Assembly (NCBI RefSeq): GCF_010993705.1 | Contig: NZ_WOFO01000003.1 | Span: 62,001 to 126,000, forward strand | Reading direction: 5' to 3' | Length of the DNA: 64,000 nucleotides | DNA from: Cyclobacterium sp. SYSU L10401 | GTDB taxonomy: Bacteria; Bacteroidota; Bacteroidia; Cytophagales; Cyclobacteriaceae | Part shown: in pieces, positions 1 to 64,000 of the stretch | How the letters are laid out: each line of letters begins with the position of its first letter | How positions within the stretch are numbered: the stretch's first letter is position 1 | Program-made: the position numbers and the translations under genes | The notes under the pieces: generated by a model | What the model was told of the DNA's origin: nothing | Seen by the model: only the letters and a program-made list of their open reading frames with translations | Database searches by the model: none

Positions 1-1
1 C

Positions 2-109
2 TGGGTACAAACCAAAGAGGGAGTTTATCCTACAGGTCCTGAATTCTATGCCAAAAGCGGTGGGATTTTGGCTGAAAGTCCCCATTATGAGGGTATGTTT
101 GAGATGTGA
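2..109 (+). CDS. C-terminal fragment of an unidentified protein
   Basis: An open frame enters from the left edge and ends at TGA 107-109, giving the last 35 residues of a protein (tail ...SPHYEGMFEM). The fragment is polar, with no membrane segment. It is followed after 46 bases by a good intrinsic terminator, which supports it as a real gene end. I do not recognise the family, and 35 residues are too few to assign one. Confidence 0.6.
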   Translation, partial: WVQTKEGVYPTGPEFYAKSGGILAESPHYEGMFEM

Positions 110-155
110 TCGGGTTTTCATGCTAAAATTCCGGCTCAAATAAGATTTTAGAATA

Positions 156-187
156 AAGCCATCAACTTCTGGTTGATGGCTTATTTT
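156..187 (+). terminator. Intrinsic terminator after the partial gene
   Basis: A perfect 10-bp stem (AGCCATCAAC / GTTGATGGCT) with a 5-base loop is followed by TTATTTTAT. It sits 46 bases after the stop of the partial gene and matches rho-independent terminator architecture. Confidence 0.8.
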
Positions 188-418
188 ATCACATAACAAA
201 TATTTTTTATCATATAAATTGGATTTGAAAAAATTATACGAAAAAAGTGGAACAATTTATTTTTAATTCCTTTTTCTTGTTTTACATTTGAAAAAATGTA
301 TTTTAAATATATAAAACTGTATGTCAAACTTCTTCCTTTTTCCAGGCCTTTTTTCAGTATGCCATCCTGGAACGGTTGATTCATTTAAGTTTGTATTACT
401 AAAGATAAATGGTTTAAG
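188..418. other. AT-rich intergenic stretch before the response regulator
   Basis: Together with the terminator this makes a 309-base gap. It is very AT-rich with runs of A and T. A 67-codon minus-strand frame exists here but is lysine/isoleucine/phenylalanine-rich and looks like composition noise. No convincing promoter or structured RNA was found. Confidence 0.5.
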
Positions 419-799
419 GTGAAAATATTATTGGTAGATGATGATCCCATTGTTATTTTGTTGCAAAAGAAACTGATGGAAAAAGCGGGAATAGGCCCTG
501 AGGTGAGCTCATTCAATAATGGTGAGGATCTTTTAGGTTTTCTCGCAGATAATGCCAAACAGGAAGAGGATTATCTCATGTTTCTGGACATCAATATGCC
601 TGGTTTGTCAGGTTGGGATGTATTGGATACGCTGGAAGCCATGAAATTTAATCAAAACGTGGACGTGATCATCATTACTTCCTCCATAGAACCTGCGGAT
701 AAACGTAAAGCTAAAACTTATAAAAGAATCGTAGACTTTTGGGTAAAACCTTTCAGTATACAGGATTTTATTCAACTCAAGGAAAAATTTAAATTGTAA
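419..799 (+). CDS. Single-domain response regulator (CheY-like receiver)
   Basis: A 126-residue stand-alone receiver domain. The acidic pair D8/D9 in LVDDDP, phosphoacceptor D57 in FLDINMP, the hydroxyl residue T87/S88 (IITSS) and K110 in WVKPF are all in place, so phosphorylation is expected. There is no output domain, so it must signal through a partner protein, as CheY or phosphorelay intermediates do. The start is GTG at 419 (MKILLVDDDP); the nearby ATG at 409 is out of frame and stops at once. No histidine kinase is adjacent. Expected to be cytoplasmic; its partner is unknown. Confidence 0.9.
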   Translation: MKILLVDDDPIVILLQKKLMEKAGIGPEVSSFNNGEDLLGFLADNAKQEEDYLMFLDINMPGLSGWDVLDTLEAMKFNQNVDVIIITSSIEPADKRKAKTYKRIVDFWVKPFSIQDFIQLKEKFKL

Positions 800-854
800 A
801 TGAATTTTCGTTTTTCCCGAGAGAGGTATAGGTTTTATTATTCAACAATTTAAT

Positions 855-862
855 TATTTTTG
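855..862 (+). promoter_or_regulatory. Candidate -7 element (TATTTTTG)
   Basis: TATTTTTG matches the Bacteroidota -7 consensus TAnnTTTG and lies 26 bases before the ATG at 888. The -33 TTG is not clear; TTTT lies about 18 bases upstream. Assigned by motif only. Confidence 0.4.
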
Positions 863-887
863 TTGCTTCACTGAAAAATTTCTACCC

Positions 888-2321
888 ATGAAGCGACAAA
901 CCCAAATTATCCTTTCCAACTTATTTTTTATTTTCTTTTCTTTTGGGCAACCACTGGTTGCTCAGGAGAAATTTCCCACTGTTGATGGATATAAGGGCAT
1001 ATGGTTTACCCTGGGGCAATTTTCAACCTATGGGGATAAGTATTCAGGGGGCCTGGGTACTTACACGGCAAAGCACATTCCCCTTGCCATTCATTCTCCG
1101 GAAGTCAATCGGACTTTTTTCGTATATGGAGGCACCCGGGCCGAAAATGAAAAATACCTGCTGTGCATGATAGGCATGTTTGATCATGAGACAGGAATGG
1201 TGAGCAAACCCGTGATCGTGCATGATAAGCTTGGGGTGGATGACCCTCATGATAATCCCAGTTTGTCCATAGATGAAGCGGGCTATATCTGGGTTTTTGT
1301 GAGTGGCCGAGGGAGAAGGAGAATGGGTTTTAAGTACAAAAGCAAGGAACCATACAGTATCGATGCCTTTGATCAGATTTCAGAAGAAGAAATGACCTAT
1401 CCCCAGCCCAAATATGTAGCGGGTAGGGGTTTTCTTAATTTATTTACCAAATATACCGGTATTCGGGAATTGTATTTTGAGACAAGTGGGGATGGATTGA
1501 GCTGGTCTTCCGATCAAAAATTGGTAGCCATAAAAAGAAATGGGGATAAGAATAGCGGTCATTACCAAATTAGTGGTCAGACTGGCAATAAAATTGGGTT
1601 CTTCTGCAACTGGCATCCCAATGGTAATGTAGATTTAAGAACCAATTTGTATTATTTTCAAACGACTGATTTTGGAGAGACATGGACAGATGTAGCAGGG
1701 AATAAAGTGGAAATTCCAGTAGTAAATTTAACTTCATCGGGCCTGGTAAGGGAATACTTTAGCCAAAAAAGGAATGTTTATTTAAAGGACGTAAATTTCG
1801 ATGCTGATGGGAACCCCATTGCCTTATATGTGGAAGGGATAGGGCATGAGCCTGGCCCGGAAAATGGCAGCAGGAAGTGGCATGTGGTCCATTGGAATGG
1901 TTCAGCGTGGGAAGATCATGTGATTACCGAATCCGATCAAAATTACGACATGGGAAGCCTTTGGGTTTCTGGAGATAATTGGATGGTGATAGGTCCCACC
2001 AATAACAGCCCGCAGGAATGGGGAGGAGGCGGAGAGGTAGAAATGTGGCAAAGCAGTGATGGAGGGAAAAATTGGGATAAATCCAAAAGTGTGACCAGGG
2101 GAAGTGATCGCAACCACAATTATATCAGAAGGGTTATTAACGGTCAGGATCCGTTTTACTACTTCTGGGCAGATGGTAATCCGAATGAGTTCAGTAAAAG
2201 CCAGCTTTATTTTGGCAGCAGTACAGGAAAAGTATGGGAGCTTCCCTACGAAATGGATCAGGAGCAGGTAAAACCCAAAAGGTGGCGGACCGGTTGGTTC
2301 AGCAGCTGGTTTTTGAGGTAA
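888..2321 (+). CDS. Secreted BNR/Asp-box beta-propeller protein (BNR-4 type)
   Basis: A 477-residue protein with an N-terminal signal peptide, probably cleaved after LVAQ (about residue 26). Three Asp-box motifs are visible, SGDGLSW near residue 199, TDFGETW near 260 and SSDGGKNW near 389, typical of sialidase-fold beta-propellers. The opening DGYKGIWF motif matches the BNR-4 family, which includes propeller polysaccharide lyases (PL24/PL25-like) as well as uncharacterised members. The likely location is periplasm or cell surface and the likely substrate a polysaccharide, but the reaction cannot be assigned from sequence alone. It lies just upstream of the 7TM receptor and the SusCD locus and may belong to that glycan system. 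Confidence 0.8.
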   Translation: MKRQTQIILSNLFFIFFSFGQPLVAQEKFPTVDGYKGIWFTLGQFSTYGDKYSGGLGTYTAKHIPLAIHSPEVNRTFFVYGGTRAENEKYLLCMIGMFDHETGMVSKPVIVHDKLGVDDPHDNPSLSIDEAGYIWVFVSGRGRRRMGFKYKSKEPYSIDAFDQISEEEMTYPQPKYVAGRGFLNLFTKYTGIRELYFETSGDGLSWSSDQKLVAIKRNGDKNSGHYQISGQTGNKIGFFCNWHPNGNVDLRTNLYYFQTTDFGETWTDVAGNKVEIPVVNLTSSGLVREYFSQKRNVYLKDVNFDADGNPIALYVEGIGHEPGPENGSRKWHVVHWNGSAWEDHVITESDQNYDMGSLWVSGDNWMVIGPTNNSPQEWGGGGEVEMWQSSDGGKNWDKSKSVTRGSDRNHNYIRRVINGQDPFYYFWADGNPNEFSKSQLYFGSSTGKVWELPYEMDQEQVKPKRWRTGWFSSWFLR

Positions 2322-2404
2322 AGCAACAAGTGTTTTTAGTCGCTTCTTTTCCAAATTAGTTTTTCATCATGGAACTGATTTTTAGCCTGACCGGGTTATT
2401 TTAG

Positions 2405-2411
2405 AAAGGAG
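2405..2411 (+). promoter_or_regulatory. Unusually strong Shine-Dalgarno site
   Basis: AAAGGAG lies 7 bases before the ATG at 2419. Most genes in the window lack such a site, as is usual in Bacteroidota, so it firmly fixes the start of the 7TM receptor gene. Confidence 0.6.
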
Positions 2412-2418
2412 ATTTAAA

Positions 2419-4320
2419 ATGCATATCCGGATTCGTTTGAGAATGGCTGTCCTGTTGAAATTGTTTCACTTGTTGGTCTTTCTTTTGGTGGCTGCCCTGG
2501 GGTTTGGTCAGCGCATTTCCGGAGAGGCTACATTACGGATAGATGACAATTGGAATGAGCGGATATATGCCATAGATCAACTCGAATTTTTTGAAGATTC
2601 CAGTAATAGCCTGATGTTTGAGGACATCATTAAAGCCCCTTTTCAGCAAAATTTTAAAATCAATGCCAATTTCAGCAAAAACGATTTCAATACCGCCTAT
2701 ACCTATTGGGTAAAACTTTCTATTGCCAATACCCCTGATAGTGATAAAAAATGGTTGTTGGAGTTTTATGATCAAAGCATTGATAAAATCGAAGCCTATT
2801 TTCCGGATGAAGACGGGGTTTACCAGCGCCGTTTTATGGGGGACAATTTTCCTTTCAGCAATCGGCTTTTCAACCATAAAAACTTCCAACTTGAAATCCC
2901 CAACGACCAGGACAGAATTGAGAATTTCTATTTTAAAATTAATTCAAGCCAGAAGGCCGATATCCGCATAGCCGTCCGCTCACTAGATCGGTTTATTCAT
3001 TATGCCTTAAGTGAATATTTTCTATTTGGACTGTTTTACGGAATGATCCTGATCATAGCCTTTTATAATTTTCTGATTTTTTTGGCGGTGAGGGAAATGA
3101 AATATATTTATTACATATTATATATTTTGAGTGTGGGTTTGTATGCCATGAGTTTGGACGGCATCGGTTTTCAATATTTCTGGCCCCAGTTGCCGGAATT
3201 AAATTTTATTGTTAATGGAGTATTTAGTTTTTTCATCATATTCTGGGCTGTCCTGTTTACCATTCGATTTTTGAATACCCGAAGGAGAGCGAAGAAATTT
3301 CACTATTTGCTTTGGTTTTCCCTGTTTTTTAAGTCCTTGATATTTTTAACAGGCTTGTTGTTTGACAAATCTTATTTTGAAATTTCCTACTATGACTTGC
3401 TTCCCTTCTTACTGATTTTTTCGTCTGGGATTTACTTGCTGCTTAAAAACTTTCAGGCTGCCCGTTTTTTTGTTATGGCATATGGGGTTTTGTTTACAGG
3501 GGTTTTCATCAAGGTTTTAGCCAGTTATGCCATTATTCCACACCATACCATTATTTATTACAGCCTGCACTTTGCATTTCTGATCGAAATGGTCCTGTTG
3601 TCTTTTGCCCTGGGAGACCGGATCCGGATCATGAAGGAAATTCGGGACAAAGCACTGAGACGTTCTTTGTCCCAATACAAGGAAAATATTGCCCTGAAGG
3701 AAAGGGTCAACCTGGAATTGGAGACAAAAGTAAGGTGCAGGACAACAGAATTGGAGGAAAAAAACCGCTTGTTGGAACAATATAACCAACAATTACAGGA
3801 AAAGGATGAGGAGATCAAAAGAATCAATAACCTGTTGGATAAAGACAATTGGAAGTTGAAAAGCTCCATTCGTGATTCCTACAAGGCCCGGATATCACAA
3901 CAATCCCTCTCAAGGGAAGAATTTGCCAATATTTTCCCTGACCAATCAGCCTGCTACCGATACCTGGAAGACCTGAAGTGGGGAAGGGGATTTTCCTGCA
4001 GACAATGTGGAAAATCTAAGTTTGGGAAGGGACCCAAATGGTTTTCGCGAAGATGCTCACATTGTGGTCATATTGATTCGGTAACGGCAGGTACCATTTT
4101 TCACGGTATAAAGTTTCCCCTGGAAAAGGCTTTTTATATCCTTTATGCCTCATTCATGGTTAAGGAAAAGATAACACTGGATGAATTATCAGCAAGCCTG
4201 AATTTAAGTCGCAATACCATTTGGGCCTTTCGGAAGAAGGTAAATCAAAAGGTATTGGCTGCGGGGGATGGGCAGCCCAGTTGGGAAGAAATGATTCTCC
4301 TGTATCCTTTGCCGAGCTGA
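2419..4320 (+). CDS. 7TMR-DISM receptor fused to a transposase-type zinc ribbon and HTH
   Basis: A 633-residue protein. Residues 1-31 form a signal peptide. Residues about 40-185 resemble the 7TMR-DISMED2 extracellular domain, a jelly-roll predicted to bind carbohydrate. About 195-400 hold seven hydrophobic helices (7TMR-DISM_7TM). About 405-475 form a charged coiled coil. The C-terminus is not a kinase or cyclase but a zinc ribbon with C527-x2-C530 and C546-x2-C549, the VTAGTIF motif at 555-561, and a helix-turn-helix near 585-608 (LSASLNLSRNTIW). This matches the N-terminal DNA-binding part of IS1595-family transposases (PF12760). No DDE catalytic domain follows. I infer a membrane-tethered DNA-binding receptor. 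It ends 306 bases before susC on the same strand, making it a candidate regulator of that locus. Confidence 0.85.
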   Translation: MHIRIRLRMAVLLKLFHLLVFLLVAALGFGQRISGEATLRIDDNWNERIYAIDQLEFFEDSSNSLMFEDIIKAPFQQNFKINANFSKNDFNTAYTYWVKLSIANTPDSDKKWLLEFYDQSIDKIEAYFPDEDGVYQRRFMGDNFPFSNRLFNHKNFQLEIPNDQDRIENFYFKINSSQKADIRIAVRSLDRFIHYALSEYFLFGLFYGMILIIAFYNFLIFLAVREMKYIYYILYILSVGLYAMSLDGIGFQYFWPQLPELNFIVNGVFSFFIIFWAVLFTIRFLNTRRRAKKFHYLLWFSLFFKSLIFLTGLLFDKSYFEISYYDLLPFLLIFSSGIYLLLKNFQAARFFVMAYGVLFTGVFIKVLASYAIIPHHTIIYYSLHFAFLIEMVLLSFALGDRIRIMKEIRDKALRRSLSQYKENIALKERVNLELETKVRCRTTELEEKNRLLEQYNQQLQEKDEEIKRINNLLDKDNWKLKSSIRDSYKARISQQSLSREEFANIFPDQSACYRYLEDLKWGRGFSCRQCGKSKFGKGPKWFSRRCSHCGHIDSVTAGTIFHGIKFPLEKAFYILYASFMVKEKITLDELSASLNLSRNTIWAFRKKVNQKVLAAGDGQPSWEEMILLYPLPS

Positions 4321-4626
4321 TTTTGACCATCGGAATTCTGGAGTAAGCCTGTGATAAAATTTTCCATTCCCAGGAAGATATAGGGGTGATAAATACCTTG
4401 GATAAAAAAAATTAAGATATCGGTTTAAAGCATATTCAGGCATAAATTGGTGTTATTGATCTGTGAATTACCCTACCGAATAACCGTAACAATCAGTCAC
4501 TATTTCCAACATTTTTTAACCTGCATCAGTTGTTTTTCTGACTTTAGACTACCTTTTCAGTATAAACAATCTTAAACCAAATTGTTTACTACTTAAATAT
4601 TAAATACTACCTAATTTAACTTATTT
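4321..4626. other. Leader region upstream of susC
   Basis: A 306-base gap between the 7TM receptor and susC. It is AT-rich towards the right end, with one promoter-like pair listed separately. No terminator after the receptor gene and no ORF of interest were seen, so read-through from the receptor into susC is not excluded. Confidence 0.5.
4530..4557 (+). promoter_or_regulatory. Candidate susC promoter
   Basis: TTG at 4530-4532, a 17-base spacer and TACCTTTT at 4550-4557 approximate the Bacteroidota TTTG/TAnnTTTG promoter, with the last base differing. It is 69 bases before the susC ATG. Motif-based only. Confidence 0.35.
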
Positions 4627-7600
4627 ATGAGAATTCCTTTTACTTTCGACAAGGGATATTTTAAGCCCAAAATCCCGAGCAGATGGGGCTGGTTCCCGGG
4701 CTTTTTTGTTCTGATGATAGGCCTCGCCTGTTCCAACGCCATGGCCCAACAGCTTACTGTATCTGGAAATGTTACAGATCCTACAGGAGAATCAGTTCCG
4801 GGAGTTAATATTCTGGAGAAAAATACCAGCAATGGTACCGTCTCAGATATGGACGGCAATTATGAATTATCAGTAGCTTCATCGGATGCGATCCTGGTTT
4901 TTTCCTTTATTGGCTTTGAAACCCAGGAAGTGGAGGTAAATGGCCGAAGCCAGATTGATGTTGTTTTTACCGAAGACTCTCAAAACCTGGAGGAGGTAGT
5001 GGTAGTTGGTTATGGTACCCAGCGGGAAAAGGACCTGACCTCTGCCATTTCGACCATCAAATCTGATGACATTATCAAAACTCCCAACTCGCAAGCCATG
5101 CAAGCCCTTCAGGGCCGGGTGGCCGGAGTACAGATTGTGAGTAATGGGGCACCAGGAGCATCTCCCACGGTGCGGGTAAGAGGCGTAGGCTCATTTGAAG
5201 GTGGTGCGGCTCCGCTTTATGTAGTAGACGGCATGTTTTTTGAAAATATTGATTTCCTTAATCCTAATGACATAGAAACCATTTCTGTTTTGAAAGACGC
5301 CTCTGCCTCAGCCATTTATGGCGTAAGGGCGGCCAACGGCGTAGTAGTGATCGAAACCAAATCCGGTAGCTATAATCAGGAGCCGGAAATCGTATACGAT
5401 GGATACTATGGCATTCAAAACCCACAAAATATTTTAAAAATGGCCAATACCCAACAGTTTGTGGGGTATATCAATGAAACCGGTTCTACTCCGGATATGG
5501 CATTCGTACAAAATGCCATCCAGCGCTACGGCAGAAGCCGGATTGATCCCAGCCTGCCGGACGTAAATACAGACTGGTATGCAGAAATGATGCAGCCAGC
5601 AACCATTCAAAACCATACCCTTTCTTTTAATGGAGGGAGTGACCGAACCCGGTATTCCGTTGGAGGCAGCTATTTTGATCAGCAGGGTTTGATGAAGGAT
5701 ACCCGAAACAGCTACAAGCGGATGAACTTCAGGGTCAAATTGGATTCAGACCTGAGGGATTGGATCAGTGTGGGAGGTAATTTGAATATCAGCACCGGAG
5801 AGCAGTACAATGGGGACAATGGGGCCTGGTTCCGCTCCTACTTTGCAGTACCGATTATTCCGGTAAACGATGAGCAAAATACGGATGCCCAACCTTACCA
5901 ACTTTCCAATGCCCAGCAAATTGGTTACAGGGGCAATCAAAACCCGTTTTATAGCCTTTTGTATTCGGATAATAAAAATAAAATAGCCAAAATTCTGGGT
6001 AACTTTTATGCGGAGTTGGAGATCATACCCAACAACCTGACCTTTAAAACTTCCTATAATTACAACCTGGAAAGTGTGACCAGCAGAAACGTAGGCTTTG
6101 CCTATAATGACGGGATCACTGAGAGGCAATCTTCCATCAACAGAAGAACATTTAATCGTTTTGATCAGATCTGGGATAATTTCCTTACTTACCAAAACAA
6201 CTTTGATCGGCATAATCTCACGGTTGTTTTGGGGCAATCCTACCGAAGTGAAACCAATGAATCCCTTTTTGCCAGGGGCGAAAATATCAACCCCAATCCG
6301 GACAGAGAGGAAGAACAATTCTGGTACCTGAATAACTCGACCGATTTTGACCTGAATGGTATCGGAGATGGCGGTTCACGTTTGTTTTTTCAGTCCTACT
6401 TTTCCCGTGTGGCCTACAATTATGATGACCGTTACCTATTATACGGAACGTTCAGAAGGGACGGAAACAATAAATTCCAAAACAAATGGGGTAATTTTGC
6501 CACTATTGGGGCAGGATGGGTGCTTACAGAAGAAGCATTCTTTAATGTGGATGCGATTAATTTCCTGAAAATTCGCGGTTCATGGGGTGAATTGGGTAAT
6601 GATGGCATCAGTCCATCCGTAGGCGCACCGGTATTGGTAGAAACCAATGCAGCCATTGATGGGGTGCTGGTGATTGGTCGTCGCCTGGATCCGACCTTTG
6701 ATTTGATTGAGCAATGGGAAACCACTGTGGAGCGGAATTTTGGATTGAATGCCCGCCTGTTCAGGGAAAGACTTTCTCTTGAAGCAGATTACTTCATCCG
6801 GGATACCCGAAACCTGGCGGTAAGCATCATACCTCCGGTAATCCGTGCTAGCGAAAGGCGAAGTGTAGGGGAAATCCGCAACCAGGGATTGGAAGTGTCT
6901 GCCAACTGGGAGGACAACCTGTCCACCAATTTTTCCTATTATGTTGGAGGTAATTTTGGTACCCTGGAGAATACAGTTTTAGGGCTGGGCGGGGCAGAAG
7001 GTCTGGATGCAGGCTCGGCCGAATTCAGACAGCGGTCCATTATTGGACAGCCCTACCAGGCTTTCTTTGGCTATGAAACAGATGGCGTCTTTCAATCTCA
7101 GGAACAAATCAATTCTTACGGTTACAGCCAGGACTTTATCAATGACAACAACCTGCAACCCGGAGACCTGATATTCAGGGATCAGAATGAAGACGGTATC
7201 ATTAATGATCAGGATCGGGTAGTGCTGGGTTCGTTTTTACCCAGCCTGACCTATGGTTTCAATGCTGGGTTTAGGTATAGAAACCTGGACTTTTCTGCAC
7301 TGTTTCAAGGTCAGTCCGGCTATAAAATACTGAACAGAAAACGGGGAGAAATCATATTCACCAATGATACCAATTTGGATGCAGAACTTGCCGATAATCT
7401 CTGGAGGGAAGAAGGCACATCCAACCGGTACCCTTCTGCAGCAGGCTTGAGGAAAGGCTGGAACCAAAATCTCAGCAATTATTTTGTAGAGGACGGTTCG
7501 TATTTCCGGATTCAAAATGTGAGGCTTTCCTATACCCTTTCAGACCGGGAGATTTTTGGATCAAAAATGCCCGAAACCAGGTTCACCCTTACGGCTGAAC

Positions 7601-7716
7601 GACCACTTACGATGTTTAATTATAATGGTTTTAATCCTGAAGTGGCCAATGGCATCGACCGCCAGGTATATCCTATCCCGGCCATTTATACCGTTGGGTT
7701 AAACATTAAACTTTAA
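4627..7716 (+). CDS. susC: SusC/RagA-family TonB-linked outer-membrane transporter
   Basis: A 1029-residue TonB-dependent importer of glycan fragments. It has a signal peptide ending near A40 (NAMA), a carboxypeptidase-regulatory-like domain at about 43-118, the hallmark EEVVVVGYGTQ linker at 122-132, a plug domain to about residue 250 (LYVVDG and SASAIYG motifs), and a long beta-barrel ending in LNIKL. Length is normal for the family. The matching SusD gene starts 12 bases after its stop, so the two form the usual outer-membrane 'pedal-bin' complex. The two glucanase lipoproteins downstream suggest a glucan or related substrate. No frameshift is visible. Confidence 0.97.
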   Translation: MRIPFTFDKGYFKPKIPSRWGWFPGFFVLMIGLACSNAMAQQLTVSGNVTDPTGESVPGVNILEKNTSNGTVSDMDGNYELSVASSDAILVFSFIGFETQEVEVNGRSQIDVVFTEDSQNLEEVVVVGYGTQREKDLTSAISTIKSDDIIKTPNSQAMQALQGRVAGVQIVSNGAPGASPTVRVRGVGSFEGGAAPLYVVDGMFFENIDFLNPNDIETISVLKDASASAIYGVRAANGVVVIETKSGSYNQEPEIVYDGYYGIQNPQNILKMANTQQFVGYINETGSTPDMAFVQNAIQRYGRSRIDPSLPDVNTDWYAEMMQPATIQNHTLSFNGGSDRTRYSVGGSYFDQQGLMKDTRNSYKRMNFRVKLDSDLRDWISVGGNLNISTGEQYNGDNGAWFRSYFAVPIIPVNDEQNTDAQPYQLSNAQQIGYRGNQNPFYSLLYSDNKNKIAKILGNFYAELEIIPNNLTFKTSYNYNLESVTSRNVGFAYNDGITERQSSINRRTFNRFDQIWDNFLTYQNNFDRHNLTVVLGQSYRSETNESLFARGENINPNPDREEEQFWYLNNSTDFDLNGIGDGGSRLFFQSYFSRVAYNYDDRYLLYGTFRRDGNNKFQNKWGNFATIGAGWVLTEEAFFNVDAINFLKIRGSWGELGNDGISPSVGAPVLVETNAAIDGVLVIGRRLDPTFDLIEQWETTVERNFGLNARLFRERLSLEADYFIRDTRNLAVSIIPPVIRASERRSVGEIRNQGLEVSANWEDNLSTNFSYYVGGNFGTLENTVLGLGGAEGLDAGSAEFRQRSIIGQPYQAFFGYETDGVFQSQEQINSYGYSQDFINDNNLQPGDLIFRDQNEDGIINDQDRVVLGSFLPSLTYGFNAGFRYRNLDFSALFQGQSGYKILNRKRGEIIFTNDTNLDAELADNLWREEGTSNRYPSAAGLRKGWNQNLSNYFVEDGSYFRIQNVRLSYTLSDREIFGSKMPETRFTLTAERPLTMFNYNGFNPEVANGIDRQVYPIPAIYTVGLNIKL

Positions 7717-7728
7717 AATAAGACAAAC

Positions 7729-9267
7729 ATGAATACCTATAAATATATTTCCGTTTTGTTTTTGGCCATTTCAGCCATCCTAATGGGACTGTCTTGTACA
7801 GAAGTGCTGGATGAGCCTTTGGAGAATGAATTCATTGCCGAGGATACCGACTATTCTCAATCTGAAAACATGGTTTTGCTGCTTTATGGCGCTTATGCTG
7901 AATTGTATAGTTTGCAATGGGAGACCTTCCCGCTGATAAGTGTGAGGGGCGATGATGTGAATGCTGCGGGTGATCAGTTTCCATTGACCGAGACAGATGA
8001 ATTTCGCTATGACAGGAATTTCTGGATGTACAATTCTACCTGGCTCAACCTGTATTCTGATCTCTTGTACTGGCATGGAGCCATGGAGGAAATAGAGAAA
8101 TACCAGGAAGCAGGAGCCAGCGAAGCCAATGCCAGACAATACATCGCAGAAATAAAGGTCATGAGAGCATTTGAATTGATGTACCTGGCCAGATTATGGG
8201 GATCAGTACTTATTCCCAATGCTTCGGAGCCCAGCCATTTGTTTAATGTGGAATTGTCTGACTATGAAACAGTGATGCAGCATATTTCCATGGAAATGGA
8301 TGCAGCCATCCCCGACCTGCCGAGCGTGCATCCCAATCAAAGATCTGACGTAAAGGGAGGGGTGACAAGGTACTCGGCTTTGGCTATCAAAGCCAGGTCC
8401 AATATGGAGCTAAACAATCACACAGCTGTGGTGGCCGCTACAGATGAAATCATTGAAAGTGGTTTGTTTGCCCTGGAGTCCGATTTTTACCAGCTATTTA
8501 AAATCCCAGGCAAGCTGAATGATGAAAATTTGCTGGAGTTGCAATATTCCGATTTTGGTCAGGCCAGCGGAACGCGCACCCGCTATCTCTGGGATTTTTT
8601 CGGTCCTGCCAGTTGGACTCCCACCGTTTCGGGAGCAGGAGGAGGTTGGGGCTTTTTTGAACCATCTCAAAAATATGTGAAGTTCATGTTGGATAGGAAT
8701 GAGGAGGAACGACTGACTACCTCGGTGCTGTTTACCCCTGATGGTATAGCTGAAATCCAATCCGATGCCGCCTACCAGAATTTACCGGATTGGGTATCCA
8801 ACGTCAGTCCCGACGGAGATGTTTTTAACAACCACCCACGGTATAACTTCCTTAGCGGGAAGCACTACCTGCCATCTACCCAATTGACACCGGGTAGGTT
8901 TACCTACGGGGAAAATAAAAACTTTACTTGTATCCGGTATGCCGAAGTATTGCTTTTACATGCGGAGGCCCTGGTCAACGGAGCCAGTAGCCAGGTCTTA
9001 TCAGCAGAGGAAGCTGTAAACCAGGTGAGGGCAAGGGCTGGATTGAATAACCTTAGCACGGTGGACCTGGATGCGGTATTGGATGAGAAATATGCCGAAT
9101 TTGCCATGGAATGGGGAATTAGGTATTTTGACCTGATCAGGTATGACCGTACTTCAGAGTTGAATTATGGTGGAAGGACCTTTAGTGAAGGAGATCGGTA
9201 TCTCCCTTACCCGCTCGAACAGCAGGATATTTTACCCCAAATCCGGGAGGCAGCAAATGAAGAATGA
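7729..9267 (+). CDS. susD: SusD/RagB-family glycan-binding lipoprotein
   Basis: A 512-residue surface lipoprotein with a lipobox LSC (C23). The SusD-like body includes the C-terminal KNFTCIRYAEVLLLHAEA-type segment and the MEWGIRYFDLIRYDR segment that end RagB/SusD proteins. SusD caps the SusC channel and binds the oligosaccharide before import. It follows susC by 12 bases and is probably on the same transcript. The downstream LamG lipoprotein gene could start inside its last codons (ATG 9257) or just after it (ATG 9293). Confidence 0.96.
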   Translation: MNTYKYISVLFLAISAILMGLSCTEVLDEPLENEFIAEDTDYSQSENMVLLLYGAYAELYSLQWETFPLISVRGDDVNAAGDQFPLTETDEFRYDRNFWMYNSTWLNLYSDLLYWHGAMEEIEKYQEAGASEANARQYIAEIKVMRAFELMYLARLWGSVLIPNASEPSHLFNVELSDYETVMQHISMEMDAAIPDLPSVHPNQRSDVKGGVTRYSALAIKARSNMELNNHTAVVAATDEIIESGLFALESDFYQLFKIPGKLNDENLLELQYSDFGQASGTRTRYLWDFFGPASWTPTVSGAGGGWGFFEPSQKYVKFMLDRNEEERLTTSVLFTPDGIAEIQSDAAYQNLPDWVSNVSPDGDVFNNHPRYNFLSGKHYLPSTQLTPGRFTYGENKNFTCIRYAEVLLLHAEALVNGASSQVLSAEEAVNQVRARAGLNNLSTVDLDAVLDEKYAEFAMEWGIRYFDLIRYDRTSELNYGGRTFSEGDRYLPYPLEQQDILPQIREAANEE

Positions 9268-9292
9268 ATTGAAACATAAAACATATTCCAAC

Positions 9293-10378
9293 ATGACACA
9301 TAAATGGATCAGCCTGGTGGTGGTATTGGCTCTTGGACTCACTGCCTGTACCGATGGCTATATTGATGATATTGAGTTTGTTGAACCGGGAGCAGATAAT
9401 GAATCCCCGGAAATTACCGTAAATTATCCTACCGACGGTACCCAGATACGGGTTACAGAGGAGGTTACCTCCATAGAAATCGACCTTGAAGTCGAAGACG
9501 ATATAGAAATTGAGTCCGTGGTGGTGGAATTGGATGGACAGGAAATCGCCCGGTTTGAGGATTTCAAAGATTACCGGAGGTTTTTGAATACCTTTAGTTA
9601 TGACAACCTGACCAATGGAGAGCATCAGCTGGAAGTCATTGCCCGGGATCTTTCGGGGAAGGAGACCACAACTGCTGTGGTATTTGAAAAAATAGAACCC
9701 TATCAACCCATCTATGAAAATGAAGTGTTTTATCTGCCATTTGATGGGGACTATACGGAATTGGTACGCATCCAGAATGCCAATGTATCCGGTTCGCCGG
9801 GTTTTACGAGCGGTATTTCGGGCAGGGCTTATTCCGGCAGTCCGGATGCCTACCTTACTTATGAGGCAGAAAACCTTCAAACGGAGGAATTTAGTGCGGT
9901 TTTTTGGTACAAATTGGATGGTACACCAGACCGGGCCGGGCTGTTGGTGATGGGGCCTCCCGATGAGGCCAATCCAACAGCCATGAATAACAGGACTTCC
10001 GGATTCAGACTTTTCAGGGAAAATGCCGGAGGGATGCAGCGGTTTAAACTGAATGTGGGCAATGGTTCCGGGGAAAACTGGTTTGACGGGGGGGCAGCAG
10101 CCGATATTGATCCGGCGATAGATGCCTGGAATCACATCGCCTTTACCATCGCCTCAGAGGAGTGTACGGTTTATATCAATGGTGAAGTGGTCAGTCAGGG
10201 CAGCTTTCCGGGAATCGACTGGTCTGGATGTGATATACTTTCGGTGGCCTCTGGTGCCCCCCGCTTTGCCGGATGGGGCCATTTGTCCACCTCAAGTGAG
10301 ATGGATGAGTTAAGAATTTTTGACCGGGCCATCAGCCAATCAGAAATTCAATCCTTAATGATGGAAGAAGCCAACTGA
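9293..10378 (+). CDS. LamG/concanavalin-fold surface lipoprotein of the Sus locus
   Basis: 361 residues from ATG 9293, which places the lipobox LTAC (C19) correctly. An alternative ATG at 9257 overlaps susD and has GGGAGG upstream, but would lengthen the region before the signal core by 12 residues. After the lipid anchor come an Ig-like domain (about 35-130, ending ...GEHQLEVIARDLSGKE) and a LamG/concanavalin-A-like domain (about 138-355, ending MDELRIFDRAIS). This fits a SusE/SusF-position surface glycan-binding protein that helps capture substrate. No catalytic motif is visible. It is followed by an intrinsic terminator. Confidence 0.85.
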   Translation: MTHKWISLVVVLALGLTACTDGYIDDIEFVEPGADNESPEITVNYPTDGTQIRVTEEVTSIEIDLEVEDDIEIESVVVELDGQEIARFEDFKDYRRFLNTFSYDNLTNGEHQLEVIARDLSGKETTTAVVFEKIEPYQPIYENEVFYLPFDGDYTELVRIQNANVSGSPGFTSGISGRAYSGSPDAYLTYEAENLQTEEFSAVFWYKLDGTPDRAGLLVMGPPDEANPTAMNNRTSGFRLFRENAGGMQRFKLNVGNGSGENWFDGGAAADIDPAIDAWNHIAFTIASEECTVYINGEVVSQGSFPGIDWSGCDILSVASGAPRFAGWGHLSTSSEMDELRIFDRAISQSEIQSLMMEEAN

Positions 10379-10400
10379 AGCAAATAGCCCATTTAATAAT

Positions 10401-10431
10401 CAGCAGAAGGGATTCCTTCTGCTGTTTTTTT
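10401..10431 (+). terminator. Intrinsic terminator between binding and enzyme genes of the locus
   Basis: A perfect 10-bp stem (CAGCAGAAGG / CCTTCTGCTG) with loop GATT is followed by seven T. It lies 22 bases after the LamG gene, and only three bases separate its T-run from the ATG of the first glucanase gene at 10435. Confidence 0.9.
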
Positions 10432-10434
10432 ACC

Positions 10435-12402
10435 ATGAAACATCAGATCCTTATCCTATTATCAGGTTTAATTTTTTGTTGCTGTCATCAGGAAGAGACG
10501 GATGGGCCTGCTTTGGAATTGAGCAGCCTGACCATAGGAGAGCTGGAAGTTCCGGGGAATGAGCCCCTGACAGACGTTCCTTTGGATCAGCCCATTCACC
10601 TTCATTTCACCATTCCCCTTTCATCAAATTCCGTTTCCGGAAACCTGGAGTTAACAGATATGGATTCCGGTGATGAAGTACCATTTAATACCAATTTTCT
10701 GAATGAACGCCGGACCATCAGGTTGCTCCCGGTAGGACTGCTGAAACAGGGCACTACCTACAAGCTGCAAATCCATTCAGGATTAACCGGTGAGAATGGA
10801 CAGACTTACCCGGGTAGCGAGTGGGTATTTACTACCCTCTTAGGGTCTGTTTCGGTGCAGTCTTTTAGCCTTCTGGGGGCAGATCACCTTGGTGCCAGGC
10901 ACTGGGTAGGAGCAAGACGGGATTTTCAACTGGACCTTCATTTTTCCAGTAAGGTAGTATTGCGGGAGGAATCTATCCGGCTGGAGGAAAAGGGAGAAGG
11001 CGAGCTCCCTGTAAAGGTAAGCCATGTAAAGGATTCAGTGCATTACCAAATTCAGTCCTCGGCCCCCTTAAATGGTTTGAGACAGTTTACTTTTTCTTTT
11101 GCTGCCGCTCAGGGTTTCCAGAGTGAGATTGAAGTAGAAGGATTTGAACTCATTTTTTATTCCGAGGGCACAGATGAACCGAAGTTCCCGTTGCTGGATG
11201 AAAATACCCTGCTGGATAAGGTTCAATCTCAGACCTTTCGGTATTTCTGGGACTTTGCCCATCCCCAGAGTGGCATGGCCAGGGAAAGAAGCAGCTCAGG
11301 AGATCTGGTAACCACCGGTGGTTCCGGCTTTGGGCTCATGGCCCTTGTGGTCGGCATGGAGAGGGGCTATATCAGTCGGAAACAGGGAACTGACAGGCTA
11401 TCCAAAATACTGAATTTCCTTCAGCAGGCGGATCGTTTTCATGGAGTCTGGCCCCATTGGCTGAATGGCAATACCGGAAAGACCATTCCTTTCAGTAGTC
11501 TGGACAATGGAGGTGACCTGGTGGAAACAGCCTTGTTAATGCAAGGCCTATTGACTGTGCGCAGCTATCTGGATAGCAGCCAGGCCGGGGAGAAAATACT
11601 TCGGGATCAAATTACTCAGCTTTGGGAGGAAGTAGAATGGGATTGGTATACCAGGGGAGGGCAGAACCAACTATTCTGGCATTGGTCAGCAGACCTGGGT
11701 TGGGCCATGAACCTGCCTGTTTCGGGATATAACGAAGCTTTGATTGTCTATGTACTGGCAGCTGCCTCCCCAACCTATCCGATAGAGGCAGCAGTCTATC
11801 ACGAAGGTTGGGCCAGGAATGGAGCCATACAAAATGGACAATCCTACAACGGATTCGTCCTTCCTCTCGGACAGGAAAGGGGGGGACCCCTGTTTTTTGC
11901 CCATTATTCTTTTTTAGGGCTGGATCCCAGAAATTTGGTGGACCGCTACGCCAATTATTGGGAACAAAACCGAAGGCATAGCCTGATCAACAGGGCCCAT
12001 TGCATCCAAAATCCCCTTTCCTATGTTGGGTACGGGGAGCAGTCCTGGGGTTTAACGGCAAGTGATAATCCGGATGGCTATGCTGCGCACTCACCTACCC
12101 GGGACCTGGGCGTGATTACCCCAACAGCGGCCCTGTCTTCAATGCCCTATACCCCAGAGGAATCAATGGAAGCCCTGGAGTTTTTTTATTATCAACTGGG
12201 GGACAGGCTCTGGGGAGAAATGGGCTTTTTGGATGCATTTGATCTTACCAGTCAGTGGTTTGCAACCGATTTCCTGGCCATAGATCAGGGACCAATTTTG
12301 TTAATGATTGAGAATTACCGTACAGGTTTGCTTTGGAATCATTTTATGCAAAATGAAGAAATAGATTCCGGCCTGGAAAAACTGGAATTTACCTACGAAT
12401 AA
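10435..12402 (+). CDS. Glucoamylase-like (PF10091/GH144-type) lipoprotein with Ig domain
   Basis: A 655-residue lipoprotein; the signal ends in a CCC cluster (C15-C17), any of which could carry the lipid. Residues about 28-135 form an SbsA-type Ig-like domain (ending SEWVFTT). The catalytic (alpha/alpha)6 domain spans about 255-640, with FRYFWDFAHP, SGMARERS, TTGGSGFGLMAL and LSSMPYTPEES motifs. These mark the PF10091 family, whose characterised members include GH144 endo-beta-1,2-glucanases. Substrate is inferred, not proven. It is about 45% identical by eye in its catalytic part to the next gene. The start codon lies three bases after a terminator, so its expression depends on read-through or an unseen promoter. 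Confidence 0.85.
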   Translation: MKHQILILLSGLIFCCCHQEETDGPALELSSLTIGELEVPGNEPLTDVPLDQPIHLHFTIPLSSNSVSGNLELTDMDSGDEVPFNTNFLNERRTIRLLPVGLLKQGTTYKLQIHSGLTGENGQTYPGSEWVFTTLLGSVSVQSFSLLGADHLGARHWVGARRDFQLDLHFSSKVVLREESIRLEEKGEGELPVKVSHVKDSVHYQIQSSAPLNGLRQFTFSFAAAQGFQSEIEVEGFELIFYSEGTDEPKFPLLDENTLLDKVQSQTFRYFWDFAHPQSGMARERSSSGDLVTTGGSGFGLMALVVGMERGYISRKQGTDRLSKILNFLQQADRFHGVWPHWLNGNTGKTIPFSSLDNGGDLVETALLMQGLLTVRSYLDSSQAGEKILRDQITQLWEEVEWDWYTRGGQNQLFWHWSADLGWAMNLPVSGYNEALIVYVLAAASPTYPIEAAVYHEGWARNGAIQNGQSYNGFVLPLGQERGGPLFFAHYSFLGLDPRNLVDRYANYWEQNRRHSLINRAHCIQNPLSYVGYGEQSWGLTASDNPDGYAAHSPTRDLGVITPTAALSSMPYTPEESMEALEFFYYQLGDRLWGEMGFLDAFDLTSQWFATDFLAIDQGPILLMIENYRTGLLWNHFMQNEEIDSGLEKLEFTYE

Positions 12403-12418
12403 CTCTAAATGCTGAATC

Positions 12419-13996
12419 ATGAAATTACTTACCTATTGCTCGATATTGATCCTGTTGTTAAATGGGTATTCCTGCATGCAAAAATCTGGTACCGGCAAAG
12501 GAATTGAAACAAAGGCATATGACCGGCACGTGGAATTGAGTTGGCATCCTGAGGCAGGGGCTGAGAAATACACCGTGTACGTCAGGAAGGAAGATGGGAA
12601 CTATTCCAGGCGAGCCGAATTGACCGACACCCTATACCTGGACTTTGTAAATGATTTGGGAAAAAATCTGGGTTTGCATTATAAAATTGAAGCCCAGATG
12701 GAGGAAGGCACGCACCTCATCGGAGAGGCAGCGGTAGAAACTCGGACCATGAGTGAGGAGGAGTTGTTGGACATGGTTCAATATTATACTTTCCGCTATT
12801 TTTGGGAGGGGGCTGAACCTAATTCCGGCATGGCCCGGGAGAGAATTCATATGGACGGAGTATATCCGCAAAATGACCAACAGGTGGTCACCACGGGAGG
12901 TACCGGCTTTGGACTCTTTGCCTTGCTTGCCGGCTTGGACCGGGAGTGGATCAGTAAAGAAGAAGGTTTGGCCCGGTTTGAAAAGATAGTGGATTTTTTG
13001 GCCAATGCTGACCGGTTTCACGGTATATGGTCCCATTGGATTAATGGAGAGACTGGCAAAGTCAAACCCTTCGGACAGGATGATGATGGGGCAGATCTGG
13101 TCGAATCTGCTTTTTTGATGCAAGGTTTGCTTGCTGTAAGGGAATATTACCGGGAGGGCAGTGAGAGGGAGCAAAGCCTGGCTGACAAAATTGATGTCTT
13201 GTGGAAGGAAATGGAATGGGACTGGCACACCCAGGGAGGGCAAGATGTATTGTATTGGCATTGGTCTCCCAATTTTGGCTGGCAAAAGGACTTCGCTATC
13301 CGGGGCTATGATGAATGTCTGATCACCTATGTGCTGGCAGCTTCTTCCCCAACCCATGCCGTTTCGGAGCAGGTGTATCACCAGGGATGGGCACGTGGGG
13401 GAGCTATTCAAAACAAGGGTGCAGCTTATGGTTATGCCCTTCCCCTGGTACACAATGGGTCTCCGGAATACGGAGGTCCTTTGTTTTGGGCACATTATTC
13501 CTATCTGGGCTTGAACCCAAAAGGATTAAAAGATAACTATGCGGATTATTGGGAGCATAACCGTAACCACAGCCTGATCAACCGGCAGTGGTGCCTGGAG
13601 AATGAAGCTGGGTTTAAAGGTTATGGAGAGGATTTATGGGGGCTTACTGCCAGTTATTCCACCAATGGCTATGCTGCGCACCGGCCAGGAAATGATAGGG
13701 GAGTCATATCACCCACTGCCGCCCTTTCATCTATGCCCTATACCCCTGAAGAAAGCAAAAAAGTCCTGAAAAACCTTTATTACAATTATGGAGAAAAAAC
13801 CTTTGGCCGGTATGGGTTTTATGATGCCCTGAGTCCTGAAGAGGGCTGGTATCCCAAAAGGTACCTGGCCATAGATCAGGGCCCCATTGTTGCCATGATT
13901 GAAAATTATCGCTCCGGTTTGGGCTGGAATTTGTTTATGCAGGCGCCCGAAGTTCAGGAGGGCTTGAAAAAACTGGGCTTTGTCACGTCAGATTAA
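12419..13996 (+). CDS. Second glucoamylase-like (PF10091/GH144-type) lipoprotein
   Basis: A 525-residue lipoprotein with lipobox GYSC (C19), an FN3-like domain at about 30-105 and a PF10091/GH144-type catalytic domain at about 115-520. It shares FRYFWEGAEP, SGMARERI, TTGGTGFGLFAL, RFHGIWSHW and AIDQGPI with its neighbour, so the pair looks like a tandem duplication with different N-terminal modules. It starts 16 bases after the first copy. Both probably act at the cell surface or in the periplasm on glycan handled by SusCD. Endo- versus exo-action cannot be told from sequence. Confidence 0.87.
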   Translation: MKLLTYCSILILLLNGYSCMQKSGTGKGIETKAYDRHVELSWHPEAGAEKYTVYVRKEDGNYSRRAELTDTLYLDFVNDLGKNLGLHYKIEAQMEEGTHLIGEAAVETRTMSEEELLDMVQYYTFRYFWEGAEPNSGMARERIHMDGVYPQNDQQVVTTGGTGFGLFALLAGLDREWISKEEGLARFEKIVDFLANADRFHGIWSHWINGETGKVKPFGQDDDGADLVESAFLMQGLLAVREYYREGSEREQSLADKIDVLWKEMEWDWHTQGGQDVLYWHWSPNFGWQKDFAIRGYDECLITYVLAASSPTHAVSEQVYHQGWARGGAIQNKGAAYGYALPLVHNGSPEYGGPLFWAHYSYLGLNPKGLKDNYADYWEHNRNHSLINRQWCLENEAGFKGYGEDLWGLTASYSTNGYAAHRPGNDRGVISPTAALSSMPYTPEESKKVLKNLYYNYGEKTFGRYGFYDALSPEEGWYPKRYLAIDQGPIVAMIENYRSGLGWNLFMQAPEVQEGLKKLGFVTSD

Positions 13997-14234
13997 AGTA
14001 AGCTCAATAAGAAGGCAAGAAATATTTTGGGTGGTATCAAGGGTAAGCTTCAAATTGTATTGTATATTCAAACCGGTTTACGCATTAGAAATGCTTGGAT
14101 GGCCTGAATTGGCTTTGGCACCGGTCACTGTTTTGTAGTTCTCAATTATACCCTGGCCTTGCGCTGCCTGTGCTTTCAAACTGGCTGGTTTTATTGCCAA
14201 TAAAGACCCCAAAACATGGCCTGATGCATGGTAT

Positions 14235-15725
14235 TTGTTCCATATAGTTAGCTTTATCCGTTTGACACCAACTTCCAAACCTACATTTCTGGCCTCCCTG
14301 CTGGCTTGCCTGATTTTTTTGCTGATGGCATTCAGTTTTCCGGTAGGATTTAAAGCATGGATAGAGGAAGCCGCAAGCTTTACCCTGGATTATTTTGGTA
14401 CCTATTACCTTTACCTGGGCTTGCTAATGGTTTTGGCTTTGATGGGTATCGCTGTATCTCCCCTGGGGAAATACAAATTGGGTGAAGGGCCGGTGGCCTA
14501 TGGCTGGTTCTCATGGGCAGCCATGCTCTACAGCACAGGAATGGGTGCCGGGCTGATGTTAAGAGCCATTCAGGAACCAGTATTTTACTATACTCAAGCC
14601 CCTAGGGCTTCTGCACTTTCCCCGGAAATATTTGCTTTGGAATATACTTTTTTCCATTGGGGGCTGACGCCCTGGGCATTTTATGGCATGTTTGGCCTGA
14701 TCATAGGGTTTCTTGTATATGGAAAGGGAAGGTTGATGCTCAGTTCTTCTGTATTGCATGGGAAATACCACCGACCCTGGTTGATTGTACCCATTGATGT
14801 GATCACCATCATCAGCACCTTGTTTGGAGTGGTAGGGGCCGTGGGATTGGGTAGCAGGCAATTGCTGGCAGGATTCAGAGAACTCTTTGGTATGCTGGAT
14901 GTCAATTACACCAATAATGCATATGTAGTGGTTTTTCTTGGATCTCTGGCCACGCTTTCAGCTTTTACCGGATTGAGCAATGGGATCCGCAATTTATCCC
15001 GATTCAATATTCTCCTGGCCTTGTTTTTAATGGTCTTTACCTGGTTGGCAGGAGATGTGTTGGGTGTATTTGGTAACTTTTATGCGGCCCTTGCAAGCTA
15101 TCTGAAGGACTTTCTTCCTATGAGTATTAATTTTGGCGCCATGAAAGTCGCACAGGACTTTCTGATGGACTGGACTTTTTTTTATTGGGCATTCTGGCTT
15201 TCCTGGGCTCCCTTTACAGGGGTTTTCATTGCCAGAATTTCAAAGGGCAGAAGCTTTCGTGAATTTATCTTTGGCGTTTTACTGGTGCCTTCTCTGGGAA
15301 CATTTTTCTGGTTTACGGTTTTCGGCACCCAGGCTTTTGAATTGATTGGTAACCCGGAAGCTTATGAAGGGCAGTTTGATTCCCTTTACGGGTCCATCTT
15401 TGTTTTCTTTGATAGTCTGCCACAGGCAGGATTAATTAAATTGCTGGGCTTGATCCTGGTGTTTACCTTTCTGATTACATCCATAGATTCTGCCATTTAT
15501 GTGCTGGGGATTTTTGCCGATAATGGAAACATGGAACCCAAAAGGAGAAACCTGCTGGGTTGGGGGGTGATCCTAGTACTGTTTACCGTGGCTACCATTT
15601 TTGTTGGCAAGGAGCAGTTGTTGGAATCCATTAGCCAAATGCTGGTATTGATGGCTTTGCCATTTAGTTGGGTTTACCTGCTGATGATCAGCAGTTTTCT
15701 TTTTATCTTGTTTCAAAAAAAGTAG
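14235..15725 (+). CDS. BCCT-family transporter
   Basis: About 496 residues and about twelve membrane helices. The TM8 signature WTFFYWAFWLSWAPFTGVFIARIS is characteristic of betaine/carnitine/choline transporters and carries the aromatic substrate box; GMGAGLM in an earlier helix matches the glycine-rich substrate motif. Such carriers move trimethylammonium compounds by Na+ or H+ symport or exchange. It lacks the long N- and C-terminal extensions of osmosensing BetP. No in-frame ATG occurs before the first helix; the frame is open from 14139 and the usable starts are TTG 14235 or TTG 14262. It meets the next gene with a 1-base gap. Confidence 0.9.
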   Translation: MFHIVSFIRLTPTSKPTFLASLLACLIFLLMAFSFPVGFKAWIEEAASFTLDYFGTYYLYLGLLMVLALMGIAVSPLGKYKLGEGPVAYGWFSWAAMLYSTGMGAGLMLRAIQEPVFYYTQAPRASALSPEIFALEYTFFHWGLTPWAFYGMFGLIIGFLVYGKGRLMLSSSVLHGKYHRPWLIVPIDVITIISTLFGVVGAVGLGSRQLLAGFRELFGMLDVNYTNNAYVVVFLGSLATLSAFTGLSNGIRNLSRFNILLALFLMVFTWLAGDVLGVFGNFYAALASYLKDFLPMSINFGAMKVAQDFLMDWTFFYWAFWLSWAPFTGVFIARISKGRSFREFIFGVLLVPSLGTFFWFTVFGTQAFELIGNPEAYEGQFDSLYGSIFVFFDSLPQAGLIKLLGLILVFTFLITSIDSAIYVLGIFADNGNMEPKRRNLLGWGVILVLFTVATIFVGKEQLLESISQMLVLMALPFSWVYLLMISSFLFILFQKK

Positions 15726-15726
15726 C

Positions 15727-16773
15727 ATGCCTGTACGGATGAATGGTATAGTGGCCATAGGGATACTTGTAATGGGTATTTCCTGTGACTCAATTATAAA
15801 TGAAAAACACCTGGCCCGCTATGAAGGAGACAGGCATCGAGGTGTGTGTTGGGTTGGCAGCAGGGAGCCATTGCAGGGCGGGGAGATGATAAAGTTGTCC
15901 AGGACAGGTGCCAGTCACATTTCCCAAACCCCGTTTGGTTGGCAGGCCCATACGACAGATCCATCCATCAGGTGGGAAACCCATTCCGATAAAATGTGGT
16001 GGGGTGAGAGCAGTGATGGCCTTAATACCACCATTGACACAGCCCAATCACTGGGACTTACAAGCATTTTAAAACCCCACCTATGGGTAAGGGGATCCTG
16101 GCCCGGAGAAATTTCCATGAATAATGAGTCGGATTGGAAGAAATGGTTTGGGCAGTATAAGGCTTTCATCGTTTATTATGCCAGACTTGCTGAAGAAAGA
16201 AAACTTCCCTTGCTGTGTATAGGTACAGAGTTGGAGAAAACCAGTGAACGGGAAAATGACTGGCGGGAGATTATCACCGCTGTTAAGGAGGTTTATTCCG
16301 GAAAACTGACCTATGCTGCAAATTTCACGGAGTATGAATCGGTAAAGTTTTGGGATGCCCTGGACTATATCGGCATTCAGGCTTATTTTCCACTTTCAGT
16401 AGGTGAAGATCCTACCTTGAATCAATTGCGACAGGGCTGGGAAAAAATTTTACCCAAGCTGGAGAAAATAAACCACCTTTACCAAAAACCAATTTTATTT
16501 ACCGAGTTGGGTTATTGTAACACCCTCGATGCGGCAGATTCTCCCTGGGTTTGGCCCCGGGAAAGGAAAAATGCCATATTGTCTGAGGAAATGCAGGCCC
16601 GATGCTATACCGCATTTTTTGAATCTGTCTGGCACCAACCTTGGTTTCAGGGCGTTTATTTTTGGAAATGGTATCCTGAATCCAGGAATGCCAGCCCTGA
16701 TTTTACCCCACAAAATAGATTGGCAGAACAAGTCATGCAAAGGTATTTTTTACAGCCAATTCCCGGAGGATAA
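15727..16773 (+). CDS. GH113-like TIM-barrel glycoside hydrolase lipoprotein
   Basis: A 348-residue lipoprotein (lipobox MGISC); the ATG at 15727 or the internal ATG at 15739 could be the start. The fold motifs, SLGLTSILKPHLWV, IGTELE with E168 as likely acid/base, GIQAYFPLS, and FTELGYC with E260 as likely nucleophile, match GH113 and related clan GH-A enzymes, whose known members include beta-mannanases. Substrate is uncertain. It follows the BCCT gene after one base, so they are co-transcribed and perhaps translationally coupled. It may extend the glycan-degrading set of the upstream Sus locus. Confidence 0.75.
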   Translation: MPVRMNGIVAIGILVMGISCDSIINEKHLARYEGDRHRGVCWVGSREPLQGGEMIKLSRTGASHISQTPFGWQAHTTDPSIRWETHSDKMWWGESSDGLNTTIDTAQSLGLTSILKPHLWVRGSWPGEISMNNESDWKKWFGQYKAFIVYYARLAEERKLPLLCIGTELEKTSERENDWREIITAVKEVYSGKLTYAANFTEYESVKFWDALDYIGIQAYFPLSVGEDPTLNQLRQGWEKILPKLEKINHLYQKPILFTELGYCNTLDAADSPWVWPRERKNAILSEEMQARCYTAFFESVWHQPWFQGVYFWKWYPESRNASPDFTPQNRLAEQVMQRYFLQPIPGG

Positions 16774-16808
16774 GGCTGATTTCGTTACATCGGAATTGAA
16801 CCAGAAAC

Positions 16809-17606
16809 TTATCCCTGCTTGTTGTCTAATATTTTTGCCATCGGTGATGTTTTACGGTTTTTGTAGCCATGCAGCATGGCAATAAAAAACAACATGGCTG
16901 CCAGCACAACAGATAAAATGCCAATGGAAGGCAAGGCCTCCCACTGCTTCATACCTATGGCCACAAAGCCCCAAACCCCTACCAAAGCTGCTTCACGCAT
17001 GTTTCGCAGGTAGGTTAATCCTGTATAAATCAGGCTGGCTACGATTAAAATCAGCCCTGCCCAGGTGCCTTCAGACCAGGTTTCCGCTAAAAAGCCACTG
17101 TTTTGTATCCATACAGAAATATTCAAAACCGTAGCCAGGATAATCCATCCGGTATAGATACAAATGGGCCACCACACCCAAAAAATGACCTGCAGGGGAG
17201 CGTCATCGAGTTCCAGGCGAAGTCGGATAACCAAACGTATCAGGGCCAATAGCAGGAGGGAGATCAGTAGGGTGGACAAAAGAATATATTCCGAAGTCCA
17301 GGCCAAGATCCAGCATGCATTGAAGATGTTAGCCAGCGTTAACCAAAGGCCTGTGGGGATTATAGAAACTGAAGGCTTTCCGGAGTAATAAGTGTACCAC
17401 TGATAAATTACAAAAGCGATCAGGCCCAGGTAAATCAAACCCCAGATGGAAAAGGCATAAGCTGCAGGTGTGATAATGGTGGGATACAAACTACTGATTT
17501 CTCCTACACTTTTACCGAGATACGCTCCCGTGCCTCCCAGATAGTTGACGAATAACGTGATGATCAGACTTAAACTATTGATTAAAAGTAAATGGAATGG
17601 TTTCAT
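16809..17606 (-). CDS. Tryptophan-rich sensory protein (TspO/MBR-like)
   Basis: A 265-residue integral membrane protein with eight or so hydrophobic segments and many Trp residues (WGLIYLG, WVWWPICIYTGW). The motif AYAFSIWGLIYLGL resembles TspO/MBR family PF03073. It is longer than classical TspO (about 160 residues), as is common for Bacteroidota members. The family binds tetrapyrroles and other small molecules, but the role of this long form is not established. It follows the MFS gene by 30 bases on the same strand, suggesting an operon. It converges with the GH113-like gene with no clear terminator between. Confidence 0.8.
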   Translation of the reverse strand: MKPFHLLLINSLSLIITLFVNYLGGTGAYLGKSVGEISSLYPTIITPAAYAFSIWGLIYLGLIAFVIYQWYTYYSGKPSVSIIPTGLWLTLANIFNACWILAWTSEYILLSTLLISLLLLALIRLVIRLRLELDDAPLQVIFWVWWPICIYTGWIILATVLNISVWIQNSGFLAETWSEGTWAGLILIVASLIYTGLTYLRNMREAALVGVWGFVAIGMKQWEALPSIGILSVVLAAMLFFIAMLHGYKNRKTSPMAKILDNKQG

Positions 17607-17636
17607 GCTTAAGTGGATTTTGGTTGCTCCTGTTTA

Positions 17637-18878
17637 TCAGGATAATGTTTCTGATTTTTTTATGGCACGGTAGGTTCTCCTCCTCAGCAAAGGGAGGCTT
17701 CTGGCATAGTAAAGGCCCATAAGTAAAACCCCCATACTTCCAAACAACAAGGTACGTGGTGCACCGATCCAGTCTGTCAGCAGTCCTATTATAAAGCTTC
17801 CCAGGGAAAGTGCACCCATAAACATCATGATATAAAAACTCAGCACCCTGCCTCGTTTTTCTTCCGGTGCAATGGTTTGCAGTAAAGTGTTGGAACCAGT
17901 GAAAATAATCACCCTTCCCAGACCTGTGGTTACCAAGGCCAGTAAAGATACCCATAAAATGGTACTGAATGAAAAAACAGCCAGCCCCAAACCAAAGGTT
18001 ATCGTTCCAAGAAGAATCAATTTATCCAGGCCCACCACATTGTTTCTGGCGCCCACAAAAAACGCTCCCAATAATGAGCCGATTCCTACCGCACTGGTCA
18101 TGTACCCAAAGATGACGGCATCTCCCAGAAATACCTCAGCCGCAACCACGGGGAGGATTACCATATATGAGACGCCGATCAAGGTAACTCCTGCTACAAA
18201 AAGGATCAGGAAGCGTATGTGTTTGGTTTTGACGGCAAATACAGCACCCTCCCTAAATTCCTTCCTGAAATTTTTTACCGGGTTTCTTTTGCCCGAGGGC
18301 TGGTACCGGATAAAAGTAAAAATCACGACTACGGCCACACTTGCCCCCGCATATAACAGAAAACAATACCCTTCCCCAATTATGGGTATCAGTATTCCCG
18401 CCAGTGCAGGTCCCACAATTCTGGCTGTATTGAAAAGGGAGGAATTCAAGGCAATGGCGTTGGTCAGGTAGCTTTTATTTTCTACCAGGTCATTGACAAA
18501 GGCATGCCTGGAAGGCATTTCCATTCCACTTACCAGGCCAAAGACTATTTCCAAAACCAACAAGGTTTGAAAATTTATGTTGTCACTGATGGTCAGAATG
18601 GCCAAAACTATGGCATTCAGGGCTATGATGGATTGACAGACCATTAATAGGCGGTGCTTGTTGTACCGATCTGCCAGTACCCCCGCCACCGTAGAGAACA
18701 GAAATGCTGAAATTTCTCTTGAGAAGGATACCAGACCCAAAAGCAATGCAGATCCGGTTAGCCGGTATACCAGCCAGCCAACCGCCACCTGTTTCATCAT
18801 ATTGCCCAGGTTGGAAAAGGCCTGTCCGGTGAAGAAATAACGGTAGTTGGCAGATGACAGGGATTTAAAAATGAGCAT
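17637..18878 (-). CDS. MFS transporter (EntS/MFS_3 type)
   Basis: 413 residues and about twelve membrane helices. Motif A-like GVLADRYNKHRLL lies after helix 2, and the overall layout (FFTGQAFSNLGNMMKQVAVGWLVYRLTGS start) is that of the MFS_3 group, which contains enterobactin exporter EntS and multidrug exporters. Likely exports a small hydrophobic or siderophore-like compound across the inner membrane. No siderophore synthesis gene is nearby. First gene of a probable pair with the TspO-like protein. Confidence 0.88.
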   Translation of the reverse strand: MLIFKSLSSANYRYFFTGQAFSNLGNMMKQVAVGWLVYRLTGSALLLGLVSFSREISAFLFSTVAGVLADRYNKHRLLMVCQSIIALNAIVLAILTISDNINFQTLLVLEIVFGLVSGMEMPSRHAFVNDLVENKSYLTNAIALNSSLFNTARIVGPALAGILIPIIGEGYCFLLYAGASVAVVVIFTFIRYQPSGKRNPVKNFRKEFREGAVFAVKTKHIRFLILFVAGVTLIGVSYMVILPVVAAEVFLGDAVIFGYMTSAVGIGSLLGAFFVGARNNVVGLDKLILLGTITFGLGLAVFSFSTILWVSLLALVTTGLGRVIIFTGSNTLLQTIAPEEKRGRVLSFYIMMFMGALSLGSFIIGLLTDWIGAPRTLLFGSMGVLLMGLYYARSLPLLRRRTYRAIKKSETLS

Positions 18879-18928
18879 GGCTACGAACCTGTTGTTAATA
18901 CAAAGCCAATCTCCTCACTAAAAGGATT

Positions 18929-18968
18929 CCATTGTTAGTTCAGACCGGCTGAATTAACAATGGATTTT
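18929..18968. terminator. Long hairpin terminator
   Basis: A 15-bp stem (CCATTGTTAGTTCAG / CTGAATTAACAATGG, one G-T pair) with a 5-base loop, followed by ATTTTTA on the plus strand and only a weak T-tract on the minus strand. It sits between two minus-strand genes and probably ends the GH3-family transcript. Confidence 0.6.
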
Positions 18969-18982
18969 TATTCCTTTTGGTT

Positions 18983-20521
18983 TCAATGATCTGCCAAACT
19001 GGTAGAATTTTTAACAAAATTTTCCCAATCTCCAAAAGCCTCTTCCTTCATTACTCTTGGAAATTTTACCTGGCCGCCTTTCTTCTTTTGTTTTTCATTG
19101 TAGGCGATAAAGGTGGCAGCAGGAATAATTTTAGCCTCTATGGATTTCAAAGCTTTGTTTCTTGCCACTTTATAATTTTTGTTGTTTGCTTGCAGGGATT
19201 GATCTAAAAACGCTGTTAATTCTTCCTCATTGGCTTCTCCTGATTCTTTTCCCAGGTACCAGCGATGCAGGTATTCCCCATTTTCACGAACCGCACTGAC
19301 CGTATATTCCGGAATGGTGATGTTGAATTTTTCCTGGACAGCTTCCATGGCCTGGTCCATTTGATGCACGCTGAGTTGACTACCTACCACATTCAGGAAG
19401 AATTTTGTCCTACCGGTAATCTTTATCTCAGCCCTTTCTTTGTCAGTAAAGGATACCGTATCACCTATCATGTATCTCCAGGCACCGGCCACGGTAGAAA
19501 TGACCAGAATATAATCCTTATCTTCTTCCACTTCTGCGATGGTCAATGCTTTTGCTCTGGGATGTATGGCACCTGAATCATCCATGTTTTCCGGCTCAAA
19601 AGGTACAAATTCGAAAAATATACCATTATCTAAAACCAGTGCCATCGCATCGGTATCGGGCCTTCCCTGGAAGGCCAGGAAGCCTTCTGAAGCCAGGTAG
19701 GTGTCTATGTATATCAATGGATGGGCCAGGTTTTTTTCAAAACTTTTTCTGTGGGGTTCAAATGCCACACCTCCGGGGGTATAGACCGCAAGATTTGGCC
19801 AGATATCATGGATATTATCGACCCCATGGTAGGAAATGACCCTTTTCATCATCAGCTCTATCCAGGATGGAATGCCTGAGATGCTACCAATGTCCCAGTC
19901 TTTGGCCACTGCGGCAATTTTTTCTATCCTTTCGTCCCAATCTTCAATGGCAGAAATTTCCGGGCCCGGTTTATAGAAATTGTTAAACCAAAAAGGTATC
20001 TGGCTCGCACTGATGCCGCTGATCTCTCCCTCCAGAAAACCTTCGTTTTCTTTTAATTCGGTGGAGCTTCCAAGCATCATGATCTGCCTTTCAAAAAAGT
20101 CTGAGGGAAGGTCATATTTGGAAAGGGTCATGATTTGCTGTATGCCTGCCTTCCTAATGGAATCCAACATGTCATCGGTGACCGGGATGTATTTGCTGTT
20201 GCTGGTGGTTCCTGAGCTGACTGCAAAATAACGGTTGGTGCCGGGCCAGGTAATGTCTTCATGGCCTTCCCTGATTTTTTTCCACCACTGATCATAAAGG
20301 CTATCATAATCATGGAAGGGTACCTTTTGTTGGAAATTTAATATGGCATCCTTGGATTTAGTTATGTTTTTAAATCCATGGTACTTCCCAAAGGCGGTGT
20401 CTTTGGCCTTATCCAATAATTCCTGTAGTACTTTTAGTTGTTTTTCTTCAGGCCTGGATTCGGAATTTAGTTTATCACCTAAATCAATGGCTCTTTTTAT
20501 TAGTTCTCCAATTACGGGCAT
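18983..20521 (-). CDS. GH3 auxin-responsive-promoter family acyl-adenylating enzyme
   Basis: A 512-residue protein of the GH3 (acyl-acid amido synthetase) fold, not a glycoside hydrolase. The ATP-binding motif SSGTTSNSK lies at 102-110; WRYMIGD and ITGRTKFFLN are further family motifs. Plant homologues conjugate hormones to amino acids via an acyl-adenylate. Bacterial members are widespread in Bacteroidota but their substrates are largely unknown. No membrane segment; cytoplasmic. It appears monocistronic, flanked by a hairpin downstream and a divergent operon upstream. Confidence 0.9.
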   Translation of the reverse strand: MPVIGELIKRAIDLGDKLNSESRPEEKQLKVLQELLDKAKDTAFGKYHGFKNITKSKDAILNFQQKVPFHDYDSLYDQWWKKIREGHEDITWPGTNRYFAVSSGTTSNSKYIPVTDDMLDSIRKAGIQQIMTLSKYDLPSDFFERQIMMLGSSTELKENEGFLEGEISGISASQIPFWFNNFYKPGPEISAIEDWDERIEKIAAVAKDWDIGSISGIPSWIELMMKRVISYHGVDNIHDIWPNLAVYTPGGVAFEPHRKSFEKNLAHPLIYIDTYLASEGFLAFQGRPDTDAMALVLDNGIFFEFVPFEPENMDDSGAIHPRAKALTIAEVEEDKDYILVISTVAGAWRYMIGDTVSFTDKERAEIKITGRTKFFLNVVGSQLSVHQMDQAMEAVQEKFNITIPEYTVSAVRENGEYLHRWYLGKESGEANEEELTAFLDQSLQANNKNYKVARNKALKSIEAKIIPAATFIAYNEKQKKKGGQVKFPRVMKEEAFGDWENFVKNSTSLADH

Positions 20522-20634
20522 GATTTTATAATATATTGTTGCATGTAAAAGTCTGATTACATAAGCTACAATTATCAGACCACTTTAGTTTGGTAGATAA
20601 TTTACTGAAAATAGGGCTTTTAATAAGGATATAA

Positions 20635-20665
20635 TTGCAGTCCTGCTAATTTTTCTTTACATTTT
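20635..20665 (+). promoter_or_regulatory. Candidate promoter of the 20.7-23.5 kb operon
   Basis: TTG at 20635-20637 and TACATTTT at 20658-20665 with a 20-base spacer approximate the Bacteroidota promoter; the last base of the -7 motif is T instead of G. It lies 24 bases before the ATG at 20690. Confidence 0.35.
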
Positions 20666-20689
20666 CATAACCATAAATACGATCGACAA

Positions 20690-21208
20690 ATGCAATATTT
20701 ACAACATCACTACAAAACTAGCCCTTTTCTCACTTCGCTGTTTACCTTGCTGGCAGCGGTGTTGTTACCGGTAGCAATACATCTGGCTCCTCCCATTCAG
20801 GGAGTTCCTATTGGTGCCCTATTTTTGCCTATGTTTTATGTTCCCCTCATCGCCTTGATTTTGTTTGGGAAAACCCCGGCACTGGCTGCGGCTGTACTTT
20901 CTCCGGCCTTAAATTTCCTAATATCCGGCAATGACCAATGGTCGCTGATGATTCTACTGACTGTAGAATTGACTGTTTTCACCTTCTCTATTGGCTATTT
21001 AAGAGAAAAAATGAGTAATTTCTGGTCCATTATTTTGTCGATATTGCTGGCAAAGGGCATAGGGGCCGCCCTGCTTCTCGGCTTGGGTTTATTACCGCAA
21101 ACACCTATCGATTATTTTATCCAATCGCTAGGGAGGGGCTGGCCAGGGATAATTGTCCTGGTAATCCTGGGTTTTGTCATGCAGGGAAAGCAAGAAAAAT
21201 CAGAATAA
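20690..21208 (+). CDS. Small integral membrane protein (ECF S-component-like)
   Basis: 172 residues with about five or six hydrophobic helices and a compact layout reminiscent of substrate-binding S-components of ECF-type vitamin importers (PIQGVPIGALFLPM, ALAAAVLSPALNF). The family is not recognised with certainty, and no ECF ATPase or T-component is nearby. It is the first gene of a three-gene operon with a phosphoribosyltransferase and a TonB receptor, which suggests it is the inner-membrane step of an uptake route. The substrate is unknown. Confidence 0.6.
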   Translation: MQYLQHHYKTSPFLTSLFTLLAAVLLPVAIHLAPPIQGVPIGALFLPMFYVPLIALILFGKTPALAAAVLSPALNFLISGNDQWSLMILLTVELTVFTFSIGYLREKMSNFWSIILSILLAKGIGAALLLGLGLLPQTPIDYFIQSLGRGWPGIIVLVILGFVMQGKQEKSE

Positions 21209-21232
21209 ACGTAACAACAATTTTATGCTTTA

Positions 21233-21667
21233 ATGAAAACACAGATGCAGGAAAAAATTGACATAACCTTTGATGCCATCAGTGAGGCTTTATATGCTTT
21301 TGATTTTCCTGAAATTGACCTGGTGTTAGGCATAGGTCGGGGAGGAATTTTTCCTGCCTGTATGATTGCCCATCAGCTTGGCGTAGCCATGAAAATAATT
21401 CGGGCCAGCCACAGAAATGACCACAATGAGCCCATCCATGACCCCCCGGAGATTCTGGGTGATTTTAACTGGGATTTTTTCAGTTACCCACGTATCCTGG
21501 TTGTGGATGATGTGGCCGTTACCGGCAAAACCCTGGCTTTAATCAAGGACAAATTGTGCCATAATGAGGTACATACCTTTGTATTGAAAGGTACCGCAGA
21601 CATGGTTTTGTTTCCGAAAGTAAAATCATGTGTCAACTGGCCCTGGCTAAACAATGTAGAGGAATGA
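21233..21667 (+). CDS. Phosphoribosyltransferase (type I PRTase fold)
   Basis: A 144-residue cytoplasmic enzyme with the PRPP-binding loop ILVVDDVAVTGKT (about residues 87-99) and the GIGRGGIFPA loop near residue 34. These are the conserved pyrophosphate and PRPP sites of type I phosphoribosyltransferases such as xanthine or hypoxanthine PRTases. The hood region that decides the base is not diagnostic. It starts 24 bases after the membrane protein, and its stop overlaps the TonB receptor start by four bases (ATGA), so translation is probably coupled. I infer that the imported compound, perhaps a base, is trapped by phosphoribosylation. Confidence 0.8.
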   Translation: MKTQMQEKIDITFDAISEALYAFDFPEIDLVLGIGRGGIFPACMIAHQLGVAMKIIRASHRNDHNEPIHDPPEILGDFNWDFFSYPRILVVDDVAVTGKTLALIKDKLCHNEVHTFVLKGTADMVLFPKVKSCVNWPWLNNVEE

Positions 21668-23511
21668 AAAACCGATTTCTCTACGGAGTATTTTGCCTAC
21701 TACTTGGTCTGAGTGGTTCCTTATCAGCCCAGGAAACAGATACTTTGGGTTTGGATCAGGTGGTAGTAACGGGTACACGAATGGCAAAGTTGGCATCCCA
21801 GGTTACATCCAGTATTTCTGTCATTGACAAAAGCAATTTGAAGGAATCCGGACACATCAATGTACTTCCGGCCCTGGTTCGCCATGTTCCGGGATTGATG
21901 CTCAATGAACGTTCCCTGGTAGGCTTCGGAGTAGGTCCGGGTTCAGGAGGAAATATTTCCATCAGGGGGATCAGTGGTACACCCAACAATAGAATTCTGG
22001 TATTGATAGACGGGCAGCCACAATTTATGGGGATTTTTTCTCATCCCATTGCTGATGCTTATCATAGTTCCGATATTGAAAGGGTAGAGGTGATTAGGGG
22101 AGCTGCCTCCGTGTTATATGGAAGCAATGCCATGGGAGGAGCCATTAACCTGATCACAGATAAGGGGAATGAGGAGGGCTGGTCAGGAAACCTGCAGGCA
22201 GGTATGGGTAGTTTCGGTACCCGCAGCTATACCGGGAGGGTAAATTATGAAAAAGGAAAATGGCAATCCTTGCTTTCTGTCAATAGCAGTAAAACAGATG
22301 GATACAGGGATGATGCCAATGACAGCTTTGAAAACAATGCCCTTTTTTACAAACTGAATTATCAGGCGAAGGAGGATATTCGCATCGCTGCTGATTTTCA
22401 ATTGTCCGATGCCATTTATTTTCATCCGGGAACTTTGTCATCCCCCTTATCTGATGATCGAAGGGATTATTTGCGGGGAAGGGTTGCCTTAGGGTTGGAA
22501 AATCAGGGAGATAAAATTTCAGGGGCAGCCCTTTTTTACCACAACTTTGGTGAACACCAATTTACCAGCGGATTTGAGTCCACAGATTCAAACCAGGGAA
22601 TTAATTTTTATCAGAATCTCCACCTGATACCCGGGCAGACCATTACCCTGGGCGTTGACCACAGTCGATTTGGGGGGGAAGCCATCAATGAGAGCCTTCC
22701 ACCGCAGGCAGCTGCAGGTTTGGATGTTTCCCACCGGATCAATCAAACCGATGTTTATTTACAAATCCAGCAGTCCTTGTGGGAAAAATTACATGTAAAC
22801 CTGGGGGTCAGGGAAATCAATAATTCCCAATTTGGAAAATCAACGGTTCCTCGCTTTGGCCTTTCCTATGAAATAAACCAAAGGAACCTGCTCAAAATTT
22901 CATCGGCTAAGGCTTTTAGAAGCCCATCAGTTGTAGACTTGTATTTGTTTCCACCTGCCAATGATGAGTTGAATCCAGAGACCATGTGGAACCATGAACT
23001 GGGCCTGACCCATGTTTTGCCTGACCAGCACTTGGAGATGGAAGTGGTAGTGTATTACACCAAAGGGGATAACCTGATTCAGTTGGACCCTTCCACTGCT
23101 CCACCGCGTAACAGAAATACTGGTGCATTCAAGAATAAGGGTATTGAAAGTCAGGTCCGGTACAGGCCTGTGGGAATGTTTCATTTGGTTTTTAACTACA
23201 ATTACCTGGATGGAACGGACAACGTATTGTTTGCTCCTAAACATCACCTCAATATGCAAGCCAGTACAAATTTTGGAAAATTATCAGTAGTACCTTTTGT
23301 TCAACAAATTTTTGGATTGAATAATAGTCTGGGTACTGAAAGCAACTCGATTGATTACACCTTATTGAATATGAACTTAACGTATCAGTTGATAGAAGAG
23401 GTAAAATTTTATGTGTTGGCCAACAACCTATTGGACACTTCCTATCAAATGGAAAGTGGCTATCCCATGCCAGGAATAAATATTACTGCAGGAATCAATG
23501 TTGAATTTTAA
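21664..23511 (+). CDS. TonB-dependent outer-membrane receptor
   Basis: 615 residues from ATG 21664, which gives a standard signal peptide ending in LSAQ. An upstream in-frame ATG at 21628 would bury the signal and is rejected. DQVVVTGTR is the TonB-proximal motif, the plug domain spans about 30-150 (SIRGISG, VEVIRGAASVLYGSNAMGGAINLIT), and a BtuB/FepA-like barrel follows, ending in NVEF. It belongs to the small-ligand (vitamin, metal-complex) type rather than the SusC type. Coupled to the phosphoribosyltransferase gene by a 4-base overlap. Confidence 0.93.
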   Translation: MKNRFLYGVFCLLLGLSGSLSAQETDTLGLDQVVVTGTRMAKLASQVTSSISVIDKSNLKESGHINVLPALVRHVPGLMLNERSLVGFGVGPGSGGNISIRGISGTPNNRILVLIDGQPQFMGIFSHPIADAYHSSDIERVEVIRGAASVLYGSNAMGGAINLITDKGNEEGWSGNLQAGMGSFGTRSYTGRVNYEKGKWQSLLSVNSSKTDGYRDDANDSFENNALFYKLNYQAKEDIRIAADFQLSDAIYFHPGTLSSPLSDDRRDYLRGRVALGLENQGDKISGAALFYHNFGEHQFTSGFESTDSNQGINFYQNLHLIPGQTITLGVDHSRFGGEAINESLPPQAAAGLDVSHRINQTDVYLQIQQSLWEKLHVNLGVREINNSQFGKSTVPRFGLSYEINQRNLLKISSAKAFRSPSVVDLYLFPPANDELNPETMWNHELGLTHVLPDQHLEMEVVVYYTKGDNLIQLDPSTAPPRNRNTGAFKNKGIESQVRYRPVGMFHLVFNYNYLDGTDNVLFAPKHHLNMQASTNFGKLSVVPFVQQIFGLNNSLGTESNSIDYTLLNMNLTYQLIEEVKFYVLANNLLDTSYQMESGYPMPGINITAGINVEF

Positions 23512-23523
23512 CCCAAAGAAATC

Positions 23524-24561
23524 ATGAATTCAGGAAATGAAAAAAACAGGCGATCCTTCTTAAAGTCATTGGCAAGCCTGACAGCCGGCATCATGTTACC
23601 CATGAGTTTTTCAGAAGCTAATGAAGTCCCGGAATACATGCAAACGAAAATGGGAAAATTTGTTTTGAAAGATAAATGGGGCGAGTTACTACCTCAAAGA
23701 AAATTTGGAAGTACCGGAGAGGCGGTAACCATGCTTGGTCTGGGAGGAGCCCATATTGCCAGGATGTCTGAAATGGAGGCTGAAAAAACCATTGAAACAG
23801 CCATTGCAGGTGGAATAAGGTTTTTTGATAATGCAGAATCTTATGGAAATGGGACAGGTGAAAGGAGGTATGGGCAATTCCTTACGCCGAAATACCGGGA
23901 TGTTGCTTTTATTCAAAGTAAATCCACCGCAAGAAACGGCAAGACGGCCGAGGCACACCTGGAAGGAACCCTGAAACGCATGAAAACGGACTATTTGGAT
24001 TTGTGGTTAATACATGCTGTTACCAGCCCCGGAGATGTGGACGGAAGGATTCAGAATGGTGTATTGGAGGTGGTGAGGAAAGCTCAGGAAAGTGGAAAGG
24101 TGAGATATGTTGGTTTTTCGGGTCATTCGGATTACAATGCCCACCTCCGTATGTTGGAAAGAACCGATCTCTTGCAGGCCTGTCAAATGCCAATCAATGC
24201 ATTCGACCCGAATTACAAGAGTTTTATTAACAATGTGATGCCCAAACTGGTAGAAATGAAAATGGCTCCCATGGCCATGAAGACCCTGGCCAACGGTGGC
24301 TTTTTTGGAGGTACCTCTCATTTCAACCATGGGGATAAGCCAAAAATCATCCCCCATGCATTAACCGTTGAGGAGGCCGTCCACTTCTCCTGGTCTTTGC
24401 CCATCAGTGTTTTGATTACCGGTGCCGATAATGCTGAAATGCTGAAAGAAAAAATAGGATTTGCCAAGAATTTCAAGGCTTTTGATACGGCCACCCGGAA
24501 CAAGTTAGTTGAAAAAGTGGCTGGTTTTGACGGGAATTTGGTAGAGTATTATAAAGTTTGA
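23524..24561 (+). CDS. Tat-exported aldo/keto reductase
   Basis: A 345-residue aldo/keto reductase with the full catalytic tetrad: D102 and Y107 (FDNAESYG), K133 (QSKS) and H164 (LIHA). The N-terminus has a twin-arginine motif (NRRSFLK) followed by a hydrophobic stretch (LTAGIMLPM), so the folded enzyme is probably exported by Tat with its cofactor. It starts 12 bases after the TonB receptor stop and may be the last gene of that operon. The substrate is unknown; the location suggests it reduces or oxidises a sugar or aldehyde outside the cytoplasm. Confidence 0.88.
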   Translation: MNSGNEKNRRSFLKSLASLTAGIMLPMSFSEANEVPEYMQTKMGKFVLKDKWGELLPQRKFGSTGEAVTMLGLGGAHIARMSEMEAEKTIETAIAGGIRFFDNAESYGNGTGERRYGQFLTPKYRDVAFIQSKSTARNGKTAEAHLEGTLKRMKTDYLDLWLIHAVTSPGDVDGRIQNGVLEVVRKAQESGKVRYVGFSGHSDYNAHLRMLERTDLLQACQMPINAFDPNYKSFINNVMPKLVEMKMAPMAMKTLANGGFFGGTSHFNHGDKPKIIPHALTVEEAVHFSWSLPISVLITGADNAEMLKEKIGFAKNFKAFDTATRNKLVEKVAGFDGNLVEYYKV

Positions 24562-24563
24562 TT

Positions 24564-24627
24564 GAGCTGAAAATTTTAGAGTGCCTTTTCTACAGGCAAC
24601 GAAAGTTTCCCCTCAGCTCGATTTTTG
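24564..24627 (+). terminator. Branched terminator-like structure
   Basis: An outer stem GAGCTGA / TCAGCTC encloses a small inner hairpin (TGCCT / AGGCA) and is followed by GATTTTTG. It starts two bases after the aldo/keto reductase stop and probably ends that transcript. Confidence 0.4.
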
Positions 24628-24671
24628 AGAAATAAAACCACAGGTCGGTTTTAACGATTGCTGTTAAAATT

Positions 24672-24856
24672 TTATTGAATGGCTGTTGGAACATTTCTAA
24701 AGCGTTTCCAGAGAGCGGTCAGGGTTAACTCTGACACAATGTGCCAGATGCCCCACCAGCCTGCAATGATTGACTTGCCACCCAGGCCGTCGAAATAATT
24801 GAAAATCAATACCAAGGCAAGCCCTGAATTTTGAATGTCGTTTCAATGGTAAGTGT
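24672..24856 (-). pseudogene. Remnant of a bile-acid:sodium-symporter-like gene
   Basis: The minus strand reads about 55 residues that look like the C-terminus of a bacterial BASS symporter (IQNSGLALVLIFNYF, GLGG, AGWWGIWHIVS) ending at TAA 24672-24674. Directly upstream the matching TLTIET segment sits in another frame, so a one-base deletion near 24837-24842 separates the halves, and the reading frame hits a stop (TGA) at 24843-24845. Nothing further upstream looks like the rest of the protein. I infer a decayed, truncated gene. The family call is from memory of the motif and is moderately sure. Confidence 0.55.
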
Positions 24857-26112
<1,256 letters not shown>

Positions 26113-26132
26113 TATTGGCATTGACATAGATG

Positions 26133-26168
26133 AATAGGGTTGAAGTTTCCTTCAGCCCTATTTTTTTT
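26133..26168. terminator. Bidirectional terminator between gap and the DUF1801 gene
   Basis: AGGGTTGAAG / CTTCAGCCCT stem (one G-T pair), loop TTTC, extended by A-T pairs and followed by eight T. The stop codon of the minus-strand DUF1801 gene (26158-26160) lies inside the structure, so it probably serves both converging genes. Confidence 0.85.
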
Positions 26169-26613
26169 GTCCTGTTTCGTAACTTTTGACCCATTCTTCC
26201 ATGGTTATTTTTTCCATCAACTGCCCTATCAGTTCATAGGGGATCTTATCTACTTGCCTGAACCGGATACAACTTTTCCCCATATCCAGTTTCCTGCTGC
26301 TATATTTGGGATATTCCTCCCTGAACCAGTTCAATAGTGCCTCATTGGCGTACAATCCCAGGTGGTAGAGGGCGATGTAGTTTTTCTGATTGGCCAGGTT
26401 CACAAAGGGTAAGGGCAGCTTAGGATCTACATGGTAACCTTTGGGATATTTATCCAAGGGGACCACATAGCCAATCATTCCATAGCTGATGGTTTCTTCA
26501 AAACCTTCAGGAATATGATCGATAATGGTTTGTCTCAATTTTTCGAAGGCTTTTTTTCTGTCTTCAGGAATCGTTTCCAGGTATGCGGCGATGTCTACAG
26601 GAGAATGGGACAT
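26158..26613 (-). CDS. DUF1801 (YdhG-like) protein
   Basis: 151 residues from ATG 26613; a TTG two codons upstream is less likely. The motifs PEGFEETISYGMIGY and LYANEALLNWFREEYP, with KSCIRF in the C-terminal half, fit PF08818 (DUF1801, YdhG/CyaY-like superfamily). No catalytic function is established for the family. Soluble and cytoplasmic by prediction. It lies alone, converging on gap. Confidence 0.85.
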   Translation of the reverse strand: MSHSPVDIAAYLETIPEDRKKAFEKLRQTIIDHIPEGFEETISYGMIGYVVPLDKYPKGYHVDPKLPLPFVNLANQKNYIALYHLGLYANEALLNWFREEYPKYSSRKLDMGKSCIRFRQVDKIPYELIGQLMEKITMEEWVKSYETGQKK

Positions 26614-26671
26614 ATTCAATTGATTATATGGGTTTAACGTGTATTTTTTTCTGCGTTGAGTTCAATGGCTT

Positions 26672-28222
26672 TTAGAGGTCATTCAGTATTTCAAGGGTTG
26701 TGCGATGCAAAATGGGAGCCGTTTCCGGCCCCAGAGAGTTGATTTCTCCGTATGGGGCTTTGTCCCTTCCATAGGTGAAAGGTGGGGATTCATCCCACTG
26801 ACTTTTTGGGACAATATAACCGATCATATCATTCGACATGCCACTAAAAAAACGATATTTACCGGGCATTTGACTCCTGATTGCCGGTACTTCTACCGGT
26901 TCAATTCCAAAATCACCCCCATTCGGGGAGGCTACTCCACCATTTAATATTTCAGGATAAAGCTCACCGGGAATATGAACAAAAGAAGCAGGGCCAATTT
27001 TCCAGGCATTGACCTCCGACCTGACCTTTCCCCATTGGACAAAACCCCGGTCAAAAACGCCCACAAAAGCTGCCAATCTGAATAACTTGTTGCTCATTGG
27101 CAAGGTTACCGTTTTGGCCCTTAGGGAAAGGGAACCTTCAGAAATGCTGTCCATCCCCCTGGCCATGGTTTCAAAAGTGATTTTGGCCAGAGACTTTCCC
27201 TGGGCATCAATCTTTTGAACCGAGGCGGCTTGGATCGTTTCCCCAGAAAAAGGGTCGGTTATCGGATCATTTGGGCGGGTGGTCATTAAGCCACCCAGGG
27301 CACCGTTTAGAAAGATCGCCACACCACCTAGTCCCTGATGTACAACGGAATCTTCCAATTGAATACCCTCCTCCATGTAGTGCCTCCAGTAATGTGGAAA
27401 ATCAGAACTGATCAGGGTGTTATCAGACCAAAGGGTTTCGGGATGATTGCCCCAATTCAGCAGCATTCCGAGGGTTTTTTCCGATTCTATTTCCACCACC
27501 TGCATCAGGCGGATGCCGGCATCCAACACTATTGGTTCCCGGCTATCACCCACCAAATGGGAAGCGTCCTGCTCATTGATAGCAAATTTAAGTTTGGCAG
27601 GCTTAAGGTTTTGGCAGGCGGAAAGAACAGCCTTTTCTATCCCATCAAAAACCTCCTGCTGGTATCCCTTATTTACTCCTCTTGTAAAAGGCCCCGGTCC
27701 CCACATGCCCATCATGTCAGGGGAAGAGTGAACATGGGTACTACTGATGATCAGGTGGTCCAGATCGGTTATTTTCAAGAGCTTTTTTCTGAGGCTGATG
27801 ACTTCATCATTGCCAAAGCCAATCATATCAATGACACAAAGACCTAATTTGGTGTGGCCATCATCCAAAACCATACTCCTTGCCCATAAGGGATCGTTTA
27901 TACCGCTCGCAGGTTTATTTTGGTGGAAACCTGCTATCCAGATGGGATCAAATTTCCCATTTTTGTTGAGATCGTTGTACTTATCCCCATCAGCCTCATT
28001 GAATCTCGCATCTCCATTGGCATCGGTCCAGGTATCAAAGTTTACCGGACTGATATCTATTTTGGCAAAACCGGCATGCAGGTTGGCAACCTGCTTATTT
28101 TTAATGGAAAGGTCCAGCTGATATCCTTTATGCCTGTCCCTGAACTGGTAAGCTCCGTAAATAAGCAGTACCAGCAGGCAAAATGCAATAATGGACAAGG
28201 TGTATTTAATTCCTGTTTTCAT
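26672..28222 (-). CDS. Neutral/alkaline ceramidase-like membrane-anchored hydrolase
   Basis: 516 residues with one N-terminal membrane anchor (about 7-26) and a neutral ceramidase N-terminal-type domain (PF04734). Visible family motifs are STHVHSSPD for zinc binding, NWGNHPETLW, and FVHIPGELYPE. Near residues 62-92 are two calcium-loop-like segments, DANGDARFNEAD and DLNKNGKFD. Bacteroidota proteins of this family are often found in glycan loci and are not proven to hydrolyse ceramide; the true substrate may be another amide or ester. It faces outward and is transcribed away from the TolB-like gene. Confidence 0.85.
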   Translation of the reverse strand: MKTGIKYTLSIIAFCLLVLLIYGAYQFRDRHKGYQLDLSIKNKQVANLHAGFAKIDISPVNFDTWTDANGDARFNEADGDKYNDLNKNGKFDPIWIAGFHQNKPASGINDPLWARSMVLDDGHTKLGLCVIDMIGFGNDEVISLRKKLLKITDLDHLIISSTHVHSSPDMMGMWGPGPFTRGVNKGYQQEVFDGIEKAVLSACQNLKPAKLKFAINEQDASHLVGDSREPIVLDAGIRLMQVVEIESEKTLGMLLNWGNHPETLWSDNTLISSDFPHYWRHYMEEGIQLEDSVVHQGLGGVAIFLNGALGGLMTTRPNDPITDPFSGETIQAASVQKIDAQGKSLAKITFETMARGMDSISEGSLSLRAKTVTLPMSNKLFRLAAFVGVFDRGFVQWGKVRSEVNAWKIGPASFVHIPGELYPEILNGGVASPNGGDFGIEPVEVPAIRSQMPGKYRFFSGMSNDMIGYIVPKSQWDESPPFTYGRDKAPYGEINSLGPETAPILHRTTLEILNDL

Positions 28223-28523
28223 TGATAGAGTTTATTCCTGATACCTCCGTTTCATCAAATTGGTTTTGAATAAAATATGGATACTCATTTTTTTTAGTTT
28301 CAATGAAAGGGGAGAGGATCAAAACTTTTAATTTTCTTTTCAATTCATTAATATAGTTAAAAATTCGTTAGATAAAACAATTAAACCGATCCATACGCCA
28401 TTCCATTTATGGGTTTTAATCGTTTTAGCCTATTTATATAAAGGATAGTAGATGGGGGAGTTTAAACCGTCAATACTCCAATTATGCTGACTTTAACCTT
28501 GACCCAAAATATTTCAGACATTA
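28223..28523. other. Divergent intergenic region
   Basis: 301 bases between two divergently transcribed genes for exported proteins, so it should contain both promoters. It is AT-rich; I saw no exact TAnnTTTG match, no hairpin of note and no ORF. Confidence 0.4.
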
Positions 28524-29786
28524 ATGAATAGAAGAAAATTTGTAAAATCCGGCTTGCTGATGTCCTTGTCAGTGCGCTATGCCCCAAAATGGATATCTTC
28601 TCCATCTTTCAAAGAACCTGTACCCATAACCAAAGGTCCGGAAGGCCATTGGTTTGGTTATTATGACAAATGGCAGGTGGATCCCACAGGCCGATATGCT
28701 TTGGGTTGCAGGGTGGAATTTGAAGGGCGATCTCCCCGAGTGACGGATAAACTGGAAGTAGGATTGATTGACCTGGAAAATGACAACCACTGGAAAAAGA
28801 TTGGGGAGTCAGGTGCCTGGAGTTGGCAACAATCCTGCATGTTGCAATGGATCCCGGGATCTTCACAGGAGGTGATCTGGAATGACATGGAAAAAGGTAG
28901 GTATGTAAGCCGGGTGTTTCATGTTGGACAAGAGCGCATGCGCACCCTCCCTCAACCCATCTATGCCCTGGCACCCAACGGCTCCTTTGCCGTAGGAACT
29001 GCCTTTAACAGGATACAGCACTTGCGACCGGGATATGGCTATGCAGGGATACCGGACCCTTATCAACAAATAAAAGCGCCAGACGGAATAGGACTTTACA
29101 CCATGGATTTAAAAACCGGAGATACTACCCATCTTCTGAGTTTGGAAGACCTGGCTTCCCGACCCCATTTGGGAAGCCAGGTCACGGACAATTATCATTG
29201 GTTTAACCACCTTCTGGTTAGCCCTGATTCCCGGCGTTTGCTGTTTTTACACCGGTGGCGGCCTGAAATACTTGAAAATCAAGTCATGGCCAGAACCGGC
29301 TTTGTCACCCGGATGATTACCGTGGATACAAATGGCGATGATCTTTATATAGCCGACCCTTCAGGAAACTCCTCTCATTTTGTGTGGAAGGACCCAAGCC
29401 ATATTTTTGTCTGGACCAAACCTATTGGTAAACAAGCAGGATTTTGGTTGCTCAGGGACAAAACGCAAGAAATGGAACTCATTGGGGAGGAGTCCATGAA
29501 TAGAAATGGACACAATACCTATGTGCCCCATACCCAGGAGGAATGGGTGTTGAATGATACCTATCCGGACAAAGACAGAAACATTACCCTTTACCTTTAC
29601 CACATACCCAGCGATAAAAAGGTCATATTAGGAAAATTTCATTCTCCCGGGCGTTTTACCGGAGAGTGGCGCTGTGACCTGCATCCCCGCTGTGATCAGC
29701 AAGGTAAGCGGGTGTTTTTTGATTCCACCCATGAAGGCAGCAGGCAGATGTACTACCTGGATATCTCAGATATTGTAGGCACCTGA
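28524..29786 (+). CDS. Exported TolB-like / oligogalacturonate-lyase-like beta-propeller
   Basis: A 420-residue protein starting with a twin-arginine-like motif (NRRKFVKSG). The body shows repeating beta-propeller blades (TGRYALGCRV, LVSPDSRRLLFLHRW, GEWRCDLHPRCDQQGKRVFFDSTHEG). The last segment and the GHNTYVPH motif resemble TolB-like and PL22 oligogalacturonate-lyase-like propellers found in secreted sugar-degrading sets. The enzymatic role is not proven. It stands opposite the mannonate dehydratase gene (4-base gap, convergent), which fits a uronate-degrading neighbourhood. Confidence 0.75.
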   Translation: MNRRKFVKSGLLMSLSVRYAPKWISSPSFKEPVPITKGPEGHWFGYYDKWQVDPTGRYALGCRVEFEGRSPRVTDKLEVGLIDLENDNHWKKIGESGAWSWQQSCMLQWIPGSSQEVIWNDMEKGRYVSRVFHVGQERMRTLPQPIYALAPNGSFAVGTAFNRIQHLRPGYGYAGIPDPYQQIKAPDGIGLYTMDLKTGDTTHLLSLEDLASRPHLGSQVTDNYHWFNHLLVSPDSRRLLFLHRWRPEILENQVMARTGFVTRMITVDTNGDDLYIADPSGNSSHFVWKDPSHIFVWTKPIGKQAGFWLLRDKTQEMELIGEESMNRNGHNTYVPHTQEEWVLNDTYPDKDRNITLYLYHIPSDKKVILGKFHSPGRFTGEWRCDLHPRCDQQGKRVFFDSTHEGSRQMYYLDISDIVGT

Positions 29787-29790
29787 TGGC

Positions 29791-30918
29791 TCATACATGG
29801 CTTTTTCCTACTCCTTCCATCAATCCCCTGATGTACCCTATGGCATATAGTGTTCCAATGGTACTGTACCCTGGTTTTTCATTGCTATCTCCTGCCATGG
29901 TGGGTACATGATCCGGACGGATGGGACCCTTGAATTTGATGTCATATAAGGCTTTCATGGCGGCATACATATCGGTTTTCCCTTCATCATGAAAGGTCTC
30001 CTCAAAATTGTTTTTATCCCCTTTCACATCCCTGAAATGTACAAAATGGATGGAATGCTTATTTCCAAAATACCGAATGGCAGCAGGTATATCCACACCA
30101 CTGCTCAAATTACCCATAGAGGCAAAACTTCCCTGACAAAAGGTAATGCCATTAAAAAAGCTGGGATACATGTCCAATAAGCGTTTGAAGGCATCTACGG
30201 ATGTCATGATTCTCGGAATTCCCTGAATATGCGAGACTGGTGGATCATCCGGGTGGAGTGCCAATTTAATTTCATATTTTTCAGCTTCCGGAACAACCGC
30301 ATCCAAAAAGTACTGGAGGTTTTCCCACATCTGGTCATGAGTCAATTCACCATAAGTAGTGATCCTGGGCTTATCCCTTATGTCTTCCACATCAAATGCA
30401 CTCACCAGGGCACCACCCCTGCCGGGTCTGTCCATCACCGTTCTCGCCCAACTAATGACCGGCATCCAATTGTAACAAATGGTATCAATCCCTTCCAGGG
30501 AAAGGTTTTTCATCAAAGTTATGAAATTGGAAATTTCCTCATCTCTTCCTTGAAGGCCTAATTTTGTCTTCGTTCCCAAAGAAGGAGGACCTTCGATGAC
30601 CGTTAAGGCAAGGCCTTCTTTTTCCCAGGCTTTCTTTACTCCTTTGATCACTTCCCTTGACCAGGGTTTTTGTTGGTTTAAGCCGGCCATTCCGGGATTG
30701 ATTCCTCCCACCGCGCCCAATACATCCATTTGTCTGGCCAGGGCTGTTTTTTGTTCCTCTATGCCCCAAAAATACGCCAGGCAAAGTTTCATGCCCAGGT
30801 CTCTCAGGTATCCTTCCGTTTGGGCTACTTGCCTTGGGGAAAAACTTAACGGACCAGTAAGACCTATTCCGGCCAAACCACCGGCTTTTTTCAGGAACCT
30901 CCTTCTGTCGCTACTCAT
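29791..30918 (-). CDS. uxuA: Mannonate dehydratase with Tat signal
   Basis: A 375-residue enzyme of the UxuA family, dehydrating D-mannonate to 2-keto-3-deoxygluconate in hexuronate catabolism. Family motifs are CYNWMPVISWART, ALHPDDPPV, FCQGSFASMG and HFVHFRDVKG, which include the metal-binding His, Cys and Asp positions. Unusually, it begins with a twin-arginine motif (DRRRFLKKAGG) and a hydrophobic stretch, so it is predicted to be exported or membrane-associated. Its start overlaps the glucuronoyl esterase stop by eight bases, indicating a coupled operon. Confidence 0.9.
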   Translation of the reverse strand: MSSDRRRFLKKAGGLAGIGLTGPLSFSPRQVAQTEGYLRDLGMKLCLAYFWGIEEQKTALARQMDVLGAVGGINPGMAGLNQQKPWSREVIKGVKKAWEKEGLALTVIEGPPSLGTKTKLGLQGRDEEISNFITLMKNLSLEGIDTICYNWMPVISWARTVMDRPGRGGALVSAFDVEDIRDKPRITTYGELTHDQMWENLQYFLDAVVPEAEKYEIKLALHPDDPPVSHIQGIPRIMTSVDAFKRLLDMYPSFFNGITFCQGSFASMGNLSSGVDIPAAIRYFGNKHSIHFVHFRDVKGDKNNFEETFHDEGKTDMYAAMKALYDIKFKGPIRPDHVPTMAGDSNEKPGYSTIGTLYAIGYIRGLMEGVGKSHV

Positions 30919-32119
30919 GGGCTAATCCATAAAGCTGACTTGCGAAATCCATGTACCGCTCCCAATCATAGGGCGTGAGATTGTGTTTGCCTTCCCGGAT
31001 ATGATGTCCTGCATAGGGTAAATGCAGCGGAGATTCCACTTCCGGCAGACCGGAGGGTAAGGTACCATCCATCTGATAAATCTCACGGTGTACCCTTGTG
31101 CCCAGAAGCAGGGAAAGGTACTCCCCTTTGGGGTCTGCCCATTGATCCTCGGATGCGCTGGCTACGTATACTGCTCTGGGAGCTGTAGCAGCAATAAGCA
31201 TGTGCTGATCCAGGGGTAGCAGCTCTTCCCGGTCATTGTACCGGTCGAAATTATCAGTAAACCAATAGGGAAAATTGGTATTGATGCGCCTGACTGTTTC
31301 TCCAAACCTCCTTCTGGACAAGGCTGCACCGCCACAACCGGAATCATTGGATATGGTAATGGCCCATCGGGTATCCTGAGCTCCGGTCCAGAGGGAAGCT
31401 TTCCCACCTCTGGAATGCCCGACTACAGCTGCTTTTTTGGCATCAATTTGAGGATCTGTTTCAAAATAGTCCATGGCCCTCATGGCACCCCATGCCCAGG
31501 CACCCAGACCCCTCATTCCATTTTCCATTGTGAGCTGTTCAGGGTACAAGGTTTGAAGGATATCTTCCTGGAAGGTATCGTTGTTGTCGTCGGAGACATC
31601 CTTCACATGAAAAGTAGCAGCTGCAAACCCCCTTTCGATGATGTTCTCCGCAGGCCAAAATCCCATTTTTACTTTGCGTGTGGGGTCAATATTCTCCGGA
31701 TCACGGTGATTGATCAAAAGAAATACAGGAGTTGGTTTGGGAGCCATATTGGGAATAAAAAGAATAAGCCTCATGGTGATTGATTGCCCATTGCGTTGCA
31801 CCCGGATGTCAATTTCCTTTAAATGCGCCTTTCCTTCCATGGCTTCCTTGTCTTCGGAAGCAAGGCTGAAGCTGAGATCATCCATGCTTTCCGGAACTTG
31901 TCCGTATACATGATCCTCAAACAGGCGCAGTATCTCTTCTCTTCTTTGGTGTTCCCAATCCTGAATAGATGAAATAACCGCACCCTGCTGTGATACAAAT
32001 AGATCGGGAAGGGAATATTCCGGAACCCTGGACTCGTCGTAATTGAATTCCTCCTGGGCAAAGGTGCCGGAGAAATGGAAAGTTAGAAGGCTAAGGGCAA
32101 GAAAAGCTTTACAATACAT
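30911..32119 (-). CDS. Glucuronoyl-esterase-like (CE15-type) secreted hydrolase
   Basis: 402 residues from ATG 32119; a TTG three codons upstream is less likely. A signal peptide ends at TFAQ. The alpha/beta-hydrolase body carries the CE15-type nucleophile motif GHSRGGKASLW, the SNDSGCGGAALSRRRFGE segment and a late GKHNLTPYDW with the catalytic His. CE15 enzymes cleave esters between lignin and glucuronoxylan glucuronate. Its product would feed uronate catabolism, matching the overlapping mannonate dehydratase gene downstream. Confidence 0.87.
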   Translation of the reverse strand: MYCKAFLALSLLTFHFSGTFAQEEFNYDESRVPEYSLPDLFVSQQGAVISSIQDWEHQRREEILRLFEDHVYGQVPESMDDLSFSLASEDKEAMEGKAHLKEIDIRVQRNGQSITMRLILFIPNMAPKPTPVFLLINHRDPENIDPTRKVKMGFWPAENIIERGFAAATFHVKDVSDDNNDTFQEDILQTLYPEQLTMENGMRGLGAWAWGAMRAMDYFETDPQIDAKKAAVVGHSRGGKASLWTGAQDTRWAITISNDSGCGGAALSRRRFGETVRRINTNFPYWFTDNFDRYNDREELLPLDQHMLIAATAPRAVYVASASEDQWADPKGEYLSLLLGTRVHREIYQMDGTLPSGLPEVESPLHLPYAGHHIREGKHNLTPYDWERYMDFASQLYGLAHE

Positions 32120-32156
32120 AGGTTTCAAAATGTTGGGTCTATATGACGTGCAATAT

Positions 32157-32204
32157 AAAAAAACCTGCCAAATTAGAGGAAAGTATTTCCCGTAATTTGA
32201 CAGG
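32157..32204 (-). terminator. Terminator of the M56 peptidase gene
   Basis: On the minus strand, CCTGTCAAATTA and TAATTTGGCAGG pair over 12 bp with one mismatch and enclose an inner GGAAA/TTTCC hairpin, then TTTTTTTAT follows. It lies 28 bases after the M56 gene stop and upstream of the CE15 gene. Confidence 0.75.
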
Positions 32205-32232
32205 GTCTAGCGAAATAAAGCTTTTGGTAATA

Positions 32233-34737
32233 TTATTTTTTGGTGGTAATTAAAATCACACCGTTTTTGGCTTTTTCCCCGTACAAATTGACCTGATTAC
32301 TCTTCAAAACTGAAACGGATTCAATGTTTTCCGGTTTGGTTTGGCTTAGGAAATGCTGATCAGTTTGAATCACACCATCCAGGATGTATAAAGGATCCTT
32401 GGTGGAATCAATTGTTTCAGACTGTTGGGGCTCAGCATAACTTATTTTATTCATCCCATTTTCCTTCAAGGCCTTTTGGACTTCTTGTACAGTTCCCATT
32501 TTCACCCCTTCAGAGGCATAAAAGACAACTTCTACCTTTTCCGGTTCCCATTGATGGTACCTGATCATACTGGCGATAACTTGGGTAAGTCCGATATTCA
32601 AGGGAAGCGTAACCCCATTAAAATTGATATAGTCTTTATTGATGATCCTCAGGGGAAGCTTTTGGGTCAAAGGCGGAAGTTCGGGTCTGAATTTACTTTT
32701 GCCACCACCCATGTAGCCGTTTACGGTAACCTCCTCTCCATACTTTTCCTTTTGGGACGGAGGAAGGGACTGTTCTTTCCCACGAAGCTGGAAAGTAACC
32801 GGCAACAAGACCAGGTATTCATTTTTGGATTTGACAGGTTCCAATGCAGGCAAATCTTTCAGCACCTCAAGCAGGATGTCCTGGGTGGCCGGTGATGGGC
32901 TTTCTAGTATATGATAGTCGGTTACCTTTCCCGTCTTATCTGCTCTTAGTTGAACCAAAACAGTGCCTATGTGATCGGTGTTGCTATCCCCAAAGGGAAA
33001 AGTAAGATGCTGTGCCAGGTATTTCATGGCAGCTTGACCCATGGCGATGGCCCCTGATTTCAAGTCGTTTGTATCCTTGCTTGCCATACTACCGTCCAGG
33101 AAAAAACTATTGGAAAGAAGGTTTCTTGTATTAAAGCTGGTGGTCGCAGGCAACTTCTGGGGCTTTGAGGCAGGTGTTGTGGTTGGGTGATTTGCCACGT
33201 GTCTGACAGTTTGGGTAGGGGAAACATACAGGTGGGTATGGACTACTACCGCCACAGATTCCCCATTATGCTGACCGGGATTCCATTGGGGGGCATGCTC
33301 GCTTTCTAAAGCCGTCAGTAGTTGTTGGTCTATAGGTTCAATCAAGCTTTTCTTAATGACGGGGTGCGTGATTTTACCTTCCTGGTCAACGATAAATTCC
33401 AGTACTACAGGTCCTGATGCTGCCTGAGATTGATGCTGCTGCCGGGGAATTTGAAGTTGCAGGTAATTGTACCAGCTTTCCCAACCTGTCGATGGCTCAG
33501 GTCTTTTTTCCACTTCATCGAAAGCATGTGCATTTTCATACTTTTTTACCAGGGTGGAATTATTTCTTAAAGATTCAATTAATTGCAGTATCCTTTGATA
33601 GTCGCTTTCATTATGTATTCCTGTAAATTCATAGGAGAGTTCTCCTAATTGGGCAACCAGCTGCTGGTTATCCAATATGCCAATGCTTTCGTAATGGATG
33701 GGGTTTTTTAGATTTTTAATCTTGATACCAACCTGAATGGAATCCTGGGCAGCCAATATCTGGTTCTTTAAAAATTGCATTGGTTGGGTTTTTACCTGAT
33801 TGAGCAGGGTAATTCCCTTGTTGGTTTTCATGGATACCAATCCAAAAAGCATGAGCATCAATGGGAGCAGCATGAGCAATTTTAACCGATTGATTTTATG
33901 GGGTTTTTTCATCATCATGATTCTCTTTAAAGTTGTAGAACGGATAAAGTAATTGCCAATTGGCAGGTCTATTCCCTTAAAAGCCATTTTTACCAATAAT
34001 CTGGGATATGATTCCTTATTGACTGTTTCTTTCAATACCCTTGCATCTGCCTGATATTCATGTAAGTCTATCAGGGCAAACCGCATTAAATGTATCATGG
34101 GGTTAAACCAAACCAGGATGCTGAGAAATTGATAATAAAGCACATCATAGGTGTGCTTTTGTTTGACATGTTCCAGCTCATGTTGTATGATTTGTGTTTT
34201 TTCCTTCTCACTCAGGTGTTCATTTTCATCCCAAAAAATCTTATCAAAAAAGGAAAAGACTGGAGCCATACCAAAGGTAGGTACCTTAAAGTAATTGTCT
34301 TTTAAAATATATTTGGTTTGATACCACCCTTTTTCCAATAATAGTCTCAACTGAAAATATTGCCAGATCAAGTTGGATAATAAAGCTAATAAAACGATAA
34401 GATATCCAAATAGGAGGTAATCTGTTATTTCCCAAAGTAAAGGCAATTTACTTCCGGTAACGGTAACTTCAGGAAGCCCAAAGGTACCGATGATCTCCTT
34501 ATTTTGATCAGTTTGTATAGCTTTTAAAAACGCAGTATTCTCAAGAGAAATGCTTGGTTTATCAAAAGGCACCTGGATTTTTACCAAAGGAAAAGCTAAG
34601 GCTAAGAGCGGACTGAGCAATAAATAAAACCGGTTTAATAAAAACGTCTTTTCATTTTTTAGGAATACCCAGTACAACCCGTAGAAAAAAGCGAGACAAA
34701 ATGTACTTTGCCAGATGTAATTGATCAAATTGGCCAT
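32233..34737 (-). CDS. M56 (BlaR1-like) membrane peptidase with TonB and plug modules
   Basis: An 834-residue membrane protein. The N-terminal half has membrane helices and a zinc-peptidase site H186-E187-x-x-H190 (HELEH) plus LHEYQAD, as in BlaR1/MecR1 sensors. A fourth helix lies near residue 290. Then come two TonB C-terminal-like regions (about 420-510 and 570-660) and a TonB-receptor plug-like end (about 780-834, DPLYILDGVI ... YGEKAKNGVILITTKK). In Bacteroidota such proteins usually sit beside a BlaI/MecI repressor; none is seen here within the 656-base upstream gap. Role in signalling or envelope stress is inferred. Confidence 0.88.
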   Translation of the reverse strand: MANLINYIWQSTFCLAFFYGLYWVFLKNEKTFLLNRFYLLLSPLLALAFPLVKIQVPFDKPSISLENTAFLKAIQTDQNKEIIGTFGLPEVTVTGSKLPLLWEITDYLLFGYLIVLLALLSNLIWQYFQLRLLLEKGWYQTKYILKDNYFKVPTFGMAPVFSFFDKIFWDENEHLSEKEKTQIIQHELEHVKQKHTYDVLYYQFLSILVWFNPMIHLMRFALIDLHEYQADARVLKETVNKESYPRLLVKMAFKGIDLPIGNYFIRSTTLKRIMMMKKPHKINRLKLLMLLPLMLMLFGLVSMKTNKGITLLNQVKTQPMQFLKNQILAAQDSIQVGIKIKNLKNPIHYESIGILDNQQLVAQLGELSYEFTGIHNESDYQRILQLIESLRNNSTLVKKYENAHAFDEVEKRPEPSTGWESWYNYLQLQIPRQQHQSQAASGPVVLEFIVDQEGKITHPVIKKSLIEPIDQQLLTALESEHAPQWNPGQHNGESVAVVVHTHLYVSPTQTVRHVANHPTTTPASKPQKLPATTSFNTRNLLSNSFFLDGSMASKDTNDLKSGAIAMGQAAMKYLAQHLTFPFGDSNTDHIGTVLVQLRADKTGKVTDYHILESPSPATQDILLEVLKDLPALEPVKSKNEYLVLLPVTFQLRGKEQSLPPSQKEKYGEEVTVNGYMGGGKSKFRPELPPLTQKLPLRIINKDYINFNGVTLPLNIGLTQVIASMIRYHQWEPEKVEVVFYASEGVKMGTVQEVQKALKENGMNKISYAEPQQSETIDSTKDPLYILDGVIQTDQHFLSQTKPENIESVSVLKSNQVNLYGEKAKNGVILITTKK

Positions 34738-34848
34738 ATAAATTTAATTTGACTGTTTGGAAATTGGGTTAAATTTCAACTCTATTGGTAGTATGATATT
34801 TGAAACAAGGTGATACCTTTAAAGTCAATCCCCTCCTGTTGAATTTCC

Positions 34849-34923
34849 TCATTGATTAAGCTCAAGGATGAAGGTGATCTTTTTAGGATCTACTCCAGCC
34901 GCCGCAATTACTTGCAAATAAAC
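34849..34923 (-). pseudogene. Possible C-terminal gene remnant
   Basis: A 24-codon minus-strand segment ends QVIAAAGVDPKKITFILELNQ-stop but is bounded upstream by TAA, and only a TTG could start it. The sequence has a protein-like character, yet no family is recognised. Confidence 0.25.
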
Positions 34924-35075
34924 TTAACCATTTAGTTTTTAATTTCCAAACGCATTTTCCTCTTTTTGAAAAATTTCTCAAAGATCAGAACGATTTAGCC
35001 AGGCTTTGGCATAAATATGCACCTGAGGTTTGGGGAAATGAAATCTCCGTAAACTTCCCTGAAATTACCTGGTAG
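34887..35075 (+). pseudogene. Possible gene remnant lacking a start
   Basis: A 62-codon open segment with no ATG ends in ...DLARLWHKYAPEVWGNEISV... and a TAG stop. The composition (W, Y, H, acidic residues) is protein-like. It overlaps the minus-strand remnant. No family recognised; it may be the tail of a deleted gene. Confidence 0.3.
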
Positions 35076-35175
35076 TTTATTTAATAGATAGTAGAGAATA
35101 ATCATTCAAGGGTTTATTTTTTGTTTTTCTTAGCTCGAATGCCTGACTGCCTGGCAGACAAGAAATCTCTGAACT

Positions 35176-35268
35176 TTAATAATTATCCTTGTATGTAACG
35201 ATCTCGTCACGCGTCATATCTGCTTTTTCTAAATAACTTTTCTTAATAGCCAATCTTATTTTCTTCAT
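35176..35268 (-). CDS. Possible 30-residue small protein
   Basis: An ATG-initiated minus-strand frame encodes a lysine-rich 30-residue peptide (MKKIRLAIKKSYLEKADMTR...). It has no homologue that I recognise. It could be a real small protein, an N-terminal fragment or chance. Confidence 0.2.
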   Translation of the reverse strand: MKKIRLAIKKSYLEKADMTRDEIVTYKDNY

Positions 35269-35311
35269 TAAAAAGAATTAACAATTGACATATAACATAT
35301 TTGGTATAGTA

Positions 35312-35346
35312 TTTGTAAAAATTTATTTATATAATTAGTATCTTTG
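35312..35346 (+). promoter_or_regulatory. Promoter of the small HTH gene
   Basis: TTTG at 35312-35315 and a perfect TATCTTTG at 35339-35346, spacer 23 bases, match the Bacteroidota TTTG/TAnnTTTG consensus. The ATG follows 47 bases later. Confidence 0.55.
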
Positions 35347-35393
35347 ACAACTTTAGAAATTAATTCATCCAATAAATCTTAATTTAATATTTT

Positions 35394-35813
35394 ATGTCAA
35401 TTCAGGAGTTTTTAAACAAGCATTCAGATCTTTCCAAAACGGACACTGTCGTATATATGGAAGACGCTGATGGCAATGTATTTCATTCCATAGATGAAGC
35501 TCACAAAAAAGGAAAACATCCCTTTGTAACCAGAAATGTAAAAGATACAGCTCTGGCAGATCTCGGGGAACTGGGCTTACATTCAAAAGCTGAAGCCTCT
35601 AAATTTATTGCGCTAGTCCAGTTTATATATGGATTGGATAGTAAGGGAGAAAAGGCTACAGGTAGAGGACGAAGAACGTATTCCAGCCAGGAAAAGGCCA
35701 ATATTCTTAGTGCCTGGAAAAAGGCGGAAGCTGAAGGAAAAACCAAGGCTGAATTCAGTAAGGAGAATGGTGTTACCTACCAGACCTTATTCAAGTGGAT
35801 CAAGGAGTCTTGA
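35394..35813 (+). CDS. Small protein with transposase-like HTH C-terminus
   Basis: A 139-residue protein. The N-terminal 65 residues are polar and not recognised (MSIQEFLNKHSD ...). After a basic linker (GRGRRTYSSQEK) the last 45 residues form a homeodomain-like helix-turn-helix (AEFSKENGVTYQTLFKWIKES) like that at the N-terminus of IS3-type transposase OrfA proteins. No catalytic domain or second OrfB is present, so it looks like a stand-alone DNA-binding protein. It has its own good promoter and a strong terminator, so it is a single-gene unit. Confidence 0.75.
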   Translation: MSIQEFLNKHSDLSKTDTVVYMEDADGNVFHSIDEAHKKGKHPFVTRNVKDTALADLGELGLHSKAEASKFIALVQFIYGLDSKGEKATGRGRRTYSSQEKANILSAWKKAEAEGKTKAEFSKENGVTYQTLFKWIKES

Positions 35814-35866
35814 TATAGCTGCTACTACTTTTGGATCTTTTTTGTTTTGATCCAGAAGGGCCTGGC

Positions 35867-35903
35867 AAAAAAAAGCCCCCTAATTATATTAGGGGGCTTT
35901 TTT
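35867..35903. terminator. Strong bidirectional terminator
   Basis: An 11-bp perfect stem (AGCCCCCTAAT / ATTAGGGGGCT) with a 3-base loop is flanked by an A-run on the left and a T-run on the right. It can end the HTH gene from the left and the tRNA-Arg transcript from the right. Confidence 0.92.
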
Positions 35904-35904
35904 G

Positions 35905-35978
35905 TACACCCGGAAGGATTCGAACCCTCAACCCTCGGAGCCGAAATCCGATATTCTATCCAGTTGAACTACGGGTGC
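35905..35978 (-). tRNA. tRNA-Arg (anticodon TCG)
   Basis: A 74-base cloverleaf on the minus strand. The acceptor arms GCACCCG / CGGGTGT pair (first pair G-U), and the anticodon stem TCGGA/TCCGA encloses loop TTTCGGC with anticodon TCG at 35942-35944. The T-arm GAGGG-TTCGAAT-CCTTC is intact. CCA is not encoded. It lies 37 bases downstream of sucC on the same strand and 1 base from the bidirectional terminator. Confidence 0.95.
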
Positions 35979-35996
35979 CTGCAAGCAATTATGCCG

Positions 35997-36004
35997 CAAA
36001 AATA
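35997..36004 (-). promoter_or_regulatory. Candidate -7 element of the tRNA gene
   Basis: On the minus strand TATTTTTG matches TAnnTTTG and ends 18 bases before the tRNA 5' end. A -33 element would fall inside the sucC 3' end and is not clear; co-transcription with sucC is also possible. Confidence 0.4.
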
Positions 36005-36015
36005 GTAAATTTAAT

Positions 36016-37230
36016 TCAGCCTTTCAGTACATTTTGAACTTTTTCTGCTGCTTCTTTTAAGGTAATGGCAGAAGTAACTTTTAAACCCGACTCGTCTATG
36101 ATTTTAGCCCCTTCTTCAGCATTGGTACCTTGCAGCCTTACGATAATAGGAACCTGAATATCTCCAATAGACTTGTAGGCTTCCACCACACCTGTGGCGA
36201 TTCTGTCACACCTTACGATTCCTCCAAAGACATTGATAAGAATGGCTTTTACCTTGGGGTCTTTTAATATGATCCTGAATCCTGCTTCTACGGTCTGCGC
36301 ATTGGCTCCTCCACCTACATCCAGAAAGTTGGCAGGCTCCCCTCCTGATAGCTTGATCATGTCCATGGTAGCCATGGCCAGGCCAGCACCATTGACCATA
36401 CAGCCTACGTTACCGTCTAATTTCACATAATTGAGTCCTGATTCTCCAGCCTCCACTTCCAGCGGATCTTCTTCGTCAAGATCTCGCATTTCTGAAAGTT
36501 TTTTGTTCCTGAAAAGTGCATTGTCATCCAGATTAACCTTGGCATCTACTGCCAAAATCTGGTCATCTGAGGTTTTTAATACCGGGTTGATTTCAAATTG
36601 TGAGGCATCAGTAGCGTCATACGCAGCATACAGGGCCATGATAAACTTGACCATTTCTTTAAAAGCATTGCCTTCGAGACCGAGTTGGAAAGCCACTTTC
36701 CTTGCCTGGTAAGGTTGTATGCCCAGGGATGGATCTACCCATTCCTTGATAATCTTTTCCGGATTGTGCTCGGCCACTTCTTCAATGTCTACTCCTCCTT
36801 CGGTGGAAGCCATGATTACATTGCTTCCGGTGGCCCGGTCTAACAAAATAGATAGATAATATTCTTTTGGTTCTGATTTGCCTGGATAATACACATCCTG
36901 TGCCACCAGAATTTTTTTAACGAACTTACCATCCTCCCCGGTTTGAATGGTTACCAGGGTGCCATTCAATATTTTCCCTGCTTTTTCAGGGACTTCATCC
37001 AGAGATTTGGCCAAAACTACTCCTCTGGAGCCGGTTTCTTTGATCTCTCCTTTACCCCTGCCACCGGCATGGATCTGGGCTTTCAGAACATACCAGGAAG
37101 TTCCTGTTTCCTCATTCAGTTTTTTTGCAGCTTCAGCGGCGGCTTCAGGGCTTTCGGCAACAATTCCTTCCTGAATTTTAACTCCGTAAGATTTTAAAAC
37201 TTCCTTGGCTTGATATTCGTGTATATTCAT
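36016..37230 (-). CDS. sucC: Succinate-CoA ligase, ADP-forming, beta subunit
   Basis: 404 residues from ATG 37230 ([12 protein letters not shown]), the standard N-terminus; a TTG three codons upstream is unlikely. The ATP-grasp half includes [11 protein letters not shown], and the ligase half has [11 protein letters not shown] and [11 protein letters not shown]. It makes succinate plus ATP from succinyl-CoA in the TCA cycle together with SucD, whose gene is not in the window. Length is normal. It may read through into tRNA-Arg. Confidence 0.97.
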
Positions 37231-37478
37231 TCTGATCAAAATTTTTGCCCGAAGTTAATGTCAATTGTCCGATAATTCAAGATTTAAGGATTGCTTTTTG
37301 GCGATTCATGTGATCTTTGCCAATTTAAGGCATTGATGAAATAGCTTATTACTTTATAAACCAGGGTTATAACTGAATAAAAATGCCTTAACCGTTTAAA
37401 TTACCTTATTTTTTAAAATTTTGATTAATTTTACCAGATACAGGGGTTTGGGTAAACTCCTTAATTTGACCACTCATT

Positions 37479-38132
37479 ATGCTTACTGCTCAATCACTTC
37501 AAAAATTTTACGGTGATCTCCATGTATTAAAAGGGGTGGATGTTGCCATACAGGAAAGTGAAATTGTATCCATAGTAGGTGCCTCAGGTGCCGGAAAGAG
37601 TACCTTGCTTCACATATTGGGCACCCTGGATAAAGCTGATTCAGGAAATCTGGAAGTGGATGGCTTAGACATCCTGAAGCTCAATGGAGATAAATTGGCT
37701 TCCTTCCGGAATGATCGGGTAGGTTTCATTTTCCAATTTCATAATTTATTGCCTGAATTTACTGCAGAGGAAAACATCTGGATTCCCGGGCTCATTGGCA
37801 AAAAATCTGAGGCTTTTCTCAGAAACAGGACTAAGGAGCTTGCTTCATTGCTGGGAATATCATCCAGGCTTTCTCATAAGCCATCCGCACTTTCAGGAGG
37901 TGAACAACAACGCGTAGCTGTGGCCCGGGCTCTGGTGAATAATCCTGACATGATTTTTGCGGATGAACCCAGTGGAAATCTGGATACTCAAAATGCCCAG
38001 GCCTTACATGAGCTGTTTTTCAAATTAAGGGATGAATTTGGCCAGTCTTTCATAATCGTAACCCACAATCAAAACCTGGCAGGTATGTCGGATAGGATGT
38101 TAACCATGGAAGATGGAAGGATTTTAACCTGA
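37479..38132 (+). CDS. ABC transporter ATP-binding protein (LolD/MacB type)
   Basis: A 217-residue ATPase with Walker [10 protein letters not shown] (34-42), Q-loop near [18 protein letters not shown], signature LSGGEQQR (138-145), Walker B and D-loop [12 protein letters not shown], and H-loop VTHNQ. This is the LolD/MacB/FtsE group. No permease gene is adjacent; the partner must lie elsewhere, as is common for Bacteroidota LolD-like proteins. Probably powers lipoprotein release or an export function at the inner membrane. Confidence 0.93.
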
Positions 38133-38192
38133 TGAGAAGGCCTGCTTTGGTATCTTTGGAGAAGGTTGGGCAGGGAATCAAAAATTAATAAT

Positions 38193-38200
38193 TAACTTTG
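38193..38200 (+). promoter_or_regulatory. -7 element of accA
   Basis: TAACTTTG is a perfect TAnnTTTG match; TTG lies 24 bases upstream, slightly far. Transcription starting a few bases downstream would leave almost no leader for ATG 38212, so it favours ATG 38221 as the accA start. Confidence 0.5.
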
Positions 38201-38220
38201 CGTCTTTAAAAATGCACTTT

Positions 38221-39168
38221 ATGGTATTAGAATTTGAAAAACCAATAGCTGATCTGGAGCATAAGATTCAAGAAATGATACACTTGGCGAAAGGGAAAAA
38301 CATAGATCTATCTGCAGATATACAATCCCTGGAAGAAAAACTTCAGGTCTTAAAAAAAGAAACCTTTCATAACCTTACCCGATGGCAGCGGGTACAGCTT
38401 TCCCGACATGGCGACAGGCCCTATGCTTTGGATTACATTTATGAAATGACCAATGATTTTATCGAATTATTTGGAGACCGTACCGTGAAGGATGACAAAG
38501 CCATGATCGGAGGTTTGGGTGATATCAACGGTAGGACAGTCATGTTTATCGGACAGCAAAAAGGCAGGAATACCAAACAAAGGCAGGAAAGGAATTTCGG
38601 TATGGCCAATCCAGAGGGGTACCGGAAAGCACTAAGGCTGATGAAAATGGCCGAAAAGTTTAACAAGCCCATTATTACCCTTATCGATACTCCGGGTGCT
38701 TTTCCAGGAATAGAGGCAGAGGAGCGGGGGCAAGGAGAGGCCATTGCCAAAAACCTAAGGGAGATGTTTAAACTGAAAGTTCCTGTTATCTGTATCATTA
38801 TCGGAGAAGGAGCATCAGGAGGCGCATTGGGAATAGCCATAGGGGATAAAGTGTATATGTTGGAAAATACCTGGTATTCTGTGATTTCTCCTGAGTCCTG
38901 TTCATCTATTTTATGGAGGAGCTGGGATTATAAAGAGCAGGCTGCAGAAGCGCTGAAGCTCACGGGACCTGACATGCAGGAAAATGGACTTATAGATGCC
39001 ATCATTGAAGAACCTTTGGGGGGTGCCCACAGAAACATGCAGGATATGGCCGTTAGAATTAAAAATCAGATTATTGATGCCCTGGCTGAGTTGGATAAAA
39101 TGAAACCCGATAAGCGCATAGAAAAGCGCATTGATAAATTCTGTGTCATGGGGATCGTTAATGAATAA
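38221..39168 (+). CDS. accA: Acetyl-CoA carboxylase carboxyltransferase, alpha subunit
   Basis: 315 residues from ATG 38221 ([16 protein letters not shown]), which matches the usual N-terminus; ATG 38212 adds three residues. Family motifs [36 protein letters not shown] and [11 protein letters not shown] are present. It transfers the carboxyl group from biotin to acetyl-CoA with AccD, the first step of fatty acid synthesis. Length is normal. It has its own promoter-like element and a terminator-like hairpin downstream. Confidence 0.97.
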
Positions 39169-39171
39169 TGT

Positions 39172-39197
39172 AGGTGGGAAAACCCACCTTCTTTTGA
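39172..39197 (+). terminator. Terminator-like hairpin after accA
   Basis: AGGTGGG / CCCACCT with loop AAAA, followed by TCTTTTG. It starts three bases after the accA stop; the T-tract is short, so read-through into the patatin gene is possible. Confidence 0.5.
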
Positions 39198-39218
39198 TAG
39201 GAAAGGGGATTACAGCAC

Positions 39219-40028
39219 TTGATTTTGGAGAACAAAAATAAATTAGGTATCGTGCTCTCCGGCGGAGGAGTGCGTGGAATTGCCCATTTGGGTATATTGC
39301 AAGCCTTCAATGAAAAAGGAATTTACCCAGACTACCTGTCCGGTAGCAGTGCAGGTGCAATTGCAGCTGTGATGTATGCTTATGGCCATAAACCCGAAGC
39401 GATTTTAGATATCATTATCCAAACCAATTATTTCAAATTCTTCAGGCCCTCCATCAGTTTTAAAGCCCTGTTAAAAATGGATTTACTGAAGGGCCTATTT
39501 GCGAAATATTTACCTGTAGATAATTTTTCTGCCTTGAAAATTCCAGCTTTTATTGCGGCAACGAATATTCAGAAAAGCCAAACGGTTTATTTTTCTCAGG
39601 GACCATTGATCAAAAGGCTGATGGCATCTTCTTGTATACCAGGAATGTTTGAGCCGATTTTGATGGAGGGGTCACTGTATGTGGATGGCGGGGTTTTAAA
39701 CAACCTGCCGGTCGAGCCTTTAGTGGATAAATGCCAAACCATCATTGGGATTAACTGTAATAACCTACCGGAACTTCAGGATATCGGCCATATCAAGGGG
39801 CTGATTGAGAGAGCGGTTATCATGTCGATGAATTACAATGTATACAGCAGAAAACATAAATGTGATTATTTTATTGATCCACCCGGGCTGGCCAGGTATG
39901 GGGTATTGGAAATCAAAAAAGCAACTGAAATTTATGCTGCTGGACTCGCTGCAGGAAGCGCATTTATCGAGCAAAACCCCCAATTGTCGGCACTAAAAAA
40001 TGAGGATTTCCATCCAATAAAACCATGA
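39219..40028 (+). CDS. Patatin-like phospholipase
   Basis: A 269-residue lipid acyl hydrolase with oxyanion motif GGGVRG (15-20), nucleophile S44 in GSSAG (42-46) and the catalytic Asp in DGGVLNN. No in-frame ATG precedes the GGG motif, so the start must be TTG at 39219 or TTG at 39225. No signal peptide is visible. It overlaps the acyltransferase gene by four bases (ATGA), suggesting coupled production of two phospholipid-remodelling enzymes. Confidence 0.9.
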   Translation: MILENKNKLGIVLSGGGVRGIAHLGILQAFNEKGIYPDYLSGSSAGAIAAVMYAYGHKPEAILDIIIQTNYFKFFRPSISFKALLKMDLLKGLFAKYLPVDNFSALKIPAFIAATNIQKSQTVYFSQGPLIKRLMASSCIPGMFEPILMEGSLYVDGGVLNNLPVEPLVDKCQTIIGINCNNLPELQDIGHIKGLIERAVIMSMNYNVYSRKHKCDYFIDPPGLARYGVLEIKKATEIYAAGLAAGSAFIEQNPQLSALKNEDFHPIKP

Positions 40029-40582
40029 AGTTACTTGCAAGATTTGTATTTTGGATAACTGGCTGGAAAATAGCTGGTCAATGGCCGGAAGGGCTGAAGA
40101 AAGCTGTTTTGATAGCTATTCCCCACACGAGTAATTGGGATTTACTATATGCCAGGTCAGCATTTTTTCTAATGGATGTACCAGTAAGGTTTACCATCAA
40201 AAAGGAAGTAATGGTTGGCCCATTGGGCTGGTTGATCAAGGCATTGGGGGGAATCTCAATTGACCGCAAGAGAATTCCTGGCAGGAGAAAGCAAACCTAC
40301 ACAGAGGCCATGATTCAGATGTTAGGGGAAAGAGATGAATTGGTCATCATGGTGACTCCTGAAGGTACCAGAAGTTATGCCCCCCGTTGGAAAACCGGCT
40401 TTTACCACATCGCTTCAGGTGCGGATGTCCCTATTGTGATTGGGTTTTTAGATTACAAAAGAAAGCTGGCAGGAATAGGTCCTGTCATCCAGCCAAATGG
40501 TAAAATGGAGGAGCAAATGGAAGAAATGAAGGCTTTTGGGAAAACCATTACGGGTAAATACCCGGATCAGGGGATTCGCTAA
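40025..40582 (+). CDS. PlsC-like lysophospholipid acyltransferase
   Basis: A 185-residue acyltransferase with the HX4D motif as HTSNWD (H34, D39), followed by GGISIDR and PEGTRS (112-117). This is the motif series of 1-acylglycerol-phosphate acyltransferases; the SNW variant is common in short Bacteroidota homologues. Overlap with the patatin gene suggests a deacylation/reacylation pair acting on membrane phospholipids. The start ATG lies inside the patatin stop region. Confidence 0.88.
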   Translation: MKLLARFVFWITGWKIAGQWPEGLKKAVLIAIPHTSNWDLLYARSAFFLMDVPVRFTIKKEVMVGPLGWLIKALGGISIDRKRIPGRRKQTYTEAMIQMLGERDELVIMVTPEGTRSYAPRWKTGFYHIASGADVPIVIGFLDYKRKLAGIGPVIQPNGKMEEQMEEMKAFGKTITGKYPDQGIR

Positions 40583-40668
40583 AATCTCACATTCCTATTG
40601 ACATGCCATTAAGGGTACGATTTTTGGTATTTATATATCGTCTTTCTTTGTTGTAAATTGTTTGTATA

Positions 40669-41613
40669 ATGATCAATAGAAAATTTAAAAATTTAAAACG
40701 GTTTACTTTTTTTGAAATTATCTTCGATAGTGTCAAGGAGTTTGGTAAGAGTGATTCGGTTACTTTTGCTGCTTCTACAGCTTTTTACACCATTTTCTCC
40801 CTGCCGGCATTATTGATCATTGTTTTAAATATCGCTTCAGTCCTTTATAGTGAAGATACGGTAAAGGAGGAATTGCTCGCCCAGGTGACCAGTTTGATAG
40901 GGGAGGAAAGTGCCCAAACGCTGGATGAAGTCATGAAAAATGTAACGATTAGTGGGCAGGGAATTTATACCCGAATATTGGGTATTGGTATTCTGGTTTT
41001 CTCCGCTACTACTGTTTTCGTAAGTCTTCAAAACAGCATCAACCATATCTGGCACATTAAATCTAAACCAGAACGGGGCTTTTTAAAGTTTGTTATCAAC
41101 CGGTTGCTTAGTTTTTCTATGGTAGCCTCAATTGGTTTTCTGCTGCTGGTATCTTTATTGGCAGATGCCTTTATTGTTATTTTTCTAAATTATTTTTCTG
41201 AAGTTTTTGACACCGGTACATTGAAATTGGCCTCCATTATAAACTTTATTATCACGCAAACCATTCTGGTATTGATTTTTGGCTTGATGTACAAGATATT
41301 ACCCGATGCTGTGGTCAAATGGAGAGACGTATGGCTGGGTGCTTTTGTAACCATGGCTTTGTTTGGTCTGGGAAAATATCTTATAGGACTTTACATGGGT
41401 AATGCAGATGTGGGAAGCTATTATGGGACTGCCGGTTCCCTGGTAGTTGTTTTGATCTGGGTATATTACTCAGTTCTTATTTTTTTATTCGGAGCTCAAT
41501 TGACCTTTTTTATTGCAGAAAATGTAGGTGGCCAGGTAACCCCTATCAAACAAGCAGTTAGGGTTAAGCTAATTGAAATGGAAGAAGAAAATAACAATGA
41601 AAATGAAACCTGA
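40669..41613 (+). CDS. YihY/virulence factor BrkB family membrane protein
   Basis: 314 residues and about six membrane helices. The family motifs AASTAFYTIFSLPAL near the N-terminus, NHIWHIK, YKILPDA and YGTAGSLVVVLIWVYYS fit PF03631. The charged tail (EMEEENNNENET) is cytoplasmic or exposed. The family is widespread and its exact transport or structural function is not established. It converges with the SDR gene, 8 bases apart. Confidence 0.92.
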   Translation: MINRKFKNLKRFTFFEIIFDSVKEFGKSDSVTFAASTAFYTIFSLPALLIIVLNIASVLYSEDTVKEELLAQVTSLIGEESAQTLDEVMKNVTISGQGIYTRILGIGILVFSATTVFVSLQNSINHIWHIKSKPERGFLKFVINRLLSFSMVASIGFLLLVSLLADAFIVIFLNYFSEVFDTGTLKLASIINFIITQTILVLIFGLMYKILPDAVVKWRDVWLGAFVTMALFGLGKYLIGLYMGNADVGSYYGTAGSLVVVLIWVYYSVLIFLFGAQLTFFIAENVGGQVTPIKQAVRVKLIEMEEENNNENET

Positions 41614-41621
41614 TGCTATTA

Positions 41622-42389
41622 TCAGATAGTAAATCCCCCATCCACTGTAAAAATGGCGCCCGTGGTATAACTGGAAGCCCGGGAAGCCAAAAACAAAGCC
41701 ATTGCTCCGATTTCTTCTTCCTCACCAATCCGTTTTAAGGGAAGTTCTGCCAAAAATTTTTCCCTTATTGACTCATTGGACCACAAAACTTCAGAAAATT
41801 TGGTTTTGATTAAACCGGGGCAAATGGCATTTACCCTAATATTATAGCTTCCCCATTCCTTGGCAAAAACTTTGGTCAGAGAAATCAGGGCCGATTTGCT
41901 TATGCTGTACAGTCCGAGACCTTTTTCCGGAGATAATCCACTGATAGAACTGATATTGATAATAGATGGGCCTGAAGATTGCCTTAAATAGGGCAAACTT
42001 AGTTTCGAAAGCTCATAAGGTGCTTTTACATTTACCTCAAGGATTTTATCAAAAACCGCCAGATCGGTTTCGTCGATGGGGCCATAGACAGGGTTGGTAC
42101 CCGCATTATTGACCAGGATGTCTATCTGCCCATACTTTTCAATGGTTTGATTGATCAGGTTTTGCCTTTCATCTGCATATCCAATATTATTGGCTATCCC
42201 ACAAACTTCATATCCCTTTTCCCTTAACTTGTGAGTAACCTCATCCAACCTTTCCTGATTTCTGCTATTGATCACTACTTTGGCCCCTGCTGCGGCGAAA
42301 AAGTGGGCGATAGAAACACCTATTCCCCGGCTGGCACCTGTAATTATTGCTACTTTATCTTGTAATGAAAATAACGAATTTAAATCCAT
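41622..42389 (-). CDS. Short-chain dehydrogenase/reductase
   Basis: A 255-residue classical SDR with the nucleotide motif TGASRGIG (17-24), NNAG (94-97), Ser in INISSISG, and catalytic Y161/K165 (YSISK). The C-terminal TGAIFTVDGGFTI is typical. N30-like pairing (NSRNQERLDE) after beta-2 suggests NADP preference, but this is not certain. Substrate unknown. It appears to be transcribed alone. Confidence 0.92.
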   Translation of the reverse strand: MDLNSLFSLQDKVAIITGASRGIGVSIAHFFAAAGAKVVINSRNQERLDEVTHKLREKGYEVCGIANNIGYADERQNLINQTIEKYGQIDILVNNAGTNPVYGPIDETDLAVFDKILEVNVKAPYELSKLSLPYLRQSSGPSIINISSISGLSPEKGLGLYSISKSALISLTKVFAKEWGSYNIRVNAICPGLIKTKFSEVLWSNESIREKFLAELPLKRIGEEEEIGAMALFLASRASSYTTGAIFTVDGGFTI

Positions 42390-42530
42390 GTTGAGTTACC
42401 TGTCTAAAAGAAAAGAATTATTGTGATCCAATTTAAGGGATTAATGTCAATTTTAACCCACTGTGGAAAAAATTAATTTAAGTATTCTTCTCAGATTTTA
42501 ACTATTTTTTCAAAAGGGATCAAAATGGAA

Positions 42531-42728
42531 TCATTTGCCCCGACCCTCGTTGTCCCTATATCCGGTTCCTCCTTCCATGTTAGAAACTTCTTTCCCCAAA
42601 ACTTCCTTGGAAGATATTTCCTGATTGGCATTAACCTTCCCCTTTTTTCGATTAAATATCCTTTTAAAGATTAAATAAACTGCCAGTATTATTGCTCCGA
42701 TAAATAATGCGCCTATTAACAAGTCCAT
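42531..42728 (-). CDS. Small single-helix membrane protein
   Basis: 65 residues: one membrane helix (about 3-21, LLIGALFIGAIILAVYLIF) followed by a basic stretch (KRIFNRKKGK) and a polar tail with GGTGYRDNEGRGK. The positive-inside rule puts the tail in the cytoplasm. No family recognised. The ATG and hydrophobic-basic pattern make it likely real; function unknown. Confidence 0.55.
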   Translation of the reverse strand: MDLLIGALFIGAIILAVYLIFKRIFNRKKGKVNANQEISSKEVLGKEVSNMEGGTGYRDNEGRGK

Positions 42729-42974
42729 GATATGTTTTTTTAGTTTTTGTTAGATGCTGATTATGAAACAAGAAAGGTGCCTAATCGTTCGATGACTATA
42801 TCTTATTTTAAATAAATACCCATTTGCATGGATATGAATGGAATGAAACCCATACTGCCGTCCATTTGCTCCCATTTAAGCCCAAGACATGCTTTGCGAA
42901 TTACCTTTTAGGGCTAAAGTGCATCAGCTTGGAAAGACCGAAATAGAAAAATGAATTCAAGGGTTGATCTGGTG

Positions 42975-43673
42975 TTAGAATAATTTCCCTTGTATGGGAG
43001 GGCTTTTAAAAGGGTTTTCTGTACCCTTCAGTATTTCAAAAAACAATTTTAAAAATCCATTTTTCCAGCTCTCGGAGTTGATACGGATATCCGAAGGCTC
43101 CAGGCGGATAGAGCCACTCAGCTGGCAATACCCAATCATCATACTCCACAAGGTATAAAATGTACTTTCTGCCTGAAGATCAGGTCTGATGCTTCCATCT
43201 TTGATCCCTTGTGAAATGGCTTTGATCCCTGATTTGGCCAGATCGTGGTGGCTTTGAAGCAACTTATTGAAATATTGACTTTCTATAAGCAGTGGATTCA
43301 CTTTGTCCTTGTCTGACTGATACTGGTCCAGTAGGGATAAAAAATATAGCAAGGCTTCATGATACACTTTTTTTTCCTGGGCGAAGTGAAGGTATCCATG
43401 CACCAAACTTGTCATGATCTCTATTCCGGTTTTTTCCTTGGGTTTTCCAAACGCTTTTTGAATCATGTCCTTTAATTCATCTGTTCCTTTTTTGGTGATG
43501 GCCATGTACAGGTCTTCCTTGCTTTTATAATAAAAGTATACCAACCCTTTACTGATTTTAGCCTTCCTGGCTACATCGTCAACCTTGGTGGCATGAAAAC
43601 CTTTCTGGCCAAACAACTGAATGGCTGCTTCAAGGATCTTTTTTTCTTTCTGTTGTCTCTCGTAAACCCCCAT
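42975..43673 (-). CDS. TetR/AcrR-family transcriptional regulator
   Basis: 232 residues from ATG 43673 (MGVYERQQKEKK); a TTG two codons upstream is less likely. The N-terminal HTH follows the TetR pattern (AAIQLFGQKGFHATKVDDVARKAKISKGLVYFYYKSKEDLY). The C-terminal ligand domain is helical and unspecific. It lies 49 bases after tyrS on the same strand. The effector and targets are unknown; the nearby SDR or small membrane protein could be targets. Confidence 0.93.
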   Translation of the reverse strand: MGVYERQQKEKKILEAAIQLFGQKGFHATKVDDVARKAKISKGLVYFYYKSKEDLYMAITKKGTDELKDMIQKAFGKPKEKTGIEIMTSLVHGYLHFAQEKKVYHEALLYFLSLLDQYQSDKDKVNPLLIESQYFNKLLQSHHDLAKSGIKAISQGIKDGSIRPDLQAESTFYTLWSMMIGYCQLSGSIRLEPSDIRINSESWKNGFLKLFFEILKGTENPFKSPPIQGKLF

Positions 43674-43722
43674 AGTCAATTGGTTTTGTACCCATATCCT
43701 GAAAAACCCTGTGGTAGTAGGA

Positions 43723-45012
43723 TTATGACTGAACCCTGATCAGGTAATAATTCTTTTTCCCTTTTTGAACCAACAGGTATTTTTCCTGAAGCAAAGGCAT
43801 TTGTATGGCGGCCATAGGATCAGCCACCTTCACCTTATTGATAGAAAGCCCCCCGCCCTGAATGAGTTTTCTTGCTTCTCCTTTTGAATTGAAAATGGTT
43901 TTATCCCTACAAAGAAGCTCCAGGATATTTTCTTTAGCAGTAAAAGTTTCCTGGTCAATTTGCATTACCGGAACCCCTTCAAATACTTGTAGGAATGTTC
44001 GCTCATTCAAGGTAGAGAGGTCTTCCAGGGAGGAATTTCCAAAGAGTATCCCGGAAGCTTTCTGAGCCATCTTAAATTCCCCTTCACCATGAACCAGGGT
44101 TGTTATTTCCCGGGCGATGGTCTTTTGCAATACCCTTTGATGGGGCGCTTCAAGGTGCTCATTTTCCAGGCTTTCAATGGCTGTTTTATCCAGCGTGGTA
44201 AAAATCCGAATGTACCTGCAGGCATCTTCATCAGAAACATTCAACCAAAATTGGTAAAAAGCATAGGGAGAGGTTTTTTCCGGATCCAGCCAGACATTGC
44301 CTCCTTCAGATTTGCCAAATTTACTTCCATCTGCTTTGGTGATCAGAGGAACTGTAAGGGCAAATGCTTCTCCACCTTCTTTTTTTCTGATCAATTCGGT
44401 TCCGGTCACAATATTTCCCCATTGATCCGAACCACCCAACTGAATGCTGCAGGAATTATGCTTCCACAAATGGTAAAAATCATACCCCTGGATCAATTGA
44501 TAGGTAAATTCCGTAAAGGAAAGGCCATTACCATCTTCCAATCTTCTCTTTACAGAGTCCTTGGCCATCATGTAATTGACGGTAATGTATTTGCCTACAT
44601 CCCTGATAAAATCAAGAAAAGAAAAGGTGGACATCCAGTCATAATTATTGACCAGAATGGCTTTGTTTTCACTGGTTGCGTTGAAATCTAAAAATTTTTC
44701 CAATTGCTTCCTGATGCCGGTGATGTTATTATCCAGGGTAGCCTTGTCCAGTAGGCTCCTTTCAGCCGATTTAAAGGAGGGATCTCCGATCATGCCTGTG
44801 GCGCCGCCGATCAGGGCTACCGGCTGGTTTCCTGACCGTTGGAAGTGCACCAGGGTCATGACACCTACCAGATGACCAATATGAAGAGAATCGGCAGTGG
44901 GGTCAAAACCCAGGTATGCTGCAGCCATTCCTTTCTTTAAATGTTCCTCTAATCCCGGGGTCATGTCCTGTAACATTCCCCGCCACTTTAGCTCTGCTAT
45001 AAAATCATTCAT
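43723..45012 (-). CDS. tyrS: Tyrosyl-tRNA synthetase
   Basis: A 429-residue class I synthetase charging tRNA-Tyr. HIGH motif at 44-47, KMSKS-type motif KFGKS at 231-235, GGSDQWGN at 193-200 for tyrosine and ATP binding, and a C-terminal S4-like RNA-binding domain ([17 protein letters not shown]). Length is normal for the bacterial TyrS group with KFGKS. A -7 element lies upstream. Confidence 0.98.
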
Positions 45013-45037
45013 CTTCTCGGCTTTTTAAATGCGTCCG

Positions 45038-45045
45038 CAAATATA
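45038..45045 (-). promoter_or_regulatory. -7 element of tyrS
   Basis: On the minus strand TATATTTG matches TAnnTTTG exactly, 25 bases before the tyrS ATG. A matching -33 was not seen. Confidence 0.45.
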
Positions 45046-45111
45046 AGGCATCCGGTGAAATTGAAGGAACGAATAGGTTTAATTATGGCTGAATTTCGCA
45101 GACTTCCATTT

Positions 45112-46143
45112 TTAATAATTCCAGTTGGCATTGCCCGGAGGGCAGGGTAGAAGCGTCTCCCTGTAGGCTTTTCTTTTCAGATCGGTGAAATATATGGAAA
45201 TTTCGTGAGATACATGGGCCGGATTACTAAACCGGTTCAACATGTAATCATAGCTGTATGCCATGGTGATGCCTTCCGGAAGGTTAAAGCCTAAAACGGC
45301 ATTGACCGAATTCTGATCGGGCAATTCATTGAACCGGGTAATATTTCTAAAACCCAAGCCTCCGATGAAGTTTTCCACCTGCAGCTGAGGGATTACTTCT
45401 ATTTGCTGGAAGGTGCCCTGCCGTTTATAATTGAAAGATACTGAAAACACCTTTCTGATGGTGTAGGTTTTGAACATTCGGTTATCGAGGTTTTTCACAT
45501 AACCGCCATGAACCCCCCATTTGATGGGAAGATTATTTCCGATCCCATCATCCAAAAAACCGATATTTGGTCTTGTGACATGACTACTGCTGATTCCAAA
45601 CCAAAAATCCGGCACCTGAAGCAACGCCCCAAAAGAAATATCTGGATACCAATTGCTGTCTTCTCCAGGTAACCTGTCTATGGTATTGGGGTTGACACTT
45701 CGGTTTAATAAATCGATCTGATCTCCGAAAACCAATTCCTGAAGGGTAAGGCTTCTGTTGACCACACCAAATTGCCCCCCAAAGCGCAGAAAGCTTTCCT
45801 CCCTTAATTTTAACCTGTAGGAAATATACCCGGCGATGTCTGCTGATCTTATTTTCAAAAAGGATTCTGTAAACTGGGAAGCGGAAAGTCCTATTCCCAC
45901 ATTGGAATCATCCCAATAGTTATCATAATAAAAGCCCGCTGCATTAAAATCGTAACCCAGGCCAGGCCATTGCTTGCGGTAGTTTATCCCTACCCGGCTT
46001 GTTTCCATGGCACCAGTTAGGGCTGGGCTCAGATTTAATGGTGCCGCATAAAATTGGGTAAAATGGAAATCCTGTCCCATGGATTCATTCCATCCCCCCG
46101 TCAGACATAAAACTACCATCCCTATGATCCATAATTTCTTCAT
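45112..46143 (-). CDS. PorP/SprF-family type IX secretion membrane protein
   Basis: 343 residues with a signal peptide ending near SMGQ and the family motif FHFTQFYAAPLNLSPALTG at the mature N-terminus; the body is an outer-membrane barrel (MAYSYDYML, SHEISIYF). PorP/SprF proteins are outer-membrane partners needed for export or surface attachment of SprB-like adhesins. Its start overlaps the stop of the upstream SprB-like gene by four bases (ATGA), so the adhesin and its partner are co-translated. Confidence 0.93.
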   Translation of the reverse strand: MKKLWIIGMVVLCLTGGWNESMGQDFHFTQFYAAPLNLSPALTGAMETSRVGINYRKQWPGLGYDFNAAGFYYDNYWDDSNVGIGLSASQFTESFLKIRSADIAGYISYRLKLREESFLRFGGQFGVVNRSLTLQELVFGDQIDLLNRSVNPNTIDRLPGEDSNWYPDISFGALLQVPDFWFGISSSHVTRPNIGFLDDGIGNNLPIKWGVHGGYVKNLDNRMFKTYTIRKVFSVSFNYKRQGTFQQIEVIPQLQVENFIGGLGFRNITRFNELPDQNSVNAVLGFNLPEGITMAYSYDYMLNRFSNPAHVSHEISIYFTDLKRKAYRETLLPCPPGNANWNY

Positions 46144-49100
46144 TCCAATAGCATCAATGCACCGTTGTCTGAAAACTCCCTTCCATCGGTGGTGGTAAAA
46201 TTCATTTTATAAACATAATTGCCGGGAATAGATTTCTCTCCACGATAGGTACCATCCCATCCCCTTGAGTCCAAATCATCTGTATGGAAAATTATTTCAC
46301 CCCATTTGTTCATAATCGTAAAGGAGATTTCTTCAATATAAAGAAATTTGGGAAAGAAATAATCGTTGATACCATCTCCATTGGGGCTGAATACATTCGG
46401 TACCTTCAGGAAGTAATCCAATATTTCGATTTCAAATGTTGATGTAGTGGCACAGTCCCAGGAATCAAAAGCTGTCAGACTTATCTGATATATACCTGCT
46501 TCCTGATATTGGTGGACAGGACTTGTTTCCAGGCTGGTGTTGCCATCGCCAAAATCCCAGAAGTAAGATTCGATGTTGCCACTACTGTTATTTATAAATT
46601 GCACATCAAAGTTGACCAGATTTTCTCCAAAGCTGTCAAAAGAAGCTGAAGCAAAGCTCCCATCCACTAAGACCTGGCTATTGTCTACTTCAAAGCTTCT
46701 GCTTTGGGTACAGCCATAACCATCTGTCACGGTGACTGTGTAAGTACCTGGTTCATCGGTCCTCATCTGGTAACCATTATCAAATACCTCCCCACTGCTC
46801 CATTCAATAGCATATGGTGCTACTCCACCGTCTACATTGATTTCAAAAGTTTCCGAGATTTCCCTGGGTTCGCACACGGCTGAGGTAGTGGATATCATGT
46901 CTATGGTGATGGGAGAAGGTCTGTTGACCCGAAAGGTTTGGCTCACGAAACATCCGGATTGGTCTGTTACCTCTACGGAATAGGTGCCGTTGGTCAAACC
47001 TGAAATGCCAGGGCTAGTGGCGCCATTGCTCCAATTGTAATTGTAGGGAGGACTGCCTCCTGAAACGACCAGATCTATGGCACCGCTTTGTCCATCTTCA
47101 CAGGAAAGCGCATCCTGAATTTGCTCCACCACTACCAAAATATCTGGTTCTACGATATTGAAAGACCTTTGAATGGTGCATCCTTTGGCATCCTCCAGCA
47201 AAACACTATAAGTTCCCGGCCCCAGGTTATAGAGGGAGGACTGCTCCGGACCATGATCCCATATGGCCCTCACCGGAGCTTCCCCTCCTTCAAGGTTGAG
47301 TAAAATGCTTCCATCTGCAGCTCCATGGCAAGAGATCTGCTGAACCTCAGGGTCTACATCAAAAACGGGTACGTCTTCAATAGTGGTTTCCCTTGTCAGA
47401 CTGCAACCATTCGCATCGGTGATGGTCACCTGATAAAACCCTGGACCCAGACCCGTAAATTCGGTTTGGGTGGAGCCAATGTTCCAACTTACCTGGTAAG
47501 GTGCCTCGCCCCCTTCAATGTCTACGGATAGGTTGGCATCATTGGCATTGAAACAAGAGACGGGTGTTTGATTCAGGCTGGCCTCCAGAGCAGCTTCTGG
47601 CTGCAAGATTTGAATTTCAGGAATGACTGCTGTACAGCCATTGGCGTCAGTTACGGTAAGGGAATAGTTACCCGCAGGAATGTTTTCCAGGTTTTGACTG
47701 GTCAGGTCTATGGGTGCCCCGTCCCTGCTCCATTCTAATGTGTAAGTATCGGGTATGCCTCCACTCAGGTTGATGGAAATGCTACCGGTGGAAGCTCCAA
47801 AACATAATACATCTTCTTTATCCTCCAGCGACACTTCAAGCAATTCCGGCTCATTTATTTCGAACCTTTCTCTTTCCTCACAGCCATTTTCATCTGCCAG
47901 AACCACTTCGTAAATGCCGGGTGAAAGCCCTGAAATGGCTGTTTCACCTGAAGTGAAATCGCCGGGGCCTGTCCACGAAATGCGGTAGTTTTCCGTACCT
48001 CCGGAAGGAGAAAGCGAAATGCTTCCGTCATTTGCTCCAAAACAACTGATCCCAAACCCATTGAAATCACTGACGCTAGCATTCAAATCAATAGGGTCCG
48101 GTGAAAGAATCTCCATTTCCTCTGAACTGATGGCACATCCGTTTTGATCTGTAACAGTGAGTTGGTAAACCCCGGGACCTAGTGAATAAATACTAAGTTC
48201 ATTTGAGGAAAACCCCTCCGGACCGGTCCAATCATACGTGTAATTTCCTGAACCCCCGCTCACAGTCACCTCAATGAACCCATCTGCTTCCCCAAAACAA
48301 CTGATATTAAATTCATTGAAGGAGGATAGTTCTGTGGATTCAATCCGGACGCCAAACTCAGGCTCGGTAATCTCCAGCCCGGTCAATTCTTGAAAACATC
48401 CATTGGCATCGGTTACCTGTACCGTATAGCTCCCTGCTGGCAGGTTTTCAACTATCCAGTTGATGTCAGTTGTCGGTGGCGCATTCCGGGTGATGCTACC
48501 ATCTTGATTTTCCAGGCTAAAAAGATATGGACCAGCAGAAGGTCCACTCAGGCTCACCCCCAGTTTTCCAGTTTCCTGTCCAAAACAGCCCACATTTTCT
48601 TTTTCTTCGGTCAGCTCTACTAATTCCAGGCTTTCTGGTTCGGTAAGGGTGTAGCTGCTGCTGATCTGACAGCCATTCTGGTCAGTAATCCTAACCTCAT
48701 AGTCACCAGCTTCCAGATTTTCCAGGGATGGATCATTGGAAATAAAACCGTTCGGACCTGTCCAGGCGATGTTGATGGGCTCATTCCCGCCTGAAATGGT
48801 TAAATTGATAAAACCCTCATTCCCCCCATTACATTGTATGCCAAAACCATTGAAGTCCGAGACCTCATCGGTTAAGCTCAATGCATCAGCTTCTGTAAGC
48901 TCGAAAGTTTCCGACAGGGAACAGCCGGTTTCGTCTGTGACGAGAAGTTCATATGTTCCTGGTGCCAAATCGGAAATTGAATTGCTGTCTGAGGTAAAGC
49001 CATTCGGACCAGTCCAGGATAGCGTCACATCTCCTTGTCCACCTTCTACCTGAAAAGAGATGGACCCGTCACTGGCTCCATTACAGGAGATTTCATAACC

Positions 49101-51866
49101 ATTATAATCTGAAACTGATACATCTGTTAATTCCAGGCCGGTATCCGGTTGAACGATAGGAATGTCTTCAATAATCTTGGTACAGCCGTTTAAGTCCGTA
49201 ACCTGTACCCAATAATTTCCCGCTTCAAGGTCAGTTAGTTCATACCTTTCTCCGGAAAAGTTATCAATGGTCCGCAGAGGAGCTGTTTCACCCATTTCCC
49301 CAAGCTGAATTTCATAGGGAAGCACAGAGGGGATGGAAATGCCTACGACAATGGCTCCTGTATCTTCTCCAAAGCAGGTGATGTCAACCCTTTCCTCTTC
49401 GATCTCCCGGATAATCAATTCCATGGGTTGGTCCAGGTAATAGTCTTCTACAAAACTGCACCCGTTGGAATCGGTGACTTCCAGGTTATATGTTCCTGGC
49501 CCCAGATTTTCCAGGACCGGATCCGTAGAGGTAAACCCATCGGGACCTGTCCAATTATAGGTATAGGTTCCTGTCCCCCCGCTAGGATTGGGATCGATGC
49601 TGCCATCTGCACTACCTGAACAGCTTATTTCATATCCATTGTAATTTGGAATATTTACGTTTAATGAAATAGGAGGGGGAGCAGATAATTCTACTGACCC
49701 TATGGTTGCTGTACAATTATTCTCATCAGTTACCAGAAACTGGTACTGGCCAGGAGCCAGGTCGTAAATATCCTTATCTGAAGATTCAAATCCATCAGGG
49801 CCGGTCCAAAGGTATTCAAGTTCTCCTTCACCCCCGGAAATTTCCAATTCAATGCTCCCGTCAGTTAGTCCCTGACAGGAAATCTGAAAGCCATTATAGT
49901 CTGAAATAACCGGTTCTTCAATCAATAATCCCGTTTCAGGCTGCTCTATAAGGATATCATTGATTTCAAAAGTACAGCCATTGGCATCTGTGACCACTAC
50001 CCGGTAATTTCCCGCCGGCAAGTCTTCGATAAATACGGGACCAAATGCCGTAGAGACTATGGGTGAAGGCTTGATACCTTCTGAATCACCATCCTTGTAG
50101 GCTTCAAAAAAATAGGGTGCGTTGGTTCGGCCATCTACTTCCAGCACAATCAATCCCGTTTCTTCACCAAAACACTGTACGTCTACCCTAAGGTCTGCCC
50201 GCTCAATCATGGATAAAGGGTCAGGCTCGTTTAAAGTGAAATTTTCTGCCAGGAAGCAGCCATTGGCATCGGTCAGCAAAACAGCATAATCGCCTGGTTC
50301 CAGGCCTTGCCGTTGCGCATCCTCATCACCTGGACCAGCAGGCAATTCCGTCAATCCTGAAGGGTCAGCTGCATCCGGGTCGGCAAAATTTCCCTCATAC
50401 CATTCAATGGTGTATGGCCCCGTACCACCTGTCGGAGAAATAGAAACAAAACCGTCTCCTGCTCCATTGCAGGTCACATCATTAAAACCAGCATTAAGAT
50501 CCAGGGGATCAGGCCCCTCGACAAGGATTAAGGGGGTTACAAACGTACAGACCAGAGGCTCTGCATCCGGAATTTCAGATTTTCTGGCACTTTCGGTGAT
50601 TTCTGCATAATAACTGCCCGCCGGAAGGTCAGTAAGGCTACTGTTCATTCCGGTAGTTTCACCAGCAGCAGAGATCAGGTTATTCTCTCCACTGCCCAAC
50701 TCCTCACCACCTGCGGTAAACCATTGTATATTGTAGGTTCTCCAGGCTGAAATGGGGCTTTGCTCAAAAGGCTCAGACCAGCCACCGGAAATAAATAAAT
50801 CAATTTGCCCATCACTGGCCCCGAAGCAGGTAGGGTTTAAAATGGTTTCTTCAGCCGTAATGGGTTCGGGAACGACAATCTCAAAGGGTTCAGTACCAAG
50901 ACAGCCAAATCCGTCTACTATTTCCATGGTGTAATTTCCCGGCCCTAAATTATCAGTACTAATTACCAGGTAATCTTCTGTAAGACTAATAATATCATAG
51001 ATTTCAGATACAACATTATTGTTCCCGTCCAGAATGGTAAAAGACCTTAGGGGTACTTCGGCATCATATATGATATATTCTATCACCCCACCTGGATCTC
51101 CGGCGCACAGCGGGCCTGTAACATTCAATTCAAAATCTATATTATAGGCTTCTCCTATGGGGCCAGCATTTCTGCTAAAAGTCCTGCCCAAATTGTCTTC
51201 AACAAGGATTTCATAGGTTGCATTTCTATCCAAATCCAGCTCTTCTCCTCCAAAAGTTACGCTGGCACTTCCCTGTCCGGAAAAAAAGCTATTGATTTCC
51301 TGTTCGCCAATAACATCTCCATCTTCATTCACCAAGGTAAAGATAAAGGGGAATGACTCAGAGGGTGTACCCGGGTTAGGCCTGTAAGCCCGTACCGTCA
51401 AAGATATGGTGCCCAGGCATGTGTTTTCTCCGTAACTGGTTTGGGTTATAGGAGGGATGACCAGGACTTCCAGTTCGTATTCCACCAGGTCAGCCCCATC
51501 AGAAATCCGTACATTGACCCCTATTCTTTCCCCTTCTGCGTTCCATTCATCATCGTATTCTATGGTCCTGTTGATGGTGTTTCCGGTAAAATCGTATCCT
51601 GTTCCTTCAAATACTTCCAGCGTCAAATCTCCCAGATCTCCCTCATAATCTATCGAAAGCATGTCCAGGGTGATTTCCAGGTTCTCATCGTAATGAATTT
51701 TTACCTCCTCCTGGCCAATAACCGAAATGGGCAAAAATAACAGCCAATCTTTACCCTGTGTATGCAATAAAGCACTAAGGGTCAATACCATAATAAGTAT
51801 GACGGGAATAAAAAATTTCAATCGTTCACTTTGATAAAAAATAAAACCTTTATTAAAAAAACCCAC
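46140..51866 (-). CDS. Giant SprB-repeat adhesin with type IX (type B) sorting domain
   Basis: 1908 residues from GTG 51866; a TTG at codon 16 would give a tighter signal peptide (KFFIPVILIMVLTLSALL). After an N-terminal beta-rich part (to about 340) come about 16 SprB repeats, each with a (I/V)xCxGxxxGxI start, a WTGPxGF centre and a PGxYxVxVTDxNGC end. Repeats in the middle form an A-B-C superunit of about 262-269 residues, present three times. A PKD domain (YFWDFGDGNTS, near 1775) and a gliding-motility C-terminal domain (VPNVFSPNGDGINDYF) follow. It is exported by the type IX system and probably works as a mobile or fixed surface adhesin. Confidence 0.95.
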   Translation of the reverse strand: MGFFNKGFIFYQSERLKFFIPVILIMVLTLSALLHTQGKDWLLFLPISVIGQEEVKIHYDENLEITLDMLSIDYEGDLGDLTLEVFEGTGYDFTGNTINRTIEYDDEWNAEGERIGVNVRISDGADLVEYELEVLVIPPITQTSYGENTCLGTISLTVRAYRPNPGTPSESFPFIFTLVNEDGDVIGEQEINSFFSGQGSASVTFGGEELDLDRNATYEILVEDNLGRTFSRNAGPIGEAYNIDFELNVTGPLCAGDPGGVIEYIIYDAEVPLRSFTILDGNNNVVSEIYDIISLTEDYLVISTDNLGPGNYTMEIVDGFGCLGTEPFEIVVPEPITAEETILNPTCFGASDGQIDLFISGGWSEPFEQSPISAWRTYNIQWFTAGGEELGSGENNLISAAGETTGMNSSLTDLPAGSYYAEITESARKSEIPDAEPLVCTFVTPLILVEGPDPLDLNAGFNDVTCNGAGDGFVSISPTGGTGPYTIEWYEGNFADPDAADPSGLTELPAGPGDEDAQRQGLEPGDYAVLLTDANGCFLAENFTLNEPDPLSMIERADLRVDVQCFGEETGLIVLEVDGRTNAPYFFEAYKDGDSEGIKPSPIVSTAFGPVFIEDLPAGNYRVVVTDANGCTFEINDILIEQPETGLLIEEPVISDYNGFQISCQGLTDGSIELEISGGEGELEYLWTGPDGFESSDKDIYDLAPGQYQFLVTDENNCTATIGSVELSAPPPISLNVNIPNYNGYEISCSGSADGSIDPNPSGGTGTYTYNWTGPDGFTSTDPVLENLGPGTYNLEVTDSNGCSFVEDYYLDQPMELIIREIEEERVDITCFGEDTGAIVVGISIPSVLPYEIQLGEMGETAPLRTIDNFSGERYELTDLEAGNYWVQVTDLNGCTKIIEDIPIVQPDTGLELTDVSVSDYNGYEISCNGASDGSISFQVEGGQGDVTLSWTGPNGFTSDSNSISDLAPGTYELLVTDETGCSLSETFELTEADALSLTDEVSDFNGFGIQCNGGNEGFINLTISGGNEPINIAWTGPNGFISNDPSLENLEAGDYEVRITDQNGCQISSSYTLTEPESLELVELTEEKENVGCFGQETGKLGVSLSGPSAGPYLFSLENQDGSITRNAPPTTDINWIVENLPAGSYTVQVTDANGCFQELTGLEITEPEFGVRIESTELSSFNEFNISCFGEADGFIEVTVSGGSGNYTYDWTGPEGFSSNELSIYSLGPGVYQLTVTDQNGCAISSEEMEILSPDPIDLNASVSDFNGFGISCFGANDGSISLSPSGGTENYRISWTGPGDFTSGETAISGLSPGIYEVVLADENGCEERERFEINEPELLEVSLEDKEDVLCFGASTGSISINLSGGIPDTYTLEWSRDGAPIDLTSQNLENIPAGNYSLTVTDANGCTAVIPEIQILQPEAALEASLNQTPVSCFNANDANLSVDIEGGEAPYQVSWNIGSTQTEFTGLGPGFYQVTITDANGCSLTRETTIEDVPVFDVDPEVQQISCHGAADGSILLNLEGGEAPVRAIWDHGPEQSSLYNLGPGTYSVLLEDAKGCTIQRSFNIVEPDILVVVEQIQDALSCEDGQSGAIDLVVSGGSPPYNYNWSNGATSPGISGLTNGTYSVEVTDQSGCFVSQTFRVNRPSPITIDMISTTSAVCEPREISETFEINVDGGVAPYAIEWSSGEVFDNGYQMRTDEPGTYTVTVTDGYGCTQSRSFEVDNSQVLVDGSFASASFDSFGENLVNFDVQFINNSSGNIESYFWDFGDGNTSLETSPVHQYQEAGIYQISLTAFDSWDCATTSTFEIEILDYFLKVPNVFSPNGDGINDYFFPKFLYIEEISFTIMNKWGEIIFHTDDLDSRGWDGTYRGEKSIPGNYVYKMNFTTTDGREFSDNGALMLLE
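47815..50190 (-). repeat. Three-fold superrepeat within the SprB-like adhesin
   Basis: A-type repeats begin with DVQCFGEETG (about residue 559), DITCFGEDTG (about 828), NVGCFGQETG (about 1090) and a fourth, DVLCFGASTG (about 1351). Each is followed by a B repeat after a QPxTG/EPEFG linker and a SDYNGY-like entry, then a C repeat. Spacing is about 269, 262 and 261 residues. Confidence 0.8.
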
Positions 51867-51980
51867 AACAAAAAACAGTTTTAATTGTTTGAACTACAAA
51901 ATATTGAACATAATATAACATGAAGCAATAAAATTAAGCAATTGATTTTAATAATTGATATTAGCTTTAGGTTTTTTAAT

Positions 51981-54900
51981 CTATTGATTTAAAATAAATG
52001 CTAGCAGATCCCTGACCTCCTCTTCCTGAAGCTCCTCAAAAAGTCTTTCAGGCATGATGGACGTTTGGCTAAATTTGATAGTATGAATATCAGCGTCTGA
52101 GACATATTCGCCTTTTCCTCCCAATGGGGGGGCGATATATTTGACACCGCCCTCATCTTTCACCAACTTTCCTATTATTTTTCTCCCGTCTTTTAAGGTA
52201 AGCTCCATGGTCTCAAAACCTTCCCGGATATCCGCATTGGGATTGATGGTATGTAACAACCAATAATCCAAATCTGTCCTGTCATAACCACTCAGATCAG
52301 GGCCAATTTCGCCTCCGTTTTCACCCAGACGGTGACATGTGCCGCATTCGGTAACAAACACTTGCTTGCCGGTCAATGCATTTCCCTTACCCTGAGAGGC
52401 TACTTTTTTCCAATACTTGATGCTTTCATTGATTTGTTCCCCATTTAATGGCTTGCTTTCCGGCCAGATTTCCTCTGTATTTTTTGTTATGTCCTCCGCT
52501 TCCAATGCGTAGAACTTTCTTATCAGATGATAAGGTACATCTGCTTTATGAATTACTTTTGTTTCCGTAATTTCATCGAAAAATGCCCTGGCCCACTCGG
52601 GGCGGCTGGAAAATAGCCGAATGGCCTCTTCTCTTACATAGCTATCCCCCCTGATTCCCGGATAGATGGCAGCCATCCCTTTGCCTATTTCAGGTTGATT
52701 AAAGTTTTTCAGGGAATGGATGGCAGCCTGTTTTAGAGTGCTGGGACTGTCTCCCGATTTTGTCAAATCCAATAAAACAGGAACAGTTGCCGGGGCTTTT
52801 ACTTCTCCAAAAAGTGAAATGAGGCTTAGCCTGTTTTTTAAGGATTGTTTTTCATCCCTTACCCATTCCAACGCATCCGGGAGATGAGCAAAATCACCTG
52901 CCCTCAACTCCATCTGGAAAGGAGTTGCCTCCTGTTCTTTCCCTGAAATTTCATTCAGTAGCTTTTGAGGTACAGCTGTCAGGTCCCTGCCCACCATACC
53001 TTCGTAAAAGCCATTTACCAGGACCTGGTCAAAGGATTCATTGGGCGATGTTGTCAAGAAATCTATGGCAGCCTCATAGTGATTTCCCATTACCAAACGC
53101 TGCATCATGCGTCCTGCCAGGTGACTTTTGCTGACTGGGTTATTCCAGTTTGTCGGATTATCCCACCAGGCCAATACGGCGGACAGATCATTTCCTATCT
53201 GGGATTCCAATGCCCACCAAACCAATAGGGGGATATCCGGATCGTTGGGATCCAAATCCTGGTGAAGGAGGGCCTCCAGTGCTGGCAGAGCTTGGTTTAC
53301 GGGAAGTCTTTTGATGGTGGAAGCGATCTGGCTGATTACTTCAGCTGAGGAATGGTTTTCTGCCAGTTGGATAAAGGTGGGGAAAATGTCTTCAGAAATA
53401 GATTTCTCGTCCCCCAATAACCTGATGGTCCACATTTGAACATGGGCATCCGGGTGCTGCAGGGCTTGCTTCACGAATTCTCCCTTAAAACCATTGGAAA
53501 GATTAATGGCCCACAATGCCTCTAAGGCAACCTGAGGGTTTTCAGATCGGAACAGGGGAAGCAGCTCGGGCAAGGCATTTTTATCTTTCCGGTCGGCAAA
53601 CTGCCTTAATGCCTGTTGTCGGTACCATTTATTCGGGTGTTGCAGCCAGGTGGCCAGCTCAGTGAAATTTGCTTTACTGAAATCAATGGATGGCCTGCTT
53701 ATGGCTTGAGCAGTTGGTTTGATGCGGTAAATTCTACCGCTGCTTTTGTGCCAGGTATCCCGGGGGTCTACATGGGAAAGCCTGCTGTCATACCAATCGG
53801 CCAGATAAATCGCTCCATCAGGGCCAGTTTTAATGTCCACGGGTCTGAACCATTTGTCTGTTGTTTCAACCAAAAGTCCGATATCCTTATTGGAGAATGA
53901 GGATCCGTTTTCTTCCAATGCCGTCAACTGAATGTAGTTGTGCAGGGGGTTTAGGGCCATCATTTTGTTCCGGTATTTTGGCGGCAAAAGATCGGCTTCA
54001 TACATCATGACCGCATGCGTAAACCTTTTATTTTCGCCGCTTAGGGGCATGTTTGGCAAATGACCAAAGGCATAGGGGTTAGTCAGTGCACCATGCTTGC
54101 CCCAGCTCTTGATGTAATAGCCGCCCTGTTTGTAATAGGGGCCCCGGCCATAACCGTTGGAACCTGAAAAAATTCTGCCCTTGCGATCAAATTCCAGGTA
54201 AAAGGGGTTGTTGCCTCCCCCTTCAGCGAAAAGTTCAAATTCCTGTTTCTCCGGATGGTACCTCCATATGGCCTGACCACTGAAAGCAACAGCTTCGCTG
54301 TTTTTGGATTGAATATGGGATGTGGTAGTACTTCCCTGGACCCCGTAAAGCCATCCATCCGGCCCCCAATGCAGGCTATTGGCTACCGCATGGGTATCCT
54401 GCAGGCCAAATCCCTCCAGGTGTACTTCCGGATCAGCATCTGGCAGTCCATCCTCATTTTTATCTGCAAAGGCTAAAAGATAAGGAGGGTTCATCACCCA
54501 TATTTTCCCCCTTCCCAAGGCTACTGCCGTTGCAATATTTAAGCCGCTGATGGCATCGAAGGAGGTGTCAAAAGTACCATCTCCATTGCTATCCTCAAAT
54601 ACACTGATTCTATCTGCGCCCCTTTTCCCTTCTGGCGGAGCTTCCGGCTGTTTGTCAAAGCTGACCCGGGTATGGTTATCTATAGCTGTGATTTTTAGTC
54701 CCTCAGGATAGGGGTATTGATGATACTGTACTACCCATAGCCTTCCTTTGTGGTCAAAACTCATGTGAATAGGTTGAACTATATCCGGCTCGTTCAAAAC
54801 CAGCTCTATTTCAAGATCCTCCGGCAGCTGAAAAGCCCTGACGGCATCTTCGGGTGCTGTAGGTGAGGATTGAGGATCAGTAAGGTCGCCCCTGCCTTCA

Positions 54901-55055
54901 AAATTTTCCATATAGCGGGCCACGTCCTCATTGGCAGCCAAAGGGTGATCAAATTTTTTTTCCTGGCAAGCCTGGTTAAGCAGGGAAATGCCCAGTAGCC
55001 ATAAAATTGGAGCCAAGCCATTGATCGGCTTGTAAAAGGAAGGAAAGGTAATCAT
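51981..55055 (-). CDS. PVC-type heme-binding lipoprotein: propeller dehydrogenase, HEAT repeats, cytochrome c
   Basis: A 1024-residue lipoprotein (lipobox NQAC, C30). Residues about 80-450 are a membrane-bound-dehydrogenase-like beta-propeller (FDHKGRLWVVQY, GPDGWLYGVQGS, DGAIYLADWYDSRLSH). About 460-850 are HEAT-like helical repeats. About 885-1024 form a cytochrome c domain with C904-x2-C907-H908 (ECGTCHRLG) and a later Met ligand candidate (SIMPERLFEEL). Such three-part proteins are abundant in Planctomycetes and in some Bacteroidota; the propeller may oxidise a sugar and pass electrons to the heme, but no substrate is proven. Confidence 0.92.
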   Translation of the reverse strand: MITFPSFYKPINGLAPILWLLGISLLNQACQEKKFDHPLAANEDVARYMENFEGRGDLTDPQSSPTAPEDAVRAFQLPEDLEIELVLNEPDIVQPIHMSFDHKGRLWVVQYHQYPYPEGLKITAIDNHTRVSFDKQPEAPPEGKRGADRISVFEDSNGDGTFDTSFDAISGLNIATAVALGRGKIWVMNPPYLLAFADKNEDGLPDADPEVHLEGFGLQDTHAVANSLHWGPDGWLYGVQGSTTTSHIQSKNSEAVAFSGQAIWRYHPEKQEFELFAEGGGNNPFYLEFDRKGRIFSGSNGYGRGPYYKQGGYYIKSWGKHGALTNPYAFGHLPNMPLSGENKRFTHAVMMYEADLLPPKYRNKMMALNPLHNYIQLTALEENGSSFSNKDIGLLVETTDKWFRPVDIKTGPDGAIYLADWYDSRLSHVDPRDTWHKSSGRIYRIKPTAQAISRPSIDFSKANFTELATWLQHPNKWYRQQALRQFADRKDKNALPELLPLFRSENPQVALEALWAINLSNGFKGEFVKQALQHPDAHVQMWTIRLLGDEKSISEDIFPTFIQLAENHSSAEVISQIASTIKRLPVNQALPALEALLHQDLDPNDPDIPLLVWWALESQIGNDLSAVLAWWDNPTNWNNPVSKSHLAGRMMQRLVMGNHYEAAIDFLTTSPNESFDQVLVNGFYEGMVGRDLTAVPQKLLNEISGKEQEATPFQMELRAGDFAHLPDALEWVRDEKQSLKNRLSLISLFGEVKAPATVPVLLDLTKSGDSPSTLKQAAIHSLKNFNQPEIGKGMAAIYPGIRGDSYVREEAIRLFSSRPEWARAFFDEITETKVIHKADVPYHLIRKFYALEAEDITKNTEEIWPESKPLNGEQINESIKYWKKVASQGKGNALTGKQVFVTECGTCHRLGENGGEIGPDLSGYDRTDLDYWLLHTINPNADIREGFETMELTLKDGRKIIGKLVKDEGGVKYIAPPLGGKGEYVSDADIHTIKFSQTSIMPERLFEELQEEEVRDLLAFILNQ

Positions 55056-55221
55056 TTGAAGTTGAGGGTAATGTCAGATTCACAAATGTCTTTGTGCGCA
55101 TTAAATTATGGATTTTAAAGGAGGCTACGATACTTTTCTCCATTATTTTTGATATTTTCGCTTAATTTCTTTCAAAAAAGAGCATTTTTGAAAATACAAT
55201 TGACTCAAAAATAGTTGAACC

Positions 55222-55291
55222 CATGAAATCGACACGATTAAAATCATCATTAAACATACAGGGCAATGATTTTTTTAATCATCAAAGATTC
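55222..55291. repeat. 70-bp palindromic repeat, copy 1
   Basis: Begins CATGAAATCGACACGATT and ends CATCAAAGATTC. It matches the copy at 61017-61086 at 66 of 70 bases. Arms 55234-55251 and 55265-55282 are inverted with three mismatches and a 13-base loop. It lies 53 bases upstream of the GH2 start. Could be an operator, an RNA hairpin, or a dispersed genomic repeat. Confidence 0.85.
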
Positions 55292-55344
55292 TCCCGATTT
55301 TGGGATAGGGACAGGCTATCTGACCGCTTAAAAATAATAATCAT

Positions 55345-57189
55345 ATGAAAAAAACCATATCCTTTTGGTTTCTGACCGTCATTCTTTATTCATCAGCCTT
55401 TGCACAGCAAAGTCAATGGCATCCTGTCAAAGATAAAATTCTTAGCCCCTGGGCCGAAGATGTTGACCCCCTGAATCCACTTCCTGAATATCCCCGCCCC
55501 CAAATGAAAAGGGATTCCTGGCAAAATTTAAACGGGTTATGGGACTATGCCCTGGTGGACAGAGGGGCTCCGATGCCCGGATCTTTTGACGGGGAAATTT
55601 TGGTTCCCTTTGCCATTGAATCAGCACTATCCGGAGTGGGCAAAATGGTTGGGAAGGATCAGGAGCTCTGGTATTTTAAAGATATTGAAATACCCCGTTC
55701 TTCAAGAAGGGATAAGGTATTGCTTCATTTTGGTGCGGTAGATTGGGAAGCTGAAGTGTTTGTCAATGGACAATCTGTAGGTACACACCAGGGTGGCTAT
55801 GACCCTTTCTTTTTCGAAATTCAGGAAGCATTGAAATCGGGAAAAACCCAATCCCTGGCCATAAGGGTATGGGATCCAACCGATGAGGGACCCCAACCCC
55901 GGGGCAAGCAGGTCAATGAGCCAAAGGGAATTTGGTATACCCCGGTGACCGGTATCTGGCAAACGGTATGGCTGGAGGCTGTTCCTGAGCAGTACATCTC
56001 AGGAATTAAAAACAGCCCGGATCTGGACAAAAAGCAAATTAAAGTCAGGCCGGATATTGCTCATTACAGGGAAGGGCAGCAAGTGCGTGTGAAATTGCTG
56101 GCCGAGGGGGAGCTGGTCGGCGAAGCAACAGTAAATAATCAGGAGGAAGCTTTATTTACACTTTCCAACCCCCGGGTTTGGGATCCGGAAAACCCTTTCC
56201 TTTATGATGTGGAAGTTACCTTAGTTGAAGGTAGGAGGGAAATTGATCAGGTTACGGGTTACACGGCCCTTCGGAAAATCAGTATGGGACCAGATGCACA
56301 GGGCATTCAACGCCTGCTTTTAAACAATGAATTTCTTTTTCAATACGGACCATTGGATCAGGGCTGGTGGCCCGATGGGTTGTATACTGCACCCACCGAT
56401 GAGGCCCTGCTTTTTGACATTGAAAAAACCAGAGACATGGGTTTCAATATGATACGGAAACATGTCAAGGTAGAGTCGGCCAGGTGGTATTACCATTGTG
56501 ATCAAATGGGTATGCTGGTCTGGCAGGACATGCCTAGTGGGGATATGGGTAACCGCTGGGAATCCAGGCCCGGGGTGGTAGGAAAAGGTACAGAAAAACA
56601 AAGAACACCGGAATCAGAGGCCATCTTCAGGAAAGAATGGGAAGCGATCATGGAGGCCAATTATAATTTCCCTTCCATCGTGGTATGGGTACCCTTTAAT
56701 GAAGCCTGGGGCCAGTTTAAAACTGAGGAAATTGTGGAATGGACTGTAGAAAAGGATCCAACCCGCCTGGTGAATGGGGCCAGTGGTGGCAATTACACCA
56801 AATTGGGCCAAATCATGGACATGCACAATTACCCGGATCCTGTGATGCCTGATCCCGGCATCTGGGGTGAGGACCAGGTTATAGTCCTTGGAGAATATGG
56901 TGGGCTTGGCCTTCCTGTGGAAGGGCATACCTGGCAGGAAAAAGATAACTGGGGGTACCAGAGTTTTAAAGACAAAGACGAACTTCGGGACAGGTATAGC
57001 CAATTGATCCGGGATTTAAAACCCCTTATTCCGCAAGGCTTATCTTCAGCCATTTATACCCAAACAACAGATGTAGAGGTAGAAGTAAATGGACTGATGA
57101 CCTACGACAGAAAGGTGCTTAAATTTGAGCCAACATTTTTAAAGCAAAAAAATGCCGAATTATACTCCATTAAAATCCCAATGAAATGA
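55345..57189 (+). CDS. Secreted glycoside hydrolase family 2 enzyme
   Basis: 614 residues with a signal peptide ending at AFAQ. The GH2 layout is complete: a jelly-roll sugar-binding domain (about 50-215, HFGAVDWEAEVFVNGQ), an Ig-like domain (about 220-310) and a TIM barrel with acid/base E453 (PFNEAWGQ) and nucleophile E517 (GEYGG). It lacks the long C-terminal domains of LacZ. Activity could be beta-galactosidase, beta-glucuronidase or another exo-beta-glycosidase. Its stop overlaps the mutarotase start by four bases (ATGA). First gene of a three-gene operon. Confidence 0.92.
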   Translation: MKKTISFWFLTVILYSSAFAQQSQWHPVKDKILSPWAEDVDPLNPLPEYPRPQMKRDSWQNLNGLWDYALVDRGAPMPGSFDGEILVPFAIESALSGVGKMVGKDQELWYFKDIEIPRSSRRDKVLLHFGAVDWEAEVFVNGQSVGTHQGGYDPFFFEIQEALKSGKTQSLAIRVWDPTDEGPQPRGKQVNEPKGIWYTPVTGIWQTVWLEAVPEQYISGIKNSPDLDKKQIKVRPDIAHYREGQQVRVKLLAEGELVGEATVNNQEEALFTLSNPRVWDPENPFLYDVEVTLVEGRREIDQVTGYTALRKISMGPDAQGIQRLLLNNEFLFQYGPLDQGWWPDGLYTAPTDEALLFDIEKTRDMGFNMIRKHVKVESARWYYHCDQMGMLVWQDMPSGDMGNRWESRPGVVGKGTEKQRTPESEAIFRKEWEAIMEANYNFPSIVVWVPFNEAWGQFKTEEIVEWTVEKDPTRLVNGASGGNYTKLGQIMDMHNYPDPVMPDPGIWGEDQVIVLGEYGGLGLPVEGHTWQEKDNWGYQSFKDKDELRDRYSQLIRDLKPLIPQGLSSAIYTQTTDVEVEVNGLMTYDRKVLKFEPTFLKQKNAELYSIKIPMK

Positions 57190-58352
57190 AATCAACCCTT
57201 ATAAGTTCTTTGGTATTATCAGGCCTATTACTGGCCTGTGGCCCCGGAGAGACAGAAAATTCTCAAGAGAATCAGGAACCTCAATCTTTAACAGCAATGG
57301 ATAAGTCTAAATTTGAAAAAACCATCGATGGAAAACCGGTCAAACTATACCGCCTGCACAATAAAAATGGGATGGAAATGACCGTAACAAATTTCGGTGC
57401 CCGGGTAGTAGAATTATTTGCCCCGGACAAAAATGGAAATTTTGAAGATGTGGTTCTCGGATATGACAATCTCGAAGATTACATCAATCATCCGGGTTCT
57501 TATTACGGAGCTCCCATAGGGCGTTATGGTAACCGCATTGCCGATGCCAAATTTACCCTCGATGGGGAGACCTATGAACTGGAAGCAAATAATGGACCCA
57601 ATAATCTTCATGGCTGGCCGGGGGGCTACCATATAGTGGTTTGGGAGGTTATCGAAGCTACTGATCAGAAATTGGCCATGAAATACGTTTCAGCGGATGG
57701 ACATGGGGGTTTCCCAGGTGAACTCACCATTTTTATGAATTATTTTCTTACAGATGAGAATGAGTTTAAAATCACCTATGAGGCTACCACCAATAAGCCT
57801 ACCATTGTGAACCTGACCCATCATTCTTTCTTTAACCTGAATGGTCATGGGGAAGGAGACGTTACCAACCACATGTTGGAATTAGATGCGGATAAATTCA
57901 CTCCTGTCAATGAGGTATTGATTCCCTTAGGGGAATTGCGGCCGGTAGCAGGTACACCCATGGATTTTACTAGTCCTCATTTGATCGGAGAAAGGATTGA
58001 TGCCGATTATGAGCAATTGCAGAAGGGTGGAGGATATGACCACAATTGGGTAATCAACAGGGAAGAAGGAAACAAGGACACCAAATTAGTAGCCAGCGTT
58101 TGGGTACCCGAAAATGGAAGAAAAATGGAAGTCTTCACCGATCAGCCGGGAGTGCAGGTGTATACGGGTAATTTTATGGACGGAACATCTCCCTCAAAAG
58201 GCGATAAAACGTATGGCAAAAGGGGCGCCATTTGTCTGGAAACCCAGCACTTTCCTGATTCGCCCAATCAGCCTCAGTTTCCCTCTGTGACCTTAAGGCC
58301 CGGAGAAAATTACACCCATGAATGTGTGTATAAGTTTTCCGTAAATGAGTAG
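57186..58352 (+). CDS. galM: Exported aldose 1-epimerase (mutarotase) lipoprotein
   Basis: A 388-residue lipoprotein (lipobox LLAC, C18) of the GalM family, interconverting alpha and beta anomers of aldoses. Conserved motifs are GRYGNRIADAKF, NNGPNNLHGW, NLTHHSFFNLNGHG with catalytic His, and the late CLETQHFPDSPNQPQFP carrying the catalytic Glu. Acting outside the cytoplasm, it would speed handling of the sugar freed by the GH2 enzyme. Coupled to GH2 by a 4-base overlap. Confidence 0.95.
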   Translation: MKSTLISSLVLSGLLLACGPGETENSQENQEPQSLTAMDKSKFEKTIDGKPVKLYRLHNKNGMEMTVTNFGARVVELFAPDKNGNFEDVVLGYDNLEDYINHPGSYYGAPIGRYGNRIADAKFTLDGETYELEANNGPNNLHGWPGGYHIVVWEVIEATDQKLAMKYVSADGHGGFPGELTIFMNYFLTDENEFKITYEATTNKPTIVNLTHHSFFNLNGHGEGDVTNHMLELDADKFTPVNEVLIPLGELRPVAGTPMDFTSPHLIGERIDADYEQLQKGGGYDHNWVINREEGNKDTKLVASVWVPENGRKMEVFTDQPGVQVYTGNFMDGTSPSKGDKTYGKRGAICLETQHFPDSPNQPQFPSVTLRPGENYTHECVYKFSVNE

Positions 58353-58355
58353 GTA

Positions 58356-59402
58356 ATGTTGAAAATCAATCATTTCCTTATTCCTGTATTTTTGGTTGCT
58401 GCAGCCTGTTCTTCCGAAAAATCCGGAACTGACAGCAGCCTGGACACTGATGATGCTGATTCCCTAATAAACTATCTTCCCCTGACCATCGACATGGCAG
58501 ATAGGGGCTTGGAAGAAATCATTCATTCCACTGCCAAAGCGAGCATTCTTGGCAGCGGTTATACCTGGACGGAGGGGCCGTTATGGCTGGAGGAAGAGGA
58601 AATGCTTGTATTTTCTGAAATTCCTGCCAATAAAGTTCATTCCTGGAAGGAGGGAGAAGAAGCCAGGGTCTACCTGGAACCGGCAGGTTTTACCGGATCT
58701 GCTTCCCGCGGGGGGGAATTGGGTTCCAACGGGCTCCTGCTGGATCCTGAAGGTAATCTTGTTCTTTGCCAGCATGGAGACAGGCGGCTCGCCAGAATGC
58801 TGGCCCCCCTGTCTGATCCTAAGCCTGAATTTGAAACAATTGTGGGTCTGTATGAAAGCAAGCCCTTCAACAGTCCCAATGATGCGGTATATGACCGGCA
58901 CGGGAACCTTTATTTTACGGACCCACCTTACGGTTTGGAATTCAATATGGATGATCCGGCAAAAGCCATACCCTTTCAGGGAGTATACCGTTTCAGCCAT
59001 GATGGCAGCTTGGAGTTGCTGTTGGATAGCATCAGCCGGCCCAATGGCCTGGCATTTTTGCCTGGGGAAAAGGAGTTGATCATCGCCAACTCAGATCCGG
59101 AAAAGCCATATTGGTACATTTACAAGCTTGATGAGGAGGGAAACCTGGCAAATGGCAGGATTTATCAGGATGCCAGTCAATTGGTGCAGGGGGAACCGGG
59201 GCTGCCCGATGGACTGAAAATAAGGCGTGATGGCGTCGTTTTTGCCACCGGACCTGGAGGTGTATGGGTTTTTAATCCCTCTGGGAAACTGTTGGGACGA
59301 TTGAAAGTGGGGGAATTGACCTCTAATGTGGCTCTCAATAAAAATGAAGATGTTTTGTTTGTCACAGCAGACAGTTATGTAGTAAAAATTCCTTTAAGGT
59401 AA
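58356..59402 (+). CDS. SMP-30/gluconolactonase-family lipoprotein
   Basis: A 348-residue lipoprotein (lipobox AAAC, C18). The six-blade propeller of the SMP-30/gluconolactonase/LRE family is seen in the motifs YTWTEGPLWLEEEE, PFNSPNDAVYDRHGNLYFTDPPYG, SRPNGLAFLPGEKEL and GLPDGLKIRRDG, which carry the metal-binding Glu, Asn and Asp residues. Such enzymes hydrolyse sugar lactones to aldonic acids. It follows galM by 3 bases and completes an extracytoplasmic set of glycosidase, mutarotase and lactonase; a periplasmic sugar dehydrogenase would be needed between the last two. Confidence 0.9.
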   Translation: MLKINHFLIPVFLVAAACSSEKSGTDSSLDTDDADSLINYLPLTIDMADRGLEEIIHSTAKASILGSGYTWTEGPLWLEEEEMLVFSEIPANKVHSWKEGEEARVYLEPAGFTGSASRGGELGSNGLLLDPEGNLVLCQHGDRRLARMLAPLSDPKPEFETIVGLYESKPFNSPNDAVYDRHGNLYFTDPPYGLEFNMDDPAKAIPFQGVYRFSHDGSLELLLDSISRPNGLAFLPGEKELIIANSDPEKPYWYIYKLDEEGNLANGRIYQDASQLVQGEPGLPDGLKIRRDGVVFATGPGGVWVFNPSGKLLGRLKVGELTSNVALNKNEDVLFVTADSYVVKIPLR

Positions 59403-59419
59403 GGGACAGCAAATTTACT

Positions 59420-60562
59420 TCAAATGAATTTAAGTAAAGGTATTTTTTCTTTCAGCCGTTGTTTGATATTTTCCGGAAAGGCTTTTTTTCCCATGAAAAT
59501 ATCTGTCAACAGCTCACATCCCTTTTGACCGTATTTTTGCAGTAGCAGGTTTCTTAAGGAAGGCTGAGTATAAAATACCCAGGCCATGATGGCCGAAGTT
59601 TTTAATTCGGGGAGGAGTTTTTCTTCCAGTTTGTTCTGGTAAGCCACATGGGTGAGTTGATTATGCTCAAAATTTTCAAGGATTGCGTTGACTGCCAATT
59701 CTCCCGAATACAGTGCATTGGATATCCCCTCTGCAGTTAAGGGATCAGCAAATCCGGCGGCATCACCAACAAGAAGTACATTTCCTTTTGAAAACCCGTC
59801 TGTGCGGGGAGCGATGGGAATCTGAAAACCATGAGCGGTAGAGGACAGTATTTCCCGGATATTTAATTTTTTAAGGTAGTCCTGGTAAAAGGCTTTCAGA
59901 TTAATTTTTTGTTTCCTCATGCTGGCAACTCCAAGGGATAAATGGTTTCCTTTTGGAAAACACCAGGCATATCCATGAGGCACTGCATCCACATCAAACC
60001 TGACTTTTTCGGATAACCTTTCAAAGTCGGTTTTGCCCACCATTACTTCGTATTCCAAAGCTGGGATAAGTGTCCTGCTCTCCTTCCAGCCTGCTATTTT
60101 TGCAGTGGGGCTCAGTGCTCCATCCGCAGCTATGAGGTATCGGGTTCGGATTTCACCGGCTGAAGTTTGCAGTAGGATGCCATTTTCTGTTTCTTCCAAC
60201 CCGTTTAATTGGGTTTTGTCCCTGATATGGGCACCCTTCTCCATCGCTTTTTCCACCAATAAGGCATCAAATCCATCCCTCATCACCATGGTGATAATAG
60301 GATCGGTTCTTTTGGTTAAAAAATAATGGCTGGCATCCTCAAAAAAAACTTCCAGTTCATTGAATGTTTTCTCAACTACCGGAGAAATGTCAAAGGGTAA
60401 GCGGTTCCTGCCACGAAATACCAGTCCGCCACCACAGGTTTTATACCGGGGCAGCATTTCTTTTTCAATGATCAGTACTTTCACTTGCCGGGAGGCAGCC
60501 GTATAGGCAGCCATGGCCCCTGCGGGCCCTGCCCCTACAATGACTATATCAAAAGAATTCAT
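59420..60562 (-). CDS. FAD-dependent oxidoreductase, geranylgeranyl-reductase family
   Basis: A 380-residue flavoprotein with the FAD-binding GxGxxG motif (VGAGPAGAMAA, 9-19), LIIEKEMLPRYKTCGGGL as the second FAD/substrate segment and LVGDAAGFADPLTAEGISNALYSGELA as the third FAD motif. This is the geranylgeranyl reductase / p-hydroxybenzoate-hydroxylase-like group that reduces isoprenoid chains or hydroxylates aromatic rings. No clear membrane helix. It forms a pair with a small upstream gene 12 bases away; the function of the pair is not known. Confidence 0.88.
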   Translation of the reverse strand: MNSFDIVIVGAGPAGAMAAYTAASRQVKVLIIEKEMLPRYKTCGGGLVFRGRNRLPFDISPVVEKTFNELEVFFEDASHYFLTKRTDPIITMVMRDGFDALLVEKAMEKGAHIRDKTQLNGLEETENGILLQTSAGEIRTRYLIAADGALSPTAKIAGWKESRTLIPALEYEVMVGKTDFERLSEKVRFDVDAVPHGYAWCFPKGNHLSLGVASMRKQKINLKAFYQDYLKKLNIREILSSTAHGFQIPIAPRTDGFSKGNVLLVGDAAGFADPLTAEGISNALYSGELAVNAILENFEHNQLTHVAYQNKLEEKLLPELKTSAIMAWVFYTQPSLRNLLLQKYGQKGCELLTDIFMGKKAFPENIKQRLKEKIPLLKFI

Positions 60563-60574
60563 GGATGCTGGAAA

Positions 60575-60931
60575 TTAAATATCGTCAGGTTCTCTTTCAG
60601 GAATATAAGGACCGGTTAAGATAATTTTGTTTGCCGCCGAATTAAATTCATAATCGATTTTTATTTTATCCTGGTCTGTTTCATGAATGTTGAGACAGGC
60701 ATTGTAATAAACTTTATCAAAGCCTAATAGGCAGGAACCCTTGTCTATTGATGGAGCTGCTTCCCAGGAAAGCAGCTTAATATTTTCTGCGATGGCTCCA
60801 TCAGCCTTGGTATACAGACTCAGAAATATAGCCAATTCCTTCTTTTTTTGTTCAAAAATACCCGGGAGTGCGTTTTTTAATTCATTTTCTGAAATTGGTT
60901 CTGTCGATTTTAAAATCCATTGTTCTTGCAT
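60575..60931 (-). CDS. Uncharacterised 118-residue protein
   Basis: 118 residues, soluble, acidic, with no signal peptide or motif I recognise (SENELKNALPGIF near the start, TGPYIPEREPDDI at the end). It precedes the FAD oxidoreductase by 12 bases on the same strand, so they are very likely co-transcribed and related in function, perhaps as an accessory protein. I do not assign a function. Confidence 0.65.
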   Translation of the reverse strand: MQEQWILKSTEPISENELKNALPGIFEQKKKELAIFLSLYTKADGAIAENIKLLSWEAAPSIDKGSCLLGFDKVYYNACLNIHETDQDKIKIDYEFNSAANKIILTGPYIPEREPDDI

Positions 60932-61348
60932 GCAAAAGGTTATTTTGTTTGAAACACCAATTTACCTATTCCTTTATCCACCCGATAGTCCATTTGTGAA
61001 AAATCATGTATTCTTACATGAAATCGACACGATTAAAATCATCATTAAACACACAGAGCAATGATTATTTTAATCGTCAAAGATTCCATGTGGCCATTAA
61101 AAATCAATTATAAACACATGAAAGCTAAGGAGGATTAAAAATAATTATTTAAATTGATTTCTTTCAGTATTGAGTTAAAAAGTCGACCCGAAAAATTTCA
61201 TGCAAACCCATAGCCACTGCTACTTTACCTTTTATTTTTCAATCCCAATGAATCCATAGATCGCCTTAAAATAGGACTTTATTTCAGGATTACTTTTCCC
61301 ATAAGCCGGAAAGAATCATTTAATAAACTATAAAATAAACCAAAAATA
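60932..61348. other. Divergent intergenic region with palindromic repeat
   Basis: 417 bases between the minus-strand pair and the HUMPS operon. It holds repeat copy 2 (61017-61086) and an AT-rich leader of about 260 bases. A TACTTTTC near 61292 weakly resembles a -7 box. No ORF or clear terminator. Confidence 0.5.
61017..61086. repeat. 70-bp palindromic repeat, copy 2
   Basis: Begins CATGAAATCGACACGATT and ends CGTCAAAGATTC; four differences from copy 1 at 55222-55291. Arms 61029-61046 and 61060-61077 pair over 18 bp with a single mismatch and a 13-base loop, a better hairpin than copy 1. It lies 262 bases upstream of the HUMPS-family gene. Confidence 0.85.
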
Positions 61349-62053
61349 ATGAAACCAATTGTTCAAATCAGTCTGGATTTAACCAACATTGACGAAGCCC
61401 TTGAAACTGCTGCACTTGCCATGCGGGCAGGAGTGGATTGGCTGGAAGCCGGCACCCCTTTAATTCTTGCGGAAGGTCTGCACGGTGTGCGTAAGTTGAG
61501 AGAGGCTTTTCCAGACACCCCCATTGTAGCAGATCTGAAAACCATGGATGGAGGTTATCTGGAAGCGGAAATGATGGCTAAGGCGGGTGCTACCCATGTA
61601 GTGGTGATGGCAAGAGCACACGAAGAGACCATCAAATGCGTGGTACAGGCAGGAAAAGACCATGGCGTAAAAGTAATGGGAGATAATCTGGGTTGCCCGG
61701 ATATGGTCCAGGGTGCCAGGTTTCTGGAAGACCTGGGATGTGATTATATTGTCCACCATATTGGGTATGATGAAAGAAGAGGTATTGCAGCCCAGGGAAA
61801 ACGCATGCCAAGTCCTTTGGATCAATTGAAGGAAATCGTGGAAGCGGTAAAAATTCCCGTGCAGGCTGTTGGTGGCCTGAGTCTGGAGCAGGCCATTTCG
61901 ACGCCTTCATACGGAGCACCCCTGGTGGTACTTGGCGCACCATTGACCATTGACGCAGACGCTTTCAAAACTGCAGATGGAGACCTGGAAGCGTCACTTA
62001 GAAAGATATGTGATGCAGTACATGCACATGGTGATGTGGCTATTAAAAAATAA
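61349..62053 (+). CDS. HUMPS-family decarboxylase/aldolase (hexulose-phosphate synthase-like)
   Basis: A 234-residue TIM-barrel of the orotidine-5'-phosphate decarboxylase suprafamily. The signature D62-x-K64-x-x-D67 (VADLKTMDGG) and the early E33 (WLEAGTPL) are those of 3-hexulose-6-phosphate synthase and 3-keto-L-gulonate-6-phosphate decarboxylase. The later HHIGYDERR segment is nearer the synthase type. Product would be a pentulose-5-phosphate (or the reverse aldol). It is followed after 26 bases by a dehydrogenase, suggesting the decarboxylase form in a sugar-acid pathway, but this is inference. Confidence 0.85.
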   Translation: MKPIVQISLDLTNIDEALETAALAMRAGVDWLEAGTPLILAEGLHGVRKLREAFPDTPIVADLKTMDGGYLEAEMMAKAGATHVVVMARAHEETIKCVVQAGKDHGVKVMGDNLGCPDMVQGARFLEDLGCDYIVHHIGYDERRGIAAQGKRMPSPLDQLKEIVEAVKIPVQAVGGLSLEQAISTPSYGAPLVVLGAPLTIDADAFKTADGDLEASLRKICDAVHAHGDVAIKK

Positions 62054-62079
62054 AAGTTTAAAAGTTTAACGGAATATCG

Positions 62080-63105
62080 ATGAAATCAGCAGCGGTAGTA
62101 AATTATGCGGAAACCAAGGGTTCCGTGGAACTGAGAGAAATTGAACAGCCTGAAATAGGTAATGGAGAAGTATTATTGGAGGTGGCCAATGTAGGGGTTT
62201 GTGGAAGTGATTTGCATCAATGGACCGCCGATCATAGCTGGCCGGTCAATTACCCGGTGGTGCTGGGACACGAATTCGGTGGTAAAATCCTGGACATAGG
62301 TCCAGGGGTGGAAGGCTGGCATATCGGGGACCGGGTAGTCAGTGAAACTGCCGCCGTAATTGACCCTTTGAATCCCATGAGCCGGATAGGCTTGTACAAC
62401 CTGGATCCTACCCGAAAAGGTTTTGGGTACGGAGTGAATGGAGCCATGACCAGGTATGTCAAAGTTCCTGCCCGTTGCCTGCATCATGTTCCTGATCAGG
62501 TACCTTTTGAAGAGGCCTGTTTAACGGAACCCTGTTGTGTGGCTTACAATGCAGTAGTTATGAATTCGGAGATCAAACCCGGCGACCGGGTCGTGGTGAT
62601 CGGTCCTGGTACGATTGGGATGTTGTGTGCTGTCATGGCCAGGCTCAATGGTGCGGAGGTGGCAGTGCTTGGCCTGGAGACGGATAAGGGAAGACTGGAG
62701 ATAGCGAAAGGGTATGGATGCGAAGGAATCATCGGGGATGCTACAGATTGGGCAAAATCCCGGGATGGACTCGGAGCAGACCTGATTGTCGATGCTGCTG
62801 GTGCCAGTGCCACGCTAAAAATTGCCATGAACCTGGTAAGGCCCAACGGCCAAATTACCAAAGTAGGTTGGGGGCCACAACCCTGTAATTTTTCATTGGA
62901 TCCAATTGTGCAGAAAAACGTCCGGCTTCAGGGAAGTTTTAGCCACAACTGGCCTATATGGGAAAAGGTAATCGGCATGATGGGATCCGGGATGCTGGAT
63001 GTGAAACCTATTATCGGAGGCGTATGGCCTGTTACCTCCTGGCTGGAAGCCTTTGAAAAAATGCACCATGGTGAGGTGGTGAAAAGTGTACTCAAACCGG
63101 TTTAG
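62080..63105 (+). CDS. Zinc-type medium-chain alcohol/polyol dehydrogenase lacking the structural zinc site
   Basis: A 341-residue MDR-family enzyme resembling sorbitol/threonine dehydrogenases. Catalytic zinc ligands C41 (VCGSD), H64 and E65 (GHEFGG) are present, with E150 nearby, and a Rossmann motif VIGPGTIGMLCA follows. In the structural-zinc lobe the four expected Cys are D95, N98, S101 and D109, at exactly C-x2-C-x2-C-x7-C spacing, so that zinc is lost. It probably oxidises a sugar or sugar acid hydroxyl with NAD(P). The next gene starts two bases after its stop. Confidence 0.92.
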   Translation: MKSAAVVNYAETKGSVELREIEQPEIGNGEVLLEVANVGVCGSDLHQWTADHSWPVNYPVVLGHEFGGKILDIGPGVEGWHIGDRVVSETAAVIDPLNPMSRIGLYNLDPTRKGFGYGVNGAMTRYVKVPARCLHHVPDQVPFEEACLTEPCCVAYNAVVMNSEIKPGDRVVVIGPGTIGMLCAVMARLNGAEVAVLGLETDKGRLEIAKGYGCEGIIGDATDWAKSRDGLGADLIVDAAGASATLKIAMNLVRPNGQITKVGWGPQPCNFSLDPIVQKNVRLQGSFSHNWPIWEKVIGMMGSGMLDVKPIIGGVWPVTSWLEAFEKMHHGEVVKSVLKPV

Positions 63106-63107
63106 AA

Positions 63108-63899
63108 ATGAGGTTGAAAGGAAAAGTGATCATCGTTACCGGTAGCACTACCGGAATTGGAAAGGCCATCGCCATTCGCTGTGCGCAGGAAGGGGCAAAA
63201 ACTGTGGTCCATGGACTGGAAAAAGAATGGGGGGAGGATGTGGTGAACAGCATTGGAAAACAGCAGGCAGTTTTGCATGTAGAGGACCTTCAGGAAGAAG
63301 GTTGTGGAGAGAGATTGGTTGAATTGGCCAAAAAAACCTTTGGTAAACTAGATGCCGTGGTAAATAATGCTGCCTGGGTAGTTTCATCTGATTTTCAGTC
63401 CGTCGATAAATCCTTTTTACAAAAAGTTTTGACCATCAATACCATTGCTCCCTTTTTGCTGATCAAGGCGGCCCTACCAGATTTAGAAGCCAATAAAGGC
63501 AATGTGCTCAACATTGGTTCGGTCAATGCATGGAGTGGAGAACCTAATTTGCTGGCCTATAGTATGTCCAAAGGGGGACTGATGACGATGACCAGAAATC
63601 TGGGAGACAGCCTGTTTCGGGATCATGGAGTCAGGGTCAATCAGATAAATCCTGGATGGGTTTTGACAGAAACGGAGAAGGAAAGAAAGAAAGGTCACGG
63701 CCTTTCTGATAATTGGTATGAGCAGCTACCCGATATGTATGCCCCCGCAGGAAGAATCATTGCTCCGGAGGAAATCGCTGCAGGTGCAGTCTTCTGGCTT
63801 TCAGATGAATGTGGGCCGGTCAGCGGGCAGGTAATGGAATTGGAGCAATATCCGCTGATAGGGAGAAACGCCCCAAAAGATACAAGTACAATCAAATAA
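63108..63899 (+). CDS. Short-chain dehydrogenase in the sugar-catabolic operon
   Basis: A 263-residue classical SDR: TGSTTGIG (11-18), NNAA (86-89), Ser138 in NIGSVN, and Y151/K155 (YSMSK). The C-terminus is ...VSGQVMELEQYPLIG. Typical of polyol or sugar-acid oxidoreductases. Separated by two bases from the MDR dehydrogenase and by 15 from the next gene, so it belongs to the same operon and probably acts on the same substrate. Confidence 0.92.
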   Translation: MRLKGKVIIVTGSTTGIGKAIAIRCAQEGAKTVVHGLEKEWGEDVVNSIGKQQAVLHVEDLQEEGCGERLVELAKKTFGKLDAVVNNAAWVVSSDFQSVDKSFLQKVLTINTIAPFLLIKAALPDLEANKGNVLNIGSVNAWSGEPNLLAYSMSKGGLMTMTRNLGDSLFRDHGVRVNQINPGWVLTETEKERKKGHGLSDNWYEQLPDMYAPAGRIIAPEEIAAGAVFWLSDECGPVSGQVMELEQYPLIGRNAPKDTSTIK

Positions 63900-63914
63900 T
63901 CAAAAGAAATATAT

Positions 63915-64000
63915 ATGCCTAAATTAGCAGCATTTCCCAAAGCCTATATGCAGGCCTTGTGCAAGGATGGTTCCATGAAGGTGGAGGAATGGATCCGCCT
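63915..64000 (+). CDS. Sugar phosphate isomerase/epimerase, N-terminal part
   Basis: The window ends after 28 codons (MPKLAAFPKAYMQALC, then VEEWIR). The start resembles TIM-barrel sugar phosphate isomerases/epimerases (xylose-isomerase-like), which often open with LAAFPKAYM. It is the fourth gene of the operon, 15 bases after the SDR. Cut by the right edge, so catalytic residues cannot be checked. Confidence 0.65.
   Translation, partial: MPKLAAFPKAYMQALCKDGSMKVEEWIR

Follow-up and report, generated by a model that had tools for sequence, protein, structure and literature searches.

A seven-transmembrane receptor with an IS1595-type DNA-binding tail, a candidate regulator of the adjacent susC-susD locus in Cyclobacterium

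A 64,000-nucleotide stretch of the Cyclobacterium sp. SYSU L10401 genome (here called the window) contains a susC-susD polysaccharide locus (PUL) that is directly preceded by a gene encoding a membrane receptor. According to a 2024 review (PMC10766802), the control of CAZyme genes commonly relies on just three systems (i.e., HTCS, ECF sigma/anti-sigma factors, and catabolite repression). The initial annotation had reported no HTCS, ECF sigma/anti-sigma, or AraC gene near the locus, and we likewise found none among the PUL genes and ten other window proteins scanned with Pfam (the 12 kb upstream of the window was read by eye). One TetR gene (42975 to 43679) was among the scanned window proteins. 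A lone receiver-domain protein (419 to 799) and a BNR_4 protein precede the receptor (419 to 2321), and this order is kept in all six loci of the genus that hold upstream sequence (L031 to L036; loci are given L numbers). On the basis of predicted domains, gene neighborhood, and leader sequences, we consider it likely that the receptor itself regulates the PUL beside it, acting as a one-component transcription regulator tethered to the membrane.

Domain architecture of the receptor

The receptor gene (7TMZ; 2419 to 4320, + strand) is a single intact frame of 633 codons from ATG to stop. The initial annotation had described its 633-aa product as one uninterrupted chain joining a DISMED2-like sensor, seven membrane helices, a coiled coil, a zinc ribbon with four cysteines, and an HTH; this description was confirmed, with the HTH seen in the structural model and matched weakly by the Pfam HTH models. 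The extracytoplasmic DISMED2 sensor (residues 54 to 186; 2578 to 2976, +) and the 7TMR-DISM membrane domain (residues 199 to 401; 3013 to 3621, +) score well above the cutoffs of PF07696 (103.2 bits; cutoff, 22) and PF07695 (145.7 bits; cutoff, 29), and the AlphaFold model of the full receptor (pLDDT, 87.3; pTM, 0.67) contains the seven helices. The sensor fold resembles the RetS periplasmic domain (Foldseek; 2xbz, E = 2.8e-5; 3jyb, E = 5.4e-5). A continuous helix (residues 382 to 492) runs out of TM7 and leaves the membrane in the model; its continuation past the membrane domain is the signaling-helix/coiled-coil linker (residues 402 to 492; 3622 to 3894, +), in which N431, L434, R441, and T442 are invariant among 22 aligned relatives (i.e., 22 of the 25 complete members from the 59-genome survey described below).

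Past residue 401, PF12760 (Zn_ribbon_IS1595) alone exceeds its cutoff. The C-terminal search against this model, proposed in the initial annotation, gave 27.5 bits (cutoff, 25.4) for an IS1595 transposase zinc ribbon at residues 507 to 551 (3937 to 4071, +), and its cysteines (C527, C530, C546, and C549) are invariant in 22/22 and 69/69 aligned relatives (one further alignment contained these 69 sequences, and another contained 64). An HTH-like three-helix unit (residues 568 to 614; 4120 to 4260, +) lies directly past the VTAGTIF motif. In the model, the zinc ribbon strands and three HTH-like helices (568 to 579, 587 to 594, and 598 to 614) form a separate compact tail, which reached a pLDDT of 89.1 when modeled alone, whereas the HTH_11 and HTH_24 models match the tail weakly and below cutoff. 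Foldseek returned no structural relative of the tail in the PDB at E of ≤0.001.

The Pfam scan of the receptor revealed no enzymatic output (i.e., kinase, cyclase, phosphatase, or GGDEF) after residue 401, and no histidine kinase, receiver, or AraC domain; the window receptor also has no Pfam match to a Reg_prop/Y_Y_Y ectodomain (some HTCS have other sensors). Because the match to the NF033547 transposase model covers positions 3 to 49 of 215 and stays far under its cutoff (14.6 bits; cutoff, 75), the catalytic part of the transposase is absent from the tail. Domain models and predicted structure together indicate that a sensor, a membrane span, and a DNA-binding-type domain are combined in one chain.

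Linkage to susC, distribution, and origin of the tail

In the window, a gap of 306 bp separates the receptor gene from susC (4627 to 7716, +; Plug and CarbopepD_reg_2), which is followed by susD (7729 to 9267, +; SusD_RagB), a gene for a Laminin_G_3/Big_7 protein (9167 to 10378, +; the true start may be further in), and two genes for PF10091 hydrolases (10435 to 12402 and 12419 to 13996, both +). Since both hydrolases match an endo-beta-1,2-glucanase (PDB 5gzh; E = 1.1e-154 and 1.2e-189, respectively), the substrate of this PUL is probably beta-1,2-glucan. A BCCT-family transporter and a GH113-like hydrolase are encoded past the PF10091 genes on the same strand (14235 to 16773) and may share the locus. 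Elsewhere in the window (32236 to 34737), an 834-aa protein combines an M56 BlaR1-type peptidase, TonB_C, and a partial Plug domain.

The placement immediately upstream of susC, noted in the initial annotation, recurs in relatives. Among the best 80 orthologue loci by search (from Cyclobacterium, Algoriphagus, Echinicola, Fulvivirga, Roseivirga, Marivirga, Chitinophaga, and others), 79 have a frame of at least 590 aa, all 79 with a CxxC-CxxC pattern near the end. The next same-strand gene is susC in 68 of the 80 loci, at gaps of 157 to 532 bp (median, 260 bp), and the common content behind susC-susD is a LamG protein and PF10091 hydrolases. The other 12 loci have a different same-strand gene (8 loci), an opposite-strand gene (2 loci), or no further gene in the contig (2 loci); susC is found further on in L063, L065, and L120 and is divergent in L123. 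SusC searches gave at least 36 to 44 matches in each of 13 genomes, and chance adjacency of the receptor and susC should amount to a few percent at most. Within the genus Cyclobacterium, the receptor is present in 8 of 12 genomes, and the susD of this PUL occurs in exactly the same 8. One orthologue locus (L130) shows the usual susC-susD-LamG-PF10091 order, yet its MAG is labeled Rickettsiales and is probably mislabeled or a mixed bin.

We also picked 40 further loci by hand from the matches listed for the transposase query described below (at most three per genome), one of which (L243) was dropped since it has no zinc pattern. In 22 of the 39 analyzable loci susC is the next gene, and in 17 it is not. 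The few PUL proteins scanned in these loci include GH3 (L209 and L244), GH16 (L211 and L214), SusE (L237), and PKD proteins (L205, L209, and L214). Around 25 loci chosen largely for susC not being next, the neighbors comprise GH3 (6 of 88 proteins), GH10 (4), GH9 (2), sulfatases (2), esterases (2), and many unrelated proteins (Pfam scans covered 88 of 94 neighbor proteins in one set and 72 of 73 in another).

A frameshift or assembly join between the two halves, the weak point named in the initial annotation, is refuted by the occurrence of matches to the receptor in 24 of 59 sampled genomes (the window genome included) at E of ≤1e-60; among the 27 places listed in this survey, L026 has no tail and L027 is cut by a contig end. 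The Cytophagales survey that the annotation had called for found the architecture in many genera, with 129 of 390 genomes of the order matching a coiled-coil-plus-tail query at E of ≤1e-30. Some genomes have seven such matches, and a few matches may be transposases or fragments because nine frames among those listed fall short of 600 aa. With a transposase as the query, 113 of 291 genomes of the order matched at E of ≤1e-20, and most of the matches listed end near transposase residue 125, inside open frames of about 600 to 790 aa. The family is sparse phylum-wide, i.e., 11 of 395 genomes (the window genome included) and 8 of 171 genera at E of ≤1e-50, with the top three candidates per genome scored. 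A PF12760 search over 39 relatives gave 37 matches (15 in frames of >600 aa and 22 in frames of ≤314 aa), and all 15 in the long frames are places of the E ≤1e-60 survey.

The genome itself encodes an IS1595 transposase (L002) that has the same succession of zinc ribbon and HTH region and is 43% identical to the receptor over the tail, together with two further 7TM proteins whose tails read as histidine kinases. In a tree of 76 tails, built from few columns and with few transposases, a single branch separates all 65 fused tails from the 11 transposases (support, 93/90; 94% of bootstrap trees). This one-sided arrangement fits a single capture of a transposase head, and the kinship of the tail to IS1595 transposases, on which the proposal of a transposon DNA-binding head captured as a sensor output was founded, holds. 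A related transposase in the same genome is also what might be expected if the tail were a functionless remnant of a transposon, or the gene an assembly artifact, but a fusion that is open and conserved across many genera, with invariant zinc cysteines and a one-sided tree, leaves this explanation practically no probability. The conservation in relatives and the invariant cysteines led us to reject both an artifact and a lone fusion.

Nearly all of the members examined sense through DISMED2-7TM. In four proteins from two genomes, the same tail stands behind a propeller ectodomain (L238 in G600; L239, L305, and L306 in G518, a fragmented assembly with 7% contamination). Reg_prop and Y_Y_Y domains were confirmed by Pfam in L238 and L239 and recognized by motif count and reading in L305 and L306. 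L238 adjoins susC-susD directly upstream, whereas L239 does not.

A shared motif in the susC leaders

The receptor-susC leaders share a conserved motif, TGTTTTTaAAGCGtaAAA, which in orthologues is mostly present as two direct copies 64 to 66 bp apart; motif models on 69 leaders yield CAATGTTTTTaAAGCGTaAAA. The putative operator copy in the window (proximal site O2; 4445 to 4468, +) is the top PWM match in the 64 kb, at 18.9 bits with the window leader among the training leaders; held-out PWMs score the same site at 13.0 and 11.4, against control maxima of 10.7 and 9.8. The window leader has one clear copy (pair total, 9.1; single site, 12.3). A simple motif pattern in the window alone gave 7 matches versus 6.83 expected, which is not significant. 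The third-best match of the operator model in the window (10417 to 10440; 15.9 bits) extends over the first bases of the PF10091 gene at 10435 and may be due to chance.

The motif distinguishes receptor-linked leaders from other susC leaders. In cross-tests of motif models, 32 of 39 and 19 of 30 leaders scored higher than any of 25 control susC leaders taken from the same genomes (of the initial 30 controls, 2 had no frame, 1 had a weak start, and 2 had a tail upstream, and these were removed). Matches of >12 bits were found in 61 of 69 leaders versus 2 of 48 control leaders. A 24-bp model produced such matches in 62 of 68 leaders (6 were without), and 26 matches outside leaders in loci totaling 1,225,529 bases. 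The motif also occurs just downstream of the receptor in L063, L065, L120, L121, and L093, where susC is not next or the contig ends, while L061, L075, L080, L085, and L123 have no match of >12 bits to the 24-bp model anywhere in the locus. Since the leaders are related by descent, these counts do not represent independent events.

The spacing of the copies is equally characteristic of the orthologues. Copies are most often 65, 66, or 64 bp apart (18, 14, and 10 pairs, respectively), and the next commonest distance occurs twice. Although spacing was not used in training, the best-scoring pair is spaced 64 to 66 bp apart in 53 of 69 leaders; pair scores of >15 at this spacing were found in 43 of 69 leaders versus 0 of 48 controls, and without a score limit it is also the best spacing in 6 of 48 controls. 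In the divergent locus L123, the susC strand carries weak matches (11.0, 9.3, and 8.5), the first and last of which are 66 bp apart, and this is suggestive. A bare pair pattern occurs at 39 places in 8 genomes (control, 18), 8 of which are at a receptor-susC leader, and such a leader is among the places in each of the 8 genomes.

Leaders of nonorthologous members reached scores of ≥11 in 12 of 21 cases versus 1 of 23 controls, the test leaders being more AT-rich than the controls (36.9% versus 43.5% GC). L242, an orthologue, was left out of this comparison, and 7 of 30 controls were dropped (2 with weak starts and 5 with a tail upstream). A post hoc regular expression matched 13 of 21 of these leaders versus 1 of 23 and 0 of 25 controls. 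The copy spacing is scattered in the further leaders, and we therefore claim the two-site geometry for orthologues only.

Two other readings of the motif sequence were rejected. Models of a full palindrome scored lower (335 at width 22 and 407 at width 28) than the direct model (609 at width 20). Derivation of the operator from IS1595 ends was dismissed since the terminal repeats vary from locus to locus and the sequence around them scores at most 8.8 with the operator model (12 loci were examined, 11 had a frame, and about seven had convincing terminal repeats). The IS1595 element of the window genome (L002, 962 to 1928) has 23-bp imperfect inverted repeats flanking its transposase.

Two relatives (L307 and L308) carry the orthologous PUL without the receptor gene and thus offer natural tests. 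The genes before susC in L307 encode an ECF-sigma-like protein (Sigma70_r2 and r4_2 just over cutoff) and FecR; judging from this gene order, the receptor is apparently displaced by an ECF sigma/FecR pair in this one orthologous locus. The susC leader of L307 has no motif match of >9 bits, and the single match in the locus (12.9) lies upstream of the sigma gene. L308 has no ECF sigma/FecR neighbor before susC and no match of >9 bits in its susC leader; its one match (10.2) is within a neighboring open reading frame.

These loci bear on the alternative that the motif belongs to an unlinked regulator or to the basal promoter and that the receptor acts elsewhere or through a partner. The binding of the tail to the motif is a prediction, the motif was derived from leaders of related loci, and some family members have no model-detected motif nearby, all of which such an alternative would accommodate. 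It would not account for the absence of the motif from the susC leaders of both loci without the receptor, its near-absence from control leaders, its recurrence beside divergent members with other PULs, or its presence downstream of the receptor in the five loci named above. A LacI/cre-like palindrome was rejected since it is not clearly enriched in the leaders (6/69 versus 3/48 controls with a strict pattern; 20/69 versus 8/48 with a looser one). We regard this alternative as very improbable.

Downstream of the proximal site, a tentative promoter-like element (TTG-N17-TACCTTTT; 4530 to 4557, +) was recognized by eye upstream of susC. The Bacteroidetes promoter consensus is of the -33/-7 type. 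In orthologue leaders, conserved columns about 103 to 110 bp from the start of the proximal copy fall at roughly the offset of this element. We mark the promoter as tentative because neither a strict regular expression (TTG-N18-23-TAnnTT; 17 scattered matches in 64 leaders) nor a motif search downstream of the proximal site singled one out. The motif search picked instead an AT-rich element (tcGATTT..aAAAaaaTT) about 50 bp downstream of the proximal copy; in 38 of 63 leaders, this element is no more than 3 bp away from its median position.

The position of the motif upstream of this tentative element argues against control at the RNA level, in which the zinc ribbon would bind an element of the 5'-leader RNA. 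When the tail profile was compared with PDB sequences, the best of the weak matches was to the zinc ribbon of a ribosomal protein (S27e; E = 0.014), which would suit an RNA target, but the tail includes the transposase HTH region, and the leader contains no Rfam family (the sole match in the window is a tRNA at 35905 to 35978). RNA binding is, in our estimation, even less probable than an unrelated regulator.

Proposed mechanism and relation to known regulators

We propose that the extracytoplasmic DISMED2 domain acts as the sensor, with an oligosaccharide freed from the polysaccharide (here probably beta-1,2-glucan) as its most likely ligand, and that the seven helices and the coiled coil relay the signal to the zinc-ribbon/HTH head. 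The head, which is probably dimeric and would have been taken over from an IS1595-family transposase, may bind the motif in the susC leader, at a single copy or, in the majority of orthologues, at two. Once bound, it would most likely activate susC-susD together with the genes that follow. A spacing of about six turns between direct repeats suggests that two heads are placed on one face of the DNA.

Activation is somewhat the more probable sign of regulation. The same protein at the same sites could also be a repressor, with the unliganded receptor holding the susC leader at the membrane until the glycan releases it; the sign cannot be read from sequence, and two direct sites 64 to 66 bp (i.e., about six helical turns) apart would also suit looping. 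However, a position well upstream of susC, typically 115 to 250 bp before its start for the proximal site, suits an activator, and the slot of the receptor in L307 is held by an ECF sigma/FecR pair, which is a positive regulatory system. Moreover, HTCS bind DNA while presumably membrane-tethered and are required for the induction of their PULs, according to PMC3404733, which favors activation and also implies that tethering should be no obstacle for the receptor. Repression is therefore unlikely, if less so than the alternatives considered above.

More tentatively, and at somewhat less than even odds, we suggest that a single capture of the head gave rise to a whole class of polysaccharide regulators that use it as their output in Cytophagales and related groups. 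Its members would have swappable sensors of the 7TM or HTCS type and bind paired direct sites about six turns apart, both of which would be held by one membrane complex in the way that a transposase holds its ends.

The receptor resembles HTCS in that an outside sensor and an inside DNA-binding domain are united in one membrane protein beside a PUL, and four of its relatives carry the HTCS-type propeller ectodomain; it differs in having no histidine kinase, receiver, or AraC domain and an IS1595 head as its output. With 7TMR-DISM receptors of the RetS and LadS type, it shares PF07695, PF07696, a coiled-coil linker, and a RetS-like sensor fold. An enzymatic output is usual, though not strictly defining, for such receptors, whereas the output here is a DNA-binding-type domain and no enzyme. 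ECF sigma/FecR-controlled susC systems can occupy the same slot in the orthologous PUL (L307) but comprise two proteins, including a sigma factor, rather than one. IS1595-family transposases, which share the zinc ribbon and HTH region, differ by the catalytic domain that the receptor does not have. TldR proteins are likewise prokaryotic regulators from transposon proteins (i.e., TnpB-derived RNA-guided repressors), but unlike the receptor, they are RNA-guided and soluble and are not known to be fused to a sensor.

ChiS is a chitin regulator, and its DNA-binding domain (DBD) provides a precedent for the fusion. A 7TMR-DISM fused to a C-terminal ChiS DBD is described in PMC8092284, and HTH outputs are stated to occur at low frequency in the signaling-helix paper (PMC1592074); thus, joining a 7TMR-DISM to a DNA-binding domain has, in principle, been seen before. 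The ChiS-family DBD proteins differ from the receptor in being from Proteobacteria and having another HTH variant, and section 10 of that paper mentions no zinc ribbon, susC, or transposase (PMC8092284). Among titles and the beginnings of abstracts, with subscription literature mostly outside the search, we recognized no published account of a 7TMR-DISM combined with an IS1595 tail. If the proposal is true, the receptor represents another control class for SusC/SusD polysaccharide loci, present in many genera of the order and with a testable predicted operator. It would also show that, in bacteria, a transposase domain can be converted into the output of a sensor and then expand and exchange its sensors, and PULs whose control is unknown would gain predicted regulators and sites.

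Two groups of receptors in the tail tree have neighborhoods of their own. L212, L215, L218, and L240 form a tight subclade with a conserved non-susC neighborhood (proteins of about 354, 480, and 174 aa). L047, L216, and L235 form a separate clade; in L047, the receptor gene lies downstream of GH67, SDR, and GH10 genes on its strand, L216 and L235 have genes of similar size there, and this clade is a possible xylan regulator.
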